DNA from: Microcaldota archaeon
GTDB lineage: Archaea; Micrarchaeota; Micrarchaeia; Micrarchaeales; Micrarchaeaceae
Assembly (NCBI GenBank): GCA_021811435.1
Contig: JAJZOR010000007.1
Location: 1-54,973 of the forward strand
Direction of reading: 5' to 3'
Length of the DNA stretch: 54,973 nucleotides
The notes under the pieces are model-generated. The model did no database searches and had not been told where the DNA came from. It saw only the letters and a program-made list of their open reading frames with translations. The translations under genes were made by a program, and so were the position numbers. Shown here in pieces: positions 1-54,973 of this stretch; the first letter of the stretch is position 1; each line of letters starts with the position of its first letter.

Positions 1-497
1 ATTTCAGTGGATGGTGTAATATAAACCTGCAAACCACTAGCTCCCAAAGTATTGGGTGCATTATTTGTACTGGTCAGACCATATAAAGTAATCTGGTTCG
101 TATAATTTATAACGCTGTTGGTGGTGGCGTTAGCTCCACTAGAAATTTCAGTTACATTTTTCTGTGTTTTATTATACACCTGAATTACAGTATAATTGAT
201 TATCGCAGTTTTCCCTGATGACATTACATAGTCTGCTTCATTAGAATTTTTTTGATTATATGCGCTCAGCCCAGAAGTATTAGCAAGTATGCTGTAAATA
301 AATATAGAAGGGCTTGGACATAGGTTACTGGTTGGTAACCCATCTATTATCGGAGTATTCGCGGGAAGTTCTATAGTATTTGATGCTAATACAGATGTCG
401 AAGTCTGATTAAGCCTTGGTTGAATATTCAACATTATGACCACTGCAACAATCACAAATGAAACGATGGCTACTGCAATGTACGTGCGCTTATCCAT
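1..497 (-). CDS. Membrane-anchored surface protein, partial (C-terminus beyond window)
   Basis: The reading frame is open from an ATG at 497 to the window edge, giving 165 codons without a stop. Residues 1-5 (MDKRT) are followed by one hydrophobic segment of about 20 residues, then an Asn/Thr/Ser-rich region with several NxS/T sequons. This is the look of an N-terminally anchored, glycosylated exported protein. A TATA-like TTAAATA on the minus strand lies about 25 nt upstream of the ATG (around 515-524), so the message is probably leaderless. The function is not recognised. The next gene has the same MDK plus one-TM plus Ser/Thr/Asn plan, so the two may be members of one surface-protein set. 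Confidence 0.7.
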   Translation of the reverse strand, partial: MDKRTYIAVAIVSFVIVAVVIMLNIQPRLNQTSTSVLASNTIELPANTPIIDGLPTSNLCPSPSIFIYSILANTSGLSAYNQKNSNEADYVMSSGKTAIINYTVIQVYNKTQKNVTEISSGANATTNSVINYTNQITLYGLTSTNNAPNTLGASGLQVYITPSTE

Positions 498-670
498 GGA
501 TTTTATAGCTTAGGTCAGATATTTAAGATTAATTACATTGTTTAGAATTTTAGGTTGTTTAGAAGTTTAGTTTTTTAGAATTTTAACGCTCAGTTTATTT
601 TAGGGTGCTATATCAATCTCCTATTCCTTAACCCAGCTCGCTCAACCTCTCAAGATGGTCGCAGGCAAAT

Positions 671-1561
671 TCACCCACTCTTTGCCAACTCCCTCTTTTG
701 CGGTCTCACGAGGGGCCGCTCCAACGAGCTTAAGCTTGCCACCAAGCAGTAAAAGGAACCTGAAAGCGCTGGTTCCACCACCCATGATCCATTTACGAAG
801 ATAACGTTGTTCTGAAAGCTGTTGAAATTTGACACGTCCACATAGCCACTCAGAGAATTTATTACTGCTCCTTTCTGATTGAAAGGAGAATTCAGAGGAC
901 TTATTGGACTAGTATTTGCAGATATCTTTGATGGCAAGGGTGGTCCCTGGACGAACAAGAAGCCTGCAACTGAATAGTTCTTAGGCCCATTGGGCGACGT
1001 GCTATATGCTACCCATATTTTACTTCCTGTTTGGACTTCTAACGTACCGTTTGTATTATAGCACAATATACTAATGTTAGTTAATACGCCACTCTGCATA
1101 GTACTGCTTACAATACTTGAAGTGGCATTGAACGCTTCGGCTTCGATGTTTGCCGGAACAGCCCATAAAGCCCAAGGTGTGAGACATGCTAAGTGGACAT
1201 TATAATATGTATGCCCGCTGTCTTGGGCGAACTTGAATGATGCAGTTCCGTTACTAAATACCACTAAATCATTGCATGTGAACCCAAACTGTTCAGAACA
1301 AAGGAATTCGGGTTCTCCTCTCCCATACGGATATGGACTTTGATTCGTGGTCGAGCCGTTAGTCTCTATAGATGTGGTGTTCGCGTGTGAGGCGATTGTA
1401 CTGGTCGTATTAACTATCGTGCCGGTAGCTATGCTTGTAGTGTTCGAGCTTGAGATGGACCTGCCAATCGTTCCTGTAGTAACCAGCATCGCGTAAAAGA
1501 CCGCAACTGCTGCGACGAGTGCCAGCACTATAATGAATCCGTGTTTAGCGATTTTGTCCAT
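671..1561 (-). CDS. Membrane-anchored Ser/Thr/Asn-rich exported protein, unknown function
   Basis: This gene encodes 296 aa. Residues 1-30 are a short basic start and one transmembrane segment; residues 35-75 are a Thr/Ser/Asn linker full of sequons; the rest is a predicted extracellular domain with four Cys before the tail. The ATG at 1561 is preceded by GGTGATGGG, a good archaeal ribosome site. Two tandem copies of a TATA-like 12-mer lie at 1593-1616. The last ~30 residues are basic and unlike the rest. In the +1 frame after the GSFYCL motif (around 745) an open frame of about 34 codons looks at least as protein-like, so the annotated C-terminus may follow a frameshift. No family is recognised. 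Confidence 0.72.
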   Translation of the reverse strand: MDKIAKHGFIIVLALVAAVAVFYAMLVTTGTIGRSISSSNTTSIATGTIVNTTSTIASHANTTSIETNGSTTNQSPYPYGRGEPEFLCSEQFGFTCNDLVVFSNGTASFKFAQDSGHTYYNVHLACLTPWALWAVPANIEAEAFNATSSIVSSTMQSGVLTNISILCYNTNGTLEVQTGSKIWVAYSTSPNGPKNYSVAGFLFVQGPPLPSKISANTSPISPLNSPFNQKGAVINSLSGYVDVSNFNSFQNNVIFVNGSWVVEPALSGSFYCLVASLSSLERPLVRPQKRELAKSG

Positions 1562-1592
1562 CCCATCACCATCGGTAATAATACCATCAATA

Positions 1593-1616
1593 TCTACTTA
1601 AAAGTCTACTTAAAAG
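1593..1616 (-). promoter_or_regulatory. Tandemly duplicated TATA-like element upstream of the 671-1561 gene
   Basis: On the minus strand ACTTTTAAGTAG occurs twice back to back, 30-55 nt upstream of the ATG at 1561. TTTTAAG fits an archaeal TATA box, and the promoter-proximal copy would place transcription start 12-20 nt before the start codon. The duplication could give two start sites or could be a slippage product. Confidence 0.45.
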
Positions 1617-1940
1617 TTTCTCGCTTTAGGCGCTTTAGGCACTTTAGTAGCCCTTGTCCTTCAGCCACGCCAGCACGTTAATTTGCAATCGAATTAACGT
1701 GGGCTAACGGCTCCACAGCCTGCAAGCCTAACCACTTAGGCAGTAGAAGGAACCTACAAGCTGGGCCAGCCTCCGCAACCGGAGGCGCCCAGCTAGCTCA
1801 AGCGGCTGCGTTTGGGTGGGGGCAAACGCAGCCTTCTAGCTTGGTAAGCGAGCCGCCCGCAGCCCGCCGAGCGCCACCGAAGGTGGCTTGGAGGCGGACA
1901 ACGGCTCACTCAACATGGAACTCCACATGGCGACTCCACA

Positions 1941-2172
1941 TGAAACTGCCTAATTTCAATGGGGAGTTGCTCGACGACAAAAAACGAGGGTTTTTTGACT
2001 TACGTCGAAGGTTTACTCCACATGCCACGAAAAAGCATGTTGAGTAAATACCATAATTTTGGCAACTTACGTTTACTAAAGACGGAGACTAAAGGTGAAA
2101 CTGCCTACTGTCAATGGTTAGTCCCTCGGCGTCAAAAAATGAAGGTTTTTGGGCTTACGTCGAGTATTTACT
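1941..2172 (+). repeat. Two diverged ~77-bp units each folding into a conserved A/T stem-loop
   Basis: Units at 1941-2017 and 2096-2172 both begin TGAAACTGCCTA and end in TTACGTCGA followed by TTTACT. Each contains an A-run and a T-run that pair (CAAAAAAC with GTTTTTTG in unit 1; CAAAAA with TTTTTG in unit 2). Outside this, CGACG pairs with CGTCG in unit 1 and CGGCG with CGTCG in unit 2. The G-T pair in unit 2 keeps the stem only for plus-strand RNA. A shorter piece resembling the unit tail occurs at about 2062-2084. The role is unknown: tandem small RNA, terminator array or recombination site are all possible. Confidence 0.5.
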
Positions 2173-2199
2173 AAAGACGGCTTGGATAGGCGTCTTTAG
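2171..2199 (+). terminator. Stem-loop, possible terminator
   Basis: CTAAAGACG and CGTCTTTAG form a perfect 9-bp stem with an 11-nt loop, followed closely by TTTAGTTTG. ACTAAAGACGG also occurs at 2074-2084, so the stem arm is itself part of the local repeat. The position just downstream of the second repeat unit fits a 3' end for a plus-strand transcript. No experiment is implied. Confidence 0.35.
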
Positions 2200-2255
2200 T
2201 TTGTGGTTTCCGCTTACTTTACCCGCTTGCAGAGACCCAGCCGAGATGCCGAAGC

Positions 2256-2507
2256 TCACTCATGATGCTCAAATGCGGTGAAGGTGACTTCGTGCGCCTG
2301 CTCGTTTATCCTGTACGTTATAACCAAAGAGCCAACATGGAATCTGCGTATCCCGGTCAGCGGTGCGCGCATCGGTTTGCCTATCTTAGGATTCTCCAAT
2401 ACCAGTGCTATCCTCTTCATTGCCTGTTCGTAAGTTGCTCTGTCGCGCTTCTTCCTGTATGCAAGCTCTTCCTGCATCTTATCCGTGAATGCAGGCTTGT
2501 ACGCCAT
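2256..2507 (-). CDS. RelE/ParE-superfamily toxin
   Basis: The gene encodes 83 aa, the usual size of archaeal RelE-like toxins. The pattern fits the family: an N-terminal helical region rich in Lys/Arg, a central LxxP segment, then RRFHVGSLVITYRI, which resembles the strand pair RxRVGxYRVIYxI of the family, and a final strand ending FEHHE. Family members are ribosome-dependent mRNA endonucleases or, in the ParE branch, gyrase poisons; which applies here cannot be told from sequence. It lies 9 bp after the putative antitoxin gene on the same strand, the normal antitoxin-first order. Confidence 0.75.
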   Translation of the reverse strand: MAYKPAFTDKMQEELAYRKKRDRATYEQAMKRIALVLENPKIGKPMRAPLTGIRRFHVGSLVITYRINEQAHEVTFTAFEHHE

Positions 2508-2516
2508 AGGATCAGC

Positions 2517-2738
2517 TCAGCTTATCGCTCTCTCAAAATCAGCAAGGTTTTTGTAATGGTGGACCTTCATCTTACCGGAATCAATGTCCTTCCACTCCTT
2601 TGCTATCTTCTTTATCAGCTTCTTGTCCGGCTCGGCCTCGTCCATCCTCTCCAGCACTACGCTCAGCATCTTCGCTATCCTGTCCAGCTTCGTATTGAGC
2701 TGCCTGTTTATCATCTGTTGCGTCTGAGTTCCGCCCAT
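2517..2738 (-). CDS. Putative RelB-type antitoxin
   Basis: Starting at the ATG at 2738 gives 73 aa. The frame is open further upstream to 2804, but a TATA-like TTTAAAAT at about 2772-2782 would place transcription start near 2750, between the two candidates, which favours 2738. The N-terminal half is a helical QxxINRQLNTKLDRIAKML region that could dimerise or bind DNA. The C-terminal half (HHYKNLADFERAI) resembles the toxin-wrapping helix of RelB-like antitoxins. The assignment rests mostly on position directly before the RelE-like gene. Confidence 0.6.
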   Translation of the reverse strand: MGGTQTQQMINRQLNTKLDRIAKMLSVVLERMDEAEPDKKLIKKIAKEWKDIDSGKMKVHHYKNLADFERAIS

Positions 2739-2800
2739 TTGAATCGACAAATATATATGTGCGTTCAAGATTTTAAATCTTTCCGAATGCGGCTTGATTT

Positions 2801-3688
2801 TCAACTCCGCCTATCCAGCAGCTTTGCCTTCAACCCCACCGCTTGGCTAAGCCCGAACGCCCCATCTATCTGCTGGTAAAGCTCCTGCTTGTTCGTGTTT
2901 ATGTAGGTCATGGTGTTCCTTGGATTGTGGTGCCTAGCGAACTTGCTTGCCAGAAAAACGTTCCCATTGGTGTGCTTGGCGAAGCTGGTAATCGCGTAGT
3001 GCCTCAAACTGTGCGTTGTCAGCCTGTGCAGCCTCCGGCCAGGCTTGCCGCCCGGCTCGTCGCTTTCGGCATATACGCTGTCCAGCCCCGCCAGCCTTAC
3101 GTACCTGCAAAACGCGTTCCTCGCGTAGTTGGTGTCAAAGTACGGCTCAGACCTCTTGCACCTGTCAGGTTCCTTAAAGAACAGATACCCCTGCGCCTGC
3201 TCTATCCTGCTCGGGTTGGCTTTTATGAAATCCAACGTCTTTTGGAAGAGCAGCGCGGGTATAAGTAGCATGTCCACGGTCTGCGCCTTCTCCGTTCTGA
3301 GTGTCAGTTCCCTTGTCTCTAGGTCTATGTCCTTTAGATTGATGCGGACAGCTTCGCCTATCCTTAGCCCAAGCTGCGCTTGGTACAAAAACAATAGGCG
3401 GAACCTGTCGTTGTCTATCGCTCTGAAAAACTTCTGGAACTCCTGATCGTTGAACCCCTTGTTGATGCTACCATACTTTGGCGGATGGTTCTTTCGGAAC
3501 CTCTTCTGCCAATGTTGGTAGATTATGGAACGTAGCGCCTTTATGTCAGTCTTGCCCAACTCTGGCAGCAAGACCTCCAACTCCTTTTTAACTCTTTCTA
3601 GTTCGGATTTAGCTACCGATCCGAACCGCTTGACGTAAATGTCTTTCGCTTGCTTGCCAGATTCGAACCGTTCATTTTGCGACGACAA
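2801..3688 (-). CDS. Tyrosine recombinase (phage-integrase/Xer family)
   Basis: The gene encodes 295 aa with an N-terminal SAM-like core-binding domain (about 1-75) and a C-terminal catalytic domain. Visible catalytic positions are R109 (LGLRIGEA), a Lys near 134, H226-xx-R229 (THSLRH), H253 (ARHHNPRNT) and the nucleophile Y262 (MTYI). The only in-frame start is a TTG at 3688, just 9 nt beyond the tRNA-Gln 3' end, so it probably shares the tRNA transcript. Its fourth to eleventh codons repeat the tRNA T-arm sequence (CC-GATTCGAACCG at 3657-3670 and 3706-3719). That layout suggests an integrase inserted at a tRNA attachment site, with the toxin-antitoxin pair as cargo. Confidence 0.88.
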   Translation of the reverse strand: MSSQNERFESGKQAKDIYVKRFGSVAKSELERVKKELEVLLPELGKTDIKALRSIIYQHWQKRFRKNHPPKYGSINKGFNDQEFQKFFRAIDNDRFRLLFLYQAQLGLRIGEAVRINLKDIDLETRELTLRTEKAQTVDMLLIPALLFQKTLDFIKANPSRIEQAQGYLFFKEPDRCKRSEPYFDTNYARNAFCRYVRLAGLDSVYAESDEPGGKPGRRLHRLTTHSLRHYAITSFAKHTNGNVFLASKFARHHNPRNTMTYINTNKQELYQQIDGAFGLSQAVGLKAKLLDRRS

Positions 3689-3719
3689 AATGGACTTAGC
3701 CCCGACCGGATTCGAACCG
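3657..3719. repeat. Direct repeat of the tRNA T-arm, candidate attachment core
   Basis: CCAGATTCGAACCG (3657-3670, inside the first codons of the recombinase) and CCGGATTCGAACCG (3706-3719, T-arm of the tRNA) differ at one position and are 49 bp apart. Tyrosine recombinases often use tRNA T-arm sequence as the crossover core. A partner site at the far end of an element was not found in this window. Confidence 0.4.
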
Positions 3720-3786
3720 ATGTCCGCGGGTCCAAAGCCCGCTGTCCTTGGCCTAAACCTATTCGCTTCCCATCCAGTTCGGGGTT
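3697..3786 (-). tRNA. tRNA-Gln (anticodon TTG) with atypical 5' half
   Basis: The 3' half is canonical: anticodon stem GCGGG/CCCGC around loop CTTTGGA (anticodon TTG), a four-nt variable region, T arm ATCGG-TTCGAAT-CCGGT, acceptor strand CGGGGCT and discriminator A. The D arm GTTT-AGGCCAA-GGAC is also good. The 5' acceptor strand AACCCCG, however, has an A2-C71 mismatch and is separated from the D arm by about 21 nt instead of 2. This could be a non-canonical intron at position 7/8, as reported for some archaeal tRNAs, or decay. A TATA element (TATTAAAAAG on the minus strand, about 3822-3831) is well placed. CCA is not encoded. Confidence 0.7.
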
Positions 3787-3866
3787 GTTGGTTGGTTATC
3801 CCTACAACTGTCAGACCCGCCTTTTTAATATGCTGCCTTGGATTACGGATGCTATTTGGGGCAGTA

Positions 3867-4454
3867 TCAGTACCTCTGCTCCTTCTTGACGTAGGGCTTC
3901 ACGAACATGTAGAACCTCTGGTCGCCCTGAAGCTCCATTATGACCCTGTCTGCTATCAGCTTGGCCGGATCCTGAAGCAGCGCGACCCTTGCGGCTATGT
4001 CTGCGAACGACTCGAACTTCTTCTCCTCCCTGGCCTTGAGTATGGCGATGAGGTGCTTCTTGCCCACGCCAGGCAGCAACTCGAGGGAGTGCTGCCTTAT
4101 GTTAAGCGGGCCTGCGTTGTTGAAAAGCTCCACGAACCGCGCTTCGTTGGTCTTTATTATCTGGGTGACTATGAGCGGCAGCTCGTTCTTAGCATTCTGG
4201 GTCAGGTCGGAGAACTCGACCCTTGTCTTTATCATCGCTATCTTGTCGCGCTCAGCCCTGCCTATGTAGACCCGCTCCCCGGGCTTCATCGTGGCGTTGG
4301 GCTTCGGCTCCGCCTCCAGCAGCGTGAACCAGGAATCGCCTATTATCTGCGCGACAGGCTCAGCTCGGTTGGAGAACGACTTGCCAGTAAGCAGGAAGTC
4401 GAGTACGAACGCGTATTCCTCACGCCGCTCTTCATGCTTCTCTTCGTTTTCCAT
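3867..4454 (-). CDS. DUF655 family protein (predicted nucleic-acid-binding, HhH-containing)
   Basis: The gene encodes 195 aa, the normal length for the archaeal DUF655 family. An N-terminal charged segment (YAFVLDFLLTGK) leads into an OB-like region (PGERVYIGRAERDKI), then a helix-hairpin-helix at about 125-160 (LELLPGVGKKHLIAILKARE). The family is widespread in archaea beside rpoF and the L21e gene and is thought to bind RNA or DNA; no reaction is established. Here too it follows rpoF on the same strand with a short gap. It ends about 80 bp upstream of the tRNA-Gln start. Confidence 0.88.
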   Translation of the reverse strand: MENEEKHEERREEYAFVLDFLLTGKSFSNRAEPVAQIIGDSWFTLLEAEPKPNATMKPGERVYIGRAERDKIAMIKTRVEFSDLTQNAKNELPLIVTQIIKTNEARFVELFNNAGPLNIRQHSLELLPGVGKKHLIAILKAREEKKFESFADIAARVALLQDPAKLIADRVIMELQGDQRFYMFVKPYVKKEQRY

Positions 4455-4480
4455 TGAACCAACTTTTCGCTAGATCGCAT

Positions 4481-4807
4481 TCAAACACTGGCCTTCTTTA
4501 CAATGTCAAAAACCTTTGAAACCTCATCGTCCTTCAGCGCCTTCTTCACCCCTGCCAGCACCTGCTTGAGCGCCATCTCGCCCTTCGGCATCACGCTGAG
4601 TATGTTCGCTATGGCCGCCGAGTCCAGGGTGCCGAGCTCCTCGAGGGCCTTCCTTGCCGTTTCGTATTTCGCCTTCGACGATGCGAACTTCTTCGCGTGG
4701 TCAAAAGCTAGCTGCTGCTCGTAAGTCAGATCCTTCCTCTTGCCCAGTATCTCCTCGACATCGTTTATCGAAGCCGCGCTCCCTAGTTTGGAGTTCCTCC
4801 CTATCAT
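4481..4807 (-). CDS. rpoF: DNA-directed RNA polymerase subunit F (Rpo4/Rpb4)
   Basis: Using the ATG at 4807 gives 108 aa; it is preceded by GGTGG five nt upstream. An alternative in-frame GTG lies at 4822. The protein has the Rpb4 layout: a short N-terminal strand region, then a helical HRDC-like bundle with the segment DLTYEQQLAFDHAKKFA. Rpo4 pairs with Rpo7 to form the polymerase stalk, which helps open promoters and bind the transcript. The following gene is DUF655, a conserved archaeal pairing that supports the call. A TATA-like CTTTAATAAC lies about 40-50 nt upstream (around 4848-4858), divergent from the MoxR promoter. Confidence 0.85.
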   Translation of the reverse strand: MIGRNSKLGSAASINDVEEILGKRKDLTYEQQLAFDHAKKFASSKAKYETARKALEELGTLDSAAIANILSVMPKGEMALKQVLAGVKKALKDDEVSKVFDIVKKASV

Positions 4808-4933
4808 CAAAACCACCCACACTGCACACGAAAGCTTGTGACACGCTGTTATTAAAGCTTTCTATGCGAATTGCATAACGCCAGTCCCAAATTATATTAT
4901 AATTTTCGTGATATATATAAAAAGGTTTTGAAA

Positions 4934-5842
4934 ATGGATGCCAAGACCGCCTTCGATGCCGTGCTGACCGAGGTCAGGAAGAAGATCGCAGGCAAACTGG
5001 ATGTGATAGAGCTGATGTTCATAGCCATGCTGGCTAACGGGCACGTCCTGCTGGAGGGTGTACCCGGCGTGGCAAAGACCACCATGACCAAGACCCTTGC
5101 AGACACTGTGCAGGCCCAGTTCGGCAGGGTGCAGGGCATGCCAGACCTTGACATAAGGGACATAATAGGATACACTTACATGGACGACAGCAACCAGGTG
5201 CAGCTCAAGAAGGGCCCAATATTCTGCAACATGCTGCTGATAGACGAACTTAACAGGGCATCGCCCAGGACCACGACGTCCCTGCTGGAGGCGCTCGAAG
5301 AGAGGCAGGTGACGATAGGCGGGGAGTCGATGCAGCTGCCCAAGCCATTCATGGCCCTGGCCACGCAGAACCCGCTCAACATAGAGGGCACTACGCCGCT
5401 GCCGAAGGTGCTCTGCGACAGGTTCCTGATGAGGCTTTCAGTGGAATACCCGAGCATGGAGGAGGAGCAGCAGATGCTCAGGATAAAGGAGCGCGAGGAG
5501 AAGATAGTCACCAACAAGGTGCTCACAACGGAAGACGTGCTGGGCCTGCAGAACGCGGTCAAGGAGATCGTGGTGCCTGACGAGGTCGTGGCTTACATAA
5601 CAAGGGTGGTCAACGCAACCAGAAAGAACATACAGATAGTCATGGGCGCCAGCCCGCGATCCGAGATAAGCTTCTTCAACTGCGCAAAGGCGAAGGCGCT
5701 CATAGAGGGCCGGAAGGAGGCCACGATAGACGACATAAAGTACCTGGCAAAGCCGGTGCTCAGCCACAGGATAGTGGTCAGGGCCACTGGCGGCGTGGGG
5801 GTGAACGGGGTCATAAACGGCATAATAGCGACACTGCAGTGA
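4934..5842 (+). CDS. MoxR-family AAA+ ATPase
   Basis: The gene encodes 302 aa from the ATG at 4934. A TATA-like TTATATTATAA (about 4890-4902) lies some 35-40 nt upstream, so the frame extending back to 4871 is probably untranslated. Features are Walker A GVPGVAKTT, Walker B MLLIDELNR, sensor 1 ATQNP and the C-terminal lid with SPRSE. MoxR ATPases are chaperones that usually act with VWA-domain proteins on membrane or metal-enzyme targets. No VWA or DUF58 gene is present here. Instead the next gene, 33 bp on (counted from its likelier GTG start) and co-directional, is a large secreted protein. Confidence 0.92.
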   Translation: MDAKTAFDAVLTEVRKKIAGKLDVIELMFIAMLANGHVLLEGVPGVAKTTMTKTLADTVQAQFGRVQGMPDLDIRDIIGYTYMDDSNQVQLKKGPIFCNMLLIDELNRASPRTTTSLLEALEERQVTIGGESMQLPKPFMALATQNPLNIEGTTPLPKVLCDRFLMRLSVEYPSMEEEQQMLRIKEREEKIVTNKVLTTEDVLGLQNAVKEIVVPDEVVAYITRVVNATRKNIQIVMGASPRSEISFFNCAKAKALIEGRKEATIDDIKYLAKPVLSHRIVVRATGGVGVNGVINGIIATLQ

Positions 5843-5875
5843 AGTCTTGAATTGATCCATACAAACGGTGCAAAA

Positions 5876-8467
5876 GTGGAGAAAAACGGGAAAAGAGGCG
5901 GAGGCAAAGGCGCCCAGTCAGCCATGGAATACCTTGTGACATATGGATGGGCCATACTTGTCATTGCCATAGTCATAATGGCGCTTTACGCGCTAGGCGT
6001 CTTCCGCGGGCCGGCAGTCGCGAACGTCTGCCTGTTCCCTGCGGACTTCGGGTGCGTCAGCAGTTTCATGTACGCGGATGGGGGGCTGACCGTGAATATC
6101 GAGCAGGCCACCTCCACGCTGATAAACATAACCGCAATAGGCTGCAACACCAACAAAACCACGGCTGACATGATTTCGTTCCATCCCCAGCTCTCGCTGC
6201 AGATAGAGGGCAATGTGTCGATAAGCGGGAACGCGACGACTGCGCTGAGATGCTATTCCGGAGGCAACGTGTATACCGCCCCTATAGGTACAGTGTTCCA
6301 CGGGTATCTTGTGCTGAATTACACAGATCTGCAGAGCAATCTTCCGCACACGGTAGTCGGAGGCCTGACGCAGAGAATCGAGGAATCAAATACGCAGTAT
6401 ACCGGATCGAGCAGCACGACAACCGGTAGCACCACATCTACATCTGTCACTACGACTTCCAGCACTAGCAGCAGCACTTCCAGCACAAGCAGCAGCACTT
6501 CCAGCACCTCATCTACCAGTATAGCGTACGTGCCGGTAACATTGACCAACAACCAGCCGGCAGAACCATACGTACCCATAACGCTTACCCCTGGAAGCAC
6601 CATATCCGGAACATTCCAGCAGATGATAAGCTTCAATCCTTCGGCTTACAGCGCGAACGAGGCTTCGGATCTGGGCAACATAAGGTTTTACTCCACTCTC
6701 ACAAACGGCAACCCGACAGGTATGCTGGATTCATGGCTCGAGTCGTGCAATGCATCGCCGTGCAGCACGTCCAGCAATGCGGTCTTCTGGGTCAACCTGC
6801 CGGGCGGAGAATCTAGCGGCGGCACTACGATATACATGGCATTCGGGCCGATAAGCGGGCCAGGCTCCGAATTCACAAGCAATTCATGCGCAAGCAACTG
6901 TGCAGGAGAGGCACCGCAGTTAAGCTCACCTTACGGGGCGTACGACGACGGCGCATCTGTATTTCCACTATTTTACGATGATTTCAGTGGAAATAGCATC
7001 AACACTAACAAGTGGCAGTATAGTGGAGTGACTGCCACGCAGAACAATGGCGTATCGTTATCATCCATAGGTTCAACCTCAGGGTTTACCACAAAAGCTA
7101 CTTATGGAGTCGGTAACACCATAGACATGTATGCCAAAGTGATATATTCCAGTTCCACGGCAACAGGAAGGAGTTCGACGACAAGTGCAGGTACAGATAC
7201 TGGCACACTTGCTGGCTCTTCATCGGGTACGCAAGGTGTGTGGACGACATCGGTACAAAACGGATCTTATGTGGCATATTACGCATTTAACTATGAATCG
7301 CTCTTAAGCCAGTCGTTAACGGCAGATGAACCTACTTTCCCGATGTATGCATCCGCAGAATGGTATGATTGTTATTGGGCAGAGTTTTCGGACGCGCCCA
7401 ATTCCAACACGAAAGGCGCAGACGGCATATTTTGCGTAAGCGGCACCATATCATCTATTAGCAGCTTAAACTGGTTTAGGGTCAGAAGCACGCCGCCGTC
7501 TGGCGTTATGCCAGCTGTTACGTTTGGCACCCTTGTCACGCCTGCCGCAACGCCGGCCACTTTCCAGCAGATGATAAACGTCAGCACTGACTACTCGTCA
7601 AGCGGCGAAGGCGCCAACCTGCAGAACGTGGAATTCACCACAAATGCACCAGCGTCGGCTTCAGGCAATGTCCCGTTGTACTCATGGTGCGAGAGCGGGT
7701 GCACTAGCTCATCTACGTCGAAATGGTGGGTGAAGCTCACGAGTTCAATAAATGCAAACTCCAACACCATCATATACATGAACTTCATGCCAGGCAATGT
7801 GATGAGCAGCAGTTCTAGCTATACAGGAGAGGCCCCGCAGCTCAGCCCGACCTACGCACAGTATGACAATGGGGCAGATGTGTTCAGTTTCTACAATGAC
7901 TTCTCAGGAAGTTCCACGCCATCTGGCTGGCAAAAATCCGGTACGGTGACCATAAACAACGGCGCAACGCTGCCGGGATCTGACGCAGAAAACCTTGTCA
8001 CAACATCTGCCACATACGGACTGGACTCAAACAAGATACTCGACTGGTATGGTTCGCTGGGTGCATTCCAAGACGCGAACGGTGCGCAGGTGGGCGGCTA
8101 TTTGAGTACGGGAACGACAAACTGCGCCGGGCAAACAGTAGGCGCAAGCAATGGCGCCTCGACCTCTTCTTACGCGCTCGCAGAATGCAACGGCGGCTAT
8201 TCAAGCGCTTTGTACTCGGTGAATCCGGCAAGTAATTCAGCGAACGTTTGGACCGTTTACTGGCCTTCAGCTTCCACGGCTTTAAGCTGGTGGAACTATG
8301 GAAATGAGATAACTTACGATGGCGGTGGCAATATACCCAGCAGCAATCTAGGCATAGGCTTCTGGAACAACGCTGGAACCGTAGCAGTATTTGCACAGTG
8401 GATACGACAGCGAGCCTACCCACCGAATGGAGCGATGCCGAGCTACAGCCTCGGCGCAGTGCAGTAG
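5876..8467 (+). CDS. Large secreted DUF2341-repeat protein with type IV pilin-like signal
   Basis: The GTG at 5876 (preceded by GGTG) gives 863 aa; a TTG at 5852 would add eight. Residues 12-20 (GAQSAMEYL) and the following hydrophobic stretch form a class III signal, with Glu at +5 from the predicted cut before Gln14, as in archaeal pilins. A Ser/Thr linker (about residues 175-210) separates the pilin-like head from two similar modules, each starting FQQMI and containing a W(F/V)VxL...(T/N)TIYM pattern. I match these to DUF2341, found in archaeal surface proteins. It probably sits on the cell surface, anchored or assembled through the pilin-like helix. It follows MoxR closely. Confidence 0.8.
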   Translation: MEKNGKRGGGKGAQSAMEYLVTYGWAILVIAIVIMALYALGVFRGPAVANVCLFPADFGCVSSFMYADGGLTVNIEQATSTLINITAIGCNTNKTTADMISFHPQLSLQIEGNVSISGNATTALRCYSGGNVYTAPIGTVFHGYLVLNYTDLQSNLPHTVVGGLTQRIEESNTQYTGSSSTTTGSTTSTSVTTTSSTSSSTSSTSSSTSSTSSTSIAYVPVTLTNNQPAEPYVPITLTPGSTISGTFQQMISFNPSAYSANEASDLGNIRFYSTLTNGNPTGMLDSWLESCNASPCSTSSNAVFWVNLPGGESSGGTTIYMAFGPISGPGSEFTSNSCASNCAGEAPQLSSPYGAYDDGASVFPLFYDDFSGNSINTNKWQYSGVTATQNNGVSLSSIGSTSGFTTKATYGVGNTIDMYAKVIYSSSTATGRSSTTSAGTDTGTLAGSSSGTQGVWTTSVQNGSYVAYYAFNYESLLSQSLTADEPTFPMYASAEWYDCYWAEFSDAPNSNTKGADGIFCVSGTISSISSLNWFRVRSTPPSGVMPAVTFGTLVTPAATPATFQQMINVSTDYSSSGEGANLQNVEFTTNAPASASGNVPLYSWCESGCTSSSTSKWWVKLTSSINANSNTIIYMNFMPGNVMSSSSSYTGEAPQLSPTYAQYDNGADVFSFYNDFSGSSTPSGWQKSGTVTINNGATLPGSDAENLVTTSATYGLDSNKILDWYGSLGAFQDANGAQVGGYLSTGTTNCAGQTVGASNGASTSSYALAECNGGYSSALYSVNPASNSANVWTVYWPSASTALSWWNYGNEITYDGGGNIPSSNLGIGFWNNAGTVAVFAQWIRQRAYPPNGAMPSYSLGAVQ

Positions 8468-8482
8468 CACATGGTAATGATG

Positions 8483-8605
8483 CTATCGCAGGATCAGAAT
8501 CAGGATGATGAGCAGCGTTATTGCCAAAACCACCAGGTTGACTGCCTTCACGATTTTCATTATCCTCTTGAATCTCCTTGATGTTTGAACGCTTCCCTGT
8601 TCCAT
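8483..8605 (-). CDS. 40-aa single-pass membrane protein at the end of the ATP synthase operon
   Basis: This is a short complete frame, ATG 8605 to TAG 8483. A basic head (RRFKRIMKIVK) is followed by one uninterrupted hydrophobic helix (NLVVLAITLLIILILIL) and a final Arg. It lies 40 bp after the stop of atpD, on the same strand, and overlaps no other gene. The charge pattern predicts a cytoplasmic N-terminus. I know no family for it. A small accessory or assembly subunit of the ATPase is possible by position, but that is inference. It could also be an unrelated last cistron. Confidence 0.6.
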   Translation of the reverse strand: MEQGSVQTSRRFKRIMKIVKAVNLVVLAITLLIILILILR

Positions 8606-8645
8606 GGAAAATACCGCATTTGTGCCCAATGCATCAGGATTGGGG

Positions 8646-9269
8646 CTAACCTGCGCGGGCCTTATCGGCCAGCTTCTTCTTTACGTGCTTGAGCGCCGAG
8701 AACGTGTCCCTGTCTATCTCCTCGAGCCTCATCCTTATGTACTTGGACTGGGCCAGCATGCCCGGGATCACCCTGTAGTCCAGCGCGTTTACCCTGCGCT
8801 TGGTCTTGTCTATCTCTATGACCAGGCGCTTCAGTCCCTGCTCCCTCTGGGCTATGTCTATGATGGCGTTAGTGGCCCTCGAGAAGGTATCGCGTATGTC
8901 GTCCACCGCCAGGCTGGACGGGATGAGCGAGAACGTCAGGCTCTGCTTCTCAGGCAGCCTGCTTATCTGCGGTATCTTCACCCCCATGATGTTCCTGACC
9001 TTTATCTTCACGGGCTCGGCCTCTACCATGTACTGCGCGACGTTCTCCAGGTCGAAGTTGCCTATGTACGTGGATGCGGTCGTCACCATCTTGTACGACT
9101 GCTGCATCATGTCGTTCAGCGCGTTCCTGCTCTCCTTCGACTGCTTGAGCAGCTTGAGGAACTCTATGACCAGTATCTCGCGCTTCCTCTTGAGTATGTC
9201 ATGGCCCTTCTTGGCTATGACTATCCTGCGCCTCAGGTTTATCAGGTTTATCCTGGTCGGGTTTATCAT
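8646..9269 (-). CDS. atpD: A-type ATP synthase subunit D
   Basis: The gene encodes 207 aa, typical for the A/V-ATPase D subunit. The N-terminus (PTRINLINLRRRIVIAKKGH) is the family signature, and the N- and C-terminal thirds are long helices that form the coiled-coil central rotor shaft inside the A3B3 ring. The mid region (IPQISRLPEK) is the short non-helical part. It comes last among the canonical subunits, four bases after a MazG gene that separates it from atpB. The internal frame is clean. Confidence 0.95.
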   Translation of the reverse strand: MINPTRINLINLRRRIVIAKKGHDILKRKREILVIEFLKLLKQSKESRNALNDMMQQSYKMVTTASTYIGNFDLENVAQYMVEAEPVKIKVRNIMGVKIPQISRLPEKQSLTFSLIPSSLAVDDIRDTFSRATNAIIDIAQREQGLKRLVIEIDKTKRRVNALDYRVIPGMLAQSKYIRMRLEEIDRDTFSALKHVKKKLADKARAG

Positions 9270-9273
9270 GGCA

Positions 9274-9609
9274 TCACCTCATGTCGCCGGAGCCCTTTAT
9301 GGTCCCGTTCTTCCGCCTCCTGAGCAGCTTGTCGACGTTCGATGCCGCGACGTCGCCTAGGTCCAGCCCGAGGTCCGACGCGAGGGCGCTTACGTACCAA
9401 AGCACGTCGCCCAGTTCGGACTTCATGTCCTCCCTGTCCAGTTCCGCATGGTCCCTTATCCTCTTCTTTATCTTGTTGTTGAGCTCGCCGACCTCGCCCG
9501 ACAGCCCAAGCGCGGGGTAGTATATGCTGTACTCCCTTGGGTAAATCGCTGTGCTCATAGCCAGCCTCTGGTATTCGCTGAATCCCATGCTCGCGGGTTT
9601 CTTGGCCAT
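9274..9609 (-). CDS. MazG-like nucleotide pyrophosphohydrolase
   Basis: The gene encodes 111 aa. The single-domain MazG pattern is clear: LGLSGEVGELNNKIKKRIRD, giving ExxE, followed by ELGDVLWYVSALA, giving ExxD. These acidic residues bind Mg in hydrolysis of (d)NTPs to NMP and pyrophosphate, usually as house-cleaning or to lower alarmone levels. It is inserted between atpB (its ATG abuts the atpB stop) and atpD (4-nt gap), so it must be co-transcribed and probably translationally coupled with the ATP synthase. Substrate cannot be told. Confidence 0.88.
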   Translation of the reverse strand: MAKKPASMGFSEYQRLAMSTAIYPREYSIYYPALGLSGEVGELNNKIKKRIRDHAELDREDMKSELGDVLWYVSALASDLGLDLGDVAASNVDKLLRRRKNGTIKGSGDMR

Positions 9610-10989
9610 CTACTTGCCCTTGTAGTACTTGTCGACGAACTCCTTCTTTATCCTGGTCAGGTCAGCCTTCGGAAGCGCAGAAAGCAGCGTCCAGCCGAGA
9701 TCCAGTGTTTCCTCTATCGTCCTGCGCTCGTAGAACCCCTGCTTTAGGAACTTGTTCTCGAACTCCTCGCCGAACCTCAGGTACTGCTTGTCCGTGTCGC
9801 TCAGCGCCTCCACTCCCACTATAGCGCTCAGGTTCTTGGCGTCCTGCGCCTTCGCGTAAGAGCCGTAAAGCTGGTCGGCGACCCCCCTGTGGTCCTCCCT
9901 CGTCTTGCCTGCGCCTATGCCGCCGCCCATCAGCCTTGAAAGCGAACCTATAGGCTGCACCGGCGGGTATATGCCCTTGTTGACCAGTTCCCTGCTCAGG
10001 AATATCTGTCCTTCGGTTATGTAGCCTGTCAGGTCGGGTATCGGGTGGGTCACGTCGTCGCTGGGCATGGTGACTATGTTCAGCTGGGTTATGCTGCCTT
10101 TCTTGCCCTTTATTATGCCGGCCCTCTCGTATATGCTGGCCAGGTCCGTGTACATGTAACCGGGGTAGCCCCTCCTTCCTGGCACCTCCTCCCTGGCGCT
10201 TGACAGCTCCCTCAGCGCCTCTGCGTAATTCGTCATGTCGTCCAGTATCACCAGCACGTGCATGCCCTTCTCGTAAGCCAGGAACTCCGCAGTGGTCAGG
10301 GCGAGCCTTGGGGTTATTATCCTCTCTATGCTCGGGTCGTCGGCTAGGTTTATGAATGCGACAGCCCTCTTCAGGGCGCCGGTCTTCCTGAACTCGGTCT
10401 CGAAGTATGAATAATCGTCGTATGTTATCCCTATGCCTGCGAATATCACAGCGAAGCTCTCCGAAGAGTTCTTCACGTTGGCCTGCCTTGTGATCTGCGC
10501 GACCAGCTGGTTGTGTGGCAGCCCGGATGCGGAGAATATGGGCAGCTTCTGCCCCCTTACCAATGTATCGAGCCCGTCTATGGACGAGACGCCGGTCTCT
10601 ATGAAGTCGCTCGGATACGACCTCGAAGCGGGGTTCATGGGCTCTCCGTTTATGTCCTTCCTCTGCTCGTAGGCTATAGCCGCGCCGCCGTCCCTCGGGC
10701 GGCCCTGGCCGTCGAACACCCGGCCCAGCATGTCCTCGCTGACGCCTATCATGAAAGTCTCGCCAAGGAAGCTCACCGACGTGTCGCCGATGTTTATGCC
10801 GTCCGTAGGCCCGAACACCTGCACCACTGCGTTGGTGTCGCTGGTGTCGAGCACCTGGCCCAGCCTCTCCTCGCCGCTGCGCAGCTTTATCTTGACTATC
10901 TCGTTGTACTTTGCGTTGCCTATCTTGCCGACCACTACCAGAGGGCCCGCCACGTTTTCTATAGTGTTATATTCTACCTCGAATTTCAT
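9610..10989 (-). CDS. atpB: A-type ATP synthase subunit B
   Basis: The gene encodes 459 aa, full length. Subunit B is the non-catalytic nucleotide-binding partner of A in the A3B3 head. The family start ([18 protein letters not shown]), a P-loop position degraded to [11 protein letters not shown] as expected for B, and the [16 protein letters not shown]-type segment (here [17 protein letters not shown]) are all present. The start overlaps the end of atpA by 4 nt, so the two are coupled. It ends directly against the MazG gene. Confidence 0.97.
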
Positions 10990-12773
10990 GCGACCACCTT
11001 CTCCTTGTCGACCGCCTCCTTGTACTCGTCTATCAATGAATCGAACTCGGAATCGATCTCTGACTTTATCCTCTTCTGGGCCTGCTCTATCTCGCCCTCC
11101 TTTATCTCCTTCATCCTGGATATCTGCTCCCTCACCTTCAGCTTGGATATCCTGTCGGCGCCCACGCCGCCAACGACCGCATCGTGCGCCCTCTTCCTGA
11201 AGTAGAGCATGATGGCGATCATGAACGCCTGCTTCTTAAGGCTTGTGTAGGCATCGAGCTCGTCGTATGCGCTCTGCCTTAGGAAGTCCTCCCTTATCAT
11301 CCTGCCTATCTCGAGCACTAGCCTCTCCTCGTCGGGCAGCGCCTCTGCGCCGACCAACTGCACTATGTCCTTCAGCTCGGCCTCCTTCTGCAATATCTTC
11401 ATGGCCTCCCTCCTGTTCGCCACGAACTCCTCGCCGTAGTTCTGCAGGTACCAGGGCTCCAGATCGTCGAGATAAAGCGAATAGCTCGTAAGCCAGTTTA
11501 TGGACGGGAAGTGGCGCGAGCTCGCCAGATTGAAGTCCAGCGCCCAGAATGTCTTCACGACCCTGAGCGTGCCCTGCGACACCGGCTCCGAGAGGTCGCC
11601 GCCGGGCGGCGATACTGCCCCGACTATCGTTACGGAACCTATCTTCTCGGAAAGCGCCTCCACCTTGCCGCTCCTCTCGTAGTACTCCGCGAGCCTCTTG
11701 GGCAGGTAAGCCGGATAGCCTTCCTCGCCGGGCATCTCCTCCAGCCTGGCCGATATCTCCCTCATCGCCTCGGCCCATCTTGACGTCGAGTCTGCAAGTA
11801 TGGCCACGCTGTATCCCATGTCCCTGAAGTATTCCGCTATGGTTATGCCGGTGTACACGCTCGCCTCCCTTGCCGCCACAGGCATGTTGCTCGTGTTGGC
11901 TATGAGTATCGTCCTCTCTATCAGCGGCCTGTTGGTCTTGGGGTCCTTAAGCTCCGGGAATTCGGTGAGTACCTCTGTCATCTCGTTGCCGCGCTCCCCG
12001 CAGCCCACATACACTATTATGTCCGCATCGGACCATTTTGCCAACTGGTGCTGGATTACCGTTTTTCCACTCCCGAAGGGTCCCGGAGCGGCCGCGGTGC
12101 CGCCCTTGGCGACCGGGAACAGCATGTCTATGATCCTCTGCCCGGTGATCAGCGGCTCCTCTGCGCGGAACTTCCTCTTGTATGGGTTGGCCCTGCGCAC
12201 CGATCTCCTCTGCGAAAGCGTAAGCTCATGCGTCTTGCCGGCCTTGTCGACCTTTGCTATTATGTCGTCGAGCCTGAAGGTGCCGCTCTTCAGGCCGGTT
12301 ATCTTGCCTTCCACCCCGGCAGGCACCATTATGTAGTGCTTTATGAACTCCGTCTCCTGCACGTAGCCTATTATCTCGCCCTGCCCCACGGTGGCGCCGT
12401 TCTTTATCTTAGGCTCCGCGTTGAACTTCCATTTCTTCCCCCTGTCGATAGCGTCGGCGGTTATGCCCCTCGCTATGAATGAGCCGGACTTGGCCTTCAG
12501 GACCTCCAGCGGCCTCTGTATCCCGTCGTATATATTGCCCAGTATGCCAGGGCCCAGCTCTACCGAGAGCGGCGCGTCGGTCGAGACCACCTGCTCGCCC
12601 GGCCTCAGGCCGGTCGTGTCCTCGTAGACCTGTATGACGGCCTTCTCCTTCCTTAGCTGTATTATCTCGCCCACCAGGCCCTTGTCGCCGACCTTGACTA
12701 CGTCGTACATCTTGGCGCCGAGCATGCCGTTGGCTACCACCAGCGGGCCCGAAATCCTTTCAATCTTACCCAT
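10986..12773 (-). CDS. atpA: A-type ATP synthase catalytic subunit A
   Basis: From the ATG at 12773 the product is 595 aa. A TTG at 12797 overlapping the atpF stop would add eight residues, but [13 protein letters not shown] matches the usual family N-terminus. The catalytic P-loop GPFGSGKT is at about 231-238. The A-type specific insertion is present ([22 protein letters not shown]). It hydrolyses or makes ATP in the A3B3 head, coupled to ion flow through the I/K membrane part. It lies in the middle of the operon, between atpF and atpB. Confidence 0.97.
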
Positions 12774-12793
12774 GTTATCGCTGTTTTTATTTT

Positions 12794-13141
12794 TCAAACG
12801 TTCCTGGTTATGTCTATGCCTATAGCCCTCAGTATGAGCTGGCGCAGCGTGTCCTCCTCCTGCATCTGCTCGTTAAGCTCCGGGACCTCGACCACCAGCG
12901 GCATTATGCTGGTCGTGATGGACTCGGCCAGCCTCCTGTCCCTCACGAGCTTCCTGACCGAAGACGTCATTATTATTATGCCGACGTCGTCCCTGCCCAT
13001 CAGCTCCCTCAGCTTCGCCTCTGAGTGTTCCGTGTCAGACACTGGGTAGGCGTCGGTTATCCCTGCTATCTCGAAGCCTACGCCTAGCACATTGTTGCCC
13101 ATGTACGCTATCTTGAGCGGCTTTTCTACTCTGTCTTCCAA
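12794..13141 (-). CDS. atpF: A-type ATP synthase subunit F
   Basis: The gene encodes 115 aa, usual length about 100. The sequence has the Rossmann-like alternating pattern of subunit F ([18 protein letters not shown]... [12 protein letters not shown]) and a C-terminal helix. F sits on the central stalk beside D and regulates rotation. It overlaps the 3' end of atpC by 16 nt. The order C-F-A-B is the standard archaeal one. Confidence 0.92.
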
Positions 13142-14196
13142 ACGATCAACCTCGATGTCTCGTCCTTGCTGAGGCCGTAAATCCTGCTGTTTATCAGTAT
13201 CCTGAGCGTGAATATCTCGATCTCCTTCATGTACGAGTATGCCAGTATGGTGCCGAATGTGAGCATGCTGTGCCTCAGCAGCTTCAGGCTCTTCTCGAAT
13301 ATCGCGTTCCTCAGGCCGACCTCGAATATGAGCAGCTGCTTCACCTTGCTCTGCTTGTAAACCTCCACCGCGCTCTTGAGGTCGTAGGCCTTTATCTGCA
13401 GCGCCATGGACTCTATGTCCTTGGATCCGTTGTATATCTGCTCGAGCTCAGGCGCCGGTATGTTGCCCCTGTCTATCATGACCGCGCTTATGTCAGGGAA
13501 CTTGAGGCCGGAGCGCTTGGCCTTTATCATGTAAAGTATGTTCTTCATGTCTATGTCCATCTTGATTATCCTCGCGGACTCGTTGTGTATGACCCTGAGC
13601 CCCACGATGACGCTGCCGAGGCTCCTGAAATAGCTCTTGTCTATCGCCGCTATGGCGTCCGGCACGCTCCTGGTCTTCTTGTACGCCTCCAGCGCGTCCT
13701 TCAGTATGTCGGCGTACGGCGAGTTTATCATGAGCTTGCCGAGCAGCCCATCTATGGAGTCTTCCCGCATGGCCTCCTTCACCGTTGCAGCGTCGTACCT
13801 CCCGTAATCTATCACGTACCTGGCTATCGTGTCGTAGCTCTGGCGCTTCTCCTTCGCCTCGAGCAGCAGCTTGACGTTGTATATGTCCCACTTCCCCACT
13901 ATGGACCTTATCAGCTTGCGCTCCGTGGAGGGCGCTATGTGGACCAGCTTGCCCGCGTTCCTCGCCAGGTTCTTGCTCAGCGCGAAGTCTATGAGCTCGC
14001 CTTTTATCTCCATGCCGCCGAACTCCTCTATGTCCTCCTTGAACTCCCCATGGAAAAGGATCGCGATTATGGTGCTTATGTCCTTGGCGTTTATTATGTC
14101 GCGCATCGTCTTGTCGTCTATGAGCTTGCTGCCCATCGCCTTGGCTCGCGCGCTTGAATAACCATAGTGTCTTGCAGCTGCCGAGCCCGATAGCAA
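13126..14196 (-). CDS. atpC: A-type ATP synthase subunit C
   Basis: The gene encodes 356 aa, the family length. Subunit C is the funnel-shaped adaptor that joins the central stalk to the membrane rotor ring. The YGYSSARAKAMGSKL start is typical of the family (YxYxxARxRAMKSxL). The start is a TTG at 14196; it is four nt after GGTGA, which overlaps the stop of atpE, and no better start lies nearby. This arrangement couples C to E translation. Confidence 0.93.
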   Translation of the reverse strand: MLSGSAAARHYGYSSARAKAMGSKLIDDKTMRDIINAKDISTIIAILFHGEFKEDIEEFGGMEIKGELIDFALSKNLARNAGKLVHIAPSTERKLIRSIVGKWDIYNVKLLLEAKEKRQSYDTIARYVIDYGRYDAATVKEAMREDSIDGLLGKLMINSPYADILKDALEAYKKTRSVPDAIAAIDKSYFRSLGSVIVGLRVIHNESARIIKMDIDMKNILYMIKAKRSGLKFPDISAVMIDRGNIPAPELEQIYNGSKDIESMALQIKAYDLKSAVEVYKQSKVKQLLIFEVGLRNAIFEKSLKLLRHSMLTFGTILAYSYMKEIEIFTLRILINSRIYGLSKDETSRLIVWKTE

Positions 14197-14200
14197 TCTC

Positions 14201-14827
14201 TCACCCCTTCTTCCTGCCCCGCGGCTTCCTGGACGCTCTGGGCGCCCTCTTTGGCGCGGCCTGCGTGACGGCGCCGAAAAGCTCGCTGTCTATCGCCCTT
14301 CTGGCGTAGTCCAGCTCGCCGTCGACTATGCTCCTGACCGTAGCGTTGAGCGCCACCTTGCCGTCCCTCGTATACAGCATGAAGCCGTCTACGTCCGCGT
14401 ACTCGACCTCGTAGCCCTTGCCCTTGAGCAGGGGCGCGTTCTTCTTTGAGGTCCTGACCAGTATGTCGTCGGACCCAATCATCGAAGAGAACTGCTTCAC
14501 GCTGCTCTCCAGTATCCTCTCCATGCCTCCCTTCTCGACTGCGCTCGCCACCTTGCCTATAGCCGCCTTGAGGGCGCGCTCCAGGGCCCTGCCCCTTGCG
14601 TCCAGCAGGATGGCGTTTACCTCCATGTCGACGCCGGAGGCACTCTCCCTCCTCAGCCTCTCGACCTCCCTGGCAGAGTCGGCCTCAGCGGATCTTATTA
14701 TCTGCTTTGAGCGCTCCGACGCCTCCTTCATTACCGCGTCCGCCTGCCGCTCCGACTCCTCGGCTATCGCCGCGGACCTTGAGTCCGCTTCGTCCAGTAT
14801 CGACTTCTTTATCGCGTCCAGCGCCAT
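14201..14827 (-). CDS. atpE: A-type ATP synthase subunit E
   Basis: From ATG 14827 the product is 208 aa (a TTG at 14836 would add three). The first ~100 residues are one long, highly charged Ala/Glu/Arg helix, the peripheral stalk part that pairs with H. The C-terminal ~90 residues are the globular part that binds subunit B. The tail is unusually basic (about 17 residues rich in Arg, Lys and Pro), beyond the normal family end. It lies between atpK and atpC. Confidence 0.9.
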   Translation of the reverse strand: MALDAIKKSILDEADSRSAAIAEESERQADAVMKEASERSKQIIRSAEADSAREVERLRRESASGVDMEVNAILLDARGRALERALKAAIGKVASAVEKGGMERILESSVKQFSSMIGSDDILVRTSKKNAPLLKGKGYEVEYADVDGFMLYTRDGKVALNATVRSIVDGELDYARRAIDSELFGAVTQAAPKRAPRASRKPRGRKKG

Positions 14828-14837
14828 GTCCAACACT

Positions 14838-15086
14838 TCATATTATGCCGGCCTGCAGCATTATGAGTATTGCTATCACGAATCCGAATATCAGCAGCGT
14901 CTCTGGTATCACGAAGAACAGGAGCACTATCCCCAGGTTCTCCTTCTTCTCCGCTATCAGTCCCAGCCCTGCGCTTCCTATGCCTGACTGCGCTACGCCT
15001 GTGCCGACTGCTCCTCCGGCTATCGCTACTCCGGCTCCTATTGCTGCTACCGCAGCGTTCGGGTCTATTGCCACATAATTCACCAA
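14838..15086 (-). CDS. atpK: A-type ATP synthase proteolipid (subunit K/c)
   Basis: The gene encodes 82 aa forming a single two-helix hairpin: helix 1 is Gly/Ala-rich (AIGAGVAIAGGAVGTGVAQS), and helix 2 contains the ion-binding Glu62 (IPETLLIFG). It is the repeating unit of the rotor ring, so there is no duplication as in some methanogens. Gln33 in helix 1 and Glu-Thr in helix 2 resemble residues found in sodium-binding rings, but proton use cannot be excluded. Its start abuts the end of atpI. Confidence 0.95.
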   Translation of the reverse strand: MVNYVAIDPNAAVAAIGAGVAIAGGAVGTGVAQSGIGSAGLGLIAEKKENLGIVLLFFVIPETLLIFGFVIAILIMLQAGII

Positions 15087-16952
15087 TTATTCTTTAGTAT
15101 AAACTCTCTTGTAGCTGAATGGCTTGAACGGTATGCCATTGCCAAAGTAAAACTTGGAGAAGAACTCCACGAAGTTGAGCCTCACTCCTTGCACAAGCCC
15201 CTCGAAAATCGCGAGCACCATATTGATGAGGTGCAAAAGTATAAAGATGATGGCGTATACCACGAAGACTATTATGCCGCCGTTGAGGTTAGGGGTGAAA
15301 GCCATGTCTATCAGGAACGCTATTATGACGCTGCCGAGGCCGAAGCCCATGAGCCTGGCGTAGCTCAGCGGGTGCGTCACCAGGTTGACTATCTCGGTTG
15401 CCTCGCTCCCGCTCAGTACCAGGGTCAGGAGCGCGGATACCGCGGCTATGCCTGCGGATATATTGCTGGTCTGCGCGCCAAAGGCGCTGAAGAAGAAGCC
15501 GGCTACCGCGATCGTGCCGAATATGACTACAAGTATCGAGGTGAACCTTGCTACGGCCAGCTTCTTGTGGCCGTGGTGGTAGCTGTTTATTATGCCCAAG
15601 GCCAGGCCTAGGACCACCTGTATTATGCCGAATATGACCGTGATCGCTATCAGCATGGGCGTGTTCTTGAGCCAGTCGAAAACCTGCGGCAGCCCCAGAT
15701 AGCTGTTCAGCTGGAAGCCGAACCACTGGTTCGAGAGCAGGCCGAAGGCTATCGCTGCCACGGAGTTGAGCTGCCAAAGCCTTGCGGCGTTGTACATCAG
15801 GCCGTCGGGGTTGGTCTTCTTCGTTATGAATGAGGCGAGAAGCAGCGAGACAAGGCCGTAGCCCACGTCAGTTACCATGAGGCCGTAGAATATCGGGAAC
15901 GATAGTATGAATATCCATGTAGGGTCTATCTCGTCGCTCCTCTGCACCGAGTAGAAGCCCACAAGGTAATCGAACGGCTTCAGGAAGCCGGGCCTGTTCG
16001 TCTGCGTGGGCGCCAGCTCATCGCCCTCCAGTTCCTCGAAGTGGACCCTTGAGTCGGTGAGCGCGCCAAGCCTGTCCTCCAGCGTGCGGATGTCCTTCTT
16101 CTGCACCCAGCCCTCGACCACGAACGTCCGGTCGGTCCTCTTGAACATCGAGCTCGCCTCGGCCCTGTCCAGCTCTATCTCCAGCATCTCCTTGATGTTG
16201 GCCAGCCTGGAGTAGTTCCTGGCGCTTATGCGCTTGATCTCGTCGGCTATCTCGGCAAGGCGCCTGGCGTTCTCCGCCCTCTTGATCCTTGCCTTCTTGA
16301 GTATGTCAGATGCCCTCCCATCTATGTACTTGGCGCCGAGGTCCAGCTCGTTCGCCTTGATGCCCTTGTAAAGCTCCTCGATGCCCTTGCTCCTGTCGTA
16401 GGCCACCAGCACCAGGAACGCCCCTTTCTGCGCCCTGCTCATGTTGACCTCCAGCTGGTATCCGGAGCCCTCGGCCCTGCGCGCGAAGATTTTGGCTCCC
16501 TTGCTGTCTGTCTCGAATGCCCTGTAAGCGAGATAGTCGCTCCTGAGCCTGCCGAAGTCTATTTTCACGTCCGGGAACGAGGACGCTATGTGCACTGCGT
16601 ACTCCAGGGCCTTCTGATCCTCCTGCAACGACTTCCTCTCCTCGCCGAGGCCGTATATCCTGTTAAGCACGCCCATGCCCTTTACCTGGGCGACCAGGCT
16701 TTCTACCGGGACGTGCTTCTCGCTGCGGACCTCGCCCTTCACGAGCAGCTGGAGCGCGGACGTTACCTTTATCAGCGCATCGGACACGTCTGTCGAATAC
16801 GGCGCAGGCCTGTCGTCGCTTATCTCGAGCTTGCTTTTCCTGAGGTCTATCGCGCCTATCGCGTGAAGCGCAGCTATGACTGCCTGCTTGTCGCTCTCAA
16901 GGGACACTATCCTGACCTTCTGCATAGGCTCGGTGCGCAACACAGGGATCAA
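15087..16952 (-). CDS. atpI: A-type ATP synthase subunit I (a)
   Basis: The gene encodes 621 aa. The N-terminal ~320 residues form the soluble arm that holds the peripheral stalks (starting MxKVRIVSLESDK after a short lead). The C-terminal half has about seven to eight TM segments; the family segment YGLMVTDVGYGL marks the first, and a conserved Arg in SYARLMGFGLG is the half-channel arginine. It conducts ions to the K ring. It is seven nt from atpH upstream and directly abuts atpK downstream. Confidence 0.95.
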   Translation of the reverse strand: MIPVLRTEPMQKVRIVSLESDKQAVIAALHAIGAIDLRKSKLEISDDRPAPYSTDVSDALIKVTSALQLLVKGEVRSEKHVPVESLVAQVKGMGVLNRIYGLGEERKSLQEDQKALEYAVHIASSFPDVKIDFGRLRSDYLAYRAFETDSKGAKIFARRAEGSGYQLEVNMSRAQKGAFLVLVAYDRSKGIEELYKGIKANELDLGAKYIDGRASDILKKARIKRAENARRLAEIADEIKRISARNYSRLANIKEMLEIELDRAEASSMFKRTDRTFVVEGWVQKKDIRTLEDRLGALTDSRVHFEELEGDELAPTQTNRPGFLKPFDYLVGFYSVQRSDEIDPTWIFILSFPIFYGLMVTDVGYGLVSLLLASFITKKTNPDGLMYNAARLWQLNSVAAIAFGLLSNQWFGFQLNSYLGLPQVFDWLKNTPMLIAITVIFGIIQVVLGLALGIINSYHHGHKKLAVARFTSILVVIFGTIAVAGFFFSAFGAQTSNISAGIAAVSALLTLVLSGSEATEIVNLVTHPLSYARLMGFGLGSVIIAFLIDMAFTPNLNGGIIVFVVYAIIFILLHLINMVLAIFEGLVQGVRLNFVEFFSKFYFGNGIPFKPFSYKRVYTKE

Positions 16953-16959
16953 CTCGTAA

Positions 16960-17277
16960 TCAACCTAAAATCTGCTTGGTTATCTTGGAGACTACCCTTC
17001 CGAGGGCGGCGTTGCTAAGCCCCTTCTTCTCAATCGCCTTGGCCTTAGACTTCGCATCCGCCAAGGCTGCATCCCTCTCCTTCTTAAGGTCTGCCGCAGC
17101 GCCCTTGAGCGCGGCCTCCCTAATGGCTTTGGTCTTTGCCTCGGCCTCCTCGATGACGGCCTTGGCCGCGGCCCTGGCCTTCTCGACCCTCTCCGACGCT
17201 GCCGCCTGGGCGTCCTCAACCGCCTTCCTGGCCTTTGCCTCAGCATCCTGAACGTCCTCGATAGTCGAATTAGCCAT
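16960..17277 (-). CDS. atpH: A-type ATP synthase subunit H
   Basis: From ATG 17277 the product is 105 aa. GGGTG lies five nt upstream; an in-frame GTG at 17283 is the alternative. The sequence is an almost continuous Ala/Glu/Lys coiled coil (DAEAKARKAVEDAQAAASER), as in the peripheral-stalk subunit H (AhaH) that pairs with E. It is the first gene of the operon, its normal place. Confidence 0.85.
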   Translation of the reverse strand: MANSTIEDVQDAEAKARKAVEDAQAAASERVEKARAAAKAVIEEAEAKTKAIREAALKGAAADLKKERDAALADAKSKAKAIEKKGLSNAALGRVVSKITKQILG

Positions 17278-17315
17278 CAGCACACCCGCATTGGACCCTG
17301 CAGCAAGCCCTAGAA

Positions 17316-17332
17316 TGACACGTTTAAGACAA
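17316..17332 (-). promoter_or_regulatory. Likely promoter of the ATP synthase operon
   Basis: On the minus strand GTCTTAAACG (17321-17330) is a TATA-like element about 48 nt before the atpH ATG. This puts transcription start near 17300 with a leader of about 20 nt that contains the GGGTG ribosome site. No other promoter-like gap exists until the operon ends, about 8.7 kb downstream. Confidence 0.45.
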
Positions 17333-17433
17333 AGAGTGGGATCCCGTTTATTATTGCTAAGTTAAATCTAAAAGGTTTATGATGGCGCGCGTATGCAGAA
17401 GCGCAAATGCGCCTGCGGTGAATGCCGGGCCAG

Positions 17434-18873
17434 TCAGCCCTTGGCTACGCCGAGCGGGATCAGCCTGGCGACTATGTTCGATATGAGGGCGCCCGATACG
17501 CTGGCGACTACGTCGTCCACGTTCTTGTACGCCCATTCCGCCTCCTCGCTCACCAGCTTGCTGTTCCTGACCCTTATCTCTATGCCCTTGCCTTTTAGGT
17601 CGCCAAGCGTCTTTGAAGCTGGAATCTCCCTTATGGCCTGGTGCCTCGACATCAGCCTTCCGGAGCCGTGGCAGGACGAGCCGAACGTCTCCCTCATAGC
17701 CTCCTCCCTGCCGGCCAGGACGTAGCTTGCGGTGCCCATGCTCCCTGGTATGAGGACCGGCTGGCCGTAGCTCCTGTATCTTTTGGGTATCTCCGCCCTG
17801 CCAGGGCCGAAGGCGCGCGTCGCCCCTTTCCTGTGCACGTACAGCTTCATGCGCTTTCCATCAACGTCATGTTCCTCCAGTTTTACTATGTTGTGCGCCA
17901 GGTCGTAGACTATTTCCATGCCAAGCGCATCTGCGCTCTTTTCGAACACCTGCTCGAAGCTGTGCCTTATGGAGTTAGTCATTATCTGCCTGTTTGTGAA
18001 AGCAAAATTCACGGCAGCACGCATCGCACCGAGATAGCCGTCCGCCTCTTTGGTGCCTACGGGGGCGTAGCTAAGCTCAGGATCTACCAGCCTTATGTTG
18101 TGCGCTCTTTGGTATTCCGAAAGCATTTCGAGGTAGTCGCTGCAGACCTGGTGGCCATAGCCGCGGGAACCGCTGTGCACCATCACCACTACCTGATCCT
18201 GCTCGAGCCCGAATGCTTTTGCCAGGCGTTCATCTGCAATCTCGCCCACTTTTTGGACCTCAAGGAAATGATTGCCTGCGCCAAGCGTTCCGAGCTGGTT
18301 CAGGCCTCTTTTTTTAGCAAGCTGGCTTACTTTGTCCGGTTCCGCACCGTCTATGCGACCGTTTTCCTCTATGCGCTCCATGTCGTCCTTGAATCCGTAC
18401 CCCTTTTCTATAACGTATCTGACTCCCTCATTTGCTATATTCTCTAGATCGTCCCTGCTAAAGCCGAGCTGGATTTTGCTGCCAACTCCGCTAGGCACGT
18501 TCTTGAAAAGCGCATCGAGCAGCTGCGGCAGCTTTGGCTTCACATCCTTCTCTGACATGTTGGTTTTTATGAGCCTTATACCGCAATTGACGTCGAAACC
18601 ACAAATTCCAGGGGATACTATGCCGTTGTCCGCGTCGAAAGCCGCAACTCCGCCTACAGGGAAGCCGTAGCCTTCATGGCCGTCTGGCATCACAAGCATA
18701 TGCTTAACTATCGAAGGCAGGGTGGTCGCATTGACCGCCTGCGCCAATGTCCTGTCCCTCTGCATAAATCTTGCAAGCTCTGCGTTGGCGTATATGTGCA
18801 CCGGGACGTTCATGTTTAGGCTTTCATCCTTCTTTATCTCCCACATGAAGTCACTTATCCTCTTTACGTCCAT
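17434..18873 (-). CDS. rtcB: RtcB 3'-phosphate RNA ligase (tRNA-splicing ligase)
   Basis: The gene encodes 479 aa, full length without intein. It joins 2',3'-cyclic phosphate and 5'-OH ends with GTP and Mn. Key residues are visible: DGHEGYG, D94 and C97 in GFDVNCGIR, the HSGSRGYGHQ motif, and His402 in SSCHGSGRLMSR, the guanylylated histidine. It would ligate tRNA exons after intron removal, and an intron-bearing tRNA-Met lies 3 kb away. GGTGG lies 7-8 nt upstream of the ATG and a TATA-like GCATTAAAG about 28 nt upstream (around 18900). Confidence 0.96.
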   Translation of the reverse strand: MDVKRISDFMWEIKKDESLNMNVPVHIYANAELARFMQRDRTLAQAVNATTLPSIVKHMLVMPDGHEGYGFPVGGVAAFDADNGIVSPGICGFDVNCGIRLIKTNMSEKDVKPKLPQLLDALFKNVPSGVGSKIQLGFSRDDLENIANEGVRYVIEKGYGFKDDMERIEENGRIDGAEPDKVSQLAKKRGLNQLGTLGAGNHFLEVQKVGEIADERLAKAFGLEQDQVVVMVHSGSRGYGHQVCSDYLEMLSEYQRAHNIRLVDPELSYAPVGTKEADGYLGAMRAAVNFAFTNRQIMTNSIRHSFEQVFEKSADALGMEIVYDLAHNIVKLEEHDVDGKRMKLYVHRKGATRAFGPGRAEIPKRYRSYGQPVLIPGSMGTASYVLAGREEAMRETFGSSCHGSGRLMSRHQAIREIPASKTLGDLKGKGIEIRVRNSKLVSEEAEWAYKNVDDVVASVSGALISNIVARLIPLGVAKG

Positions 18874-19012
18874 TGCTACGCCACCACAGCCTATGTCTTT
18901 AATGCATAATGCATGATGTATTCTGCGGGCTCACATATAAAAATTGGTAAAAAAAGAGCTAGGCGCAGCCTCAAAAATGGCGCGCCTATATAGAATATCT
19001 GGCCGAGAAGCT

Positions 19013-19486
19013 TTACTTCCTGATCTTGCTCTTAAGCTCCTCTATCGTGCTGGATGCTTCCTCGATTCCCTGATAGATTCCGCTTATTTGCAGCAGCCTC
19101 TGGTGCCTGATTGTCACGCCGAGCATGTATTTCTCATTTTCGGTGAAGTCAGCGCTGTTCTGGGCAGCCAGGAACAACTCGTCTTCCGTCGGCTGTTCTA
19201 CGCCCTGCTGGTCAACCAAGTCGGTATAAACCTTTTCTAGCTTCTTGTTTATGCCCTGCATGGCCTTACCCATGTCCGCCTGGATTTCAGGCGTAAGGAC
19301 GCCGCCTAGCTTGCCCTCGTATTCATTGAAGACGCCCATGACGGCCTCTATCTCTTGCTTGTCGAACTTTCCGGTTTGTACAGCTGACAGCCCTACCAGA
19401 GTCTCGTCTATAAAGCCATCAATGCTTTTAAACACGTCTTCCAGTTTGTCTGCAGAGTTAACTGCGTTTACAGATTTTTCCGGCAT
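19013..19486 (-). CDS. Conserved-looking helical protein of unknown function
   Basis: From ATG 19486 the product is 157 aa. TATATAC on the minus strand (about 19520-19528) would start transcription near 19500, which excludes the longer 19516 start and favours 19486, with GGTG upstream. The protein is soluble, acidic and mostly helical. It has amphipathic segments (VFKSIDGFIDETLVGL, EIQADMGKAMQGINKKLEKV) and no Cys, signal peptide or TM helix. I do not recognise a family. It stands alone between rtcB and the htpX-like gene, with its own promoter. Confidence 0.7.
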   Translation of the reverse strand: MPEKSVNAVNSADKLEDVFKSIDGFIDETLVGLSAVQTGKFDKQEIEAVMGVFNEYEGKLGGVLTPEIQADMGKAMQGINKKLEKVYTDLVDQQGVEQPTEDELFLAAQNSADFTENEKYMLGVTIRHQRLLQISGIYQGIEEASSTIEELKSKIRK

Positions 19487-19656
19487 ATAAATACACCTAC
19501 TCATATTGGGGCCCACTTAAGTATATAAACGTTTCTAACGGCGTATTCGGCCGGAAATCGCCCAAAATAGGCGGCACCACATCACCCATTTATGGCTTAA
19601 TATGCACGGCTTTTGCAGCGCAATCCATGCGTTGAATGGTTGGCTGATCCGCATAT

Positions 19657-19833
19657 TTAATCGTTCGTATTCATTGGATACTTGCGGATACGTGCACGCA
19701 CTGATCGGAGCTGCCGCAATGCATCCATGGGCTCCATGCGCGAAGCTCTGTATGCAGTGTATATCCCAGCAAATATGCTAACCACGACTGCTACAAGCAT
19801 CGCATCTGATATGATGCGAGGGTATGATGTATT
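19657..19833 (-). pseudogene. Decayed C-terminal remnant of a MacB/FtsX-type ABC transporter permease
   Basis: The minus strand is open from about 19833 to a TAA at 19657-19659. It reads a hydrophobic segment (MLVAVVVSIFAGIYTAYRAS) followed by RMEPMDALRQ, the standard C-terminal end of MacB/LolC/FtsX permeases (last TM, then GxxPAxxASRLDPxEALR). Nothing of the four-TM core or the ATPase partner remains; a TAA lies directly upstream. The remnant overlaps the promoter area of the htpX-like gene on the other strand. An intact 47-aa protein from ATG 19800 is possible but less likely. Confidence 0.6.
19800..19819 (+). promoter_or_regulatory. Inverted repeat upstream of the htpX-like gene
   Basis: TCGCATC-tgatat-GATGCGA is a perfect 7-bp inverted repeat ending about 11 bp before a TATA-like ATTTTAAACC (about 19830-19839). 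It is in the position of an archaeal operator or activator site. It also lies inside the permease remnant, so part of its conservation could be historical. Confidence 0.35.
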
Positions 19834-19859
19834 TTAAACCTTATAACAGATATAACCAC

Positions 19860-21611
19860 ATGGATAGAAAGACGAACTACTTTGACGAGATATCCAGGAA
19901 TAAGGCGAAGTCGCTCGTTTTAATGCTTATCATAGGCGCGCTCTACGCCGTCATAGCTTATACATTCAGTTATTACCTGATAAACGAATTCTTGCGATAC
20001 GGTGTAATCGGCTATTTCCTAGGCTTGCATATACTGCCCTATGATGGGGAATTCTCGGACTTCCTGAATTTCTCCTTGATTCGAAATGTTGAAACTGTGG
20101 TTTTCAGCATCCTTTTGGCAGCCGCTTACCTAATTTATTCTTACTCGAATGCCAGCGCCGGGATATTGGCGTATAACAAGGCCAAGGAGGCAAAGCGCGA
20201 TGAGTATCCGGAGCTTTACGGAGCTATAGAAGGGCTCGCTGGAGCTGCCCAAATCCCTATGCCGAAAGTCTACATACAAGAAAACGATGACCCGAATGCA
20301 TTCGCTACAGGGATTAACCGGCATAACGCTTCAATAACGGTTACCACTGGTTTGCTGTCCATCATGAGGAAGGATGAACTGCAGGGCGTTCTGGCGCATG
20401 AAGTATCGCATATAGCGAACAACGACATACAGTTCATGGTGGTCGCTATGGCATTTGCAGGCGCCATGGGCGTTTTCACCGCGTTGGCCAGGTTTGTGGT
20501 CTTTCTAGAGGCTTTGCTAATAACGATTTGGGGGATGTTTGCTGCCGCTGCCGCGGATATCGGGTATATGATGGCAGGTTCAGTAGCGCAACTGATTGCA
20601 GATATATGTTTCTTTGTGGTTGCGTTACTTTTAATCGCCTTTGTTATAGTTTACGTCATGAGTCCCGTTGGCGCCGAATCTCTCGCGCAACAATTGTTCA
20701 GTGAGCATCCTGCTTTAATCATTGTAACGGTTGGCGTCGTAATAATTGCGCTTTTTTACGATATATTTTGGAGCAGCATGAAAAAGGTGTTTATAAGTTT
20801 TATAGCGCCAACGGTGCTATCGGGAGTTGCAGGTCTCGCACTCGCACTTGGACTGATGTACTTTGCCGGCGGGGGCCTTTACCTTACTGATTCTTTTACT
20901 GTGGCGGTTATCGCGTCCTTTTGCGTGATGGGCATGGCGTCCGGGGCGCTTTTTAGGGCCAAAATAGCCCCATTGATAACCAAGACGCTATTCCCGTTCT
21001 TTATATGCCTGTCATTCAGCGTGTTCGCCGCGTTTACCATGGCATTTTATCTGTCATCGCTGGTAGGCGGGCAGGGCCAGACGTCACTGGACGGTCTGGC
21101 GTATTCGCTTCTTTTACCGCAGAACGCTGTGCTGTTCGGCGTAGGAGTTGCATTGCTCGTAGTCACCTGCTATAAGATTATAATACCTGTGATGAAATAT
21201 GCCGAGAGCAAAGACCCGGGATACGCCATACTTGTAGCCATGGTGCTCTTCCCTGTAGTATTCATAATGGCTGCGGCGGTCCCGATACTGATGATCCTCA
21301 TCAGACTGGCGGTGTCCAGAAAGAGGGAGTTCCTTGCCGACGCGAATGGAGCTAGGATTATAAGGAATCCCAATGCGCTGGCCAGAGCGCTTGAGAAGAT
21401 AAGCGGGTACAACGAGAAAAAGGCGGCCAAGACAGGGAAGCAAAACGCGCTTCAAATTATAGACGCCCTGGTGAACAATTACAAAAAATCATTGATGACG
21501 ATGATATACTTCAACCCTGCGGATTTCGATTTAAGGGGCCTCGTTTCTGACCTTTTCTCCACCCACCCGACCCTGGAACAGAGGATAAAGATACTGAAGA
21601 ACATGCATTGA
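19860..21611 (+). CDS. htpX: HtpX-like M48 membrane zinc metalloprotease, enlarged
   Basis: The ATG at 19860 lies about 25 nt from TATA-like ATTTTAAACC, so the start is probably leaderless; product 583 aa. Residues 1-105 carry two TM segments; HEVSH (180-184) gives two zinc ligands, and EFLADANGAR near 495 supplies the third Glu. HtpX degrades misfolded membrane proteins. The usual length is about 290-330 aa; here roughly 250 residues with about eight additional TM segments lie between HEVSH and the third ligand. The catalytic motifs are intact, so the insertion probably adds a membrane module rather than inactivating the enzyme. Confidence 0.85.
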   Translation: MDRKTNYFDEISRNKAKSLVLMLIIGALYAVIAYTFSYYLINEFLRYGVIGYFLGLHILPYDGEFSDFLNFSLIRNVETVVFSILLAAAYLIYSYSNASAGILAYNKAKEAKRDEYPELYGAIEGLAGAAQIPMPKVYIQENDDPNAFATGINRHNASITVTTGLLSIMRKDELQGVLAHEVSHIANNDIQFMVVAMAFAGAMGVFTALARFVVFLEALLITIWGMFAAAAADIGYMMAGSVAQLIADICFFVVALLLIAFVIVYVMSPVGAESLAQQLFSEHPALIIVTVGVVIIALFYDIFWSSMKKVFISFIAPTVLSGVAGLALALGLMYFAGGGLYLTDSFTVAVIASFCVMGMASGALFRAKIAPLITKTLFPFFICLSFSVFAAFTMAFYLSSLVGGQGQTSLDGLAYSLLLPQNAVLFGVGVALLVVTCYKIIIPVMKYAESKDPGYAILVAMVLFPVVFIMAAAVPILMILIRLAVSRKREFLADANGARIIRNPNALARALEKISGYNEKKAAKTGKQNALQIIDALVNNYKKSLMTMIYFNPADFDLRGLVSDLFSTHPTLEQRIKILKNMH

Positions 21612-21693
21612 CTGGTGGAGATGCGCAGCAAATGCAGAAGGCCTGAAATATTTATTAGATGATCAGGGCATTTGGCCGTCGATTCGCTGAAGG

Positions 21694-21810
21694 TGGCGGG
21701 GGCGGGATTTTAACCCGCGGCCTCTAGATTTCTCGTCATCGCAAAAAGCTCATCACTCATAATGCTATGCATATGAGTCTAGCGCTCTAAACAGGCTGAG
21801 CTACCCCGCC
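21694..21810 (-). tRNA. tRNA-Met-type (anticodon CAT) with 42-nt intron
   Basis: Acceptor strands GGCGGGG and CCCCGCC pair perfectly; the D arm is GCTC...GAGC; the anticodon stem CTAGA/TCTAG encloses CTCATA...A; the T stem GCGGG/CCCGC is perfect. An intron of 42 nt interrupts the loop after position 37, the standard archaeal site. The body matches elongator tRNA-Met, but a tRNA-Ile2 whose C34 is modified also has CAT and is not excluded. The T loop is TTAAAAT, so the near-universal C56 is A here. TATATAAACC on the minus strand (about 21838-21850) is the likely promoter. CCA is not fully encoded. Confidence 0.9.
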
Positions 21811-21884
21811 GCAGTGCTACATTATTGCACTTCAAGGTTTATATACTTTTTATGGAAGGATGCGGCATCGCCGCTGGGAAACAT

Positions 21885-22229
21885 TCAGGGTCCGGCTCTC
21901 ATCTCTTCCCTCTCTTTCTTTATCTTGCACATCACGCAGATGTTCATCTGTTGGTCGAAATGCCTGTCGCAGACGCTCTTGTTGCAGCTCCTGCACACGT
22001 GCTTCGCTGGGTTAGGGCATACTGCGCACATGTCCAAGGTACGCGCTTTCATGTCCTGCCCCTGCATCTGTTCCCTGTTCCTCCTAGCGGCGCACATGGA
22101 GCACACGCCCATCTGTACGCTGTAGTGCATGTCGCAGACGCTCTTGTTGCAACTTCTGCATACGTGCCTCGCTTCCCTGCTACAGATCTCACATGCCCGG
22201 ACCGGCATACCGAATCTTTTAGGCTGCAT
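21885..22229 (-). CDS. Small protein with two B-box-like zinc-finger repeats
   Basis: The gene encodes 114 aa made of two tandem, nearly identical modules (about residues 13-46 and 66-100). Each reads C-x2-C-x7-C-x2-C-x4-C-x2-H...C-x2-C, with ARHVCRSCNKSVCDMHY in the first and AKHVCRSCNKSVCDRHF in the second. The spacing resembles treble-clef/B-box zinc fingers used for protein or RNA contact. No catalytic domain is present. The start at ATG 22229 follows AGGTG and lies 25 nt from TATA-like ATTTAAAG. It is flanked by two tRNA genes on the same strand. Confidence 0.8.
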   Translation of the reverse strand: MQPKRFGMPVRACEICSREARHVCRSCNKSVCDMHYSVQMGVCSMCAARRNREQMQGQDMKARTLDMCAVCPNPAKHVCRSCNKSVCDRHFDQQMNICVMCKIKKEREEMRAGP

Positions 22230-22260
22230 TTTATCGCACCTGCTTTATTAGCTTTAAATG

Positions 22261-22333
22261 TGCGATCGCCGGGATTTGAACCCGGGTCTCTGCCTTGGAG
22301 GGGCAGAGTCCTACCAGGCTAGACTACAATCGC
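22261..22333 (-). tRNA. tRNA-Gly (anticodon TCC)
   Basis: 73 nt, no intron. Acceptor GCGATTG/CGATCGC (one T-G pair), anticodon stem CTGCC/GGCAG with loop CCTCCAA, T arm CCGGG-TTCAAAT-CCCGG, discriminator A. The loop gives anticodon TCC; position 33 is C instead of the near-universal T. TATA-like ATTTTAAGG (about 22358-22367) lies upstream. CCA is not encoded. Confidence 0.93.
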
Positions 22334-22486
22334 TTCAGAATATTCTGTACGGCAACCTTAAAATCCCTATCCTACCGACCTTTGCGGCCCGGGCCGTTGG
22401 AAATCAACATGAAGCATCGGCAGTCGCGCGTTGGTATATAATTTATAGCTTTGCGTTGATATTTTGATGTTAGGGCGTGTGTTTAG

Positions 22487-23803
22487 ATGAACGATGAACT
22501 GCTTGCCTTCGAGGATCGGCTGCTCAATGAGCTTAAAGGCAAGTTCGTAAGCGTTACCACGGAGAACAGGAGGAGGGCGCTGGTTACATCAGTTGCCAAG
22601 CGCCTGAACCCGGCGATAAGCCCGCACGACATAGACGAGCTAATAGACGACATGCTCGACCTGGGCAAGATAACCCCTATGCTGACCAACCAGAGCATAG
22701 AGGACATAATGATAAACAACACTAGCAACATATTCATCTACGATTCCAAGTACGGGCACAAGAAGCTCGATGTTGCAATCGAGGACCGCTTGGACCTTGA
22801 GAGGTTCGTAAAAAAACTGCAGCTTTATGCCACCAATGAAACTTCAAAGGGCAACATAATGGACGTCCACCTGCCTCAGGGCAGCAGGGTGAACATAGTG
22901 ACGTCGCCTGTAGGATACGACATAACGATAAGGAATTTCAAGGCCAAGGCGCTCAGCATAATAGACCTCATAAATTACGGCGAACTCGACTACCAGATAG
23001 CATCGAGACTTTGGCTTTATGTTGACGGCTTCAGGGTAAGGCCCGCCAACATGCTGATAGCGGGGATGCCAGGCGCCGGCAAGACGACGCTGCTCAATGC
23101 CATGTTCTCTTTCTTAAGGCCCGAGACCAGGGTAATCACCATAGAGGAGACGTACGAACTTGATACGAGCACGCAGGAGAACTGCGTCAGGCTGGAGACC
23201 AAGGAGGACATGCCGATGGTGGATTTGGTAAAGAACTCGCTCAGGATGAGGCCTGACCTCATAGTTATAGGGGAGGTCAGGGGCGCTGAGGCGAACGACA
23301 TGATAACTGCGATGAACATCGGGAAGATAACGATGGGCACGATACACGCATCCTCCACAAGGGATATAATCAATAGGCTGCAGCACTCGCCGATGAACGT
23401 GCCGAAGGACATACTTCAGGTGATAGATGCGCTCATGGTGGTATCGCAGGTCTGGGAACACGGGACCATAGCCAGGAGGGTGGTGCAGATGTCCGAGATT
23501 TCCGGCCTAGAGACGCAGGTACTGCTTTCGGACCTGTACAAGTTCGATTACAAGACGCACAGGTCCAGCCCGATACTGCCCAGCGTGACGTACAGGGACA
23601 CCATCTCCAACCTTTTGGGGGTGCCGCCCCCGGATATACTGGAAGAGGAGAAGGTCAGGGCCGTGATACTGGCCAGGCTCAACCAGATAGGGAAAAGGGA
23701 CATGAGAAGCATAAACGAGATTGTGAGGGATTACTACGACAACCCAGAAGCGACTTTGCAGAAGCTTGGCCTCGTGAACGTGCATCCGATAGTAAAGGTA
23801 TAG
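22487..23803 (+). CDS. Type II/IV secretion ATPase (GspE/FlaI/TadA family)
   Basis: The gene encodes 438 aa. The layout is that of the hexameric secretion ATPases that drive pili, archaella or type IV secretion: an N-terminal domain (1-150), Walker A GMPGAGKTT at 193-201, Walker B PDLIVIGEVRG at 256-266 and the His box GTIHASS at 284-290. The segment INNTSNIFIYD is typical of archaeal homologues. No TadC/FlaJ membrane partner or pilin lies beside it; the nearest pilin-like signal is the secreted protein at 5.9 kb, and the VirB4 cluster starts 14 kb on. A TATA-like TATATAATTTATAG lies about 22436-22449. Confidence 0.92.
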   Translation: MNDELLAFEDRLLNELKGKFVSVTTENRRRALVTSVAKRLNPAISPHDIDELIDDMLDLGKITPMLTNQSIEDIMINNTSNIFIYDSKYGHKKLDVAIEDRLDLERFVKKLQLYATNETSKGNIMDVHLPQGSRVNIVTSPVGYDITIRNFKAKALSIIDLINYGELDYQIASRLWLYVDGFRVRPANMLIAGMPGAGKTTLLNAMFSFLRPETRVITIEETYELDTSTQENCVRLETKEDMPMVDLVKNSLRMRPDLIVIGEVRGAEANDMITAMNIGKITMGTIHASSTRDIINRLQHSPMNVPKDILQVIDALMVVSQVWEHGTIARRVVQMSEISGLETQVLLSDLYKFDYKTHRSSPILPSVTYRDTISNLLGVPPPDILEEEKVRAVILARLNQIGKRDMRSINEIVRDYYDNPEATLQKLGLVNVHPIVKV

Positions 23804-24928
23804 TCAAGGCAGGTACTCCTTGTTCTTTATCTTGTCCTTTATGTAATCGTCTATGAAAGTCAGCCGTGGGCCCTGTAGCGTGTCCTGTTCCAGCTTTACC
23901 TTGAGCCTTATGGCGGTTTTCAGCTCCTCGACCCACTCCTTGTGCCGGTTTATCCATTCGTAGTCCATCATCTCCTGCGCGCGCTTCAGGTCCACCTCGC
24001 TTGCCTTCATGGTCATCTTGTTCAGGAAATCATAGCGCTTTAGGTCAGACAGCGTTACGCCTATGAACTTGGCCTCTGGCGTGGCTATCTCGTTGCCTAT
24101 ATACGCCAGGTTTATGCTCCCTGTCTTTATGGTCCAGTATATGTACCAGCCCCACACGTCACCGTCATTGAACACATACACCGGCAGATCCATATCGGCG
24201 AACTTCCTTATGAGCCTGCGCGTGCCTCTTGTGGCCTGGCCCTGCGGCGATATAAGTATGCAATTTTCCTTCTTCCAGAAGCCGTCCTCGTTGAGCCTCT
24301 GCCACACCGCGTCCTTTTCGACCACGAGCACGTACTTCGCCTTTACGTCGGTGAACTCTATGTCGTTGTCAACGTCGCTTGGTATCGCCCATCCGCTCCT
24401 GCCAAGCTTGCTCGCGTCTGTTTCCGTGCGCTCGTTCCCGAACCTGTCCATCACGCGCACGCTGCCGGCGAGGACCCCCCTCCTGTTCGCGTTGAGGTTT
24501 AGCGACTCCCTTTTCGTGTTTAGCGCGGCCTCAAGGTCCTCTATCAAGGGATTCGACTCCGCCTGCTCGTTGAATATGTTCTCGTCTATGTCCTCACCGA
24601 GCGAGTATTTGAGCTGGTAGAATAGGCCCCTTATCGATGTGTGCAGGTTTTCCTTGACGAATTTGTGGCACTTCGCCGCTATCGCTATGGTCTGCATGAA
24701 CCTCTTGCTTTGCGCGATGTTCAGGAAGTTCCTCTCCTCCGATTGGCTGCCGAGGGACAGGAATCCGGCCTTCTCGTTGAAAACTATGTTGGACTTCGCC
24801 CTGCTGAGCGTTGTGAACTTGGGATTCTTGCCTTTTTCCACGTCGCCCAATATCTCCTTGCCGAAATCCTCAAGCTGCTCCTGTATTTCAGATGCAGGTA
24901 CCTTCGCACCGGACTTCTTAGGCTGCAT
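23804..24928 (-). CDS. top6A: DNA topoisomerase VI subunit A
   Basis: The gene encodes 374 aa. Subunit A cuts both DNA strands through Tyr104 (SIRGLFYQLK), in the winged-helix 5Y-CAP domain. The Toprim domain follows with VVEKDAVW (Glu) and FNDGDVWGW (DxD). It is homologous to Spo11. In most archaea it is adjacent to the B subunit; here top6B is about 11.4 kb away on the other strand. The gene converges with the secretion ATPase (stop codons abut) and starts four nt downstream of lonB, so it is probably co-transcribed with lonB. Confidence 0.95.
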   Translation of the reverse strand: MQPKKSGAKVPASEIQEQLEDFGKEILGDVEKGKNPKFTTLSRAKSNIVFNEKAGFLSLGSQSEERNFLNIAQSKRFMQTIAIAAKCHKFVKENLHTSIRGLFYQLKYSLGEDIDENIFNEQAESNPLIEDLEAALNTKRESLNLNANRRGVLAGSVRVMDRFGNERTETDASKLGRSGWAIPSDVDNDIEFTDVKAKYVLVVEKDAVWQRLNEDGFWKKENCILISPQGQATRGTRRLIRKFADMDLPVYVFNDGDVWGWYIYWTIKTGSINLAYIGNEIATPEAKFIGVTLSDLKRYDFLNKMTMKASEVDLKRAQEMMDYEWINRHKEWVEELKTAIRLKVKLEQDTLQGPRLTFIDDYIKDKIKNKEYLP

Positions 24929-24932
24929 ACGA

Positions 24933-26861
24933 TCACATGTGTTCCGATTTCCTGAGGTCCCTTATTATGGCGTCGCGCTTAGCGCTCTTCTTTATCGCGC
25001 TCTCAAGAACGTCGGCCAGCGTCTTTGCCGGTATAAGCTTTATCCTCTTTAGCATGTCCTTGCTCAGGTATACGTCATCCTTATTGCTGTCTGGTATTAT
25101 CACGGCTTTCATCCCTGCCACTACCGCAGCTTCTACCTTGTTCGTAACGCCGCCAACCGGCAATACCTCGCCCCGGACGGACAGCGAACCGGTCATCGCT
25201 ATTGATTCGTCGACAGGTATGCTTTCCATAGCCGATATAATGCTGACTGCGACAGATATGCTGGCGCTATCGCCTTCTATGCCCTCATATGTCTGCAGGA
25301 ACTGCACGTGCATGTCGTAGTTCGCTATGTCCTTGCTCATGTGCTTCTTTATGACTGCGCTGACGTTCTTAACCGCTTCAGACGCTATCTTGCCCAGCCT
25401 GCCTGTCGGTATGAATTTGCCTTCCGCCCTGGAACTGGCCGGAGTGACCTCTGCGGCTATCGGCACCACTATGCCTGCGAGATGCGGGGGAGAACCGAGC
25501 ACTGCAAGGCCGTTTACCTTCCCTATGCTGTAGCCCTTGGTCTTGAAGACCTTGTAGTCCTTCCTGAAATCTATCAACTGCGACACCACCTGCGCCTCGA
25601 CAGGCTTTGCCATCTCCCTGGCCTGTACCACCTCCGCCGCGGTTACGATGTTCTTTTTCTTTTCCACCGCTATGTCACCGGCGGCCCTTATGAGCCCACC
25701 TAGGTCCCTTAGTATGAGCGAGAGTTTGTTCTTCCTTCCCGACCTGCGGCGCGCCTCCTCTATGACCTCTTCTATGGCAGTTTGATCGAATTGCGGTATC
25801 TTAGTGTCCTTCTTGATTTCCTGGGCGATGAATTGCACAAGCTTTTGCTGGTTGGCCACGTTGTCGTCCATTACGGATTCCATATAGACCTCGTAACCGT
25901 ATCCACGCACCCTGGACCTCAGCGCAGGATGCATATGCTGCAGATCCTGCAGGTTCCCTGCAGCGACTAGTATGAAATCGCACGGTACCGGCTCCGTCTT
26001 CACGAGCGCGCCGGAGCTCAGCTCGCTTTGGCCTGTGATCGGGTATTTCTTCTCCTGCATGGCCGTAAGCAGTTCCTGCTGGGCCCTAGGTTCAAGACTT
26101 GAGACCTCGTCTATGAACAGCACGCCCTTGTTGGCCTTATGGATTGCCCCGCTCTCGACTCTAAGGTGCGCTGGGGTGCCAAGGCCCCCGGTTTGCAACG
26201 GATCGTGCCTGACATCGCCGAATAGCGCGCCGGCTTTGGAACCGGTAGCGTCTATGAAAGGGGCGTGGGGCATTCCGGTATTGTCCACTATGAGCTTTGG
26301 CTCGTCCGCAGTAGACATCCCGGGGATGCCGACCCGCCTAGTAATGCTGCTCATGAAAAGCATCATGGAGCCGAATATCATTATGCCCAAGGCCAGTGCG
26401 GCGAACATTATTGTCTCATCCCCGCTGAAATAGCCGCTAAGCGACAGGGCGAACAGTACTATCACCAATATGAAAACCAGCGGCGTAACAAGCGAGCCTC
26501 CCTTCCCAAGGTCTATCTTGCTGTTGGCGCGCTCCTTCTGCAATGTGAGCCTGCCCTGCCCGGCGCTGATCTTTTCGTTGGAGGCCCCGCTAGGGTACGT
26601 CTTCAATGTCTTGACTATCGGCATGTTCTCGTCATTCGGATTCCTGTATATGAGAACATCCTCGAGATCGGTAACCGGGAGCAGTTCGGCCATGGCCTGG
26701 GCCAGCATCGTCTTCCCGGTGCCTGGCTCGCCTATGAGCAGAACGTTGCGACGCTGCTTGGCCGCCTTCTTCATTATATCTACGGCCTTTTCCTGACCTA
26801 TGACCTGATCCATGAGCTTTTCCGGTATTTTGACATCTTTTGTATTCTTTATATTTAGCAT
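24933..26861 (-). CDS. lonB: Archaeal Lon protease (LonB, membrane-anchored)
   Basis: The gene encodes 642 aa. The AAA+ module has Walker A GEPGTGKT and a pair of TM helices inserted after it (about 125-165), which tether the enzyme to the membrane as in other archaeal LonB proteins. Walker B is [10 protein letters not shown]. The C-terminal protease has the Ser-Lys dyad: Ser532 (EGDSAS) and Lys575 (TNKVEAA), 43 residues apart as in the family. It degrades unfolded proteins with ATP. Its promoter carries a perfect palindrome (26896-26921), so regulation by a dedicated repressor or activator is likely. top6A follows directly. Confidence 0.96.
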
Positions 26862-26880
26862 CAGACCACATTGACAACGG

Positions 26881-26928
26881 AGGCAATATTATTTACGCTG
26901 TCATATTTAAATATGACAGCGATTGCCT
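26881..26928. promoter_or_regulatory. Perfect 26-bp palindrome over the lonB TATA box
   Basis: Positions 26896-26921 are an exact palindrome: CGCTGTCATATTT and its reverse complement. The centre, ATTTAAAT, is itself a good TATA box, about 48 nt before the lonB ATG. A further inverted pair, AGGCAAT (26881-26887) and ATTGCCT (26922-26928), flanks it. A dimeric regulator bound here would block the TATA-binding protein, which makes it a strong operator candidate. Confidence 0.65.
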
Positions 26929-26939
26929 TTAATTCATCA

Positions 26940-27110
26940 AATAAAAGGCTTATGATTGATTGCGCTATATTTATTTTGATAGAGCGTGGTGCAGCGGGCT
27001 TACGGCCGCATGTGCTATCCGACCGTGCCACTGCGGACTTATGGTATTGCGCGCAACTGGAGGATTGCGAATCCTGCGGCACGGCTGCCTTTTGGATAGA
27101 AACGCTTTAA
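26940..27110 (+). other. Intergenic stretch with possible structured RNA
   Basis: Between the lonB operator and the L29 promoter there is no convincing gene. A TATA-like CTATATTTATTTT at about 26959-26972 precedes a GC-rich segment with several pairings: CCGTGCC with GGCACGG, GCAGC with GCTGC, and the hairpin GGATT-gcg-AATCC, ending in CCTTTTGG. It is not a tRNA, 5S, SRP or RNase P RNA that I can recognise. Weak evidence for an RNA of about 100 nt. Confidence 0.25.
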
Positions 27111-27137
27111 TATCTTTTAGTACACTATAGAACACAG

Positions 27138-27344
27138 GTGTTTGTTATAAAGATACACGAGCTAAGGGCCATGCAGGATACCGCATTGAAAGGCAAGCTT
27201 GGCGACTTGGAGTTGGAGCTTGCCATCGAGAAGAGGAAGATAGCCTCGACCGGGGTTTCAAGCAAGGTAGTCAAGACGAGGGAGCTCAGGAGGACCATAG
27301 CCAGGATAAATACTATTCTTAAAGAGAGGGGTGCAGCGATTTAA
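27138..27344 (+). CDS. rpl29: Large ribosomal subunit protein uL29
   Basis: The gene encodes 68 aa, typical L29 size, two long helices with the family pattern (IHELRAMQDTALKGKLGDLELEL ... TRELRRTIARINTIL). It binds 23S rRNA near the tunnel exit. The start is a GTG at 27138, about 25-28 nt from TATA-like CTTTAATATC, so probably leaderless. It overlaps the next gene (aIF1) by one base, the usual archaeal pairing, although rpp29 and uS17, which often follow, are absent. Confidence 0.93.
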   Translation: MFVIKIHELRAMQDTALKGKLGDLELELAIEKRKIASTGVSSKVVKTRELRRTIARINTILKERGAAI

Positions 27345-27649
27345 TGCCAGATATTTGCCCTAAATGCGGATTGCCGAAAGAGCTATGCGTATGCACCGTC
27401 CTGGAGAAGGAAACCGAGAACAAGATAAAGGTCTATACAAGGAAGGCCAAATTCGATAAATATGTAACTGTAGTGGAAGGCATAGGCCAGGAGGACGTTG
27501 AGCGCACGGCGAAGAGCCTTAAGCGGGTGCTCGCCTGCGGCGGGACATCGAAGGGCGACATAATAGAGCTCCAGGGCGAGCACAAGGATGCAGCCAAGAA
27601 GGCGCTTGTAGGCATAGGTTACAGGGAGGAGAACATCGACGTTGCCTGA
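27344..27649 (+). CDS. Translation initiation factor aIF1 (SUI1)
   Basis: The gene encodes 101 aa. An N-terminal CPKCGLPKELCVC zinc-knuckle (four Cys) precedes the SUI1 domain with the family segments IKVYTRKAKFDKYVTVVEGI and LKRVLACGGTSKGDIIELQGEH. aIF1 binds the small subunit and monitors start-codon selection. The ATG overlaps the L29 stop (TAATG), so the two are translationally coupled. Confidence 0.95.
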   Translation: MPDICPKCGLPKELCVCTVLEKETENKIKVYTRKAKFDKYVTVVEGIGQEDVERTAKSLKRVLACGGTSKGDIIELQGEHKDAAKKALVGIGYREENIDVA

Positions 27650-27691
27650 CTGCCGCGGCGGGCAGGCGCCGGGTATTATGCTGGTGGGGAG

Positions 27692-27832
27692 ATGAAGGAT
27701 CCGATATGCGGAATGGAGGTGAATGAGAACTCCGCTTTTAAGAGCAGCTACAAAGGAAAGACCTATCACTTCTGCTCGGCGGCATGCAAACATGCATTCG
27801 ACAAAAACCCGGACAAGCATTCTAAAGGCTAG
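27692..27832 (+). CDS. Small YHS-domain protein
   Basis: A 46-aa frame from ATG 27692, preceded by GGTGGGGAG. It is a bare YHS domain: KDPICGMEVNE, then YKGKTYHFCSAACKHAFDKNP, with the Cys-x-Met and Cys-x3-Cys pattern that binds copper or other soft metals. The same module forms the N-terminus of the copper ATPase about 0.4 kb downstream, so a metallochaperone or metal-sensing partner is a fair inference. It lies 42 bp after aIF1 and is probably the last cistron of that message, before a T8 tract. Confidence 0.75.
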   Translation: MKDPICGMEVNENSAFKSSYKGKTYHFCSAACKHAFDKNPDKHSKG

Positions 27833-27904
27833 ACATGGGCTAAGCGGAGATACAGGGCTTTTCTTATATCGGCAACATAGGTAACCCTGCCGTCTTATGC
27901 GTTC

Positions 27905-27912
27905 TTTTTTTT
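27905..27912 (+). terminator. Oligo-T transcription terminator
   Basis: T8 on the plus strand, 73 nt after the YHS gene stop. Archaeal RNA polymerase terminates at such tracts without a required hairpin; CAGGG/CCCTG inverted sequence lies just upstream. The next promoter (TATA-like ATATTAATT, 28052-28060) lies about 140 nt further. Confidence 0.4.
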
Positions 27913-28050
27913 ATCATCATTGTTTCATTTATGCGTATGCATTTAAAAGCGGCCCGACAGGGGCGCGCTTATCAGTGCCGTTGCCTTGAGTCGGATTATG
28001 GCTTGTGGCTTGCTTTTACTTCTGGCATGATGCAGTAGAGTGCATACGAA

Positions 28051-28060
28051 CATATTAATT
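28051..28060 (+). promoter_or_regulatory. TATA box of the copper-handling transcript
   Basis: CATATTAATT lies about 22 nt before a short frame starting at 28077 and followed by GGTGATT, an archaeal ribosome site. It is the only good promoter before copA, so copA is probably transcribed from here together with the short frame. Confidence 0.4.
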
Positions 28061-28076
28061 TGCATAGAGGGTGATT

Positions 28077-28228
28077 ATGTATATGAAGCTCTTTCAATGC
28101 ATTATATGCAAGCTGCACTATGATAATGAGAGGATGGCAGAAAAAGCTATGGATGGTGCTCTTCCCACAATAGCTGCAACCTTGCTATAACGAAGCATTC
28201 CCTGGAGAGGAAGAAAGGTGCGAGATAA
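28077..28228 (+). pseudogene. Small Cys/His-rich frame before copA, apparently frameshifted
   Basis: ATG 28077 (or 28083) has a TATA box and GGTGATT ribosome site. It encodes MKLFQCIICKLHYDNERMAE..., which ends at a TAA at 28190. In the next frame, from about 28155, the sequence continues as CSSHNSCNLAITKHSLERKK and stops at a TAA (28226-28228) that abuts the copA ATG. Adding one base near 28155 joins both parts into a ~50-aa protein with C-x2-C-x2-H and C-x2-H-x2-C groups, suggestive of metal binding. Either the gene is broken or the consensus lacks one base. No family is recognised. Confidence 0.45.
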
Positions 28229-30295
28229 ATGGCAACGGATCCGGTCTGCGGGATGTACGTAGACGATAAAACATCGGAATTGACAAGCGAACGGGAGGGC
28301 AAAAAATACTATTTCTGCAGCACTAACTGCAGGATACAGTTCGAGAAGCCCGTGATGGAGCTCAGGGCCTTAAAGACGGCGCTGCTGATTTCATGGCCGC
28401 TTACTGCGATGGTCGCGTTGTTTACTTACGCGCTGCACCTTAGCTATGGCTATTACATAATGCTTGTCCTTGCAAGCGCAGTGCAGTTTTATGCCGGCGG
28501 GCGGTTCTATTACGGCGTGGCGGACGCCATCAAAAACAGATCGGCCAATATGGATACGCTTATAGCCATAGGGACCACTGCGGCATGGGGGTACAGCGCA
28601 GTGGTCACATTATTCCCATCGGTATTCCAGGCAGGAGGGGTATATTTCGATACGTCTACGATAATAATATCCTTGATATTGACTGGCACCTACATGCAAA
28701 GGCTTGCTGAATCTAGGGCCTCTACTGCGGTCTCTGCGCTTATCGCGCTACAGCCGAAGATAGCGCACGTTCTAAAGGGCGGCAAGGCCATCGACGTTCC
28801 CATAGAAGGGATTAGAATCGGGGATACGCTTCTGGTCAAGCCTGGAGAGAAGATACCTACCGATTCCGTAATTATTGGCGGAGAAAGCTCCTTGGACGAG
28901 TCCATGATAACGGGGGAGAGCATGCCGGTAACCAAGAGAGCAGGTGACAATGTTATTGGTGGCACGATAAATTCGACCGGCGCCCTCGAAGTCAAGGTGA
29001 CAAAGATAGGCGATGATACAGCATTATCGCAGATAATAAAGATCGTGCAGGACGCAGCTTCAAGCAAAGTGCCGATACAGAGGTTAGCCGATAAGATAGC
29101 GTCCTACTTTGTCCCTATAGTGATATTTATCGGGATAAGCTCGTCTTTGCTATGGTATCTGATAGGCGGCGTCGGACTTAATGTGGCAGTGTTGATCTTT
29201 GTTAGCGTATTGATTATAGCATGTCCTTGTGCGCTTGGCATAGCTACGCCTGCGGCATTGCTTGTTTCATCAGGAAAGGCTGCAGGGGAGGGCGTGCTCG
29301 TAAAAAGCGGGGAAAGCTTGCAAATGGCCAGCAGGGTCAACTCCGTAGTCCTCGACAAGACTGGCACTTTGACGAAAGGCAAACCAGAAGTCACGGACAT
29401 ACTCACTGTTTCCGGTTACAGGGAAATCGATATACTTAGGTACGCAGCCATGGCGGAGATGAACTCGGAACACGTGATCGGAAAGGCCATAATAGAGAGG
29501 ACAAAGAAGGCGGGAATCAAACCAAGGTTCCCAAAGAAATTCACCTATAAACAGGGCAGTGGCGTGATCGCGGTAGACAATTCCGGGAGAAGGATTGCTA
29601 TAGGCAACAGGAACCTCTTTGATAAACGACTTGGCAGTTTAGACAAACAAATAGACAGGCTTGAGGGCGAGGGGAAGACAACGCTCATAGTGGGCTTAGA
29701 CAACAAGGTTATCGGGCTTATAGCGCTTGCGGATGTCCTCAAGGAGGACAGCAAAAAGGCGATAAAAGCGCTTAACGAAAGCGGGAGGAGCATCTGGCTC
29801 ATAACCGGGGATAACGCGATGGTTGCTAACGCGATTGCGAAACAGCTAGGGATCAAGAACGTAATGGCGGGGGCAAAGCCAATGGATAAAATGAGAAAGA
29901 TAACGGAATTGCAAAAGCAGGGCATGGTAGTGGCGATGATCGGGGATGGGGTGAATGACGCCCCCGCGCTCACGAAAGCGGATGTAGGGATAGCGATAGG
30001 TGCAGGGACCGATGTTGCCATTCAGGCTGGAGGCATAGTACTGATAAAGAACAGCGTCTATGACGCTTACTTTGCGCTCGAACTGGGAAAAAGGACCATG
30101 GCGAAGATAAGGCAGAACCTGTTCTGGGCTTTTGGTTACAATGTGGTACTTATACCAGTTGCAGCAGGGGCGCTGATACCAGTTTTTACCGTAAGCATCT
30201 ACGACTTCTTGCCTATGTTAGCTGCGGTCGCAATGGCGTTCAGCTCAGTCACCGTTGTTGCAAATTCGCTCTTGCTTGCAAGGTTTAAAGTCTGA
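28229..30295 (+). CDS. copA: Cu+-type P1B ATPase with N-terminal YHS domain
   Basis: The gene encodes 688 aa. Residues 1-41 are a YHS metal-binding domain instead of the common HMA domain. Core motifs follow: the metal-site C332-P-C, phosphorylated D376 in DKTGTLT, hinge GDGVND at 572-577. The last TM helices contain YN and MxxSS ([20 protein letters not shown]), the Cu+/Ag+ signature of P1B-1. It exports copper from the cytoplasm using ATP. GGAAGAAAGGTG precedes the ATG, and the upstream short frame ends exactly at it. It sits beside YHS, mer-like and redox genes. Confidence 0.95.
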
Positions 30296-30475
30296 ACCAC
30301 AAGACGCACATTTGAGTGATGCGAGCCGATGCATTACGGCAGGCTTCAGCAGTGCCATCTTTGCTGTAAGCATGGAAAGGTTGCAGTAAGTATGAGAAGA
30401 ACGCTATGAGCTTATTAATGGCTTGCATTCCGATTCTTATTATGAGAAGCGAACCAATCCGATGGCAGCGGATAT

Positions 30476-30752
30476 ATGCACAAAACAAGCGCTTAATCCT
30501 TTTTCTCGCAGTAGCTATTGGGCAGTAGTCTTGTACCTAATTTACTCTTATACTCAAAGCTCAAGCGCGTTGAGCCAGATGGCGTCCTGGTGCAACGATC
30601 AGTGCGTGGGAGCACAGGAGGCCGGCACTCAGCCGTTCACATTTTGTGATCAGATATACGCTACAATAAACAACGTTACGTATACGTGCCCTAATCAGGA
30701 TTTCTCATGCAATGTAAGCGGTTATATTTACAACGAAGCAAGCTGTCCCTAA
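30476..30752 (+). pseudogene. Small secreted Cys-rich protein, reading frame apparently broken twice
   Basis: The frame open from 30462 encodes a C-terminal part with five Cys (WCNDQC, FCDQIY, YTCPNQDFSCN, ASCP) and sequons, typical of an exported disulfide-stabilised protein. Its N-terminus in that frame is not a signal peptide. From ATG 30476, one extra A in the AAAA at about 30481 gives MHK-N-KRLILFLAVAIG, and one extra G in the GGG at about 30520 joins this to AVVLYLIYSYTQ. The result is a perfect membrane anchor. So either two single-base losses occurred or the assembly lacks them. The in-frame alternative is a 96-aa protein from ATG 30462. Function unknown. Confidence 0.5.
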
Positions 30753-30815
30753 AGCCGTTTATCCGTATAAGTATACTGATTTGGGATACTTACTCATTCC
30801 TGGGATTTGGACCGA

Positions 30816-32231
30816 CTATGCTGTGCAGCAACTAAGCTTAGAAACGTCCTCGTAGAAAGCCTGAGCCGCTAGCTTCAGCCCTTCGCTAAGCGTCGGAAAG
30901 ACGTGTACTGTGTCTATTATGTCGTCTATTGTTAGGCCGAATTTAACTGCCAATACGCCTTCGTGTATGAGGTCTGCTGCGTGCGGAGCCAGGATGTGCA
31001 CTCCGAGTATCCTCTTGGTTTTGCTGTCTATCACTATTTTCGCAAGCCCTCGCGTATCCCCGATTATTGCTGCTTTTGCCACAAGCTTAAATTCCACCGG
31101 GCTGCAACTGCATTTTATCCTGTTTTCTATCACCTGCTCTTCGGTCATGCCGACCATTGCAGCCTCCGGGTAAGTAAATATAGCGCTCGGCACTTCATTC
31201 ATATTTACTATCTTGTTAGCATTCTCAAAAATGTTGGAGGTTGCCGTGGTGCCTTCCTTAGCGGCCAAGGTCTCGAGCATGGGTTCTCCGGTAACGTCAC
31301 CGGCTGCGTATATGCTTCCAGCGGTCGTCTTGAGCGTCTTATCAACTTTGATGAAGTTTCTCTCGTTAAGCTGGACGCCTGCGGCATTCAGGTTCAGCTT
31401 TTCTACGTTCGCAGTCCTCCCGGTAGCGAAAAGTATCTCCTCTGCATCAAAAACGGTTTCGGTTTCATTGACCCTGGCTGTTATGCTCTTTAATCCGTTC
31501 CTAGAGTCTATCTCGACTAAAGTTGCATTGGTTACTATATCGACTCCGCTCTCCTTCAGGTATTCGGCCAGATGGCTACTCACTTCCGGCTCCCAGTTCG
31601 GTATTATCCTCTCGCTCCTTTGTAGCAAGGTAACCCTGACGCCCAACCCGGCAAATAGCTGGGCGAATTCTAGCCCCAACGCCCTGCCACCTACGACTAT
31701 GAGCGATTCTGGGAGCTTGTCTATTGACAGGGCTCCTTCATTTGTAAGATAACCTACTTTCTCTATTCCTTTTATTCGGGGTATCATGGCCCTTGCTCCA
31801 GTGGCTATAAGCACGTGTTTTGACTTTATCTCCTTCGTCCCGGCCATTACTGTGTTTGCATCCATGAACGTTCCTATCCCGTCAATGAAAGTTACGTTTT
31901 CCATCCCCGCTAATACATTCTTGTATTTTTCATCCCTAAGGCCGTCTACAATCTTGTTCTTCTCTTTGATTATTTTTGCATAGTCCAGCTTTCCAATGGT
32001 GTAATCCAATCCTGCGTATCGCCTTTTTCGAAGCTCCTCTATAAATGTGCTCACGGTTATGAGCCTTTTGCTAGGCACACATCCCACATTTATGCACGTG
32101 CCTCCAAGTACCGCGCCATTGGTGGCGCCGCTACCTATCATGGCTGTTTTGATTCCGATGCTATTCGCTTTTATTGCTGCTGCGAAAGCAGCAGATCCCT
32201 GCCCCAGTATTACATACTCAAATTCTTCTAT
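30816..32231 (-). CDS. merA: Mercuric reductase-type flavoprotein, apparently with ATA start
   Basis: The family N-terminus continues 30 codons upstream of the first ATG (32141): FEYVILGQGSAAFAAAIKAN is the FAD-binding GxGxxA segment. No ATG, GTG or TTG occurs in that extension. The natural start is an ATA (32231-32229) overlapping the TAG stop of the regulator gene as ATAG, like the usual ATGA overlap. The 471-aa product has the redox pair C46/C51 (GGTCINVGCVPSK), a second Rossmann motif (IVVGGRALGLEFA) and the C-terminal vicinal Cys468-Cys469 that defines MerA among these reductases. It reduces Hg(II) to Hg(0) with NADPH. The N-terminal NmerA domain is absent. Confidence 0.9.
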   Translation of the reverse strand: MEEFEYVILGQGSAAFAAAIKANSIGIKTAMIGSGATNGAVLGGTCINVGCVPSKRLITVSTFIEELRKRRYAGLDYTIGKLDYAKIIKEKNKIVDGLRDEKYKNVLAGMENVTFIDGIGTFMDANTVMAGTKEIKSKHVLIATGARAMIPRIKGIEKVGYLTNEGALSIDKLPESLIVVGGRALGLEFAQLFAGLGVRVTLLQRSERIIPNWEPEVSSHLAEYLKESGVDIVTNATLVEIDSRNGLKSITARVNETETVFDAEEILFATGRTANVEKLNLNAAGVQLNERNFIKVDKTLKTTAGSIYAAGDVTGEPMLETLAAKEGTTATSNIFENANKIVNMNEVPSAIFTYPEAAMVGMTEEQVIENRIKCSCSPVEFKLVAKAAIIGDTRGLAKIVIDSKTKRILGVHILAPHAADLIHEGVLAVKFGLTIDDIIDTVHVFPTLSEGLKLAAQAFYEDVSKLSCCTA

Positions 32232-32560
32232 TTAATCACCCTAGAAATGTACGCCCTGTTTGCTATATCGCATGATATTATTTGTTTTTTGTAAGACGCT
32301 ATGTGGCTTATTATGCTATTTACTGTTTGCCTCACTTCCGGATTTATTGCATAAATGCGCTCCTTGCCATCCTTTCTCACGTTTACAAACCCGCAATTCA
32401 AAAGGCAATGCAAGTGGTGAGAGACATTGCTCTGTTCGATTCCAGTCATAGCCGTTATTCCGCTTACGTTCAGATCCCTTTTTGCCAGAGAACTCAGTAT
32501 ACTGAACCTGCTATAATCACCTATCGCATAGAAGAATGCTTTGAACTCAAGTCTGTCCAC
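32228..32560 (-). CDS. ArsR/SmtB-family transcriptional regulator
   Basis: The gene encodes 110 aa. A winged helix-turn-helix with the family pattern: GDYSRFSILSSLAKRDLNVSGITAMTG, recognition helix EQSNVSHHLHCLLNCGFV, wing RKDGKERIYAI. Cys residues lie in the recognition-helix end (HCLLNC) and near the C-terminus (IISCDIA), possible metal or mercury ligands. It is the third gene of the mer-like operon and overlaps merA by 4 nt. It probably represses this operon until metal binds, as ArsR-type proteins do; bacterial mer operons use MerR instead. Confidence 0.88.
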   Translation of the reverse strand: MDRLEFKAFFYAIGDYSRFSILSSLAKRDLNVSGITAMTGIEQSNVSHHLHCLLNCGFVNVRKDGKERIYAINPEVRQTVNSIISHIASYKKQIISCDIANRAYISRVIK

Positions 32561-32567
32561 TCAACCA

Positions 32568-33131
32568 CTATAAAGAGCTGTTTACGACTTCCTCTAACTG
32601 CCCAAGAGTTGATGCTGGCGAGCCGTTTATATACAACACGGTACCGTTTCCGGAGATAAGGTAATATATGTCCAGATAGCCTTTTGGGTCATAAGCTGCC
32701 GTCATGTTATAACCAGCAAGTGACGGGATTATTGTATCGTTGGAGTATGCGCTCGGAGCATATGAATTCACGAAGCTTGCTACAGGTGGCCCGCTGTACC
32801 CCAAGTCATTGTAAAGCTCCAGTTCGATAACCTTAATCCCGCGCCGTTCGAAAAATTGATAGTTCTGGTTTATCGCTTCGTTACCCTGTGCACACGACGG
32901 GCACCAGGTGGCCACGAACCAGAGGACTACAACATGCCCTTTGTATGCAGACAAATTCGTATACGAGCCATTGGCTAGAGAAAAGCCATAATCTGGGGCC
33001 ATAGACCCAGCAGTAATGTTCTGCGACACTACATTACCGCCATTCGAATCGTATTTCATAAACAACAATGCTATGGTAAGCACGGCAATCAACGCTCCGA
33101 TTCCAACTACTATTATACTATTTCTTTTCAT
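32568..33131 (-). CDS. Membrane-anchored thioredoxin-like (TlpA/ResA-type) protein
   Basis: From ATG 33131 the product is 187 aa; the longer frame overlaps the upstream gene and is unlikely. Residues 5-26 form an N-terminal TM anchor. The domain outside has the thioredoxin redox motif WCPSC at 76-80 (ATWCPSCAQG), with the family strand VVVLWFVA before it. The predicted active site faces outside, where it may reduce or oxidise disulfides. The ATG overlaps the stop of the MerT-like gene and the 3' end is 7 bp from the regulator gene, so it belongs to the mer-like operon. Confidence 0.88.
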   Translation of the reverse strand: MKRNSIIVVGIGALIAVLTIALLFMKYDSNGGNVVSQNITAGSMAPDYGFSLANGSYTNLSAYKGHVVVLWFVATWCPSCAQGNEAINQNYQFFERRGIKVIELELYNDLGYSGPPVASFVNSYAPSAYSNDTIIPSLAGYNMTAAYDPKGYLDIYYLISGNGTVLYINGSPASTLGQLEEVVNSSL

Positions 33132-33640
33132 TTCTTCACCGCGCAGCATTTGGCAATGTTCCTTGAGGCCAACAAAACGCTTAGCAAGAGAAGGCCTATC
33201 GAGATGGTAATGAACAGCGTTTCGTAAGTAGCGAAGGGACCCTGGAGTTCGCCCGTAACTCCTATTACTGTAGCAGTGGATGCGCCTAAGGCAGCTAAGG
33301 TGGCCGGTATCACAGACGTGCAGCAAAGACCACTGGGGATTATTGCTGCTATAACAGCACCCAAGCCCGCCTTTCCGCTTAGTGCAGCTCCATTTACAAA
33401 CGCGAAGGCATTCATAACCAAAGAGAGCGCGAGGAGCGCACTAACCGATATTGATACGATTAATGAGTAGACGTTCAGTTCAAATGCTATTTTTGGAAGC
33501 GTGAGGTTTAACGAAGAGCTAGAAAGCAGATAAGAGTAGCCAAGAAAGGACAGGGTGGCTATCAATAAAAATGCCACAGAGTATGCCTTGGAATCGAACA
33601 CAAGACGGATCGCGTTTATTGCTCCGTTACCTTTTGCCAT
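33128..33640 (-). CDS. MerT-like membrane protein with paired cysteines
   Basis: From ATG 33640 the product is 170 aa. TATA-like TTATAAATATG (33661-33671) lies 25 nt away, so this is a leaderless start and the longer 33661 frame is excluded. There are about four TM helices. The segment IPSGLCCTSVIPATLAALGAS (Cys106-Cys107) resembles MerT helix 1 with its CC pair and following ALG, and the C-terminus ends NIAKCCAVKK with a second pair (165-166), like the cytoplasmic pair of MerT. It would move Hg(II) inward to MerA. An alternative is a cytochrome-biogenesis-like redox transporter serving the thioredoxin. It is the first gene of the operon. Confidence 0.7.
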   Translation of the reverse strand: MAKGNGAINAIRLVFDSKAYSVAFLLIATLSFLGYSYLLSSSSLNLTLPKIAFELNVYSLIVSISVSALLALSLVMNAFAFVNGAALSGKAGLGAVIAAIIPSGLCCTSVIPATLAALGASTATVIGVTGELQGPFATYETLFITISIGLLLLSVLLASRNIAKCCAVKK

Positions 33641-33660
33641 AATATATGAATAGCCAATCA

Positions 33661-33672
33661 TATTTATAATGC
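33661..33672 (-). promoter_or_regulatory. Promoter of the mer-like operon
   Basis: ATTATAAATATG on the minus strand, centred about 26 nt before the MerT-like ATG at 33640. The operon then runs MerT-like, thioredoxin-like, ArsR, merA, all overlapping or within 7 bp. Confidence 0.5.
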
Positions 33673-33714
33673 TTTGGACGCTCCGCCTGCTTAAACATGA
33701 CTTACTAGGAAACC

Positions 33715-33800
33715 CTAGCCCTTAAGCTACGCCAGCACGTTCATCCCTCGGATCCACGTGGGCTAACGACCCACCGGTCTGCAAGCTAGCAACCTAGTAC
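33715..33800. repeat. Diverged copy of the 1650-1735 repeat
   Basis: Shared blocks with 1650-1735 include TAGCCCTT, ACGCCAGCACGTT, ACGTGGGCTAACG and CTGCAAGC in the same order. Between them each copy has an inverted repeat built from different bases (CACGTTAATT/AATTAACGTG in the first; CACGT..ATCC/GGAT..ACGTG here), so pairing is kept while sequence changed. On the minus strand both copies also read SLAHV-like or PLAHV-like codons in one frame, so a decayed 3' coding end is an alternative to RNA. Confidence 0.45.
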
Positions 33801-33971
33801 TCTGACAGATGTCAAATATAGGTTATGATAGTTAGGTAGTCCTTCGCTATCAGAAGACGTGCTTAATTACATAACAAGTCCAGCTGGAGAAGTTAAGCGG
33901 AGCACAGCTATGCCTCCTCATATCACTGAAATAAAAACAGGATAGGAATTAGAGCCGCAGCAAACCAGGAA

Positions 33972-34277
33972 TCAGCTCAGGGTTATCTCGATCTGCACTG
34001 TGTCCGGCACAGGGATCCTCATTATCTGGCGCAGCGCCTGCTCGCTGACGTCTATCTGTATGAGCCTCTTGTGGAACCGCAGCTCCCATCGCTCGTATGT
34101 GTGGCTCCCGTCGCCGCAGGGGGTCTTCCTAACGGTCTGGGATATTATATGGGTCGGCAACGGCACGGGGCCGTTGCACTTGACGTTCATCGAGTTGGCT
34201 ATTGTCTTTATCTGACCTGCTATCGAGTTGACATCGCCCTTCTTCGTGCTCACCAACTTTATTACTGCTATGCTCAT
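33972..34277 (-). CDS. rps10: Small ribosomal subunit protein uS10
   Basis: The gene encodes 101 aa, full length. Family segments are clear: IKLVSTKKGDVNSIAGQIKTIA, the loop VPLPTHIISQTVRKTPCGDGSHTYERWELRFHKR, and the closing IPVPDTVQIEI. It binds the head of the small subunit. It follows the EF-1A gene by 11 bp on the same strand, the usual archaeal arrangement. Confidence 0.97.
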   Translation of the reverse strand: MSIAVIKLVSTKKGDVNSIAGQIKTIANSMNVKCNGPVPLPTHIISQTVRKTPCGDGSHTYERWELRFHKRLIQIDVSEQALRQIMRIPVPDTVQIEITLS

Positions 34278-34288
34278 TCAAACCCTCT

Positions 34289-35560
34289 TTAGAGCGTCCT
34301 CGGCACGACATCCAGTATTATGCCCGCCCCTATCGTCTCCCCCATATCCCTTATCGCGAACCTCCCTAGCTGCGGGAAGTCACTGTACTTCTCGAGGCTT
34401 ATCGGCTTGGTCGGCTTTATCTTGACTATGGCGACGTCGCCGGTCTTGAGCGTTTCTGGGTTCTTCTCCAGCGTCTGCCCGCTCTTCGGGTCCTTCTTTT
34501 CCATGAGCTCTGAGAACATGCATGCTATCTGCGCAGTGTGTATGTGGAACACCGGCGTGTACCCTTTCGCTATCACATTCTGATGGTGCAGTATGATCAC
34601 CTGCGCCGTGAACTCGGCAGCAACCGTTGGTGGGTTGCTTGCAGGCCCTACCACATCGCCGCGCTTCACGTCCTTCTTTTCCACGCCCTTGATGTTGAAT
34701 CCTACGTTATCGCCGGGCTCTGCCTTCTGCAGCTGCTGGTGGTGCATTTCTATGCTCTTGACCTCTGTCTTTACTCCGCTGGGCATTATTATCACCTGGT
34801 CTCCGACCTTCATCACTCCTGTCTCGACCCTGCCAACCGGGACGGTCCCGAATCCGGATATGCTGAACACGTCCTGTATCGGCAGCCTGAGCGCCTTGTC
34901 CAGAGGCTTGTTCGGCACTTTCAGCGCGTCCAGCGATTCTAGGAGCGTAGGGCCGGTGTACCAAGCCAGCTTGTCGGATTTCTTGGCCACGTTTGTGCCT
35001 TCCATTGCGGAGTACGGTATGAACGGTATGGTGTCGACCTTGAAGCCTAGCGTCTTCAGCAGGTCGTAAACTGTCTTCTTCGTCTTCTCGAAATCGTCCT
35101 TCGAGTAGTTTACCGCGTCTATCTTGTTGATCCCGATTATAAGCTGCGGGATGCCAAGCACGCTGGCCAGTATGGCATGCTCCCTCGTCTGAGCCATTAC
35201 GCCTTCCTTCGCACTGACTACCAGCACTGCGGCGTCGGCCTGGCTCGCCCCCGTTATCATGTTCTTTACGAAGTCCCTGTGGCCAGGCGCGTCTATTATA
35301 GTGAAGTAGAATTTCTGGGTCTGGAAGTCCCTGTGCGCTATGTCTATCGTTATGCCGCGCTCCCTCTCCTCCTTAAGCGAGTCCATGACGAAGGCGAACT
35401 CGAACGTCGGCCTGTTGACTTCCTTCGCGATCTCCTTGTACCTATCCATGTCCCTTTCCGAAACGGCACCAGTCTCGAAGAGAAGCCTGCCTACAGTGGT
35501 TGACTTCCCGTGGTCTACGTGCCCTATGAAAATCAAATTCATGTGTGGTTTTTCTGCCAT
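34289..35560 (-). CDS. tuf: Translation elongation factor EF-1 alpha
   Basis: From ATG 35560, preceded by GGTGA, the product is 423 aa. G1 GHVDHGKS, G2 with RGITI, G3 [13 protein letters not shown]4 NKID are all present, then the two beta-barrel domains. It carries aminoacyl-tRNA to the ribosome with GTP. It forms an operon with uS10. The gene is divergent from the KH-domain gene, with about 270 bp between them holding both promoters. Confidence 0.98.
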
Positions 35561-35826
35561 TAAATTCACCATATATCTTAGCGTAAACGCATTTCGTCAT
35601 AATCCCGTCGGATGGACGGCTCTGAGAGCGCAAATTAGGTGCTCCACATCAAAAAGCATGTCCTTTAAAACGCAACAGTGTATTTCTGATGATATTTGCA
35701 CGCAGAAGAAATTTAAATGTTTCTTAGAGTAAACTAATGTAGCTGTTGGTTTCGACCAATTTACGTCGTAAAGTATGTATATATTAAATATAAAAACCTA
35801 TGCTTTGTTCTTATTAGAGGATTATT

Positions 35827-36348
35827 ATGCAGCACGTGTACATCACAAAGGAGCGCATAAGGAGCCTAAGTCGGGACAGGAAGGAGCTCGCGAGGGTGGG
35901 GAAGCTCTGCGGATGCTCATTGAACATAGACGACGATGTCGTACATGTAGAGGGCGATGCGTACAATGAGTTCATGGCGAAGAACATAATATACGCGTAT
36001 GGGAGGGGCTTCGACATGGCCGATGCTGAGAGGCTCATGGACGACCGGAACTACTTCGCCTCGATAGACCTGAGGCAGTCGTTCGGCAGCGAGAAGCGGA
36101 TAAAACAGGTAAAGGCAAGGGTAATAGGCGAGAACGGCAGGACAAAGAAGTACATTGAGCAGGTCACAGGCGCTAAGGTGAGCGTATACGGTGATACGGT
36201 CTCTTTCATAGGCAGCAACGAGGCAGTCTCCGAGGCCGAGACTGCGGTCAATGCGCTGATCGAAGGCAGGACGCACAAGACCGCTTACGAGAAGATGGAG
36301 GCGGCGCACCGCCGCAACAAGGCGGCTGCGCATGACGTAAGGTTCTAG
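35827..36348 (+). CDS. KH-domain RNA-binding protein (Dim2/Pno1/Krr1-like)
   Basis: The gene encodes 173 aa. Two KH-like modules: an incomplete one at about 1-90 and a full one with the GxxG loop at about 100-170 (RVIGENGRTKKYIEQVTGAKVSV). The arrangement and length match archaeal Dim2/Pno1 homologues, which bind the 3' end of 16S rRNA precursor with Nob1. It is separated from top6B by 8 bp, so probably co-transcribed. A rich TATA region (GTATATATTAAATATAAA) lies 35-50 nt upstream and GAGG precedes the ATG. Confidence 0.9.
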   Translation: MQHVYITKERIRSLSRDRKELARVGKLCGCSLNIDDDVVHVEGDAYNEFMAKNIIYAYGRGFDMADAERLMDDRNYFASIDLRQSFGSEKRIKQVKARVIGENGRTKKYIEQVTGAKVSVYGDTVSFIGSNEAVSEAETAVNALIEGRTHKTAYEKMEAAHRRNKAAAHDVRF

Positions 36349-36356
36349 GTATTATC

Positions 36357-37982
36357 ATGGTGGAATTGAAGGCAGAAGAGATATTCAAGGAGTTCAGGCA
36401 GCACTCCGTAGCAGAATTCTTCAAGAAAAACAGGCAGATGCTCGGCTATTCGGGGATGACCAGGTCGCTGGTCACTATAGTGCACGAGTACGTAAGCAAC
36501 AGCCTTGACGCATGCGAGGAGGCTGGCATACTGCCGGAGATAGCGGTCAGGATAGCGGAAACCGGGGAGAGCAGGTACAGGCTCAGCGTCGGCGACAACG
36601 GCCCGGGGATACCGAAAAATTACATAGGCAAGGTGCTTGCGACGATACTTGCCGGCACTAAGTTCCACAGGTACATGCAGCAGAGGGGCCAGCAGGGCAT
36701 AGGTGGGTCAGGATGCACGCTGTTTTCGCAGATAACTACAGGCAAGCCCATAACGGCCACATCCGCCACGGGTACAGGAAGGGGCTATTCATGCAACATA
36801 TCGCTTGATACGGTGCACAACAAGCCCGTCATAACCGAATACAAGGAGCTGGACGGCATACAGAGGGGGCTTACGGTAGAGGGCGAGTTCGCCGATGTCA
36901 AATACGAGAACAGCGACCACGGGGTGTACGAATACCTGCGCAGGACGGCGCTTTCCAATCCGCACGCGCAGATAAAGCTGACTGACCCAACGGGCCAGGA
37001 GCACGTTTTCCTTAGGGCCATAGACGCTATGCCGCTAAGGCCAAAACCGATAAGACCGCACCCGCTCGGGCTCACAGTCAACGACCTGATAGATTTCGCG
37101 CAGGTGAGCGAGAGCAGGAAGATATCCTCGTTCCTTGTGGACACGTTCTCAAGGTTCTCGCAGGACAAGGTGGGCGAGATAGGCAGCATAGCGAAGGACG
37201 TAGACATGGCGAAGGCGCCCAAGGGGATGACATGGGGCGACTCCGAGGCGCTGATCAAGGCCTTCAAGCAGGTCAAGTGGATAGCGCCGGACGCGACGTC
37301 CGTCATACCCATAGGCGAGGAGCAGGTCAAGGTGGCGATAAAGAACATACTCAATCCTGAATTCATGAGCGTTGTAGAGAGGAAACCCAAGGTCTTCAGG
37401 GGCGGGGTGCCGTTCGTCGTCGAGGCAGCGGTGGCTTACGGAGGCAACTCGGGCAGGAAGACAGACGAGGGATACGAGGGCAACATACTGCGCTTCGCCA
37501 ACAGGGTGCCGCTGCTCTTCGACAGCGGGACGTGCGCAGTAACCGCAGCGGCCAAGAGCATGGACTGGAAGAGGTACAATATAGACATAGACACGCAGCC
37601 GATAAGCGTCTTCATAAACGTATCTTCGGTGTACATACCGTATTCCGGCGTAGGCAAGGAGGCGATATCGCAGGAGGACGAGATCGTGGACGAGATAAAG
37701 CTTGCGATAATGGAGGCCGCGAGGGGCGTACAGCGATACATAAGCGGCAAGATGCAGATAAGCCACGAGACCAACAAGTACAAGACTATAAAGAGGTACA
37801 CAGAGCAGCTCGCTAAGGACCTGGCCGACCTGACAGGGAAGGACAAGGAGGGCATAGACAGGCAGCTTGAGAGGCTGGTCGCCAAGCACTACCCAAAGGC
37901 CCTGGCGGAGGGCGGAGACGGGGAGCAGCCGGGAAGCGGCGAAGCCGCAGCGGAGGATGGAGAGCCCGGAGAGGAGGAATGA
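36357..37982 (+). CDS. top6B: DNA topoisomerase VI subunit B
   Basis: The gene encodes 541 aa. The GHKL ATP-binding fold shows HEYVSNSLDACEEAG (Glu44, Asn48) and DNGPGIP at 80-86, then a QQGIGGSG lid. The helix-two-turn-helix and transducer domains follow, with the switch Lys region near residue 420. The C-terminus is a short acidic Gly/Glu tail. It dimerises on ATP to hold the second DNA duplex for A2B2. It is linked to the KH gene, not to top6A. Confidence 0.95.
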   Translation: MVELKAEEIFKEFRQHSVAEFFKKNRQMLGYSGMTRSLVTIVHEYVSNSLDACEEAGILPEIAVRIAETGESRYRLSVGDNGPGIPKNYIGKVLATILAGTKFHRYMQQRGQQGIGGSGCTLFSQITTGKPITATSATGTGRGYSCNISLDTVHNKPVITEYKELDGIQRGLTVEGEFADVKYENSDHGVYEYLRRTALSNPHAQIKLTDPTGQEHVFLRAIDAMPLRPKPIRPHPLGLTVNDLIDFAQVSESRKISSFLVDTFSRFSQDKVGEIGSIAKDVDMAKAPKGMTWGDSEALIKAFKQVKWIAPDATSVIPIGEEQVKVAIKNILNPEFMSVVERKPKVFRGGVPFVVEAAVAYGGNSGRKTDEGYEGNILRFANRVPLLFDSGTCAVTAAAKSMDWKRYNIDIDTQPISVFINVSSVYIPYSGVGKEAISQEDEIVDEIKLAIMEAARGVQRYISGKMQISHETNKYKTIKRYTEQLAKDLADLTGKDKEGIDRQLERLVAKHYPKALAEGGDGEQPGSGEAAAEDGEPGEEE

Positions 37983-37988
37983 AGCCTA

Positions 37989-40421
37989 TTAGGTCATGAT
38001 AGGCTGCTGGTTGTCCGAATCAATCAGCTCGACGGAGCCTGAAGCTATGTAAAGCTTAAGCATCTCAGCCTCCTTTGTAGCCGCGTTGTAAAGGTTGGCC
38101 TTGAATTCGTACATGCTCTCGGAGTTTATGAAAGCGAGATAGGTCTTTGAGTTCTGGAATATCGGCATGTTCGCGAACCTGCTTGTCTTCGAGTATATCA
38201 CTATGTAGGCGTGCTCACCATGCTGCGTCGCCACCATGTCGGCCACGTTGCTGGCGTCTATTTCGGTGAATACGTATCCGTGCGAGACGAAGAAGACCCT
38301 GAGTTTCTTGAACGTTGACAGGTAGACTATGTCGTGCTGCCCCTGGCCCAGCCAGGACTGCGGGGCGTAAAGCCCGTCGATTGTTGCCAGCTTGCCTGAT
38401 TCCACCATCGCATCCAGTATGCGGTCTATGTTGTTGAATGTGAGGTTCAGCGGCATGCCTGCGAAGTTTATGTATTTTGATATGGCAAGCTTTATCTCGC
38501 CCTTGGAGAGCGGCATATGGTTCCAGTGGTAGTAGAGGTTCATCTTGTCGAAGACGCTTATTATCTCGGCCGACTTCACCTTGACCTGCGTCTTGTTCTT
38601 GGGCGGCATGTGCGGCACGTCCACATAGAACTCGTCCCTGTTGGGCGGCCTGACGAAAAGCACCATTGCGGCGAGCAGCAGCATGACCGCCAGGATCTCT
38701 ATGTCCTGGGTTGTTATCGGTATGACAGGAGCCGCATTGAATTCTGAGAACCCGAACTCTGTGGAGAGTATGTCGACGGTGAAGTTGGACACGTAATATG
38801 CGGCAGGCTGGCCGCTATGCAACGTATATACCATGGTCCCGTTTGTCAGCGTGCCGTTCTCGGTAGGGTAAGCGTAGTTGCCGTGCGGGTTATACAGGCT
38901 TATCGAATAGTTGACTCCGCTCAGGGGCTGGCCGGCCGAGGTGGCCAGGAAAACGAACCTGCCGGACGAGAAGTTCGCGTTCTGCAGCGTCACAGACAGG
39001 TTGACGTTGAAGAGGCTGTATGCGTAAGGCGCGTTGGAGAAGTTGTCCAGGGCAACTATGTACCTCCCAGCAGGCAATGACACGGCCAGGTATTTGACGA
39101 ACGAGAAGTTGCCGATGGCCTGCGGTATGGAAGGGAGCGCTATGCCCTCCACTTCCGACATGTTCTGGTCGTATATCTGCAGGTGGGGCAGGAGCGACAC
39201 AGGGGTCGCCGAGTGGGTGTATATTTCTATGTCGAAAGGCGTACGCTGGGCGGGTATCACGTAGCTGGGTATCGACATGGAGCCGTTTATGCCGAAATGC
39301 GGCACGTAGTCGACTGAGTAGAATGCGCTGTCTGGCGCGGTCGCGTTGAAGCTGCTGTTGGTATACAGCATTATGCGGCCGTAGTAGTTGCCCAGGAGGC
39401 TGGCCTGGCCGGAGCCGTACTGCACGCCGCTCTGGTTCATAATCACGCCGATATGCCCGCTGAACGCGGTGAAGTTCCTGATGCCGTACGACTCGCTGCC
39501 GGAAGCGTACTCAGGTATCCAGAAGAGCGTAGCTATGGCCTTTGCTATGTCCCTGCCCTCTAAGGTTGCGTTCGGCCATGCGTTGCCGTAATTCGAGAAG
39601 ACGACCAGCGAGCCGCCGTCTATGTTGCGGTAGCTTATGGGACCGTAGAACGTACCCGAGGAGAGGGCATATGTGGGCCTGCTGAACGAGAAGTTGCCGA
39701 ACACCCCGAAGGTGCTTAGGTTCACCTTGGTGGCATTGAATTGCCCGGTGTTGAGGAAGTCTGGTATCGCGCCGGACGGCACTATTATTGAGCCCTGCTC
39801 CAGCATGTGTGAGAAGTCCGCGCCCACGTATATTATGCTCGTGCCCTTGCGCAGCAGGTGCTCTATTGTGGTATTCTGGGTCCCGTTGTAGCCGCTCAGG
39901 AAGACCTGGGGTATGTAGCCGTTAGTCACTATGAGAACGGAGTTGTTTGCTATGTCCTGCAGACTTGCACCCGACACGAAGGACACGGCGCCGGGGTACT
40001 TTATCGCCCCGTATCTAAGCAGGCCGGTTATCAAGGCGCTCGTGACCTGCGTCACGTTGCCGCACTGGTAGCACTCGTTGGTTGTATTGAATATGTATAT
40101 GCTCTGCGGCACGGGGCGCTGCAGTATGCTGGCGTACACGTTTATAGCGGATGCGTTGAGCGAATGCAGGTCCAGCAAAGCGTATGGAATCAATTTGGAG
40201 CCGGAGTCGCCAGACATGAAGCTCTGGTTTATCAGCTGCGCCGAAATGGAGGGTTGCGGGGGCGGGCCGGCCGGCTGCTGCGAAAGGGTGGACTTGTAGG
40301 AGGACAGGACGCCGTTCAGGTAGAACGCGAAGCCGCCGATTATAACGGCTACCGATATCAGGATTATTATTATTTTCTTAGTGCCGCCCCTCATCGATTG
40401 CACCGCTTTCCAAAACGTCAC
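37989..40421 (-). CDS. 810-aa membrane protein with large sequon-rich ectodomain
   Basis: The GTG start at 40421 overlaps the stop of the preceding 49-aa gene (GTGA). TM1 is at about 17-35; about 535 external residues follow with many NxS/T sequons and a CYQCG pair; TM2 is at about 570-590; then some 220 cytoplasmic residues. The cytoplasmic part has a helical, winged-helix-like segment (LSKGEIKLAISKYINFAG ... RILDAMVESGKLATIDGLY). I recognise no family. Being the last gene of the VirB4/VirB6-like block and exposing a glycosylated domain, it is a candidate surface receptor, adhesin or regulator of that machine (inference). Confidence 0.85.
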   Translation of the reverse strand: MTFWKAVQSMRGGTKKIIIILISVAVIIGGFAFYLNGVLSSYKSTLSQQPAGPPPQPSISAQLINQSFMSGDSGSKLIPYALLDLHSLNASAINVYASILQRPVPQSIYIFNTTNECYQCGNVTQVTSALITGLLRYGAIKYPGAVSFVSGASLQDIANNSVLIVTNGYIPQVFLSGYNGTQNTTIEHLLRKGTSIIYVGADFSHMLEQGSIIVPSGAIPDFLNTGQFNATKVNLSTFGVFGNFSFSRPTYALSSGTFYGPISYRNIDGGSLVVFSNYGNAWPNATLEGRDIAKAIATLFWIPEYASGSESYGIRNFTAFSGHIGVIMNQSGVQYGSGQASLLGNYYGRIMLYTNSSFNATAPDSAFYSVDYVPHFGINGSMSIPSYVIPAQRTPFDIEIYTHSATPVSLLPHLQIYDQNMSEVEGIALPSIPQAIGNFSFVKYLAVSLPAGRYIVALDNFSNAPYAYSLFNVNLSVTLQNANFSSGRFVFLATSAGQPLSGVNYSISLYNPHGNYAYPTENGTLTNGTMVYTLHSGQPAAYYVSNFTVDILSTEFGFSEFNAAPVIPITTQDIEILAVMLLLAAMVLFVRPPNRDEFYVDVPHMPPKNKTQVKVKSAEIISVFDKMNLYYHWNHMPLSKGEIKLAISKYINFAGMPLNLTFNNIDRILDAMVESGKLATIDGLYAPQSWLGQGQHDIVYLSTFKKLRVFFVSHGYVFTEIDASNVADMVATQHGEHAYIVIYSKTSRFANMPIFQNSKTYLAFINSESMYEFKANLYNAATKEAEMLKLYIASGSVELIDSDNQQPIMT

Positions 40422-40567
40422 TGGTCTGCCTGGGCGCGCTTGTTCCCTTTGGCGAACACCTTCATGAACAGCCTGGTGAGGGCGTTCTCCTGGGAGCCGG
40501 TCTTCTTCACTATGGTGTAGACCTTGACGTTCCTCGCCCGCTTCTTCACCCTCACGTTGTATTTCAT
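40418..40567 (-). CDS. 49-aa basic protein in the VirB4 cluster
   Basis: ATG 40567 to TGA 40418. The sequence is strongly basic (KKRARNVKVYTIVKKTG, VFAKGNKRAQ) with a single amphipathic helix and no TM or Cys. It begins 7 bp after the 254-aa gene and its stop is used as the GTGA start overlap of the 810-aa gene, which argues that it is translated. Possible roles are RNA/DNA binding or a small clamp on the cytoplasmic side; nothing more can be said. Confidence 0.6.
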   Translation of the reverse strand: MKYNVRVKKRARNVKVYTIVKKTGSQENALTRLFMKVFAKGNKRAQADQ

Positions 40568-40574
40568 CCTACCA

Positions 40575-41312
40575 CTAACCCCTGAATTCTATGTAGCCGA
40601 GCGACACCATCTTGTTGAGCATCTGCTCCACCCTGGGCGCGACTATCTTGTAGGTCTTGGCGAAATCGTCTATGTCTATGGTGTTGTCGTGCGCCTGTAT
40701 CCACTCCTCTATCATCGACATGAGCGACTCGTCCGAATAGGCCTCTAGCGACTTCAGCCGCGCCCTGAGCTCCTCGTTCTCCGTGGTGAGCTGGGACGCC
40801 CGCACGGTCATGCTCTTGTTGGAGCTTACCAGCTGCGTGCTCATCCTCTTCAGCTCCCTGTACTCGTTGAAAATCGAATCGTAGTTGTTGACCAGGACGC
40901 TGTAGTTCTGCGACAGCGAACCCAACGCATCGTCTATCGACGAGCTGAGCGTCTGGAAGAGCTCGGGGGGGTTCGGCTGGTATATGTCGAGCGTCAGCGA
41001 CAGCACGCTGAGCAGGTTCCTCAGCACGTACAGCTTGCGCAGCTTGGCGCTCGAATCCTGGCCCATCGAGTACTCTATGGTAATCTTGTCCTTCTCGAAA
41101 GTCATCAGGAAGAACAGGAACGGCCTCTTTTGTATGTCCCTGCTCTCCACCCTAAGGACAGCGAGATAATTTGGGGTAGGCTTGAGAGAGAAGACCTGCA
41201 GCTGCGACAGCCTGTCGGCCATGGCCTCGAAGGTGCCCTGCAGCGAGCCCCCTAGTGAGAGCGTGTCAACTTTCGGTTCCAGAACAACGTTTTCGTCGGC
41301 CAACTCAACCAC
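40575..41312 (-). CDS. Coiled-coil protein with C-terminal winged-helix-like end
   Basis: From GTG 41312 the product is 245 aa; TTG 41303 and TTG 41339 are alternatives. The TATA-like TATTTAAAG at 41346-41354 argues for 41312 or 41303. Residues 1-120 form an alpha/beta domain (LAVLRVESRDIQ, FLFFLMTFEKDKITIEYS); 125-195 are a heptad-like coiled coil; the last ~45 residues (DIDDFAKTYKIVAPRVEQMLNKMVSLGYIEF) look like a winged helix. Family unknown. It starts a short transcript with the 49-aa and 810-aa genes, next to the VirB4 block. Confidence 0.75.
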   Translation of the reverse strand: MVELADENVVLEPKVDTLSLGGSLQGTFEAMADRLSQLQVFSLKPTPNYLAVLRVESRDIQKRPFLFFLMTFEKDKITIEYSMGQDSSAKLRKLYVLRNLLSVLSLTLDIYQPNPPELFQTLSSSIDDALGSLSQNYSVLVNNYDSIFNEYRELKRMSTQLVSSNKSMTVRASQLTTENEELRARLKSLEAYSDESLMSMIEEWIQAHDNTIDIDDFAKTYKIVAPRVEQMLNKMVSLGYIEFRG

Positions 41313-41345
41313 TTCCAGGGCGCAAATACTTATTCGCAATCAATT

Positions 41346-41354
41346 CTTTAAATA
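41346..41354 (-). promoter_or_regulatory. TATA box before the 254/49/810 gene group
   Basis: TATTTAAAG on the minus strand in the gap after the 140-aa gene; transcription would start near 41324. It divides the big cluster into a VirB4 part and an accessory part. Confidence 0.45.
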
Positions 41355-41399
41355 CATTCGTACGCTTTGTAGTGACGTGAAACCGCGGCTTGCCGGGCG

Positions 41400-41822
41400 T
41401 TATGCCGGCTGCTTCCTGCCTTTCGCCGCGGGCGGCTTCGCGCCGGGCGGCAGGTTGACCGCTGGCGTGTAGCTCAGCAGCGACAGCAGGTACATGAATA
41501 TTATTATCGCTATGCCGTAAGCGAAGGCACTGGGCTGGCCGCCGGAGACTATTATCAGCAGCGCGGCGAAGATCACCGCGACGACCACGTACGATACCTG
41601 CTTCTTCACGTAAGTGCTGCGGTACTTGTCGTATTTCGGGTAGCACGCCCTGCATACCACCAGCCTGTAGTTCTTCGCGTTCTTCGTGACGTTCTGCTTG
41701 AAGTACCTCATCACCCGTATCACGCGGTCCTCCCTGACCTCAAGGCCGTCCCTGGCCTCGCCGCAGATTATGCATCTGGACCCGCTTCCTCCGCCGCGGG
41801 GCTTCTTGTTCTTCTTCTCCAT
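41400..41822 (-). CDS. Zinc-ribbon protein with two TM helices
   Basis: The gene encodes 140 aa. A basic N-terminus is followed by CIICGEARDG and, about 40 residues on, CRACYPKYD, forming a four-Cys zinc site. Then come two TM helices (SYVVVAVIFAALLIIVSGG and YGIAIIIFMYLLSLLSY) and a Pro/Lys-rich tail. Both ends are probably cytoplasmic. It follows the 103-aa gene by 6 bp and so belongs to the VirB4 transcript. No family recognised. Confidence 0.75.
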   Translation of the reverse strand: MEKKNKKPRGGGSGSRCIICGEARDGLEVREDRVIRVMRYFKQNVTKNAKNYRLVVCRACYPKYDKYRSTYVKKQVSYVVVAVIFAALLIIVSGGQPSAFAYGIAIIIFMYLLSLLSYTPAVNLPPGAKPPAAKGRKQPA

Positions 41823-41828
41823 CCAAGA

Positions 41829-42140
41829 TCAACTTACATCGACAGTGACGTCGTACAGCCGGCCCGTCTCGGAGTTTATGCGCTCCTCGTCGACGAGGTC
41901 GAACGCCCTCTTTATCGTGATGTCGTCCATGTTCAGGCGCCTGAACACGTTGCTCGTCTCGTCCCTGTCCAGGCCGGCCTTCTCCAGCATGCTCACGAAA
42001 GCTATGATGTTTATGTGCCTGTGGGCCTTCTCCATGCTGGCGAACAGGGCGGCCATGCTCTTCTCCGTCACGCCGAAATTAGTCAGTATGCGCCTGAGCT
42101 CAGGCCTGCTTATCGTGAACGTCTCGGCTGCGGCTGCCAT
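41829..42140 (-). CDS. 103-aa helical protein directly after the VirB4-like gene
   Basis: Soluble and mostly helical, with an EF-hand-like helix-loop-helix look (RPELRRILTNFGVTEKSMAALFASMEKA ... FVSMLEKAGLDRDETSNVFRRLNMDD) but no proper calcium loop. The start lies three nt from the VirB4 stop, and it is 6 bp from the zinc-ribbon gene. It could be a cytoplasmic adaptor for the ATPase (inference from position only). Confidence 0.75.
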   Translation of the reverse strand: MAAAAETFTISRPELRRILTNFGVTEKSMAALFASMEKAHRHINIIAFVSMLEKAGLDRDETSNVFRRLNMDDITIKRAFDLVDEERINSETGRLYDVTVDVS

Positions 42141-42143
42141 CGG

Positions 42144-43655
42144 TCACACACCCACGTAGCCTATTATCCTAGTTATGAGCATGTCCTCTATGCTCAGCGA
42201 CTTCAGGAACGCGACCATGTTCTCGTTGGATATGCCGCCAACGTCCTTAGCCATGCGCAGCATCTCCATCATCTTCATGCTCCTGCCGTTGCCGTCGAAA
42301 TACGCCAGTATGCCGGTTATGCCGTCGCTGGTCACGTTGTAGTCCACCAGCCTGTCCTTCAGCTCCTCCTTCTCGAACTGGTAGTCGCGCTGCATCACCC
42401 CCGCGGCTATCTCCGCCTGGGTCAGGACGTCCGACATGTCTATCGTGTAGACGTAGAGCGGCTCCTCGCCGTGTATCCTCTCGAGTATGAACGTCTCTGG
42501 GAACCTTATCGCGGTCTGGAAGGCCATCTCCACCGCCGCCTGGCCGACCCCGAACTTCCCGATCTCGTCCCTGATGAAGCCCGAGAAGTTCAGCGAGCCC
42601 TGCAGGTAGTCCAGGAACTTCTCGAACTTTATCCTTAGTATGAACGTGGTGCCGACGTTGGAGAAGATCGCCTCGTTTATGTCGGTCGGGTTCTGCGACG
42701 CGACTATGAGGCCGAACTGGTACTTCCTGCCCTCCCTGACTATCATTATCGCGTCGCTCTTCTCGTCGCTGGCTATCTTCCACGCCTCGTCGAGCACTAC
42801 TATGGTCCTGAGCCCCTTGTTCTCGCTCCATCCCTCGCTCCTCATGCGCTCCTTCATGGTCTGCAGTATGAACAGCCCAGCCAGGGCCCTGAACCTCTCG
42901 TCCGGCAGCCCTGAAAGGTCCACATCGACCAAGCCAGATTCGGTGAGCTTGCCGAGGTCTATCGTGCTCTTCCTCGCGAAATAGTCCTCGCCCTCACGCG
43001 CGAACTGCCTGAGCCTGTATATGGTGTTCTCCAGCTCAGCGGGGTATTCGTATGTGCCTTCCTGCAGCTTCTCCTCCAGAAGCGATATGACCTCCTTCAG
43101 CGTCGGGGCCTCCTTGCCGGGCTGCGGCTTTTCCGAAACTATGAACCCGAAGTTGGCGTAGGACTGCTCCAGCGCCTCCTCGGTCAGCCTCTTCTGCTCC
43201 GGGAATTGCGATATGTCCGTGAGTATGTCAAGGGAATTCATTATCTGCTTCGTCCTGTCGAGCGGCTTCATGCCAGACAGGTCCATGATGTTTATGTAAT
43301 CGCCCTTGGCCAGCGAGACCACCACCCCGCCGCTCTGCTTGACCCATGCCTTGTACTCCCCGGCCCAGTCTATTATCACGGCGTTGCTGTTCCATACGTA
43401 GCTTGCCCTTATGAGCAGGGTCTTGACGAAATATGACTTCCCGGAACCCGTTATTCCTACCACGGCTATGTGGGGGTTGGTCAGGTTCAGGAACGACCAG
43501 GTGAACGGCACCTTGAATATCTTGGTGGTGCCTATGTACAGCGACTTGAACGGGTCGGTCATCAGTGCGCTGACCGGAGGCTCCGGCGGCCTCGAGAAGA
43601 ACGCCCTCTTGGCGACCTCGTTGCTCATTATGCTCTGTAGTTTAAGCAGTGTCAC
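42144..43655 (-). CDS. VirB4/HerA-type conjugation ATPase (stand-alone ATPase domain)
   Basis: From GTG 43655, four nt after GGTGG, the product is 503 aa; the frame is open to 43676. Walker A GITGSGKS at 67-74, VIIDWAGEY after it, Walker B VVLDEAWK at 286-293 and ASQNP near 319-323 identify a FtsK/HerA-superfamily motor of the VirB4/TraC or CedB kind. Archaeal VirB4 proteins usually carry an N-terminal domain of 150-250 residues; here only ~60 residues precede Walker A, and two upstream genes look like that missing part. It would power assembly or substrate movement at the membrane. Confidence 0.9.
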   Translation of the reverse strand: MTLLKLQSIMSNEVAKRAFFSRPPEPPVSALMTDPFKSLYIGTTKIFKVPFTWSFLNLTNPHIAVVGITGSGKSYFVKTLLIRASYVWNSNAVIIDWAGEYKAWVKQSGGVVVSLAKGDYINIMDLSGMKPLDRTKQIMNSLDILTDISQFPEQKRLTEEALEQSYANFGFIVSEKPQPGKEAPTLKEVISLLEEKLQEGTYEYPAELENTIYRLRQFAREGEDYFARKSTIDLGKLTESGLVDVDLSGLPDERFRALAGLFILQTMKERMRSEGWSENKGLRTIVVLDEAWKIASDEKSDAIMIVREGRKYQFGLIVASQNPTDINEAIFSNVGTTFILRIKFEKFLDYLQGSLNFSGFIRDEIGKFGVGQAAVEMAFQTAIRFPETFILERIHGEEPLYVYTIDMSDVLTQAEIAAGVMQRDYQFEKEELKDRLVDYNVTSDGITGILAYFDGNGRSMKMMEMLRMAKDVGGISNENMVAFLKSLSIEDMLITRIIGYVGV

Positions 43656-43680
43656 AATACCACCATATGAACGCAAACAC

Positions 43681-44514
43681 TCATGACTGCCTGTCGAAAT
43701 ACGCCGCCAGCTCCTCCAGCTGCGTCGGCAGCGAAAAATTGAACGTGAAAAGCGTGTAGAGCTCCCTGCCCACGACCTTCGTAAGCTGGAGGTCCATGCC
43801 GCTGAACGCCACCTGCAGGCTCTTTATCTGCGCGCTGAGCCTGTCCACCGCGGCCTTCTCCGATATGTCCACCGCGGTCGTCTCGAAGTACATTATCGTG
43901 GCTATCGGCTTCTCCCCCTGGGATATCCTGTCTATCTTCGTCTGGAGCACGCTTATCTTCCTGCGCAGCTCGGTTATGGCCATCTCGTTGGCCTGGGCGC
44001 CCTGCTGCGCCCTCGACAGCTGGAATTCCTGGTACGAACGCTTGCCCTCCAGCTCGTCCCTGACATTCTGTATGTCGAGACCCGATGAGAGCACGTGGAA
44101 CTTGAACGGGAATCCTATGTTCATTATGGCGCGCTCCCAGGTGTCCGGGGCCTGGAGCATCTTCTGGTCCTCCTCCTCCTGCCGCGACTCCAGCTTGAAC
44201 ACGTATGGGAACAGGTTGCCGGTGACGTAGCCGGTAGCGTAGTACAGGCCGCTGACGTTCTTCACTATTGCATCCTGGCTCTTGATTATCTTGTAGTTCC
44301 TCGCTGGCTGGAACGTCACGCCCAGCATGCTGGTGACCATCGGGAATATTATGAAGTCGGCCCAGTTGAGCATCACTATGAACACTATGGCGAGCAGGGA
44401 CAGCGCCATCGCTATCAGGCCGAATATGCCAGTGCCGAACGACGGCAGCGCAAGCACCACTATGAGCGCAAGGAAGCAAGTCAATAGAAGGTACGTTATG
44501 GCCTCTTCGTCCAT
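43681..44514 (-). CDS. Two-TM protein resembling a detached VirB3/VirB4 N-terminal region (paralogue 2)
   Basis: From ATG 44514, four nt after GGTGA, the product is 277 aa; the long upstream frame is a shadow of the next gene. Two TM helices (about 5-58) are followed by a soluble domain: NYKIIKSQDAIVKNVSGLYYATGYVTGNLFPY, then a coiled coil (about 150-190), then IATIMYFETTAVDISEKAAVDRLSAQIKSLQVAFSGM. This order resembles the N-terminal half of VirB4/TraC-like proteins fused to a VirB3-like hairpin. It ends 25 bp before the ATPase start. The match is by eye; structure comparison would decide. Confidence 0.7.
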   Translation of the reverse strand: MDEEAITYLLLTCFLALIVVLALPSFGTGIFGLIAMALSLLAIVFIVMLNWADFIIFPMVTSMLGVTFQPARNYKIIKSQDAIVKNVSGLYYATGYVTGNLFPYVFKLESRQEEEDQKMLQAPDTWERAIMNIGFPFKFHVLSSGLDIQNVRDELEGKRSYQEFQLSRAQQGAQANEMAITELRRKISVLQTKIDRISQGEKPIATIMYFETTAVDISEKAAVDRLSAQIKSLQVAFSGMDLQLTKVVGRELYTLFTFNFSLPTQLEELAAYFDRQS

Positions 44515-45344
44515 CACATCACCTGCTGTATGTTCTTGCTCAGCTGCTCGCTTATGGTAGAGAAAGGTATCAGGTACTCTGGCTCTATGAACTTCAGCAG
44601 CTCCTGGCCGGTCACCACGCTGGGCGTGACGCCGAAAACCGAGCCTATGCCCGACATCACCTCCCTGGCCCTCTGCTGCGCTATGCTGACCGCCTCGAAC
44701 TCCTTGGTGCCCTTGGCCGATATCGCGGCGTAGGTTATGAGCTCGAGGGACTGCGCCTTCTCTATGTTGTCCAGCATGCTGTGCCACATCGAGAGCTTGC
44801 CCTTAGTGCGGTCCAGCTCCTTGGCCTGGCCCTTCTTGTTCGTCAGCGCAACGGCCTCGTTCTCCAGGGAGTTTATCGTGTCCTTCAGCGTCTGTATGTA
44901 GGCGTCCTTGTTCATCACGTAAAGCTCGGAGGTGAAGCGCACGGTATCCCTTGACACTCCGACCAGCCTGCTCACCTGCCTCGAGAAGTCCATCTTCTCG
45001 TTGTCGCTCATCTCGGTGGCGGAGCGATACAGCGGTATCGCGACGTAGACCGTGGCCACGAACGTGTCGCCGTCCTTGTGCATTATGGAGTCGGCCGAAG
45101 GCGATATGGTGTACGGCTCCTCGTCGCTCAGCACTATGTTGTTGCTCCTCTGCTTTATCGCTGGGACGAGCATGTACGTGTAGAACCTGGACGCGAAGGC
45201 CACGACGTCGAAGAGCAGCCCTATGGCGAGCAGTATGAGCTTGACCACGTCCATGACTCCGCCGCCCGGAAGGGCCGCGGAGAGGGCTATGAAGACGGCC
45301 GATACTCCCAGGAAGGCCATGAGCACCAAAATTTTAATCTGCAT
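44514..45344 (-). CDS. Two-TM protein resembling a detached VirB3/VirB4 N-terminal region (paralogue 1)
   Basis: 276 aa with the same plan as the next gene: two TM helices at about 5-55, a short link (NNIVLSDEEPYTISPSADSIMH), a strand-rich part (VATVYVAIPLYR), a coiled coil at about 150-185, and a closing unit (LELITYAAISAKGTKEFEAVSIAQQRAREVMSGIG) that matches the corresponding ATTAVDISEKAAVDRLSAQI part of the paralogue. Its stop overlaps the next ATG (TGATG). It is the first gene after a promoter at 45386-45397. Function inferred from context: membrane platform for the VirB4 ATPase. Confidence 0.7.
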   Translation of the reverse strand: MQIKILVLMAFLGVSAVFIALSAALPGGGVMDVVKLILLAIGLLFDVVAFASRFYTYMLVPAIKQRSNNIVLSDEEPYTISPSADSIMHKDGDTFVATVYVAIPLYRSATEMSDNEKMDFSRQVSRLVGVSRDTVRFTSELYVMNKDAYIQTLKDTINSLENEAVALTNKKGQAKELDRTKGKLSMWHSMLDNIEKAQSLELITYAAISAKGTKEFEAVSIAQQRAREVMSGIGSVFGVTPSVVTGQELLKFIEPEYLIPFSTISEQLSKNIQQVM

Positions 45345-45385
45345 TGGACCGGTCCCCTTGTCACATTCCTATCTTGTCATTGAAT

Positions 45386-45397
45386 CTTTATTAAACT
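45386..45397 (-). promoter_or_regulatory. Promoter of the split-VirB4 transcript
   Basis: GTTTAATAAAG on the minus strand in the 94-bp gap between the last six-pack gene and the 276-aa gene; the start would be near 45366, some 20 nt before the ATG. Confidence 0.4.
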
Positions 45398-45438
45398 TTG
45401 CTGTGCCGCGCCATGGATTTTGCGATGCACATGATATT

Positions 45439-46542
45439 TTATATGAACGACCTGAGCCTGCTGCCGGTATACGACACCCCTCCTATGAAATTCGCCAGCT
45501 GGGTTACGAACGAGTATGTCAGTGCTATTATCAGGCCCGGGAAGAACAGTATCATCAGCCAGAACGAGCTCATCGCGGGCTCGACGGTCTGCAGCTGGTA
45601 CTGTATGGGCCCGCCCGGCTGCGTGTTGCTTATCGCGCCGCCGCCTCCGCCCAGCGCCGCTATCTTGGCGCTCGCAGAGCCGAACGTGCTCAGGAGGCCC
45701 GGGGTCGTGAAGTAGAACGCGACCGCGAAGAGGGTAGGCATGATGAGGTAGAACCCTATGCCGAGCGCCATCAGCATCCCGCCGAAAGGCCGCGTGGGCA
45801 GGAACATCCTGAAGAGCACCCCGGGTATCAGGAAAACGGGTATGGCGGCTACGGAGAAGAACACTATAAGGTAGTACTCGGACCAGAGCACCAGTATCGC
45901 GTTGCTGAGCACGCCTGCCATGACCTGGACCGGCTCTATGTACGTTATCTCTAGGCCCTCCTGCTTCGCCGCGTTGATGAACGCTGCGAATGTGGAGAAG
46001 AAGCTCGAATCCGGGTACTCTACGTAGAAGTTTATCGAGGCCGAGTACGCTGCGGTCATGTATACGCCGTACAGCGAGGTGTAGAGGTTCTCGGAAGAGG
46101 TTATGGTGTTTCCTATGAGCCCAAGCGATGTGGCGTATGGGTTGATAGGGCCGACGAGCTCTCCGGGGACCAGGCCGAATATAGTGGCGCAGATGTACAC
46201 GAAAAGCAGCACTATTATCGCGCTGGCGGTCGCCTCGTAGAGCTCGCCGATGCCGAAATTCCTGACCATGTCGCTCCTGGCCGCTATGCCTATCATTATT
46301 ATCAGCGCGGAGACCGCGAACGAGAGCAGCACAGCCATGAACACGAACGGCAGGGCCTGGGCCCATTCGGCAGTTATCTGCTGGTTTATCGGGCAGTACC
46401 ACGGAATGCCGTTCAGCTGTGACGCAAGGCTTGAAGGGTATGATGTGCATGTTGCGGCATGCGGAGCCGAGGGGAGGGCCGCGGCTAGCAGTAACGCGGC
46501 GAAGAGGGCCGCGGCCTTCGGTATGGAGTTCCCTGTTTTCAT
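45439..46542 (-). CDS. VirB6-like polytopic membrane protein, copy 6
   Basis: From ATG 46542, overlapping the previous stop as ATGA, the product is 367 aa. Signal peptide (1-30, ending SAPHAA), then a TM, the amphipathic FGIGELYEATASAII segment and a second TM, an external domain, and about four further TM helices. The family motif is LFRMFLPTRPFGGMLMALGIGFYLIMP, residues about 245-275. A Gly5 stretch (GGGGG) is in the last external loop. It shares this layout with the five genes before it. Proposed role: one of several VirB6/TrbL-like channel or scaffold subunits. Not an enzyme. Confidence 0.75.
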   Translation of the reverse strand: MKTGNSIPKAAALFAALLLAAALPSAPHAATCTSYPSSLASQLNGIPWYCPINQQITAEWAQALPFVFMAVLLSFAVSALIIMIGIAARSDMVRNFGIGELYEATASAIIVLLFVYICATIFGLVPGELVGPINPYATSLGLIGNTITSSENLYTSLYGVYMTAAYSASINFYVEYPDSSFFSTFAAFINAAKQEGLEITYIEPVQVMAGVLSNAILVLWSEYYLIVFFSVAAIPVFLIPGVLFRMFLPTRPFGGMLMALGIGFYLIMPTLFAVAFYFTTPGLLSTFGSASAKIAALGGGGGAISNTQPGGPIQYQLQTVEPAMSSFWLMILFFPGLIIALTYSFVTQLANFIGGVSYTGSRLRSFI

Positions 46543-47669
46543 ATAATGCTGCCTATCATCGACATGAAGTCTACGCGCTCGCCCATGGCGCGCGAGAAGT
46601 CGACTATGAAAGCGTCGAGTATTGCGAAATTGAGGAAAGGTATTATGAGCAAGCCGACTATCAGGTAGCCGGTCTCCAGGACCGCGGAGTCGAACGAGGC
46701 GCAGGGGGACGAAGTGCCTGCGCCTGACACACTTATAGGGCATGAGAGGCCGGAGCCCAGCACCAACGTGTAGAGCGAACTGAAGAGGCCGCCCGCCAGC
46801 GTGGCGAGCGAGGTGGACTGCAGCTGCACGTCTATGAAGCCGTAGCTCATGCTCACCAGCAGCGGATACACCAGTCCCAGCCCGAGGCCGAACGCTATGA
46901 GTGATCCGCCGAACGTCCTCGTGAAGCCGAAGCATCTGGCGACCAGCCCCATCACCATGAAGAGCGACAAGAACAGCAGCGAGCCTGATATGAGTATCAT
47001 CTGGACCTGGTTGAGCACTATCAGAGACAGGAGGCCTGATGCGCCCGTCTCGAGCATGGACTCCATCGAGGCAGGCAGCAGGCTTGCGGTACCAAGCTGC
47101 ACTGACACCGTGCCCTGGCCTATTAACGTCAGCGGCGTGAAGTTAAGGATGAAACCCGGCACCGTGGCAGCAGCTATGAATCCGAGGTAGTATATTGTGG
47201 CGAAGTAGCCTGTGGCCGTTGTCATGAAGGAGCTGAGATCGCATGCCGATAGGTTGTACAGATCATTGACGTTGGACGCTGCGCAGGCTTTAGGAAGCAG
47301 GCCTGCGCCCTGAAAAGCGCCCTGCGGGTTCATGAAAAACATGTACGAGAAGGCGCCGAATATGCCTATGAGGAGGAATGACATTAAGGCCTCGTATATC
47401 TGCATCCTGGACCACGCCCTGGCGTTGCTGCTGCCAGTGGCGCCGCTGAGCATGTAGACGATGGCGGCCACTGTTATTATCAGCAGCACGGCTATGGCCG
47501 CAACGCCCTCCCAGCTGGTTATCTCGACTGGAAGCGTGTACAACAGAACCGGCTGCAGGGCGGGCTGCATGTGATGCGGTACCGCGTGCGAAGCCGCGCC
47601 TGGGGAGGCTGCCAGTAGCGCAGACAGGCAGATGAAGAACAGCGTAAATGCTTTTGCTCCCATTTTCAT
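46539..47669 (-). CDS. VirB6-like polytopic membrane protein, copy 5
   Basis: 376 aa with a signal peptide (1-26), a His/Met-rich start (SHAVPHHMQP), TM1, the connecting segment RAWSRMQIYEALMS and TM2, an external domain with two Cys, and about five more TM helices. Motif: VARCFGFTRTFGGSLIAFGLGLGLVYP. It overlaps both neighbours by 4 nt, so copies 4-6 are translationally coupled. The last external loop has CPISVSGAGTSSPC, a probable disulfide loop. Confidence 0.75.
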   Translation of the reverse strand: MKMGAKAFTLFFICLSALLAASPGAASHAVPHHMQPALQPVLLYTLPVEITSWEGVAAIAVLLIITVAAIVYMLSGATGSSNARAWSRMQIYEALMSFLLIGIFGAFSYMFFMNPQGAFQGAGLLPKACAASNVNDLYNLSACDLSSFMTTATGYFATIYYLGFIAAATVPGFILNFTPLTLIGQGTVSVQLGTASLLPASMESMLETGASGLLSLIVLNQVQMILISGSLLFLSLFMVMGLVARCFGFTRTFGGSLIAFGLGLGLVYPLLVSMSYGFIDVQLQSTSLATLAGGLFSSLYTLVLGSGLSCPISVSGAGTSSPCASFDSAVLETGYLIVGLLIIPFLNFAILDAFIVDFSRAMGERVDFMSMIGSII

Positions 47670-48862
47670 ATCACGTTTTTAAGCATAGTGCTGGCGCTCA
47701 GGCTGGGTGCGCCGAGGAGGTCGCCGACCGCCTCCATGAAATCGTACGCCATTATCAGCGACAGCACGAATGCCATGATTGTGTAGAACACAGGCTCTAT
47801 TATGGTCTGTATGAACAGCTGCACCTCGGTGCCGTTGAGCAGGCTGCCCACCACGCTGACCGCGTTCTGGCCGGTGCCTTTTGCGTTGACTGCCAGGTTC
47901 AGCGCGGAATCCGCCATGCCGGCGGCTTTGCTTTCGAAGTTGTTCAGGAATGCCATGTTGGAACACGCTGATAGCAGGCTGCTGCTTGTTCCGCCCGACG
48001 GGCATATGCTTTCCAGCTTAATCACGTAAGGGCTCAGGTAGTTCGGGTTGTAGAACAGGAAGAAGTGCAGCATTATGGGCAGCAGGATGTAGAAACCTGC
48101 GAACAGGCCTAGCATCGCCCCACCGGCAGCCCTGGTTATCGGGAGCGACCTTAGCACTATCCCTGCGAATAGGAACATCGGGAACATGCCGTATATGACA
48201 GCCAGGAATATTCCAAGGCCGAACAGCAGGCCGATCATGAGGCCGCCTATGTCCGTCAGCGTCTGGAGTATCGAGCTTAGGAATAGGTCGCCGGCGTATG
48301 GGCTGAATGTCATCCCGAATGTGGAGAGCTGGAGATTGAACGTAGTGCCGGCGGCTATGTTTATGAATACGGTGTCCATAGCGAACGCCAGTTCGGGGGC
48401 GAGGAGGCCGGCCGAAGCGGACATGACAGCGTTGCAGTCGTCTATGAATATGTTGCTGTTGAACGTTGGGCCGGCTGCTGCGAACAGGTTGGAGTTGGCG
48501 ATGGAGTTCGTTGCGGAGAACGTGCCGAGGAACACGCCCACCACTATTATGGTTATGGCTATCTCGCCGAATTCCGTCTTGGCGAACCTTGTGAGCTTGT
48601 CTATCGCGAAGGCGTGGCCTATCGCGTAGATTATGCCAGTTACAGCGAACATCAGGGATATTATGGCAAGCGACAGGCCTATGAGCGAGCTGAAGCTCGC
48701 TATGTTAACTGAGGTAGGAGGGGGCGAAGTCGGAGAGTATGCCGAGTATGCCGGGAAAAGCGACCCGCATGAGCCGCTGCCGGCCATTGCGCTGTGCGAC
48801 AGCAGCATGAGCGCCAGCGCAGGGAAAATCAATTTTTTGATGTTGAAGCGGATAATGCGCAT
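47666..48862 (-). CDS. VirB6-like polytopic membrane protein, copy 4
   Basis: From ATG 48862 (GGTGG five nt upstream) the product is 398 aa; GTG 48871 is an alternative. Signal peptide (ending SHSAMAGS), TM1, segment DKLTRFAKTEFGEIAI, TM2, external domain, then about five TM helices with the motif LRSLPITRAAGGAMLGLFAGFYILLP. The C-terminal part has a helix pair ending ALSLIMAYDFMEAVGDLLGAP, which is the re-entrant-like end also seen in copy 1. Confidence 0.75.
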   Translation of the reverse strand: MRIIRFNIKKLIFPALALMLLSHSAMAGSGSCGSLFPAYSAYSPTSPPPTSVNIASFSSLIGLSLAIISLMFAVTGIIYAIGHAFAIDKLTRFAKTEFGEIAITIIVVGVFLGTFSATNSIANSNLFAAAGPTFNSNIFIDDCNAVMSASAGLLAPELAFAMDTVFINIAAGTTFNLQLSTFGMTFSPYAGDLFLSSILQTLTDIGGLMIGLLFGLGIFLAVIYGMFPMFLFAGIVLRSLPITRAAGGAMLGLFAGFYILLPIMLHFFLFYNPNYLSPYVIKLESICPSGGTSSSLLSACSNMAFLNNFESKAAGMADSALNLAVNAKGTGQNAVSVVGSLLNGTEVQLFIQTIIEPVFYTIMAFVLSLIMAYDFMEAVGDLLGAPSLSASTMLKNVI

Positions 48863-48871
48863 GCCTACCAC

Positions 48872-50440
48872 CTACACTAGCTTCGCAAGGCCGGCCAGTT
48901 CCGTATCGCCGCCGAGCAGGCCTGACAGCCCTATGACTGCAGATATAACCACGAGTATGTTTATAATAGGCATGAAATACGCGCTGACCCCGACTACGCC
49001 GTACGCATCGAAAAGGTTGTAAAGCAGCGCTATGGCGGACTGCTGCGAACAGCTCTGGCCCGGCAGCGAGGGCAGGGAGGCGGGCGACGACGACATTAAG
49101 GCCTCGCCTGCGTATGCAGGGGTGAGCGAATAGCCTATAGCAATCAGTTCCGCACCTATTATGCCGCCGGTGGGCCAGCATGAACCGCCGGTGGCAGCGG
49201 TGCTGGTCGCTATGTATGTCATGTTGGGCATCACGAAGAAGTTTATGTCATAGTAGTTGCCCGTGGTGGGCGAGTTCTCCGGTATCTGCGTTATGCCGTT
49301 GTATCCGTACGCGAACGAGTTGAACGTGAAGCTGGGCGGCGGAGAGCCCGATTGGGATGGGGCGACCTGCTGGCAGCCGGATGGCTGCGACAGGACTGGG
49401 CCGGATGGCGTGGAGATGTAGTACGGCACTCCTGGGCACAGGTTGACGTATTCCAGGCCGTATATTATCGGCATGAAGACCACGGCCCCTATGGCTATCG
49501 CTATGAAGAGCCCTCCTATGGCCCTGGTGAACGGCGTTGCCCTGAGCACTATGCCTACGAAAAGCATGTAGGGCCAGATGAAGAGCAGCGCTATTATGAA
49601 TACGAACTGCGCGACGTACGACTCGAACGCAAGCGACAGGAGGTCGCCTAGCGGCGAGTATGACTGGAATATCATGTCATAGCCGGCGTACGGCTGGAAC
49701 GAAATCTTGAGGTCGAAGTTTATCGTGCCGGCGCCGGGAAGCAGGCAGGCCTCGAGGTTCGACCAGCATACCGGTTCCACGAACGGGGTGAAGCTGTCGA
49801 GGAACCCCATGTACGTGTCTATCGTGAAAAGCGCGTTGAGGTTGGTGAGCGTCTGGTTCGTCAGGTTCGCTATGAGCACCGCGGATGTCGCGAGGGGGTA
49901 GTCTATCTGTCCAGTGAAGGACGTACTAGGGTCGTAGACCATGTTGCAGATTCCGGGGAACGACGACGTGCCGAAAAGCAGGTTGTATGGGGGCAGGGGG
50001 TTGCTGGGAGCCTTGGTGCTCCTGCTGCTGTAGGACGTGCCGGCTATGAAATTGCCGGAGAACAGCGTGAGCTGCGAACCTGCCGATATGGTGTTGCACG
50101 TCTGGTACATCGCCTGGGGGCTGAGCCCGCTTGCGCTGAACGACGACATGTACAGCGACGCGAAGAATGCGAGCGCGCCCACGACCACGGCCACTATGAT
50201 CGAGGTGCCTATCAGCTGGATGAACTCGCCCCTGGCGTTCGCCTTTATCTTCTGGTCGTTCATCACGTAGCCGATCATGTACCATACCGCCACTATTATG
50301 GCGTCTATGAGCAGCGCCACGACTATGAACTCTGCAAGGTTAGTCTGCGCGGCGTGCACGCTAGTGGGCACCGCGCCCCGGACCTCCTGGACGTAGGAGC
50401 TTATCGCGCTTTGAAGTACGAGGTTCGCTAGTGCCGACAT
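48872..50440 (-). CDS. VirB6-like polytopic membrane protein, copy 3 (largest)
   Basis: 522 aa, the longest copy, and the only one without a cleavable signal peptide (starts MSALANLVLQSAISSYVQEV). TM1 and TM2 surround KIKANARGEFIQLIG. A long external domain of about 160 residues has three Cys. The motif is LRATPFTRAIGGLFIAIAIGAVVFMP. A second external domain (about 355-470) is rich in Ser, Pro, Gly and Tyr with three to four Cys. It is 11 bp from copy 2 upstream and directly against copy 4 downstream. Confidence 0.75.
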   Translation of the reverse strand: MSALANLVLQSAISSYVQEVRGAVPTSVHAAQTNLAEFIVVALLIDAIIVAVWYMIGYVMNDQKIKANARGEFIQLIGTSIIVAVVVGALAFFASLYMSSFSASGLSPQAMYQTCNTISAGSQLTLFSGNFIAGTSYSSRSTKAPSNPLPPYNLLFGTSSFPGICNMVYDPSTSFTGQIDYPLATSAVLIANLTNQTLTNLNALFTIDTYMGFLDSFTPFVEPVCWSNLEACLLPGAGTINFDLKISFQPYAGYDMIFQSYSPLGDLLSLAFESYVAQFVFIIALLFIWPYMLFVGIVLRATPFTRAIGGLFIAIAIGAVVFMPIIYGLEYVNLCPGVPYYISTPSGPVLSQPSGCQQVAPSQSGSPPPSFTFNSFAYGYNGITQIPENSPTTGNYYDINFFVMPNMTYIATSTAATGGSCWPTGGIIGAELIAIGYSLTPAYAGEALMSSSPASLPSLPGQSCSQQSAIALLYNLFDAYGVVGVSAYFMPIINILVVISAVIGLSGLLGGDTELAGLAKLV

Positions 50441-50451
50441 CAGTTAACCAC

Positions 50452-51705
50452 CTACACGTTGCTCCAGAACGACGACGCGCCGTCCAGCCCTCCGTTCAGC
50501 GCCTTCGCGAGCCCGACGGCGAAGCCCATCATCACCATCAGGTCTAGCGCGAATAGCACGATGGATGTGAAAAGGAACATCGCTACCTCGTTCGCTATGT
50601 TCAGCACGTTGCTGACAACCAGCGCGGGGTCTATGGCCGAGGACAGTATCTGCGTGAACTCGCCAAAGCTCAGCGAAGTTATGGAAAGCCCTGACATCTG
50701 CACGCTGGTCGGAGTAGAGCCGCCGGTGCTTGTGAAGAAGCTCGACTCCTGTATGTTTGGCAGCGAGTATGCGGAGTCAAGGTACGACCAGCCGGGATTG
50801 CACCACGTAGACTTCGAGCACGGGGTGAATATCCAGGACAGCATGGTCGGATTGTACGCAACCATAGTCGGATATATCAGATATGCAGCTATGGCTATGG
50901 CAAGGACGGAATTCGCGGCGGTCCTGAGCCCTGCGCCAGTGAAGGCAAATGAGCGCATGATGAGCGCTATAGGGAGCACGACGAAAAACGCAGAGCCCTG
51001 TATGAGCGGTATAAGCAGGTACTGTATGAACATGGCGCCCATGGCCAGCATCATTATGGGCGTGAACACGATCGTGAGGAGGTCGCTCATGATTGCATAC
51101 GGCATGCCGAGGTCGCCTGCGAAGATCGGCGTGACTGAGAACAGGCCGAAGTTGAGGAACGTTTTAGATATGAAAGAGGCCACGTTTGGCGTTATCACTG
51201 AGGAATAGACGCTCTGCCCCACGCCGCTGTAAAGCCTGGAGTCTATCGCGTAGGTTATCGACGTGGAGTAGATGTTGTTCAGCATCTTCAATCCGGTATT
51301 GAAGGTCAGGTTGCCGACGTAAAAGTCCGCCGATGCGAACGGGTTGCAGGCGTACGCGCCCGTAGAACCTATGGTAGCGGAGAATTCGCTGACCGTTATG
51401 GTCGCGCCCAGCAGTATCACTATTATGATCACGCTTATGAGGTTCTGGTTCAGCTCGGTGACAACAAGGGCCTTTATCTTCGCGCTCGATGCGGTGGGCA
51501 TCAGGTTGCTCAAGATGTACACCACGGCTATGACGGCGAAGCTTATCATTATCACAGTGAAGTTTATCGAAAGCCATGAAGTGTTGTAAGGGTTCGTTGT
51601 TATGGGGCATCCGGAATCTGCGGATGCCTGCGCGGGCAGCGACGCGAAAATTACCAGTGCTAGGAAGAAAGACGCAGGTATGAGATTAGAACGGCTGCCA
51701 AGCAT
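50452..51705 (-). CDS. VirB6-like polytopic membrane protein, copy 2
   Basis: 417 aa. Signal peptide (ending SLPAQASA), TM1 and TM2 around SAKIKALVVTELNQNLI, an external domain, then the family motif in its most diverged form (LIMRSFAFTGAGLRTAANSVLAIAIAAYLIYP, where the GG pair has become AA). The later external loop contains CSKSTWC, a likely disulfide. It starts 12 bp after copy 1. Confidence 0.75.
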   Translation of the reverse strand: MLGSRSNLIPASFFLALVIFASLPAQASADSGCPITTNPYNTSWLSINFTVIMISFAVIAVVYILSNLMPTASSAKIKALVVTELNQNLISVIIIVILLGATITVSEFSATIGSTGAYACNPFASADFYVGNLTFNTGLKMLNNIYSTSITYAIDSRLYSGVGQSVYSSVITPNVASFISKTFLNFGLFSVTPIFAGDLGMPYAIMSDLLTIVFTPIMMLAMGAMFIQYLLIPLIQGSAFFVVLPIALIMRSFAFTGAGLRTAANSVLAIAIAAYLIYPTMVAYNPTMLSWIFTPCSKSTWCNPGWSYLDSAYSLPNIQESSFFTSTGGSTPTSVQMSGLSITSLSFGEFTQILSSAIDPALVVSNVLNIANEVAMFLFTSIVLFALDLMVMMGFAVGLAKALNGGLDGASSFWSNV

Positions 51706-51717
51706 TTTGCATCACGT

Positions 51718-53016
51718 CTACGCGAGTTTCATCTTGCCGAACCCTAGCCTTATGGTGCCCCCGAGCGCGGCGGCCACGTCCTTTATTATCGTGTATCCTA
51801 TTATAAAGTCGATTATAAGGAGGACGAACTGCAGCACAGAGTTCAGTATCACTGAAGTGACCAGGTCCGCTACCGGGTATATCGACGTGCTTACGAACGT
51901 GGACATTGCGGCGTCGTAGCCTATACTGAATCCGGGGGAGGTGGAGAAGGTATTGGTAATCAGGCCGCCTATCGCCTCGATCGCTCCTATGAAAGCCTGG
52001 CCGATGATGCCTCCCCATGACGATTGCGCCTGCTGGGCGGTGATGGTCTGGGACGTGCACTGCGTCTGCACCGTGCCGCCGCAGTATATCTGCTGGCCCA
52101 GCACGAAGTCGCTGACCGGGACGTTCAGCACAACGAACAGCATAGGGAACACGAGCGAGACCCCGATGCCCAATGCTATGAAAGTGCCTCCGAAGCTCCT
52201 CAGGAAAGGTATGGCCCTGAACACTACGCCCACAGGTATGAAGAGGCCGAAGCCCAGCTCCACTATCTGGATGAACAGGTCGGCCAGCATCTGCAGCACG
52301 ATCAACGACGGCAGGACCACCAGGGTGGCGGCGTTGCTGAGGAGCGACGAGGATGAGGTCGTGTAGTCCGAGTCTATTATGTTGCTTATCAGAAGCGGGC
52401 CCGTGGAGCCGAAATGCGCGTTCACCGTGCCGGCCGGCGGCAGGGTCGGTATAGGCGGGTACGGGAACCAGACGCTGTAATGGAAGCTCTTGATGAAGTC
52501 GACGCCTGACGCGGCGCCGAACAGGATCGTAAGGGAGTTCTCCGCGTACGCGGACGAGACGTTCAGGTAGTTGCCGGCGACGTAGTAAAGGCCGCCAAGG
52601 TTCTGCGACACCTGGCCGCTGAACCCGAGCGATGAGGGCGCGCTGCCGGTGCCTGCGAGCGACGAAGCTATCGAGCTGAATATGACCAGCACCGCGAATA
52701 TGGCCGCGACAAGCAGCATGGTCTTCACGGTCTCCCAGAGCTCGTTCCTGTACCACCCCTTTAGGGAGCTCAGCTGGAACACCTCGCCCAGCATGTATGC
52801 CAGAGCCACCAGGGAGAAGGACAGCATTATGCCTATCACCCATAGCGGCACCGCAGAGGCGATGCAGTCGCCAATCAAGGCGTTTGCGCCCGTTATTATG
52901 CAAAAGGGCGGATTCAGATTGTACGCGGCGGCCGCCTGGCTGAAGAAGGACGACAGAAGCAGGGAGGACGCAAGCATAAGCATGATGCGCAGGCGCAGTG
53001 CGGCTCCCGTTAGCAT
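51718..53016 (-). CDS. VirB6-like polytopic membrane protein, copy 1
   Basis: 432 aa. Signal peptide (1-31), two Cys in the first loop, TM1, KGWYRNELWETVKT, TM2, external domain, central TM helices with the motif VFRAIPFLRSFGGTFIALGIGVSLVFP, a further external loop with CGGTVQTQC, and a C-terminal TM ending IIDFIIGYTIIKDVAAALGG. This is the first of the six paralogues after the 253-aa gene. All six share TM - basic linker with a Glu - TM - external domain - arginine/TR-GG/P motif. Confidence 0.75.
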   Translation of the reverse strand: MLTGAALRLRIMLMLASSLLLSSFFSQAAAAYNLNPPFCIITGANALIGDCIASAVPLWVIGIMLSFSLVALAYMLGEVFQLSSLKGWYRNELWETVKTMLLVAAIFAVLVIFSSIASSLAGTGSAPSSLGFSGQVSQNLGGLYYVAGNYLNVSSAYAENSLTILFGAASGVDFIKSFHYSVWFPYPPIPTLPPAGTVNAHFGSTGPLLISNIIDSDYTTSSSSLLSNAATLVVLPSLIVLQMLADLFIQIVELGFGLFIPVGVVFRAIPFLRSFGGTFIALGIGVSLVFPMLFVVLNVPVSDFVLGQQIYCGGTVQTQCTSQTITAQQAQSSWGGIIGQAFIGAIEAIGGLITNTFSTSPGFSIGYDAAMSTFVSTSIYPVADLVTSVILNSVLQFVLLIIDFIIGYTIIKDVAAALGGTIRLGFGKMKLA

Positions 53017-53047
53017 GATAGGATAGATGCGAAAAAGTATTATAATG

Positions 53048-53809
53048 TTAGTGTTTCAGCATCGCGAATCTTTTCATGTACGATTCGCTCTGCAGCACTA
53101 TCAGGAAAGGGAGCAGGAACACGGTGTCAACGATCAGCTCCACTATGAATGCGGCGTAGGCGTAGCCGCCGGGCAGTGCGCTGCCAATAGCTATGAATAT
53201 GAAGTCCAGGGCGGTGGTGAGGATTATGGCCACTGCGAGCCACAGCAGGAAGTAATCGAACCTCTTGAAGAAGAACCTGAAGCTCGCTGACATTGCGCGC
53301 AGGGTCCTGTTCTCGTCTATTATTATCGATGCAGGGGCGTAGAAGAAGAACGGCGCCATCACAAGCCCGGCGAGCGCGGTTATTATGCCGGACACTGTTG
53401 CGGAACCGGTCACTACGAAGCTCAGCACGTCAGCGAGCACTATCACCGCCTCCATCATCAACAGAACCACGAAGACCCTGCTCGTGTACTTCTCAAGGCC
53501 CCTGAACACTTCCTGCCTTATCTTGGCGTAGGTCCTGCTGTGCTTTACCACTATGTTCACGGCCACCATGGCGAAGCTCAGGAACAGCAGGGAGAAGAAT
53601 ATCGAGGCGACTATGACAGCCGTGTTCAGTATGTTGAGATTCGTGAAGACGCTTGCCGTCCTTATGTATATGCCGCCTATGTCGGTATAGGTCGGGAAGG
53701 CGGCGAAGAGCGGTATGAAGACCGCGATGACGAACGATATCGACGATATGAGCAGCAGCTGGATGTGGTTTGTGTAAGTCTCGAGCGCGTTGTGCAGCAA
53801 GTCAGCCAT
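53048..53809 (-). CDS. Polytopic membrane protein (about six TM), first gene of the cluster
   Basis: 253 aa with six hydrophobic helices and no signal peptide. The segment FFYAPASIIIDENRTLRAMSASFRFFFKRF followed by TM helices is typical of archaeal multi-pass proteins of the DUF7847/glycerophosphodiester-phosphodiesterase membrane-domain type; that match is by eye. It differs from the six VirB6-like copies and lacks their motif. Its TATA box (AATATTTATC, about 53844-53853) is the only promoter before the six copies, so it probably leads their transcript. Confidence 0.7.
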   Translation of the reverse strand: MADLLHNALETYTNHIQLLLISSISFVIAVFIPLFAAFPTYTDIGGIYIRTASVFTNLNILNTAVIVASIFFSLLFLSFAMVAVNIVVKHSRTYAKIRQEVFRGLEKYTSRVFVVLLMMEAVIVLADVLSFVVTGSATVSGIITALAGLVMAPFFFYAPASIIIDENRTLRAMSASFRFFFKRFDYFLLWLAVAIILTTALDFIFIAIGSALPGGYAYAAFIVELIVDTVFLLPFLIVLQSESYMKRFAMLKH

Positions 53810-53843
53810 GAGACCACGTCAGTTGTACGTTTGTATGACAAAA

Positions 53844-53853
53844 GATAAATATT
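53844..53853 (-). promoter_or_regulatory. Promoter of the six-paralogue operon
   Basis: AATATTTATC on the minus strand, about 40 nt before the 253-aa gene ATG at 53809; GTGGT lies before the ATG. From here the genes run without a clear promoter to 45439, about 8.4 kb. Confidence 0.45.
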
Positions 53854-53980
53854 CAAGTGGTATGAAGCAATTTCTCAAGCGAACGCCTCTTCAAGCTCTA
53901 GCCAAAAGATAATTGGAATAGAAGGGTTCAAGAAAGAACTGAAGTAAGATGGAAGTATATTCAAGTTCTTCAATCTACCC

Positions 53981-54444
53981 TCAAGATGGAGTCGGAGTAA
54001 AATTTAAAATTGTTAAGTTAGTCGTTTGCAGCACTGTTACTGTGTGATTCCACCATCCAAGCGACTCATTGTAGCTTACTGTTAGATTTCCGACTACTTC
54101 TGGACCAATTGTGAGTGGATAATAAAATATGAGTTTTTGCCCTTTTGTGACCCTAATTTCGCACAAAGGCACGTTTTTCTGCGCACAAGAATACGGCCTA
54201 GCTATGCCAGAATTAGTGCTGTTATTAGTTCTTCCTGCAAATAAGATAATCGTATTTGTTGCATTATCATAAGTCCATATTACATTGCCGTCTATTATCG
54301 ATATGCCTTTTGGCGGGGGAGGTTGATACAGTGTACCATAATTTTTTTTTGGATAGTAGGCTGTAAAAGTAAAAATGCAATTATCGCTACTGCCATTATA
54401 AAAATAGCTATAACTAATACCATAATTTTATTATAGCCAAACAT
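53981..54444 (-). pseudogene. Surface protein gene broken (or phase-varied) at an A9 tract
   Basis: ATG 54444 begins a protein with one TM helix (MVLVIAIFIMAVAIIAFLLL). The frame runs into nine A (T9 on the plus strand, 54342-54350) and stops shortly after. In the next frame, downstream of the tract, the sequence continues for about 120 codons (YQPPPPKGISIIDGNVIWTY ... VTVLQTTNLTILNFTPTPS) to a stop at 53981. Ten A would restore a ~154-aa anchored, sequon-bearing exported protein. This may be a real pseudogene, a phase-variable switch, or a consensus error. It lies between the large cluster and an insertion-element end. Confidence 0.65.
54342..54350 (+). repeat. T9 homopolymer (A9 on the coding strand)
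   Basis: The only tract of this length inside a coding region in the window, placed just after the membrane anchor of the surface-protein gene. One more base restores the frame. Such tracts slip during replication and in sequencing. Confidence 0.6.
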
Positions 54445-54453
54445 TATTTTCGC

Positions 54454-54760
54454 CTAATTATAACCAGTTATAAAAATCTCATTGTCTGCTTCTGAGAGAG
54501 CCGCGTTACTATAACTATACTGATATAATTTTCCGTAATTTTGTGCAAAGTTAAAAGTCTCCCAAAGATTATCACTTAGATTTGGTATAGCATATCTATT
54601 ATTCGAGAAATTTTGTATCTGCACAGACATTACTGCATCCTGCAATGGAGCTACTAGATTACTATATGTTACTTGTTTTTCTGGTATATATCCAGGCCTC
54701 TGCGCGTAATAGTACTCTTCAGTAATAAGCCCTGTAGAATCTCCGCCTCGCCTCCTTCGA
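54454..54760 (-). pseudogene. C-terminal part of a surface protein, probably cut by an IS insertion
   Basis: A frame open from 54786 to 54454 encodes about 90 protein-like residues (GGDSTGLITEEYYYAQRPGY ... ALSEADNEIFITGYN) rich in Tyr and Asn. The first ~15 codons (MSDCIRQQFRRRR) derive from the element end and are not protein-like. No signal or TM precedes it, so the 5' half appears to have been displaced by the insertion element at 54.77 kb. Family not recognised. Confidence 0.5.
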
Positions 54761-54769
54761 AATTGTTGC

Positions 54770-54973
54770 CGTATGCAGTCTGACATCCTCCCACCACTGA
54801 AAGTGATGGGGTTCCTCTTGCACTTTGCTTCTGTCTTTGTCCGTCTTCATCTGTTGCCATCGGAGCGGGTTTCGGAACCATTACTGGGTTCAAGGTCGCA
54901 GAGCATCCTTGCGTTGCCTCTCTGGAGGTATCAGTGCTCTCCTTGCATACATCCCTGTCTGTATGCAATCGGG
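54770..54973 (-). mobile_element. End of an IS200/IS605-type element with TnpB C-terminal remnant
   Basis: GACATCCTCCCACCACTGAAAG and AGTGATGGGGTTCC, read on the plus strand from about 54780, form the stem-loop (CCCA.CACT/AGTG.TGGG) followed by the typical GACATCCTCCC-type end of archaeal TnpB elements. The minus strand is open from the window edge through this end and encodes a segment starting HTDRDVCKE, in which DRD may be the third RuvC motif of TnpB, but the usual N-A-x2-N-I part after it is missing. So the gene is partial and probably degenerate. An inverted repeat TTGCATAC/GTATGCAA lies at 54940-54968. Confidence 0.45.

Follow-up and report, generated by a model that had tools for sequence, protein, structure and literature searches.

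Six VirB6-like paralogues in fixed order in Micrarchaeota: parts of a probable reduced T4SS-like machine

The question raised by this locus is why six different VirB6-like genes stand side by side in an archaeon of the Micrarchaeota, a group of tiny cells that depend on a host. The window, meaning the whole stretch of 54,973 nucleotides of Micrarchaeota DNA that was analysed, had been read from its sequence as carrying six adjacent genes between positions 45439 and 53016, with products of 432, 417, 522, 398, 376, and 367 aa. All six ORFs were found as described, on the minus strand:

51718..53016, minus strand: c1, VirB6-like paralogue 1, 432 aa; position-1 group on the tree
50452..51705, minus strand: c2, VirB6-like paralogue 2, 417 aa; most divergent, without the TR..GG motif; single clade, support 99
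48872..50440, minus strand: c3, VirB6-like paralogue 3, 522 aa; without an N-terminal signal-like segment
47666..48862, minus strand: c4, VirB6-like paralogue 4, 398 aa from ATG
46539..47669, minus strand: c5, VirB6-like paralogue 5, 376 aa; matched in 50 of the family's 60 genomes
45439..46542, minus strand: c6, VirB6-like paralogue 6, 367 aa; R388 TrwI/VirB6 is the first PDB match of its AlphaFold model

Neighbouring genes of the set are separated in the window by approximately 0-12 bp or share 4 bp; among 99 complete hexads the gap has a median of 1 bp, and 88% of gaps are no longer than 20 bp. The lack of a signal peptide in copy 3, as originally described, appears to agree with the sequence of its N-terminus. 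The external domain carried by c3 is enlarged in several other orders, where the protein reaches approximately 700-1400 aa.

Homology, number, and order of the six genes

The six ortholog profiles are homologous in all pairwise comparisons (hhalign probability 96.0-99.4; E 4e-9 to 8e-22), while the control proteins, neighbouring polytopic and coiled-coil ones, gave a probability of at most 3.1 against the c1-c6 profiles. The claim that the six genes are paralogues was thereby confirmed. In most pairs the similar region comprises the TM-loop-TM part together with the central motif region, and for c2 vs c3 and c2 vs c5 it is limited to the TM-loop-TM part. The copies are approximately 25-30% identical or beyond single-sequence search. 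The shared motif proposed from the sequence required correction, since its written form contains one residue too many and matches none of the six. In corrected form, R-x3-[P/F/I]-[T/L]-R-x2-GG, it occurs in five of the six window copies and in 4 of 7552 unrelated ORFs of the same loci; copy 2 has R-x3-F-T-G-x-G-L-R at this place. Around the motif, G216, R220, R226, and P244 are invariant in the deep alignment (A6 numbering), and the conserved Glu of the initial description corresponds to E48 of A6, conserved there at 90% or above. Identity ranges are 33-78% for c6, 25-70% for c2, and 67-93% for the ATPase, indicating that the channel proteins evolve far faster than the ATPase.

Exactly six genes are present in 99 of 102 distinct untruncated arrays from approximately 17 families, and the other three are explained by split or overlapping reading frames. 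On inspection of the apparent five- and seven-gene arrays, L034 and L066 proved to contain overlapping long ORFs; c2 is split into two ORFs in L045 and c5 across two frames in L177, while in L035, L054, L072, and L159 a small pilin gene had been counted as a copy. Gene positions 1 to 6 correspond to six ancient orthologous groups, with 7 label changes on the tree (minimum 5; shuffled mean 81), and the order of the hexad is constant across nearly the whole phylum. Nine genomes hold two complete hexads, both of six genes. The same archaea also possess a one-copy sister locus, composed of pilin, VirB6, VirB4N, and ATPase.

Fold matches and gene company

The genes that surround the hexad in the window are as follows:

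53048..53809, minus strand: "up", polytopic membrane protein, 253 aa, without homology to c1-c6; in relatives its gene separates those of the pilin and c1
44514..45344, minus strand: p1, 276 aa; two TM helices and a predicted VirB4 N-terminal-domain fold (VirB3/VirB4N-like)
43681..44517, minus strand: p2, 278 aa; TM-anchored paralogue of p1 (hhalign p1-p2 96.8%), VirB4N-like by homology
42144..43655 (longer ORF to 43676), minus strand: VirB4/HerA-superfamily ATPase without N-terminal domain, approximately 503 aa; 67-93% identical in aligned family members
41829..42140, minus strand: small conserved helical protein, 103 aa; relatives match the ATPase profile weakly
41400..41822, minus strand: 140-aa protein with hydrophobic segments; same place in other ATPase loci
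40575..41339, minus strand: d1, coiled-coil protein, approximately 245 aa; adjoins the ATPase in all orders examined
37989..40421, minus strand: 810-aa membrane protein with a large external domain; relatives of approximately 750-880 aa, with two TM, in the same place

Structure prediction and profile comparison with VirB6 had both been proposed as checks in the sequence-only reading. Regarding the former, the model of c6 was compared with 350,542 PDB chains, and R388 TrwI/VirB6 was retrieved at ranks 1, 3, 4, and 5 (probability 0.80-0.99). For p1, whose assignment as a VirB4 N-domain was written down ahead of its PDB structure search, R388 TrwK/VirB4 filled ranks 1-7 (probability 0.97-1.00). 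Both matches are weak in absolute terms (E 0.03 and TM 0.31-0.35 for c6; E 0.005 and TM 0.30-0.33 for p1), and the AlphaFold models rest on 32-33 sequences. Regarding the latter, hhalign of the hexad against a ten-member bacterial VirB6 profile gave no match. PF04610 (TrbL/VirB6) matched neither c6 nor its 31 orthologues, and over the window's own genome produced a single match elsewhere, unrelated and below cut-off. Pfam and NCBIfam searches with c1-c6 returned no meaningful match, a PDB sequence-profile search with c6 returned none, and Pfam on p1/p2 family members gave scattered chance matches and no VirB4N. Since hhalign was empty for VirB6 and also for the single R388 VirB3 and VirB4 sequences, the VirB6 and VirB4N identities rest on fold. 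It is thus fold comparison, through the predicted structure of c6, that supports the VirB6-like naming of the six proteins, in the company of a VirB4N fold, a VirB4/HerA-type ATPase, and a VirB2-like pilin; bacterial VirB6 profiles and PF04610 lend that naming no support.

The ATPase starts at its ATPase domain and is related to the VirB4/CedD/CedB/HerA families. DUF87, AAA_10, and TraG P-loop domains score above Pfam cut-offs, and CedD, CedB, and VirB4 NCBIfam matches lie below full-length cut-offs; by sequence alone it is as close to HerA as to VirB4. An N-terminal domain is the feature that separates VirB4 from HerA. Here, the ATPase looks like the C-terminal half of VirB4, while p1 and p2, judged from the p1 model, look like membrane-anchored VirB4 N-terminal domains.

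In nearly all operons sampled from relatives, "up" is preceded by a VirB2-like pilin gene, which in the genome of the window is on another contig. The pilin-like protein has a signal-like N-terminus and two hydrophobic helices, and in a related family it matches T4SS_pilin PF18895 (2.8e-5) and TrbC/VirB2 PF04956 (2.5e-4), just below curated cut-offs. By profile comparison it is similar to the N-terminal portions of c2 (83%) and c4 (69%). VirB8, 9, 10, 11, a coupling protein, and a relaxase were not seen among the neighbour genes scanned. Outer-membrane parts of a T4SS are not expected in archaea. A mobile element was rejected, as the genes nearby are those for TopoVI-B, EF-1 alpha, and KH proteins.

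In 20 of 20 genomes the hexad is accompanied by both the ATPase and the N-domain protein, and in 11 of 11 all three are missing. Five genomes (G012, G063, G081, G086, G094) have the ATPase and apparently no hexad; the ATPase lies next to a contig end in G012 and G094, so that the apparent absence is at least partly an assembly gap. In most other orders the hexad does not adjoin the ATPase.

One platform or separate oligomers

Six different sister proteins, in fixed order almost phylum-wide, suggest a ring or platform of six unequal parts. The reading that we consider probable is a chromosomal, reduced T4SS-like machine of Micrarchaeota, in which the six VirB6-like subunits most likely constitute one hetero-oligomeric platform or channel. 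Its parts would be VirB2-like pilin(s), a split VirB4 (p1 and p2, with a separate ATPase), and the six different subunits, one of each being placed in a fixed assembly in the cytoplasmic membrane above the ATPase. Such a platform may hand pilin subunits on to a surface filament and support a conduit between cells at its base; those of its members with enlarged external parts, mainly c3, would be turned towards the partner cell. Transfer might be an exchange of DNA similar to that of Ced/Ted, or an exchange with a host archaeon. Regarding origin, the starting point would have been the lone VirB6 gene of a one-copy system resembling the sister locus that survives; its duplication would have produced the six, which from then on would have been retained, or copied again, only as a complete set. 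The earlier suggestion of a hetero-oligomer, as opposed to simple copy number, fits the exact number, the fixed order, the ancient groups, and the duplication of whole hexads; the oligomer itself we infer, a hetero-hexameric VirB6 platform being the best-supported form. Against the machine reading stand the weak fold scores, the lack of a sequence-profile link, the missing motif of copy 2, and the frequent distance of the hexad from the ATPase.

The six VirB6-like proteins might instead form separate homo-oligomeric machines or parts that share one motor and pilus, one being the core channel and the others surface receptors or adhesins for different partner cells. The size of the external domain does differ strongly from copy to copy and from lineage to lineage (protein up to approximately 1400 aa for c3 and up to approximately 1100 aa for others), the channel proteins change much faster than the ATPase, and one main ATPase can accompany two hexads, as in G121, G173, and G186. 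Moreover, the extended VirB6-3 and VirB6-4 of Anaplasma are surface-exposed (PMC7648143). For optional receptors, however, one would expect a variable number and order, whereas here there are always six, in fixed order and duplicated as a whole set, and we regard this arrangement as rather unlikely. Less likely again, and in our judgement improbable, is an unrelated polytopic family, such as a transporter or envelope scaffold, with a VirB6-like look and a HerA-type ATPase engaged in another task. In favour of such a family are the empty Pfam, NCBIfam, and VirB6 profile searches and, by sequence alone, the equal nearness of the ATPase to HerA and VirB4. Against it, c6 and p1 independently retrieve two components of one R388 machine, the locus is linked to a gene for a pilin-like protein with two hydrophobic helices, and a one-copy version of this four-part set is present. 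The tandem arrangement may also recall an ordinary recent amplification or an assembly artefact, whose probability we take to be negligible. Recent amplification was rejected because the copies are ancient in their divergence and, on the tree, orthologous across families, and hexads are found in single-contig assemblies (G031, G008, G009, G025, G062) as well as in the complete genome of Ca. Micrarchaeum strain A_DKE.

Known systems and significance

The Ced/Ted systems of Sulfolobales and Thermoproteales (CedA/CedE/CedA1/CedB/CedD; TedA/TedB/TedC) are likewise archaeal, chromosomal, reduced T4SSs with VirB2-, VirB6-, and VirB4-type parts, and the likeness of pilin to the N-terminal part of the VirB6-like protein is also reported for CedA1 and CedA (PMC9905601). 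In CedB and CedD, different portions of the VirB4 N-domain are present (PMC11868833, PMC9905601); VirB4 work is therefore shared between proteins in both systems, but there the N-domain is fused to the ATPase, whereas p1 and p2 are membrane proteins apart from a single ATPase. By published description, CedA occurs alone or, in Sulfolobales, with its paralogue CedE (PMC11868833), in comparison with six proteins here. The rvh T4SS of Rickettsiales has 4 (Anaplasmataceae) or 5 (Rickettsiaceae) diverged tandem virB6 paralogues, some with large external extensions, beside virB3 and virB4, in host-dependent cells and with synteny kept across an order (PMC7648143). It differs in being bacterial and in its outer-membrane components and copy number, while the hexad has six copies and no PF04610 match; the two duplications are likely independent. 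R388 Trw (TrwI/VirB6, TrwK/VirB4, TrwM/VirB3), source of the best fold matches for c6 and p1, is plasmid-borne, with VirB5, 8-11, and a relaxase, VirB4 in one chain, and one VirB6 as a homopentamer (PMC9259494), so that known stoichiometry gives no reason to expect six paralogues. Patescibacteria and nanohaloarchaea are also host-dependent with small genomes, and have chromosomal VirB4-like ATPases and other T4SS parts; in the portions of their descriptions consulted (PMC12102498, PMC10266531) no tandem VirB6 set was found, and the nanohaloarchaeal system is described there with a giant VirB4-linked adhesin.

The initial view that no system of this form had been described holds in part. Multiple tandem VirB6 genes were already known from Rickettsiales and, with CedA/CedE, are partial precedents; exactly six VirB6-like paralogues per machine, phylum-wide and in an archaeon, were not found in the literature searched. 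A more specific form of the platform, put forward tentatively and with somewhat less than even confidence, is a hetero-hexameric VirB6 ring of six unequal subunits in fixed positions, derived from a homo-oligomer still present in the sister system and providing a Micrarchaeota pilus or host conduit with an asymmetric base. The Mcm2-7 and Rpt1-6 rings, hetero-hexamers evolved from homo-hexamers, provide an analogy. Archaeal conjugation-type pili are reported to have one-subunit helical symmetry, which would suit an unequal VirB6 base.

The significance of the locus lies in the question of how ultra-small DPANN archaea are joined to their hosts. Intercellular tubes and a docking barrel have been observed by cryo-ET in one DPANN co-culture, without genetic identity for the symbiont side (PMC11329633). 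Here, a widespread Micrarchaeota machine has what look like the core parts of a pilus-making T4SS, and is present in the cultured strain A_DKE. Furthermore, with an invariant six-part VirB6 set and a natural one-part version within the same phylum, direct tests can be made of VirB6 stoichiometry and of how hetero-oligomeric channels evolve.

Six VirB6-like genes in one operon

The genome comprises 1.1 Mb in 25 contigs, the window being contig 22, and its relatives in public records are Candidatus Micrarchaeota, among them the cultured Ca. Micrarchaeum strain A_DKE. The operon features, all on the minus strand, are:

53048-53809, polytopic membrane protein (up)
45439-53016, six VirB6-like paralogues, c1-c6 (the hexad)
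44514-45344, membrane-anchored VirB4N-like protein p1
43681-44517, membrane-anchored VirB4N-like protein p2
42144-43655, ATPase
41829-42140, 103-aa protein
40575-41339, coiled-coil protein d1

Six consecutive genes in one array, as the sequence-only reading proposed, are indeed present, head to tail. Their profiles, each built on about 37-40 loci (chiefly orthologues within one family), are homologous in 15/15 pairs (hhalign probability 96.0-99.4); for the neighbours up and p1, a coiled-coil protein, the probability against them is at most 3.1. The shared motif of that reading holds once corrected to R-x3-[P/F/I]-[T/L]-R-x2-GG, except in copy 2, which is without it. In the family sample, identity is 67-93% for the ATPase, 33-78% for c6 and 25-70% for c2.

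Downstream of c6 come p1 and p2 (paralogues of one another, hhalign probability 96.8%), then the ATPase and the 103-aa protein; next are a protein of 140 aa, d1 and a membrane protein of 810 aa. Nearly all sampled operons of this family, and of a second family of the order, share the arrangement up-c1-c2-c3-c4-c5-c6-p1-p2-ATPase-d1. A plasmid or provirus was rejected since housekeeping genes (TopoVI-B, KH, EF-1 alpha) border the operon, which is therefore a chromosomal core locus. Relatives of the 103-aa protein score 16-41 bits against the ATPase profile; on visual inspection the protein looks like a separate copy of the ATPase's C-terminal helical domain.

Constancy of the set of six

Sampling of about 17 families in the class gives 99 distinct untruncated arrays with six genes, counting four arrays at most 0.5 kb from a contig end (L199, L201, L166, L176) and one with a disturbed frame (L162). 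The three arrays that deviate from six are accounted for as well: c2 is split in L045, c5 is split in L177, and in L034 an ORF overlaps at c4. A tree built on 21 arrays (126 proteins) sorts positions 1-6 into six groups, with 7 label changes against a minimum of 5 and a shuffled mean of 81.3; positions 2, 3 and 6 each occupy one side of a single branch (support 99, 84 and 97). The six lines are clearly older than the sampled families, the details of the tree being unsure because of long branches. In several orders, copy 3 (sometimes 2, 4 or 5) has grown to about 700-1400 aa (L203 5691-9122; L208 4424-8650; L162 1506-4835).

Moreover, nine genomes (G120, G121, G122, G136, G138, G140, G151, G173, G186) carry two separate hexads (L198/L199, L200/L201, L202/L203, L204/L205, L206/L207, L208/L209, L210/L211, L212/L213, L215/L216). 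Both are complete, and therefore the set of six is the unit of duplication or gain. Only one main ATPase is observed in at least three of these genomes (G121, G173, G186), so that two alternative VirB6 sets may share one motor.

Fold relations and the linked pilin

The AlphaFold2 model of c6 (pLDDT 76.5, pTM 0.67), compared with 350,542 PDB chains, retrieved TrwI/VirB6 of plasmid R388 at ranks 1, 3, 4 and 5, with a best probability of 0.99 but E 0.03 and TM 0.27-0.35. The idea that p1 and p2 may be VirB4 N-terminal domains carrying VirB3-like membrane helices predates the structure search with p1, whose model (pLDDT 77, pTM 0.51) found entries containing TrwK/VirB4 at ranks 1-7 (probability 0.97-1.00, E 0.005-0.05). 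The N-terminus of the ATPase is the start of the nucleotide-binding domain, and the protein matches VirB4, CedD, CedB and HerA profiles. From the p1 match and this start, VirB4 is probably split over three genes (p1, p2, ATPase); we infer this from fold, since sequence profiles by themselves connect the VirB4N-like and VirB6-like proteins to neither VirB4 nor VirB6.

Nearly all operons contain a 104-180-aa pilin-like gene, at times in two or three tandem copies, located upstream of up or, in a third family, between up and c1. The encoded protein has an N-terminus of signal type and, on either side of a short basic loop, a hydrophobic helix. Members from a related family match T4SS_pilin (2.8e-5) and TrbC/VirB2 (2.5e-4), both slightly below curated cut-offs. 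Profile comparison pairs the pilin with the N-terminal portion of c2 (83%) and of c4 (69%), a likeness published in Ced, an archaeal DNA-import system, for CedA1 and CedA (PMC9905601). In the window genome the pilin gene lies on another contig (G000:C19:10654-11118; L197 1507-1974), where it adjoins a carbamoyltransferase-like gene; in the close relative G057 it adjoins the operon. The contig end upstream of up (53850-54973) is without the pilin that relatives have there, and its ORFs are all small and have no obvious relatives, which we read as a local rearrangement or a contig-end problem.

Motor coupling, precedent and possible function

Most other orders have the hexad apart from a locus pilin-p-ATPase-140aa-d1-850aa, p being the counterpart of p1/p2, and giant proteins of about 1300-1900 aa often come after the hexad. 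In several orders those close behind it, mostly in this size range, reach 2807 aa, with 1-5 TM (L161 10696-19035; L164 10332-20000; L237 1673-10770; L243 2652-11580; L249 6770-15193). They are candidate adhesins or tip proteins; the single one searched against Pfam (L161 10696-15129) gave no match. The ATPase (448-764 bits) and p occur in 20/20 hexad genomes of these other orders, and either one in 0/11 genomes of hexad-free families (naive odds 1.2e-8, without correction for shared descent). Hexad and motor are thus coupled in presence though apart on the chromosome. Hexad, N-domain protein and ATPase are jointly missing from families f10, f13, f15, f22 and most of f17 (G131, G139, G142, G144, G145, G150, G160, G168, G174, G185, G196).

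A second small locus (L222-L230; e.g. L223 4777-8070, L224 5148-8392) encodes a pilin and one each of a VirB6-like protein (about 315-360 aa), a VirB4N-like protein and an ATPase; it occurs in many hexad genomes and also in some where no hexad was detected (e.g. G147). Most simply read, the ancestor had one of each part; the hexad system would then have multiplied VirB6 to six and, in the families studied best, raised VirB4N to two. The one-copy locus is a natural control for the hexad system.

The sequence-only reading knew of no system of this form. Multiple VirB6 proteins do have precedent, since Rickettsiales carry 4 or 5 tandem paralogues (PMC7648143) and Ced has a second VirB6-like protein, CedE, beside CedA (PMC11868833); the hexad is likewise tandem, but archaeal and strictly six. 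The claim stands for the hexad system itself, no description being found in open-licence PMC papers, the only literature searched; VirB proteins go unmentioned in the paper on Ca. Mancarchaeum (Mia14), which does report type IV pili (PMC5498576). New are the archaeal setting, strict six, ancient fixed order, whole-set duplication, separate membrane-anchored VirB4 N-domains and one-copy sister locus.

The VirB6 of R388 forms a membrane-anchored pentamer upon which the pilin is thought to assemble, and the inner-membrane complex is hexameric (PMC9259494). By analogy, c1-c6 would form one fixed hetero-oligomer in the role of that VirB6. Such a base of unequal parts would fit the helical form of archaeal conjugation-type pili, for which rise and twist are published per single subunit (PMC9905601). 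DNA transfer, as in Ced/Ted, and exchange with a host archaeon appear about equally likely, DNA transfer being slightly ahead. In the ARM-1 co-culture, nanotubes of host origin attach to the symbiont at a barrel of unidentified nature (PMC11329633); speculatively, this barrel might be related to the hexad machine. How the Micrarchaeota lineages that lack hexad, N-domain protein and ATPase differ in lifestyle from the rest could give a clue to function.
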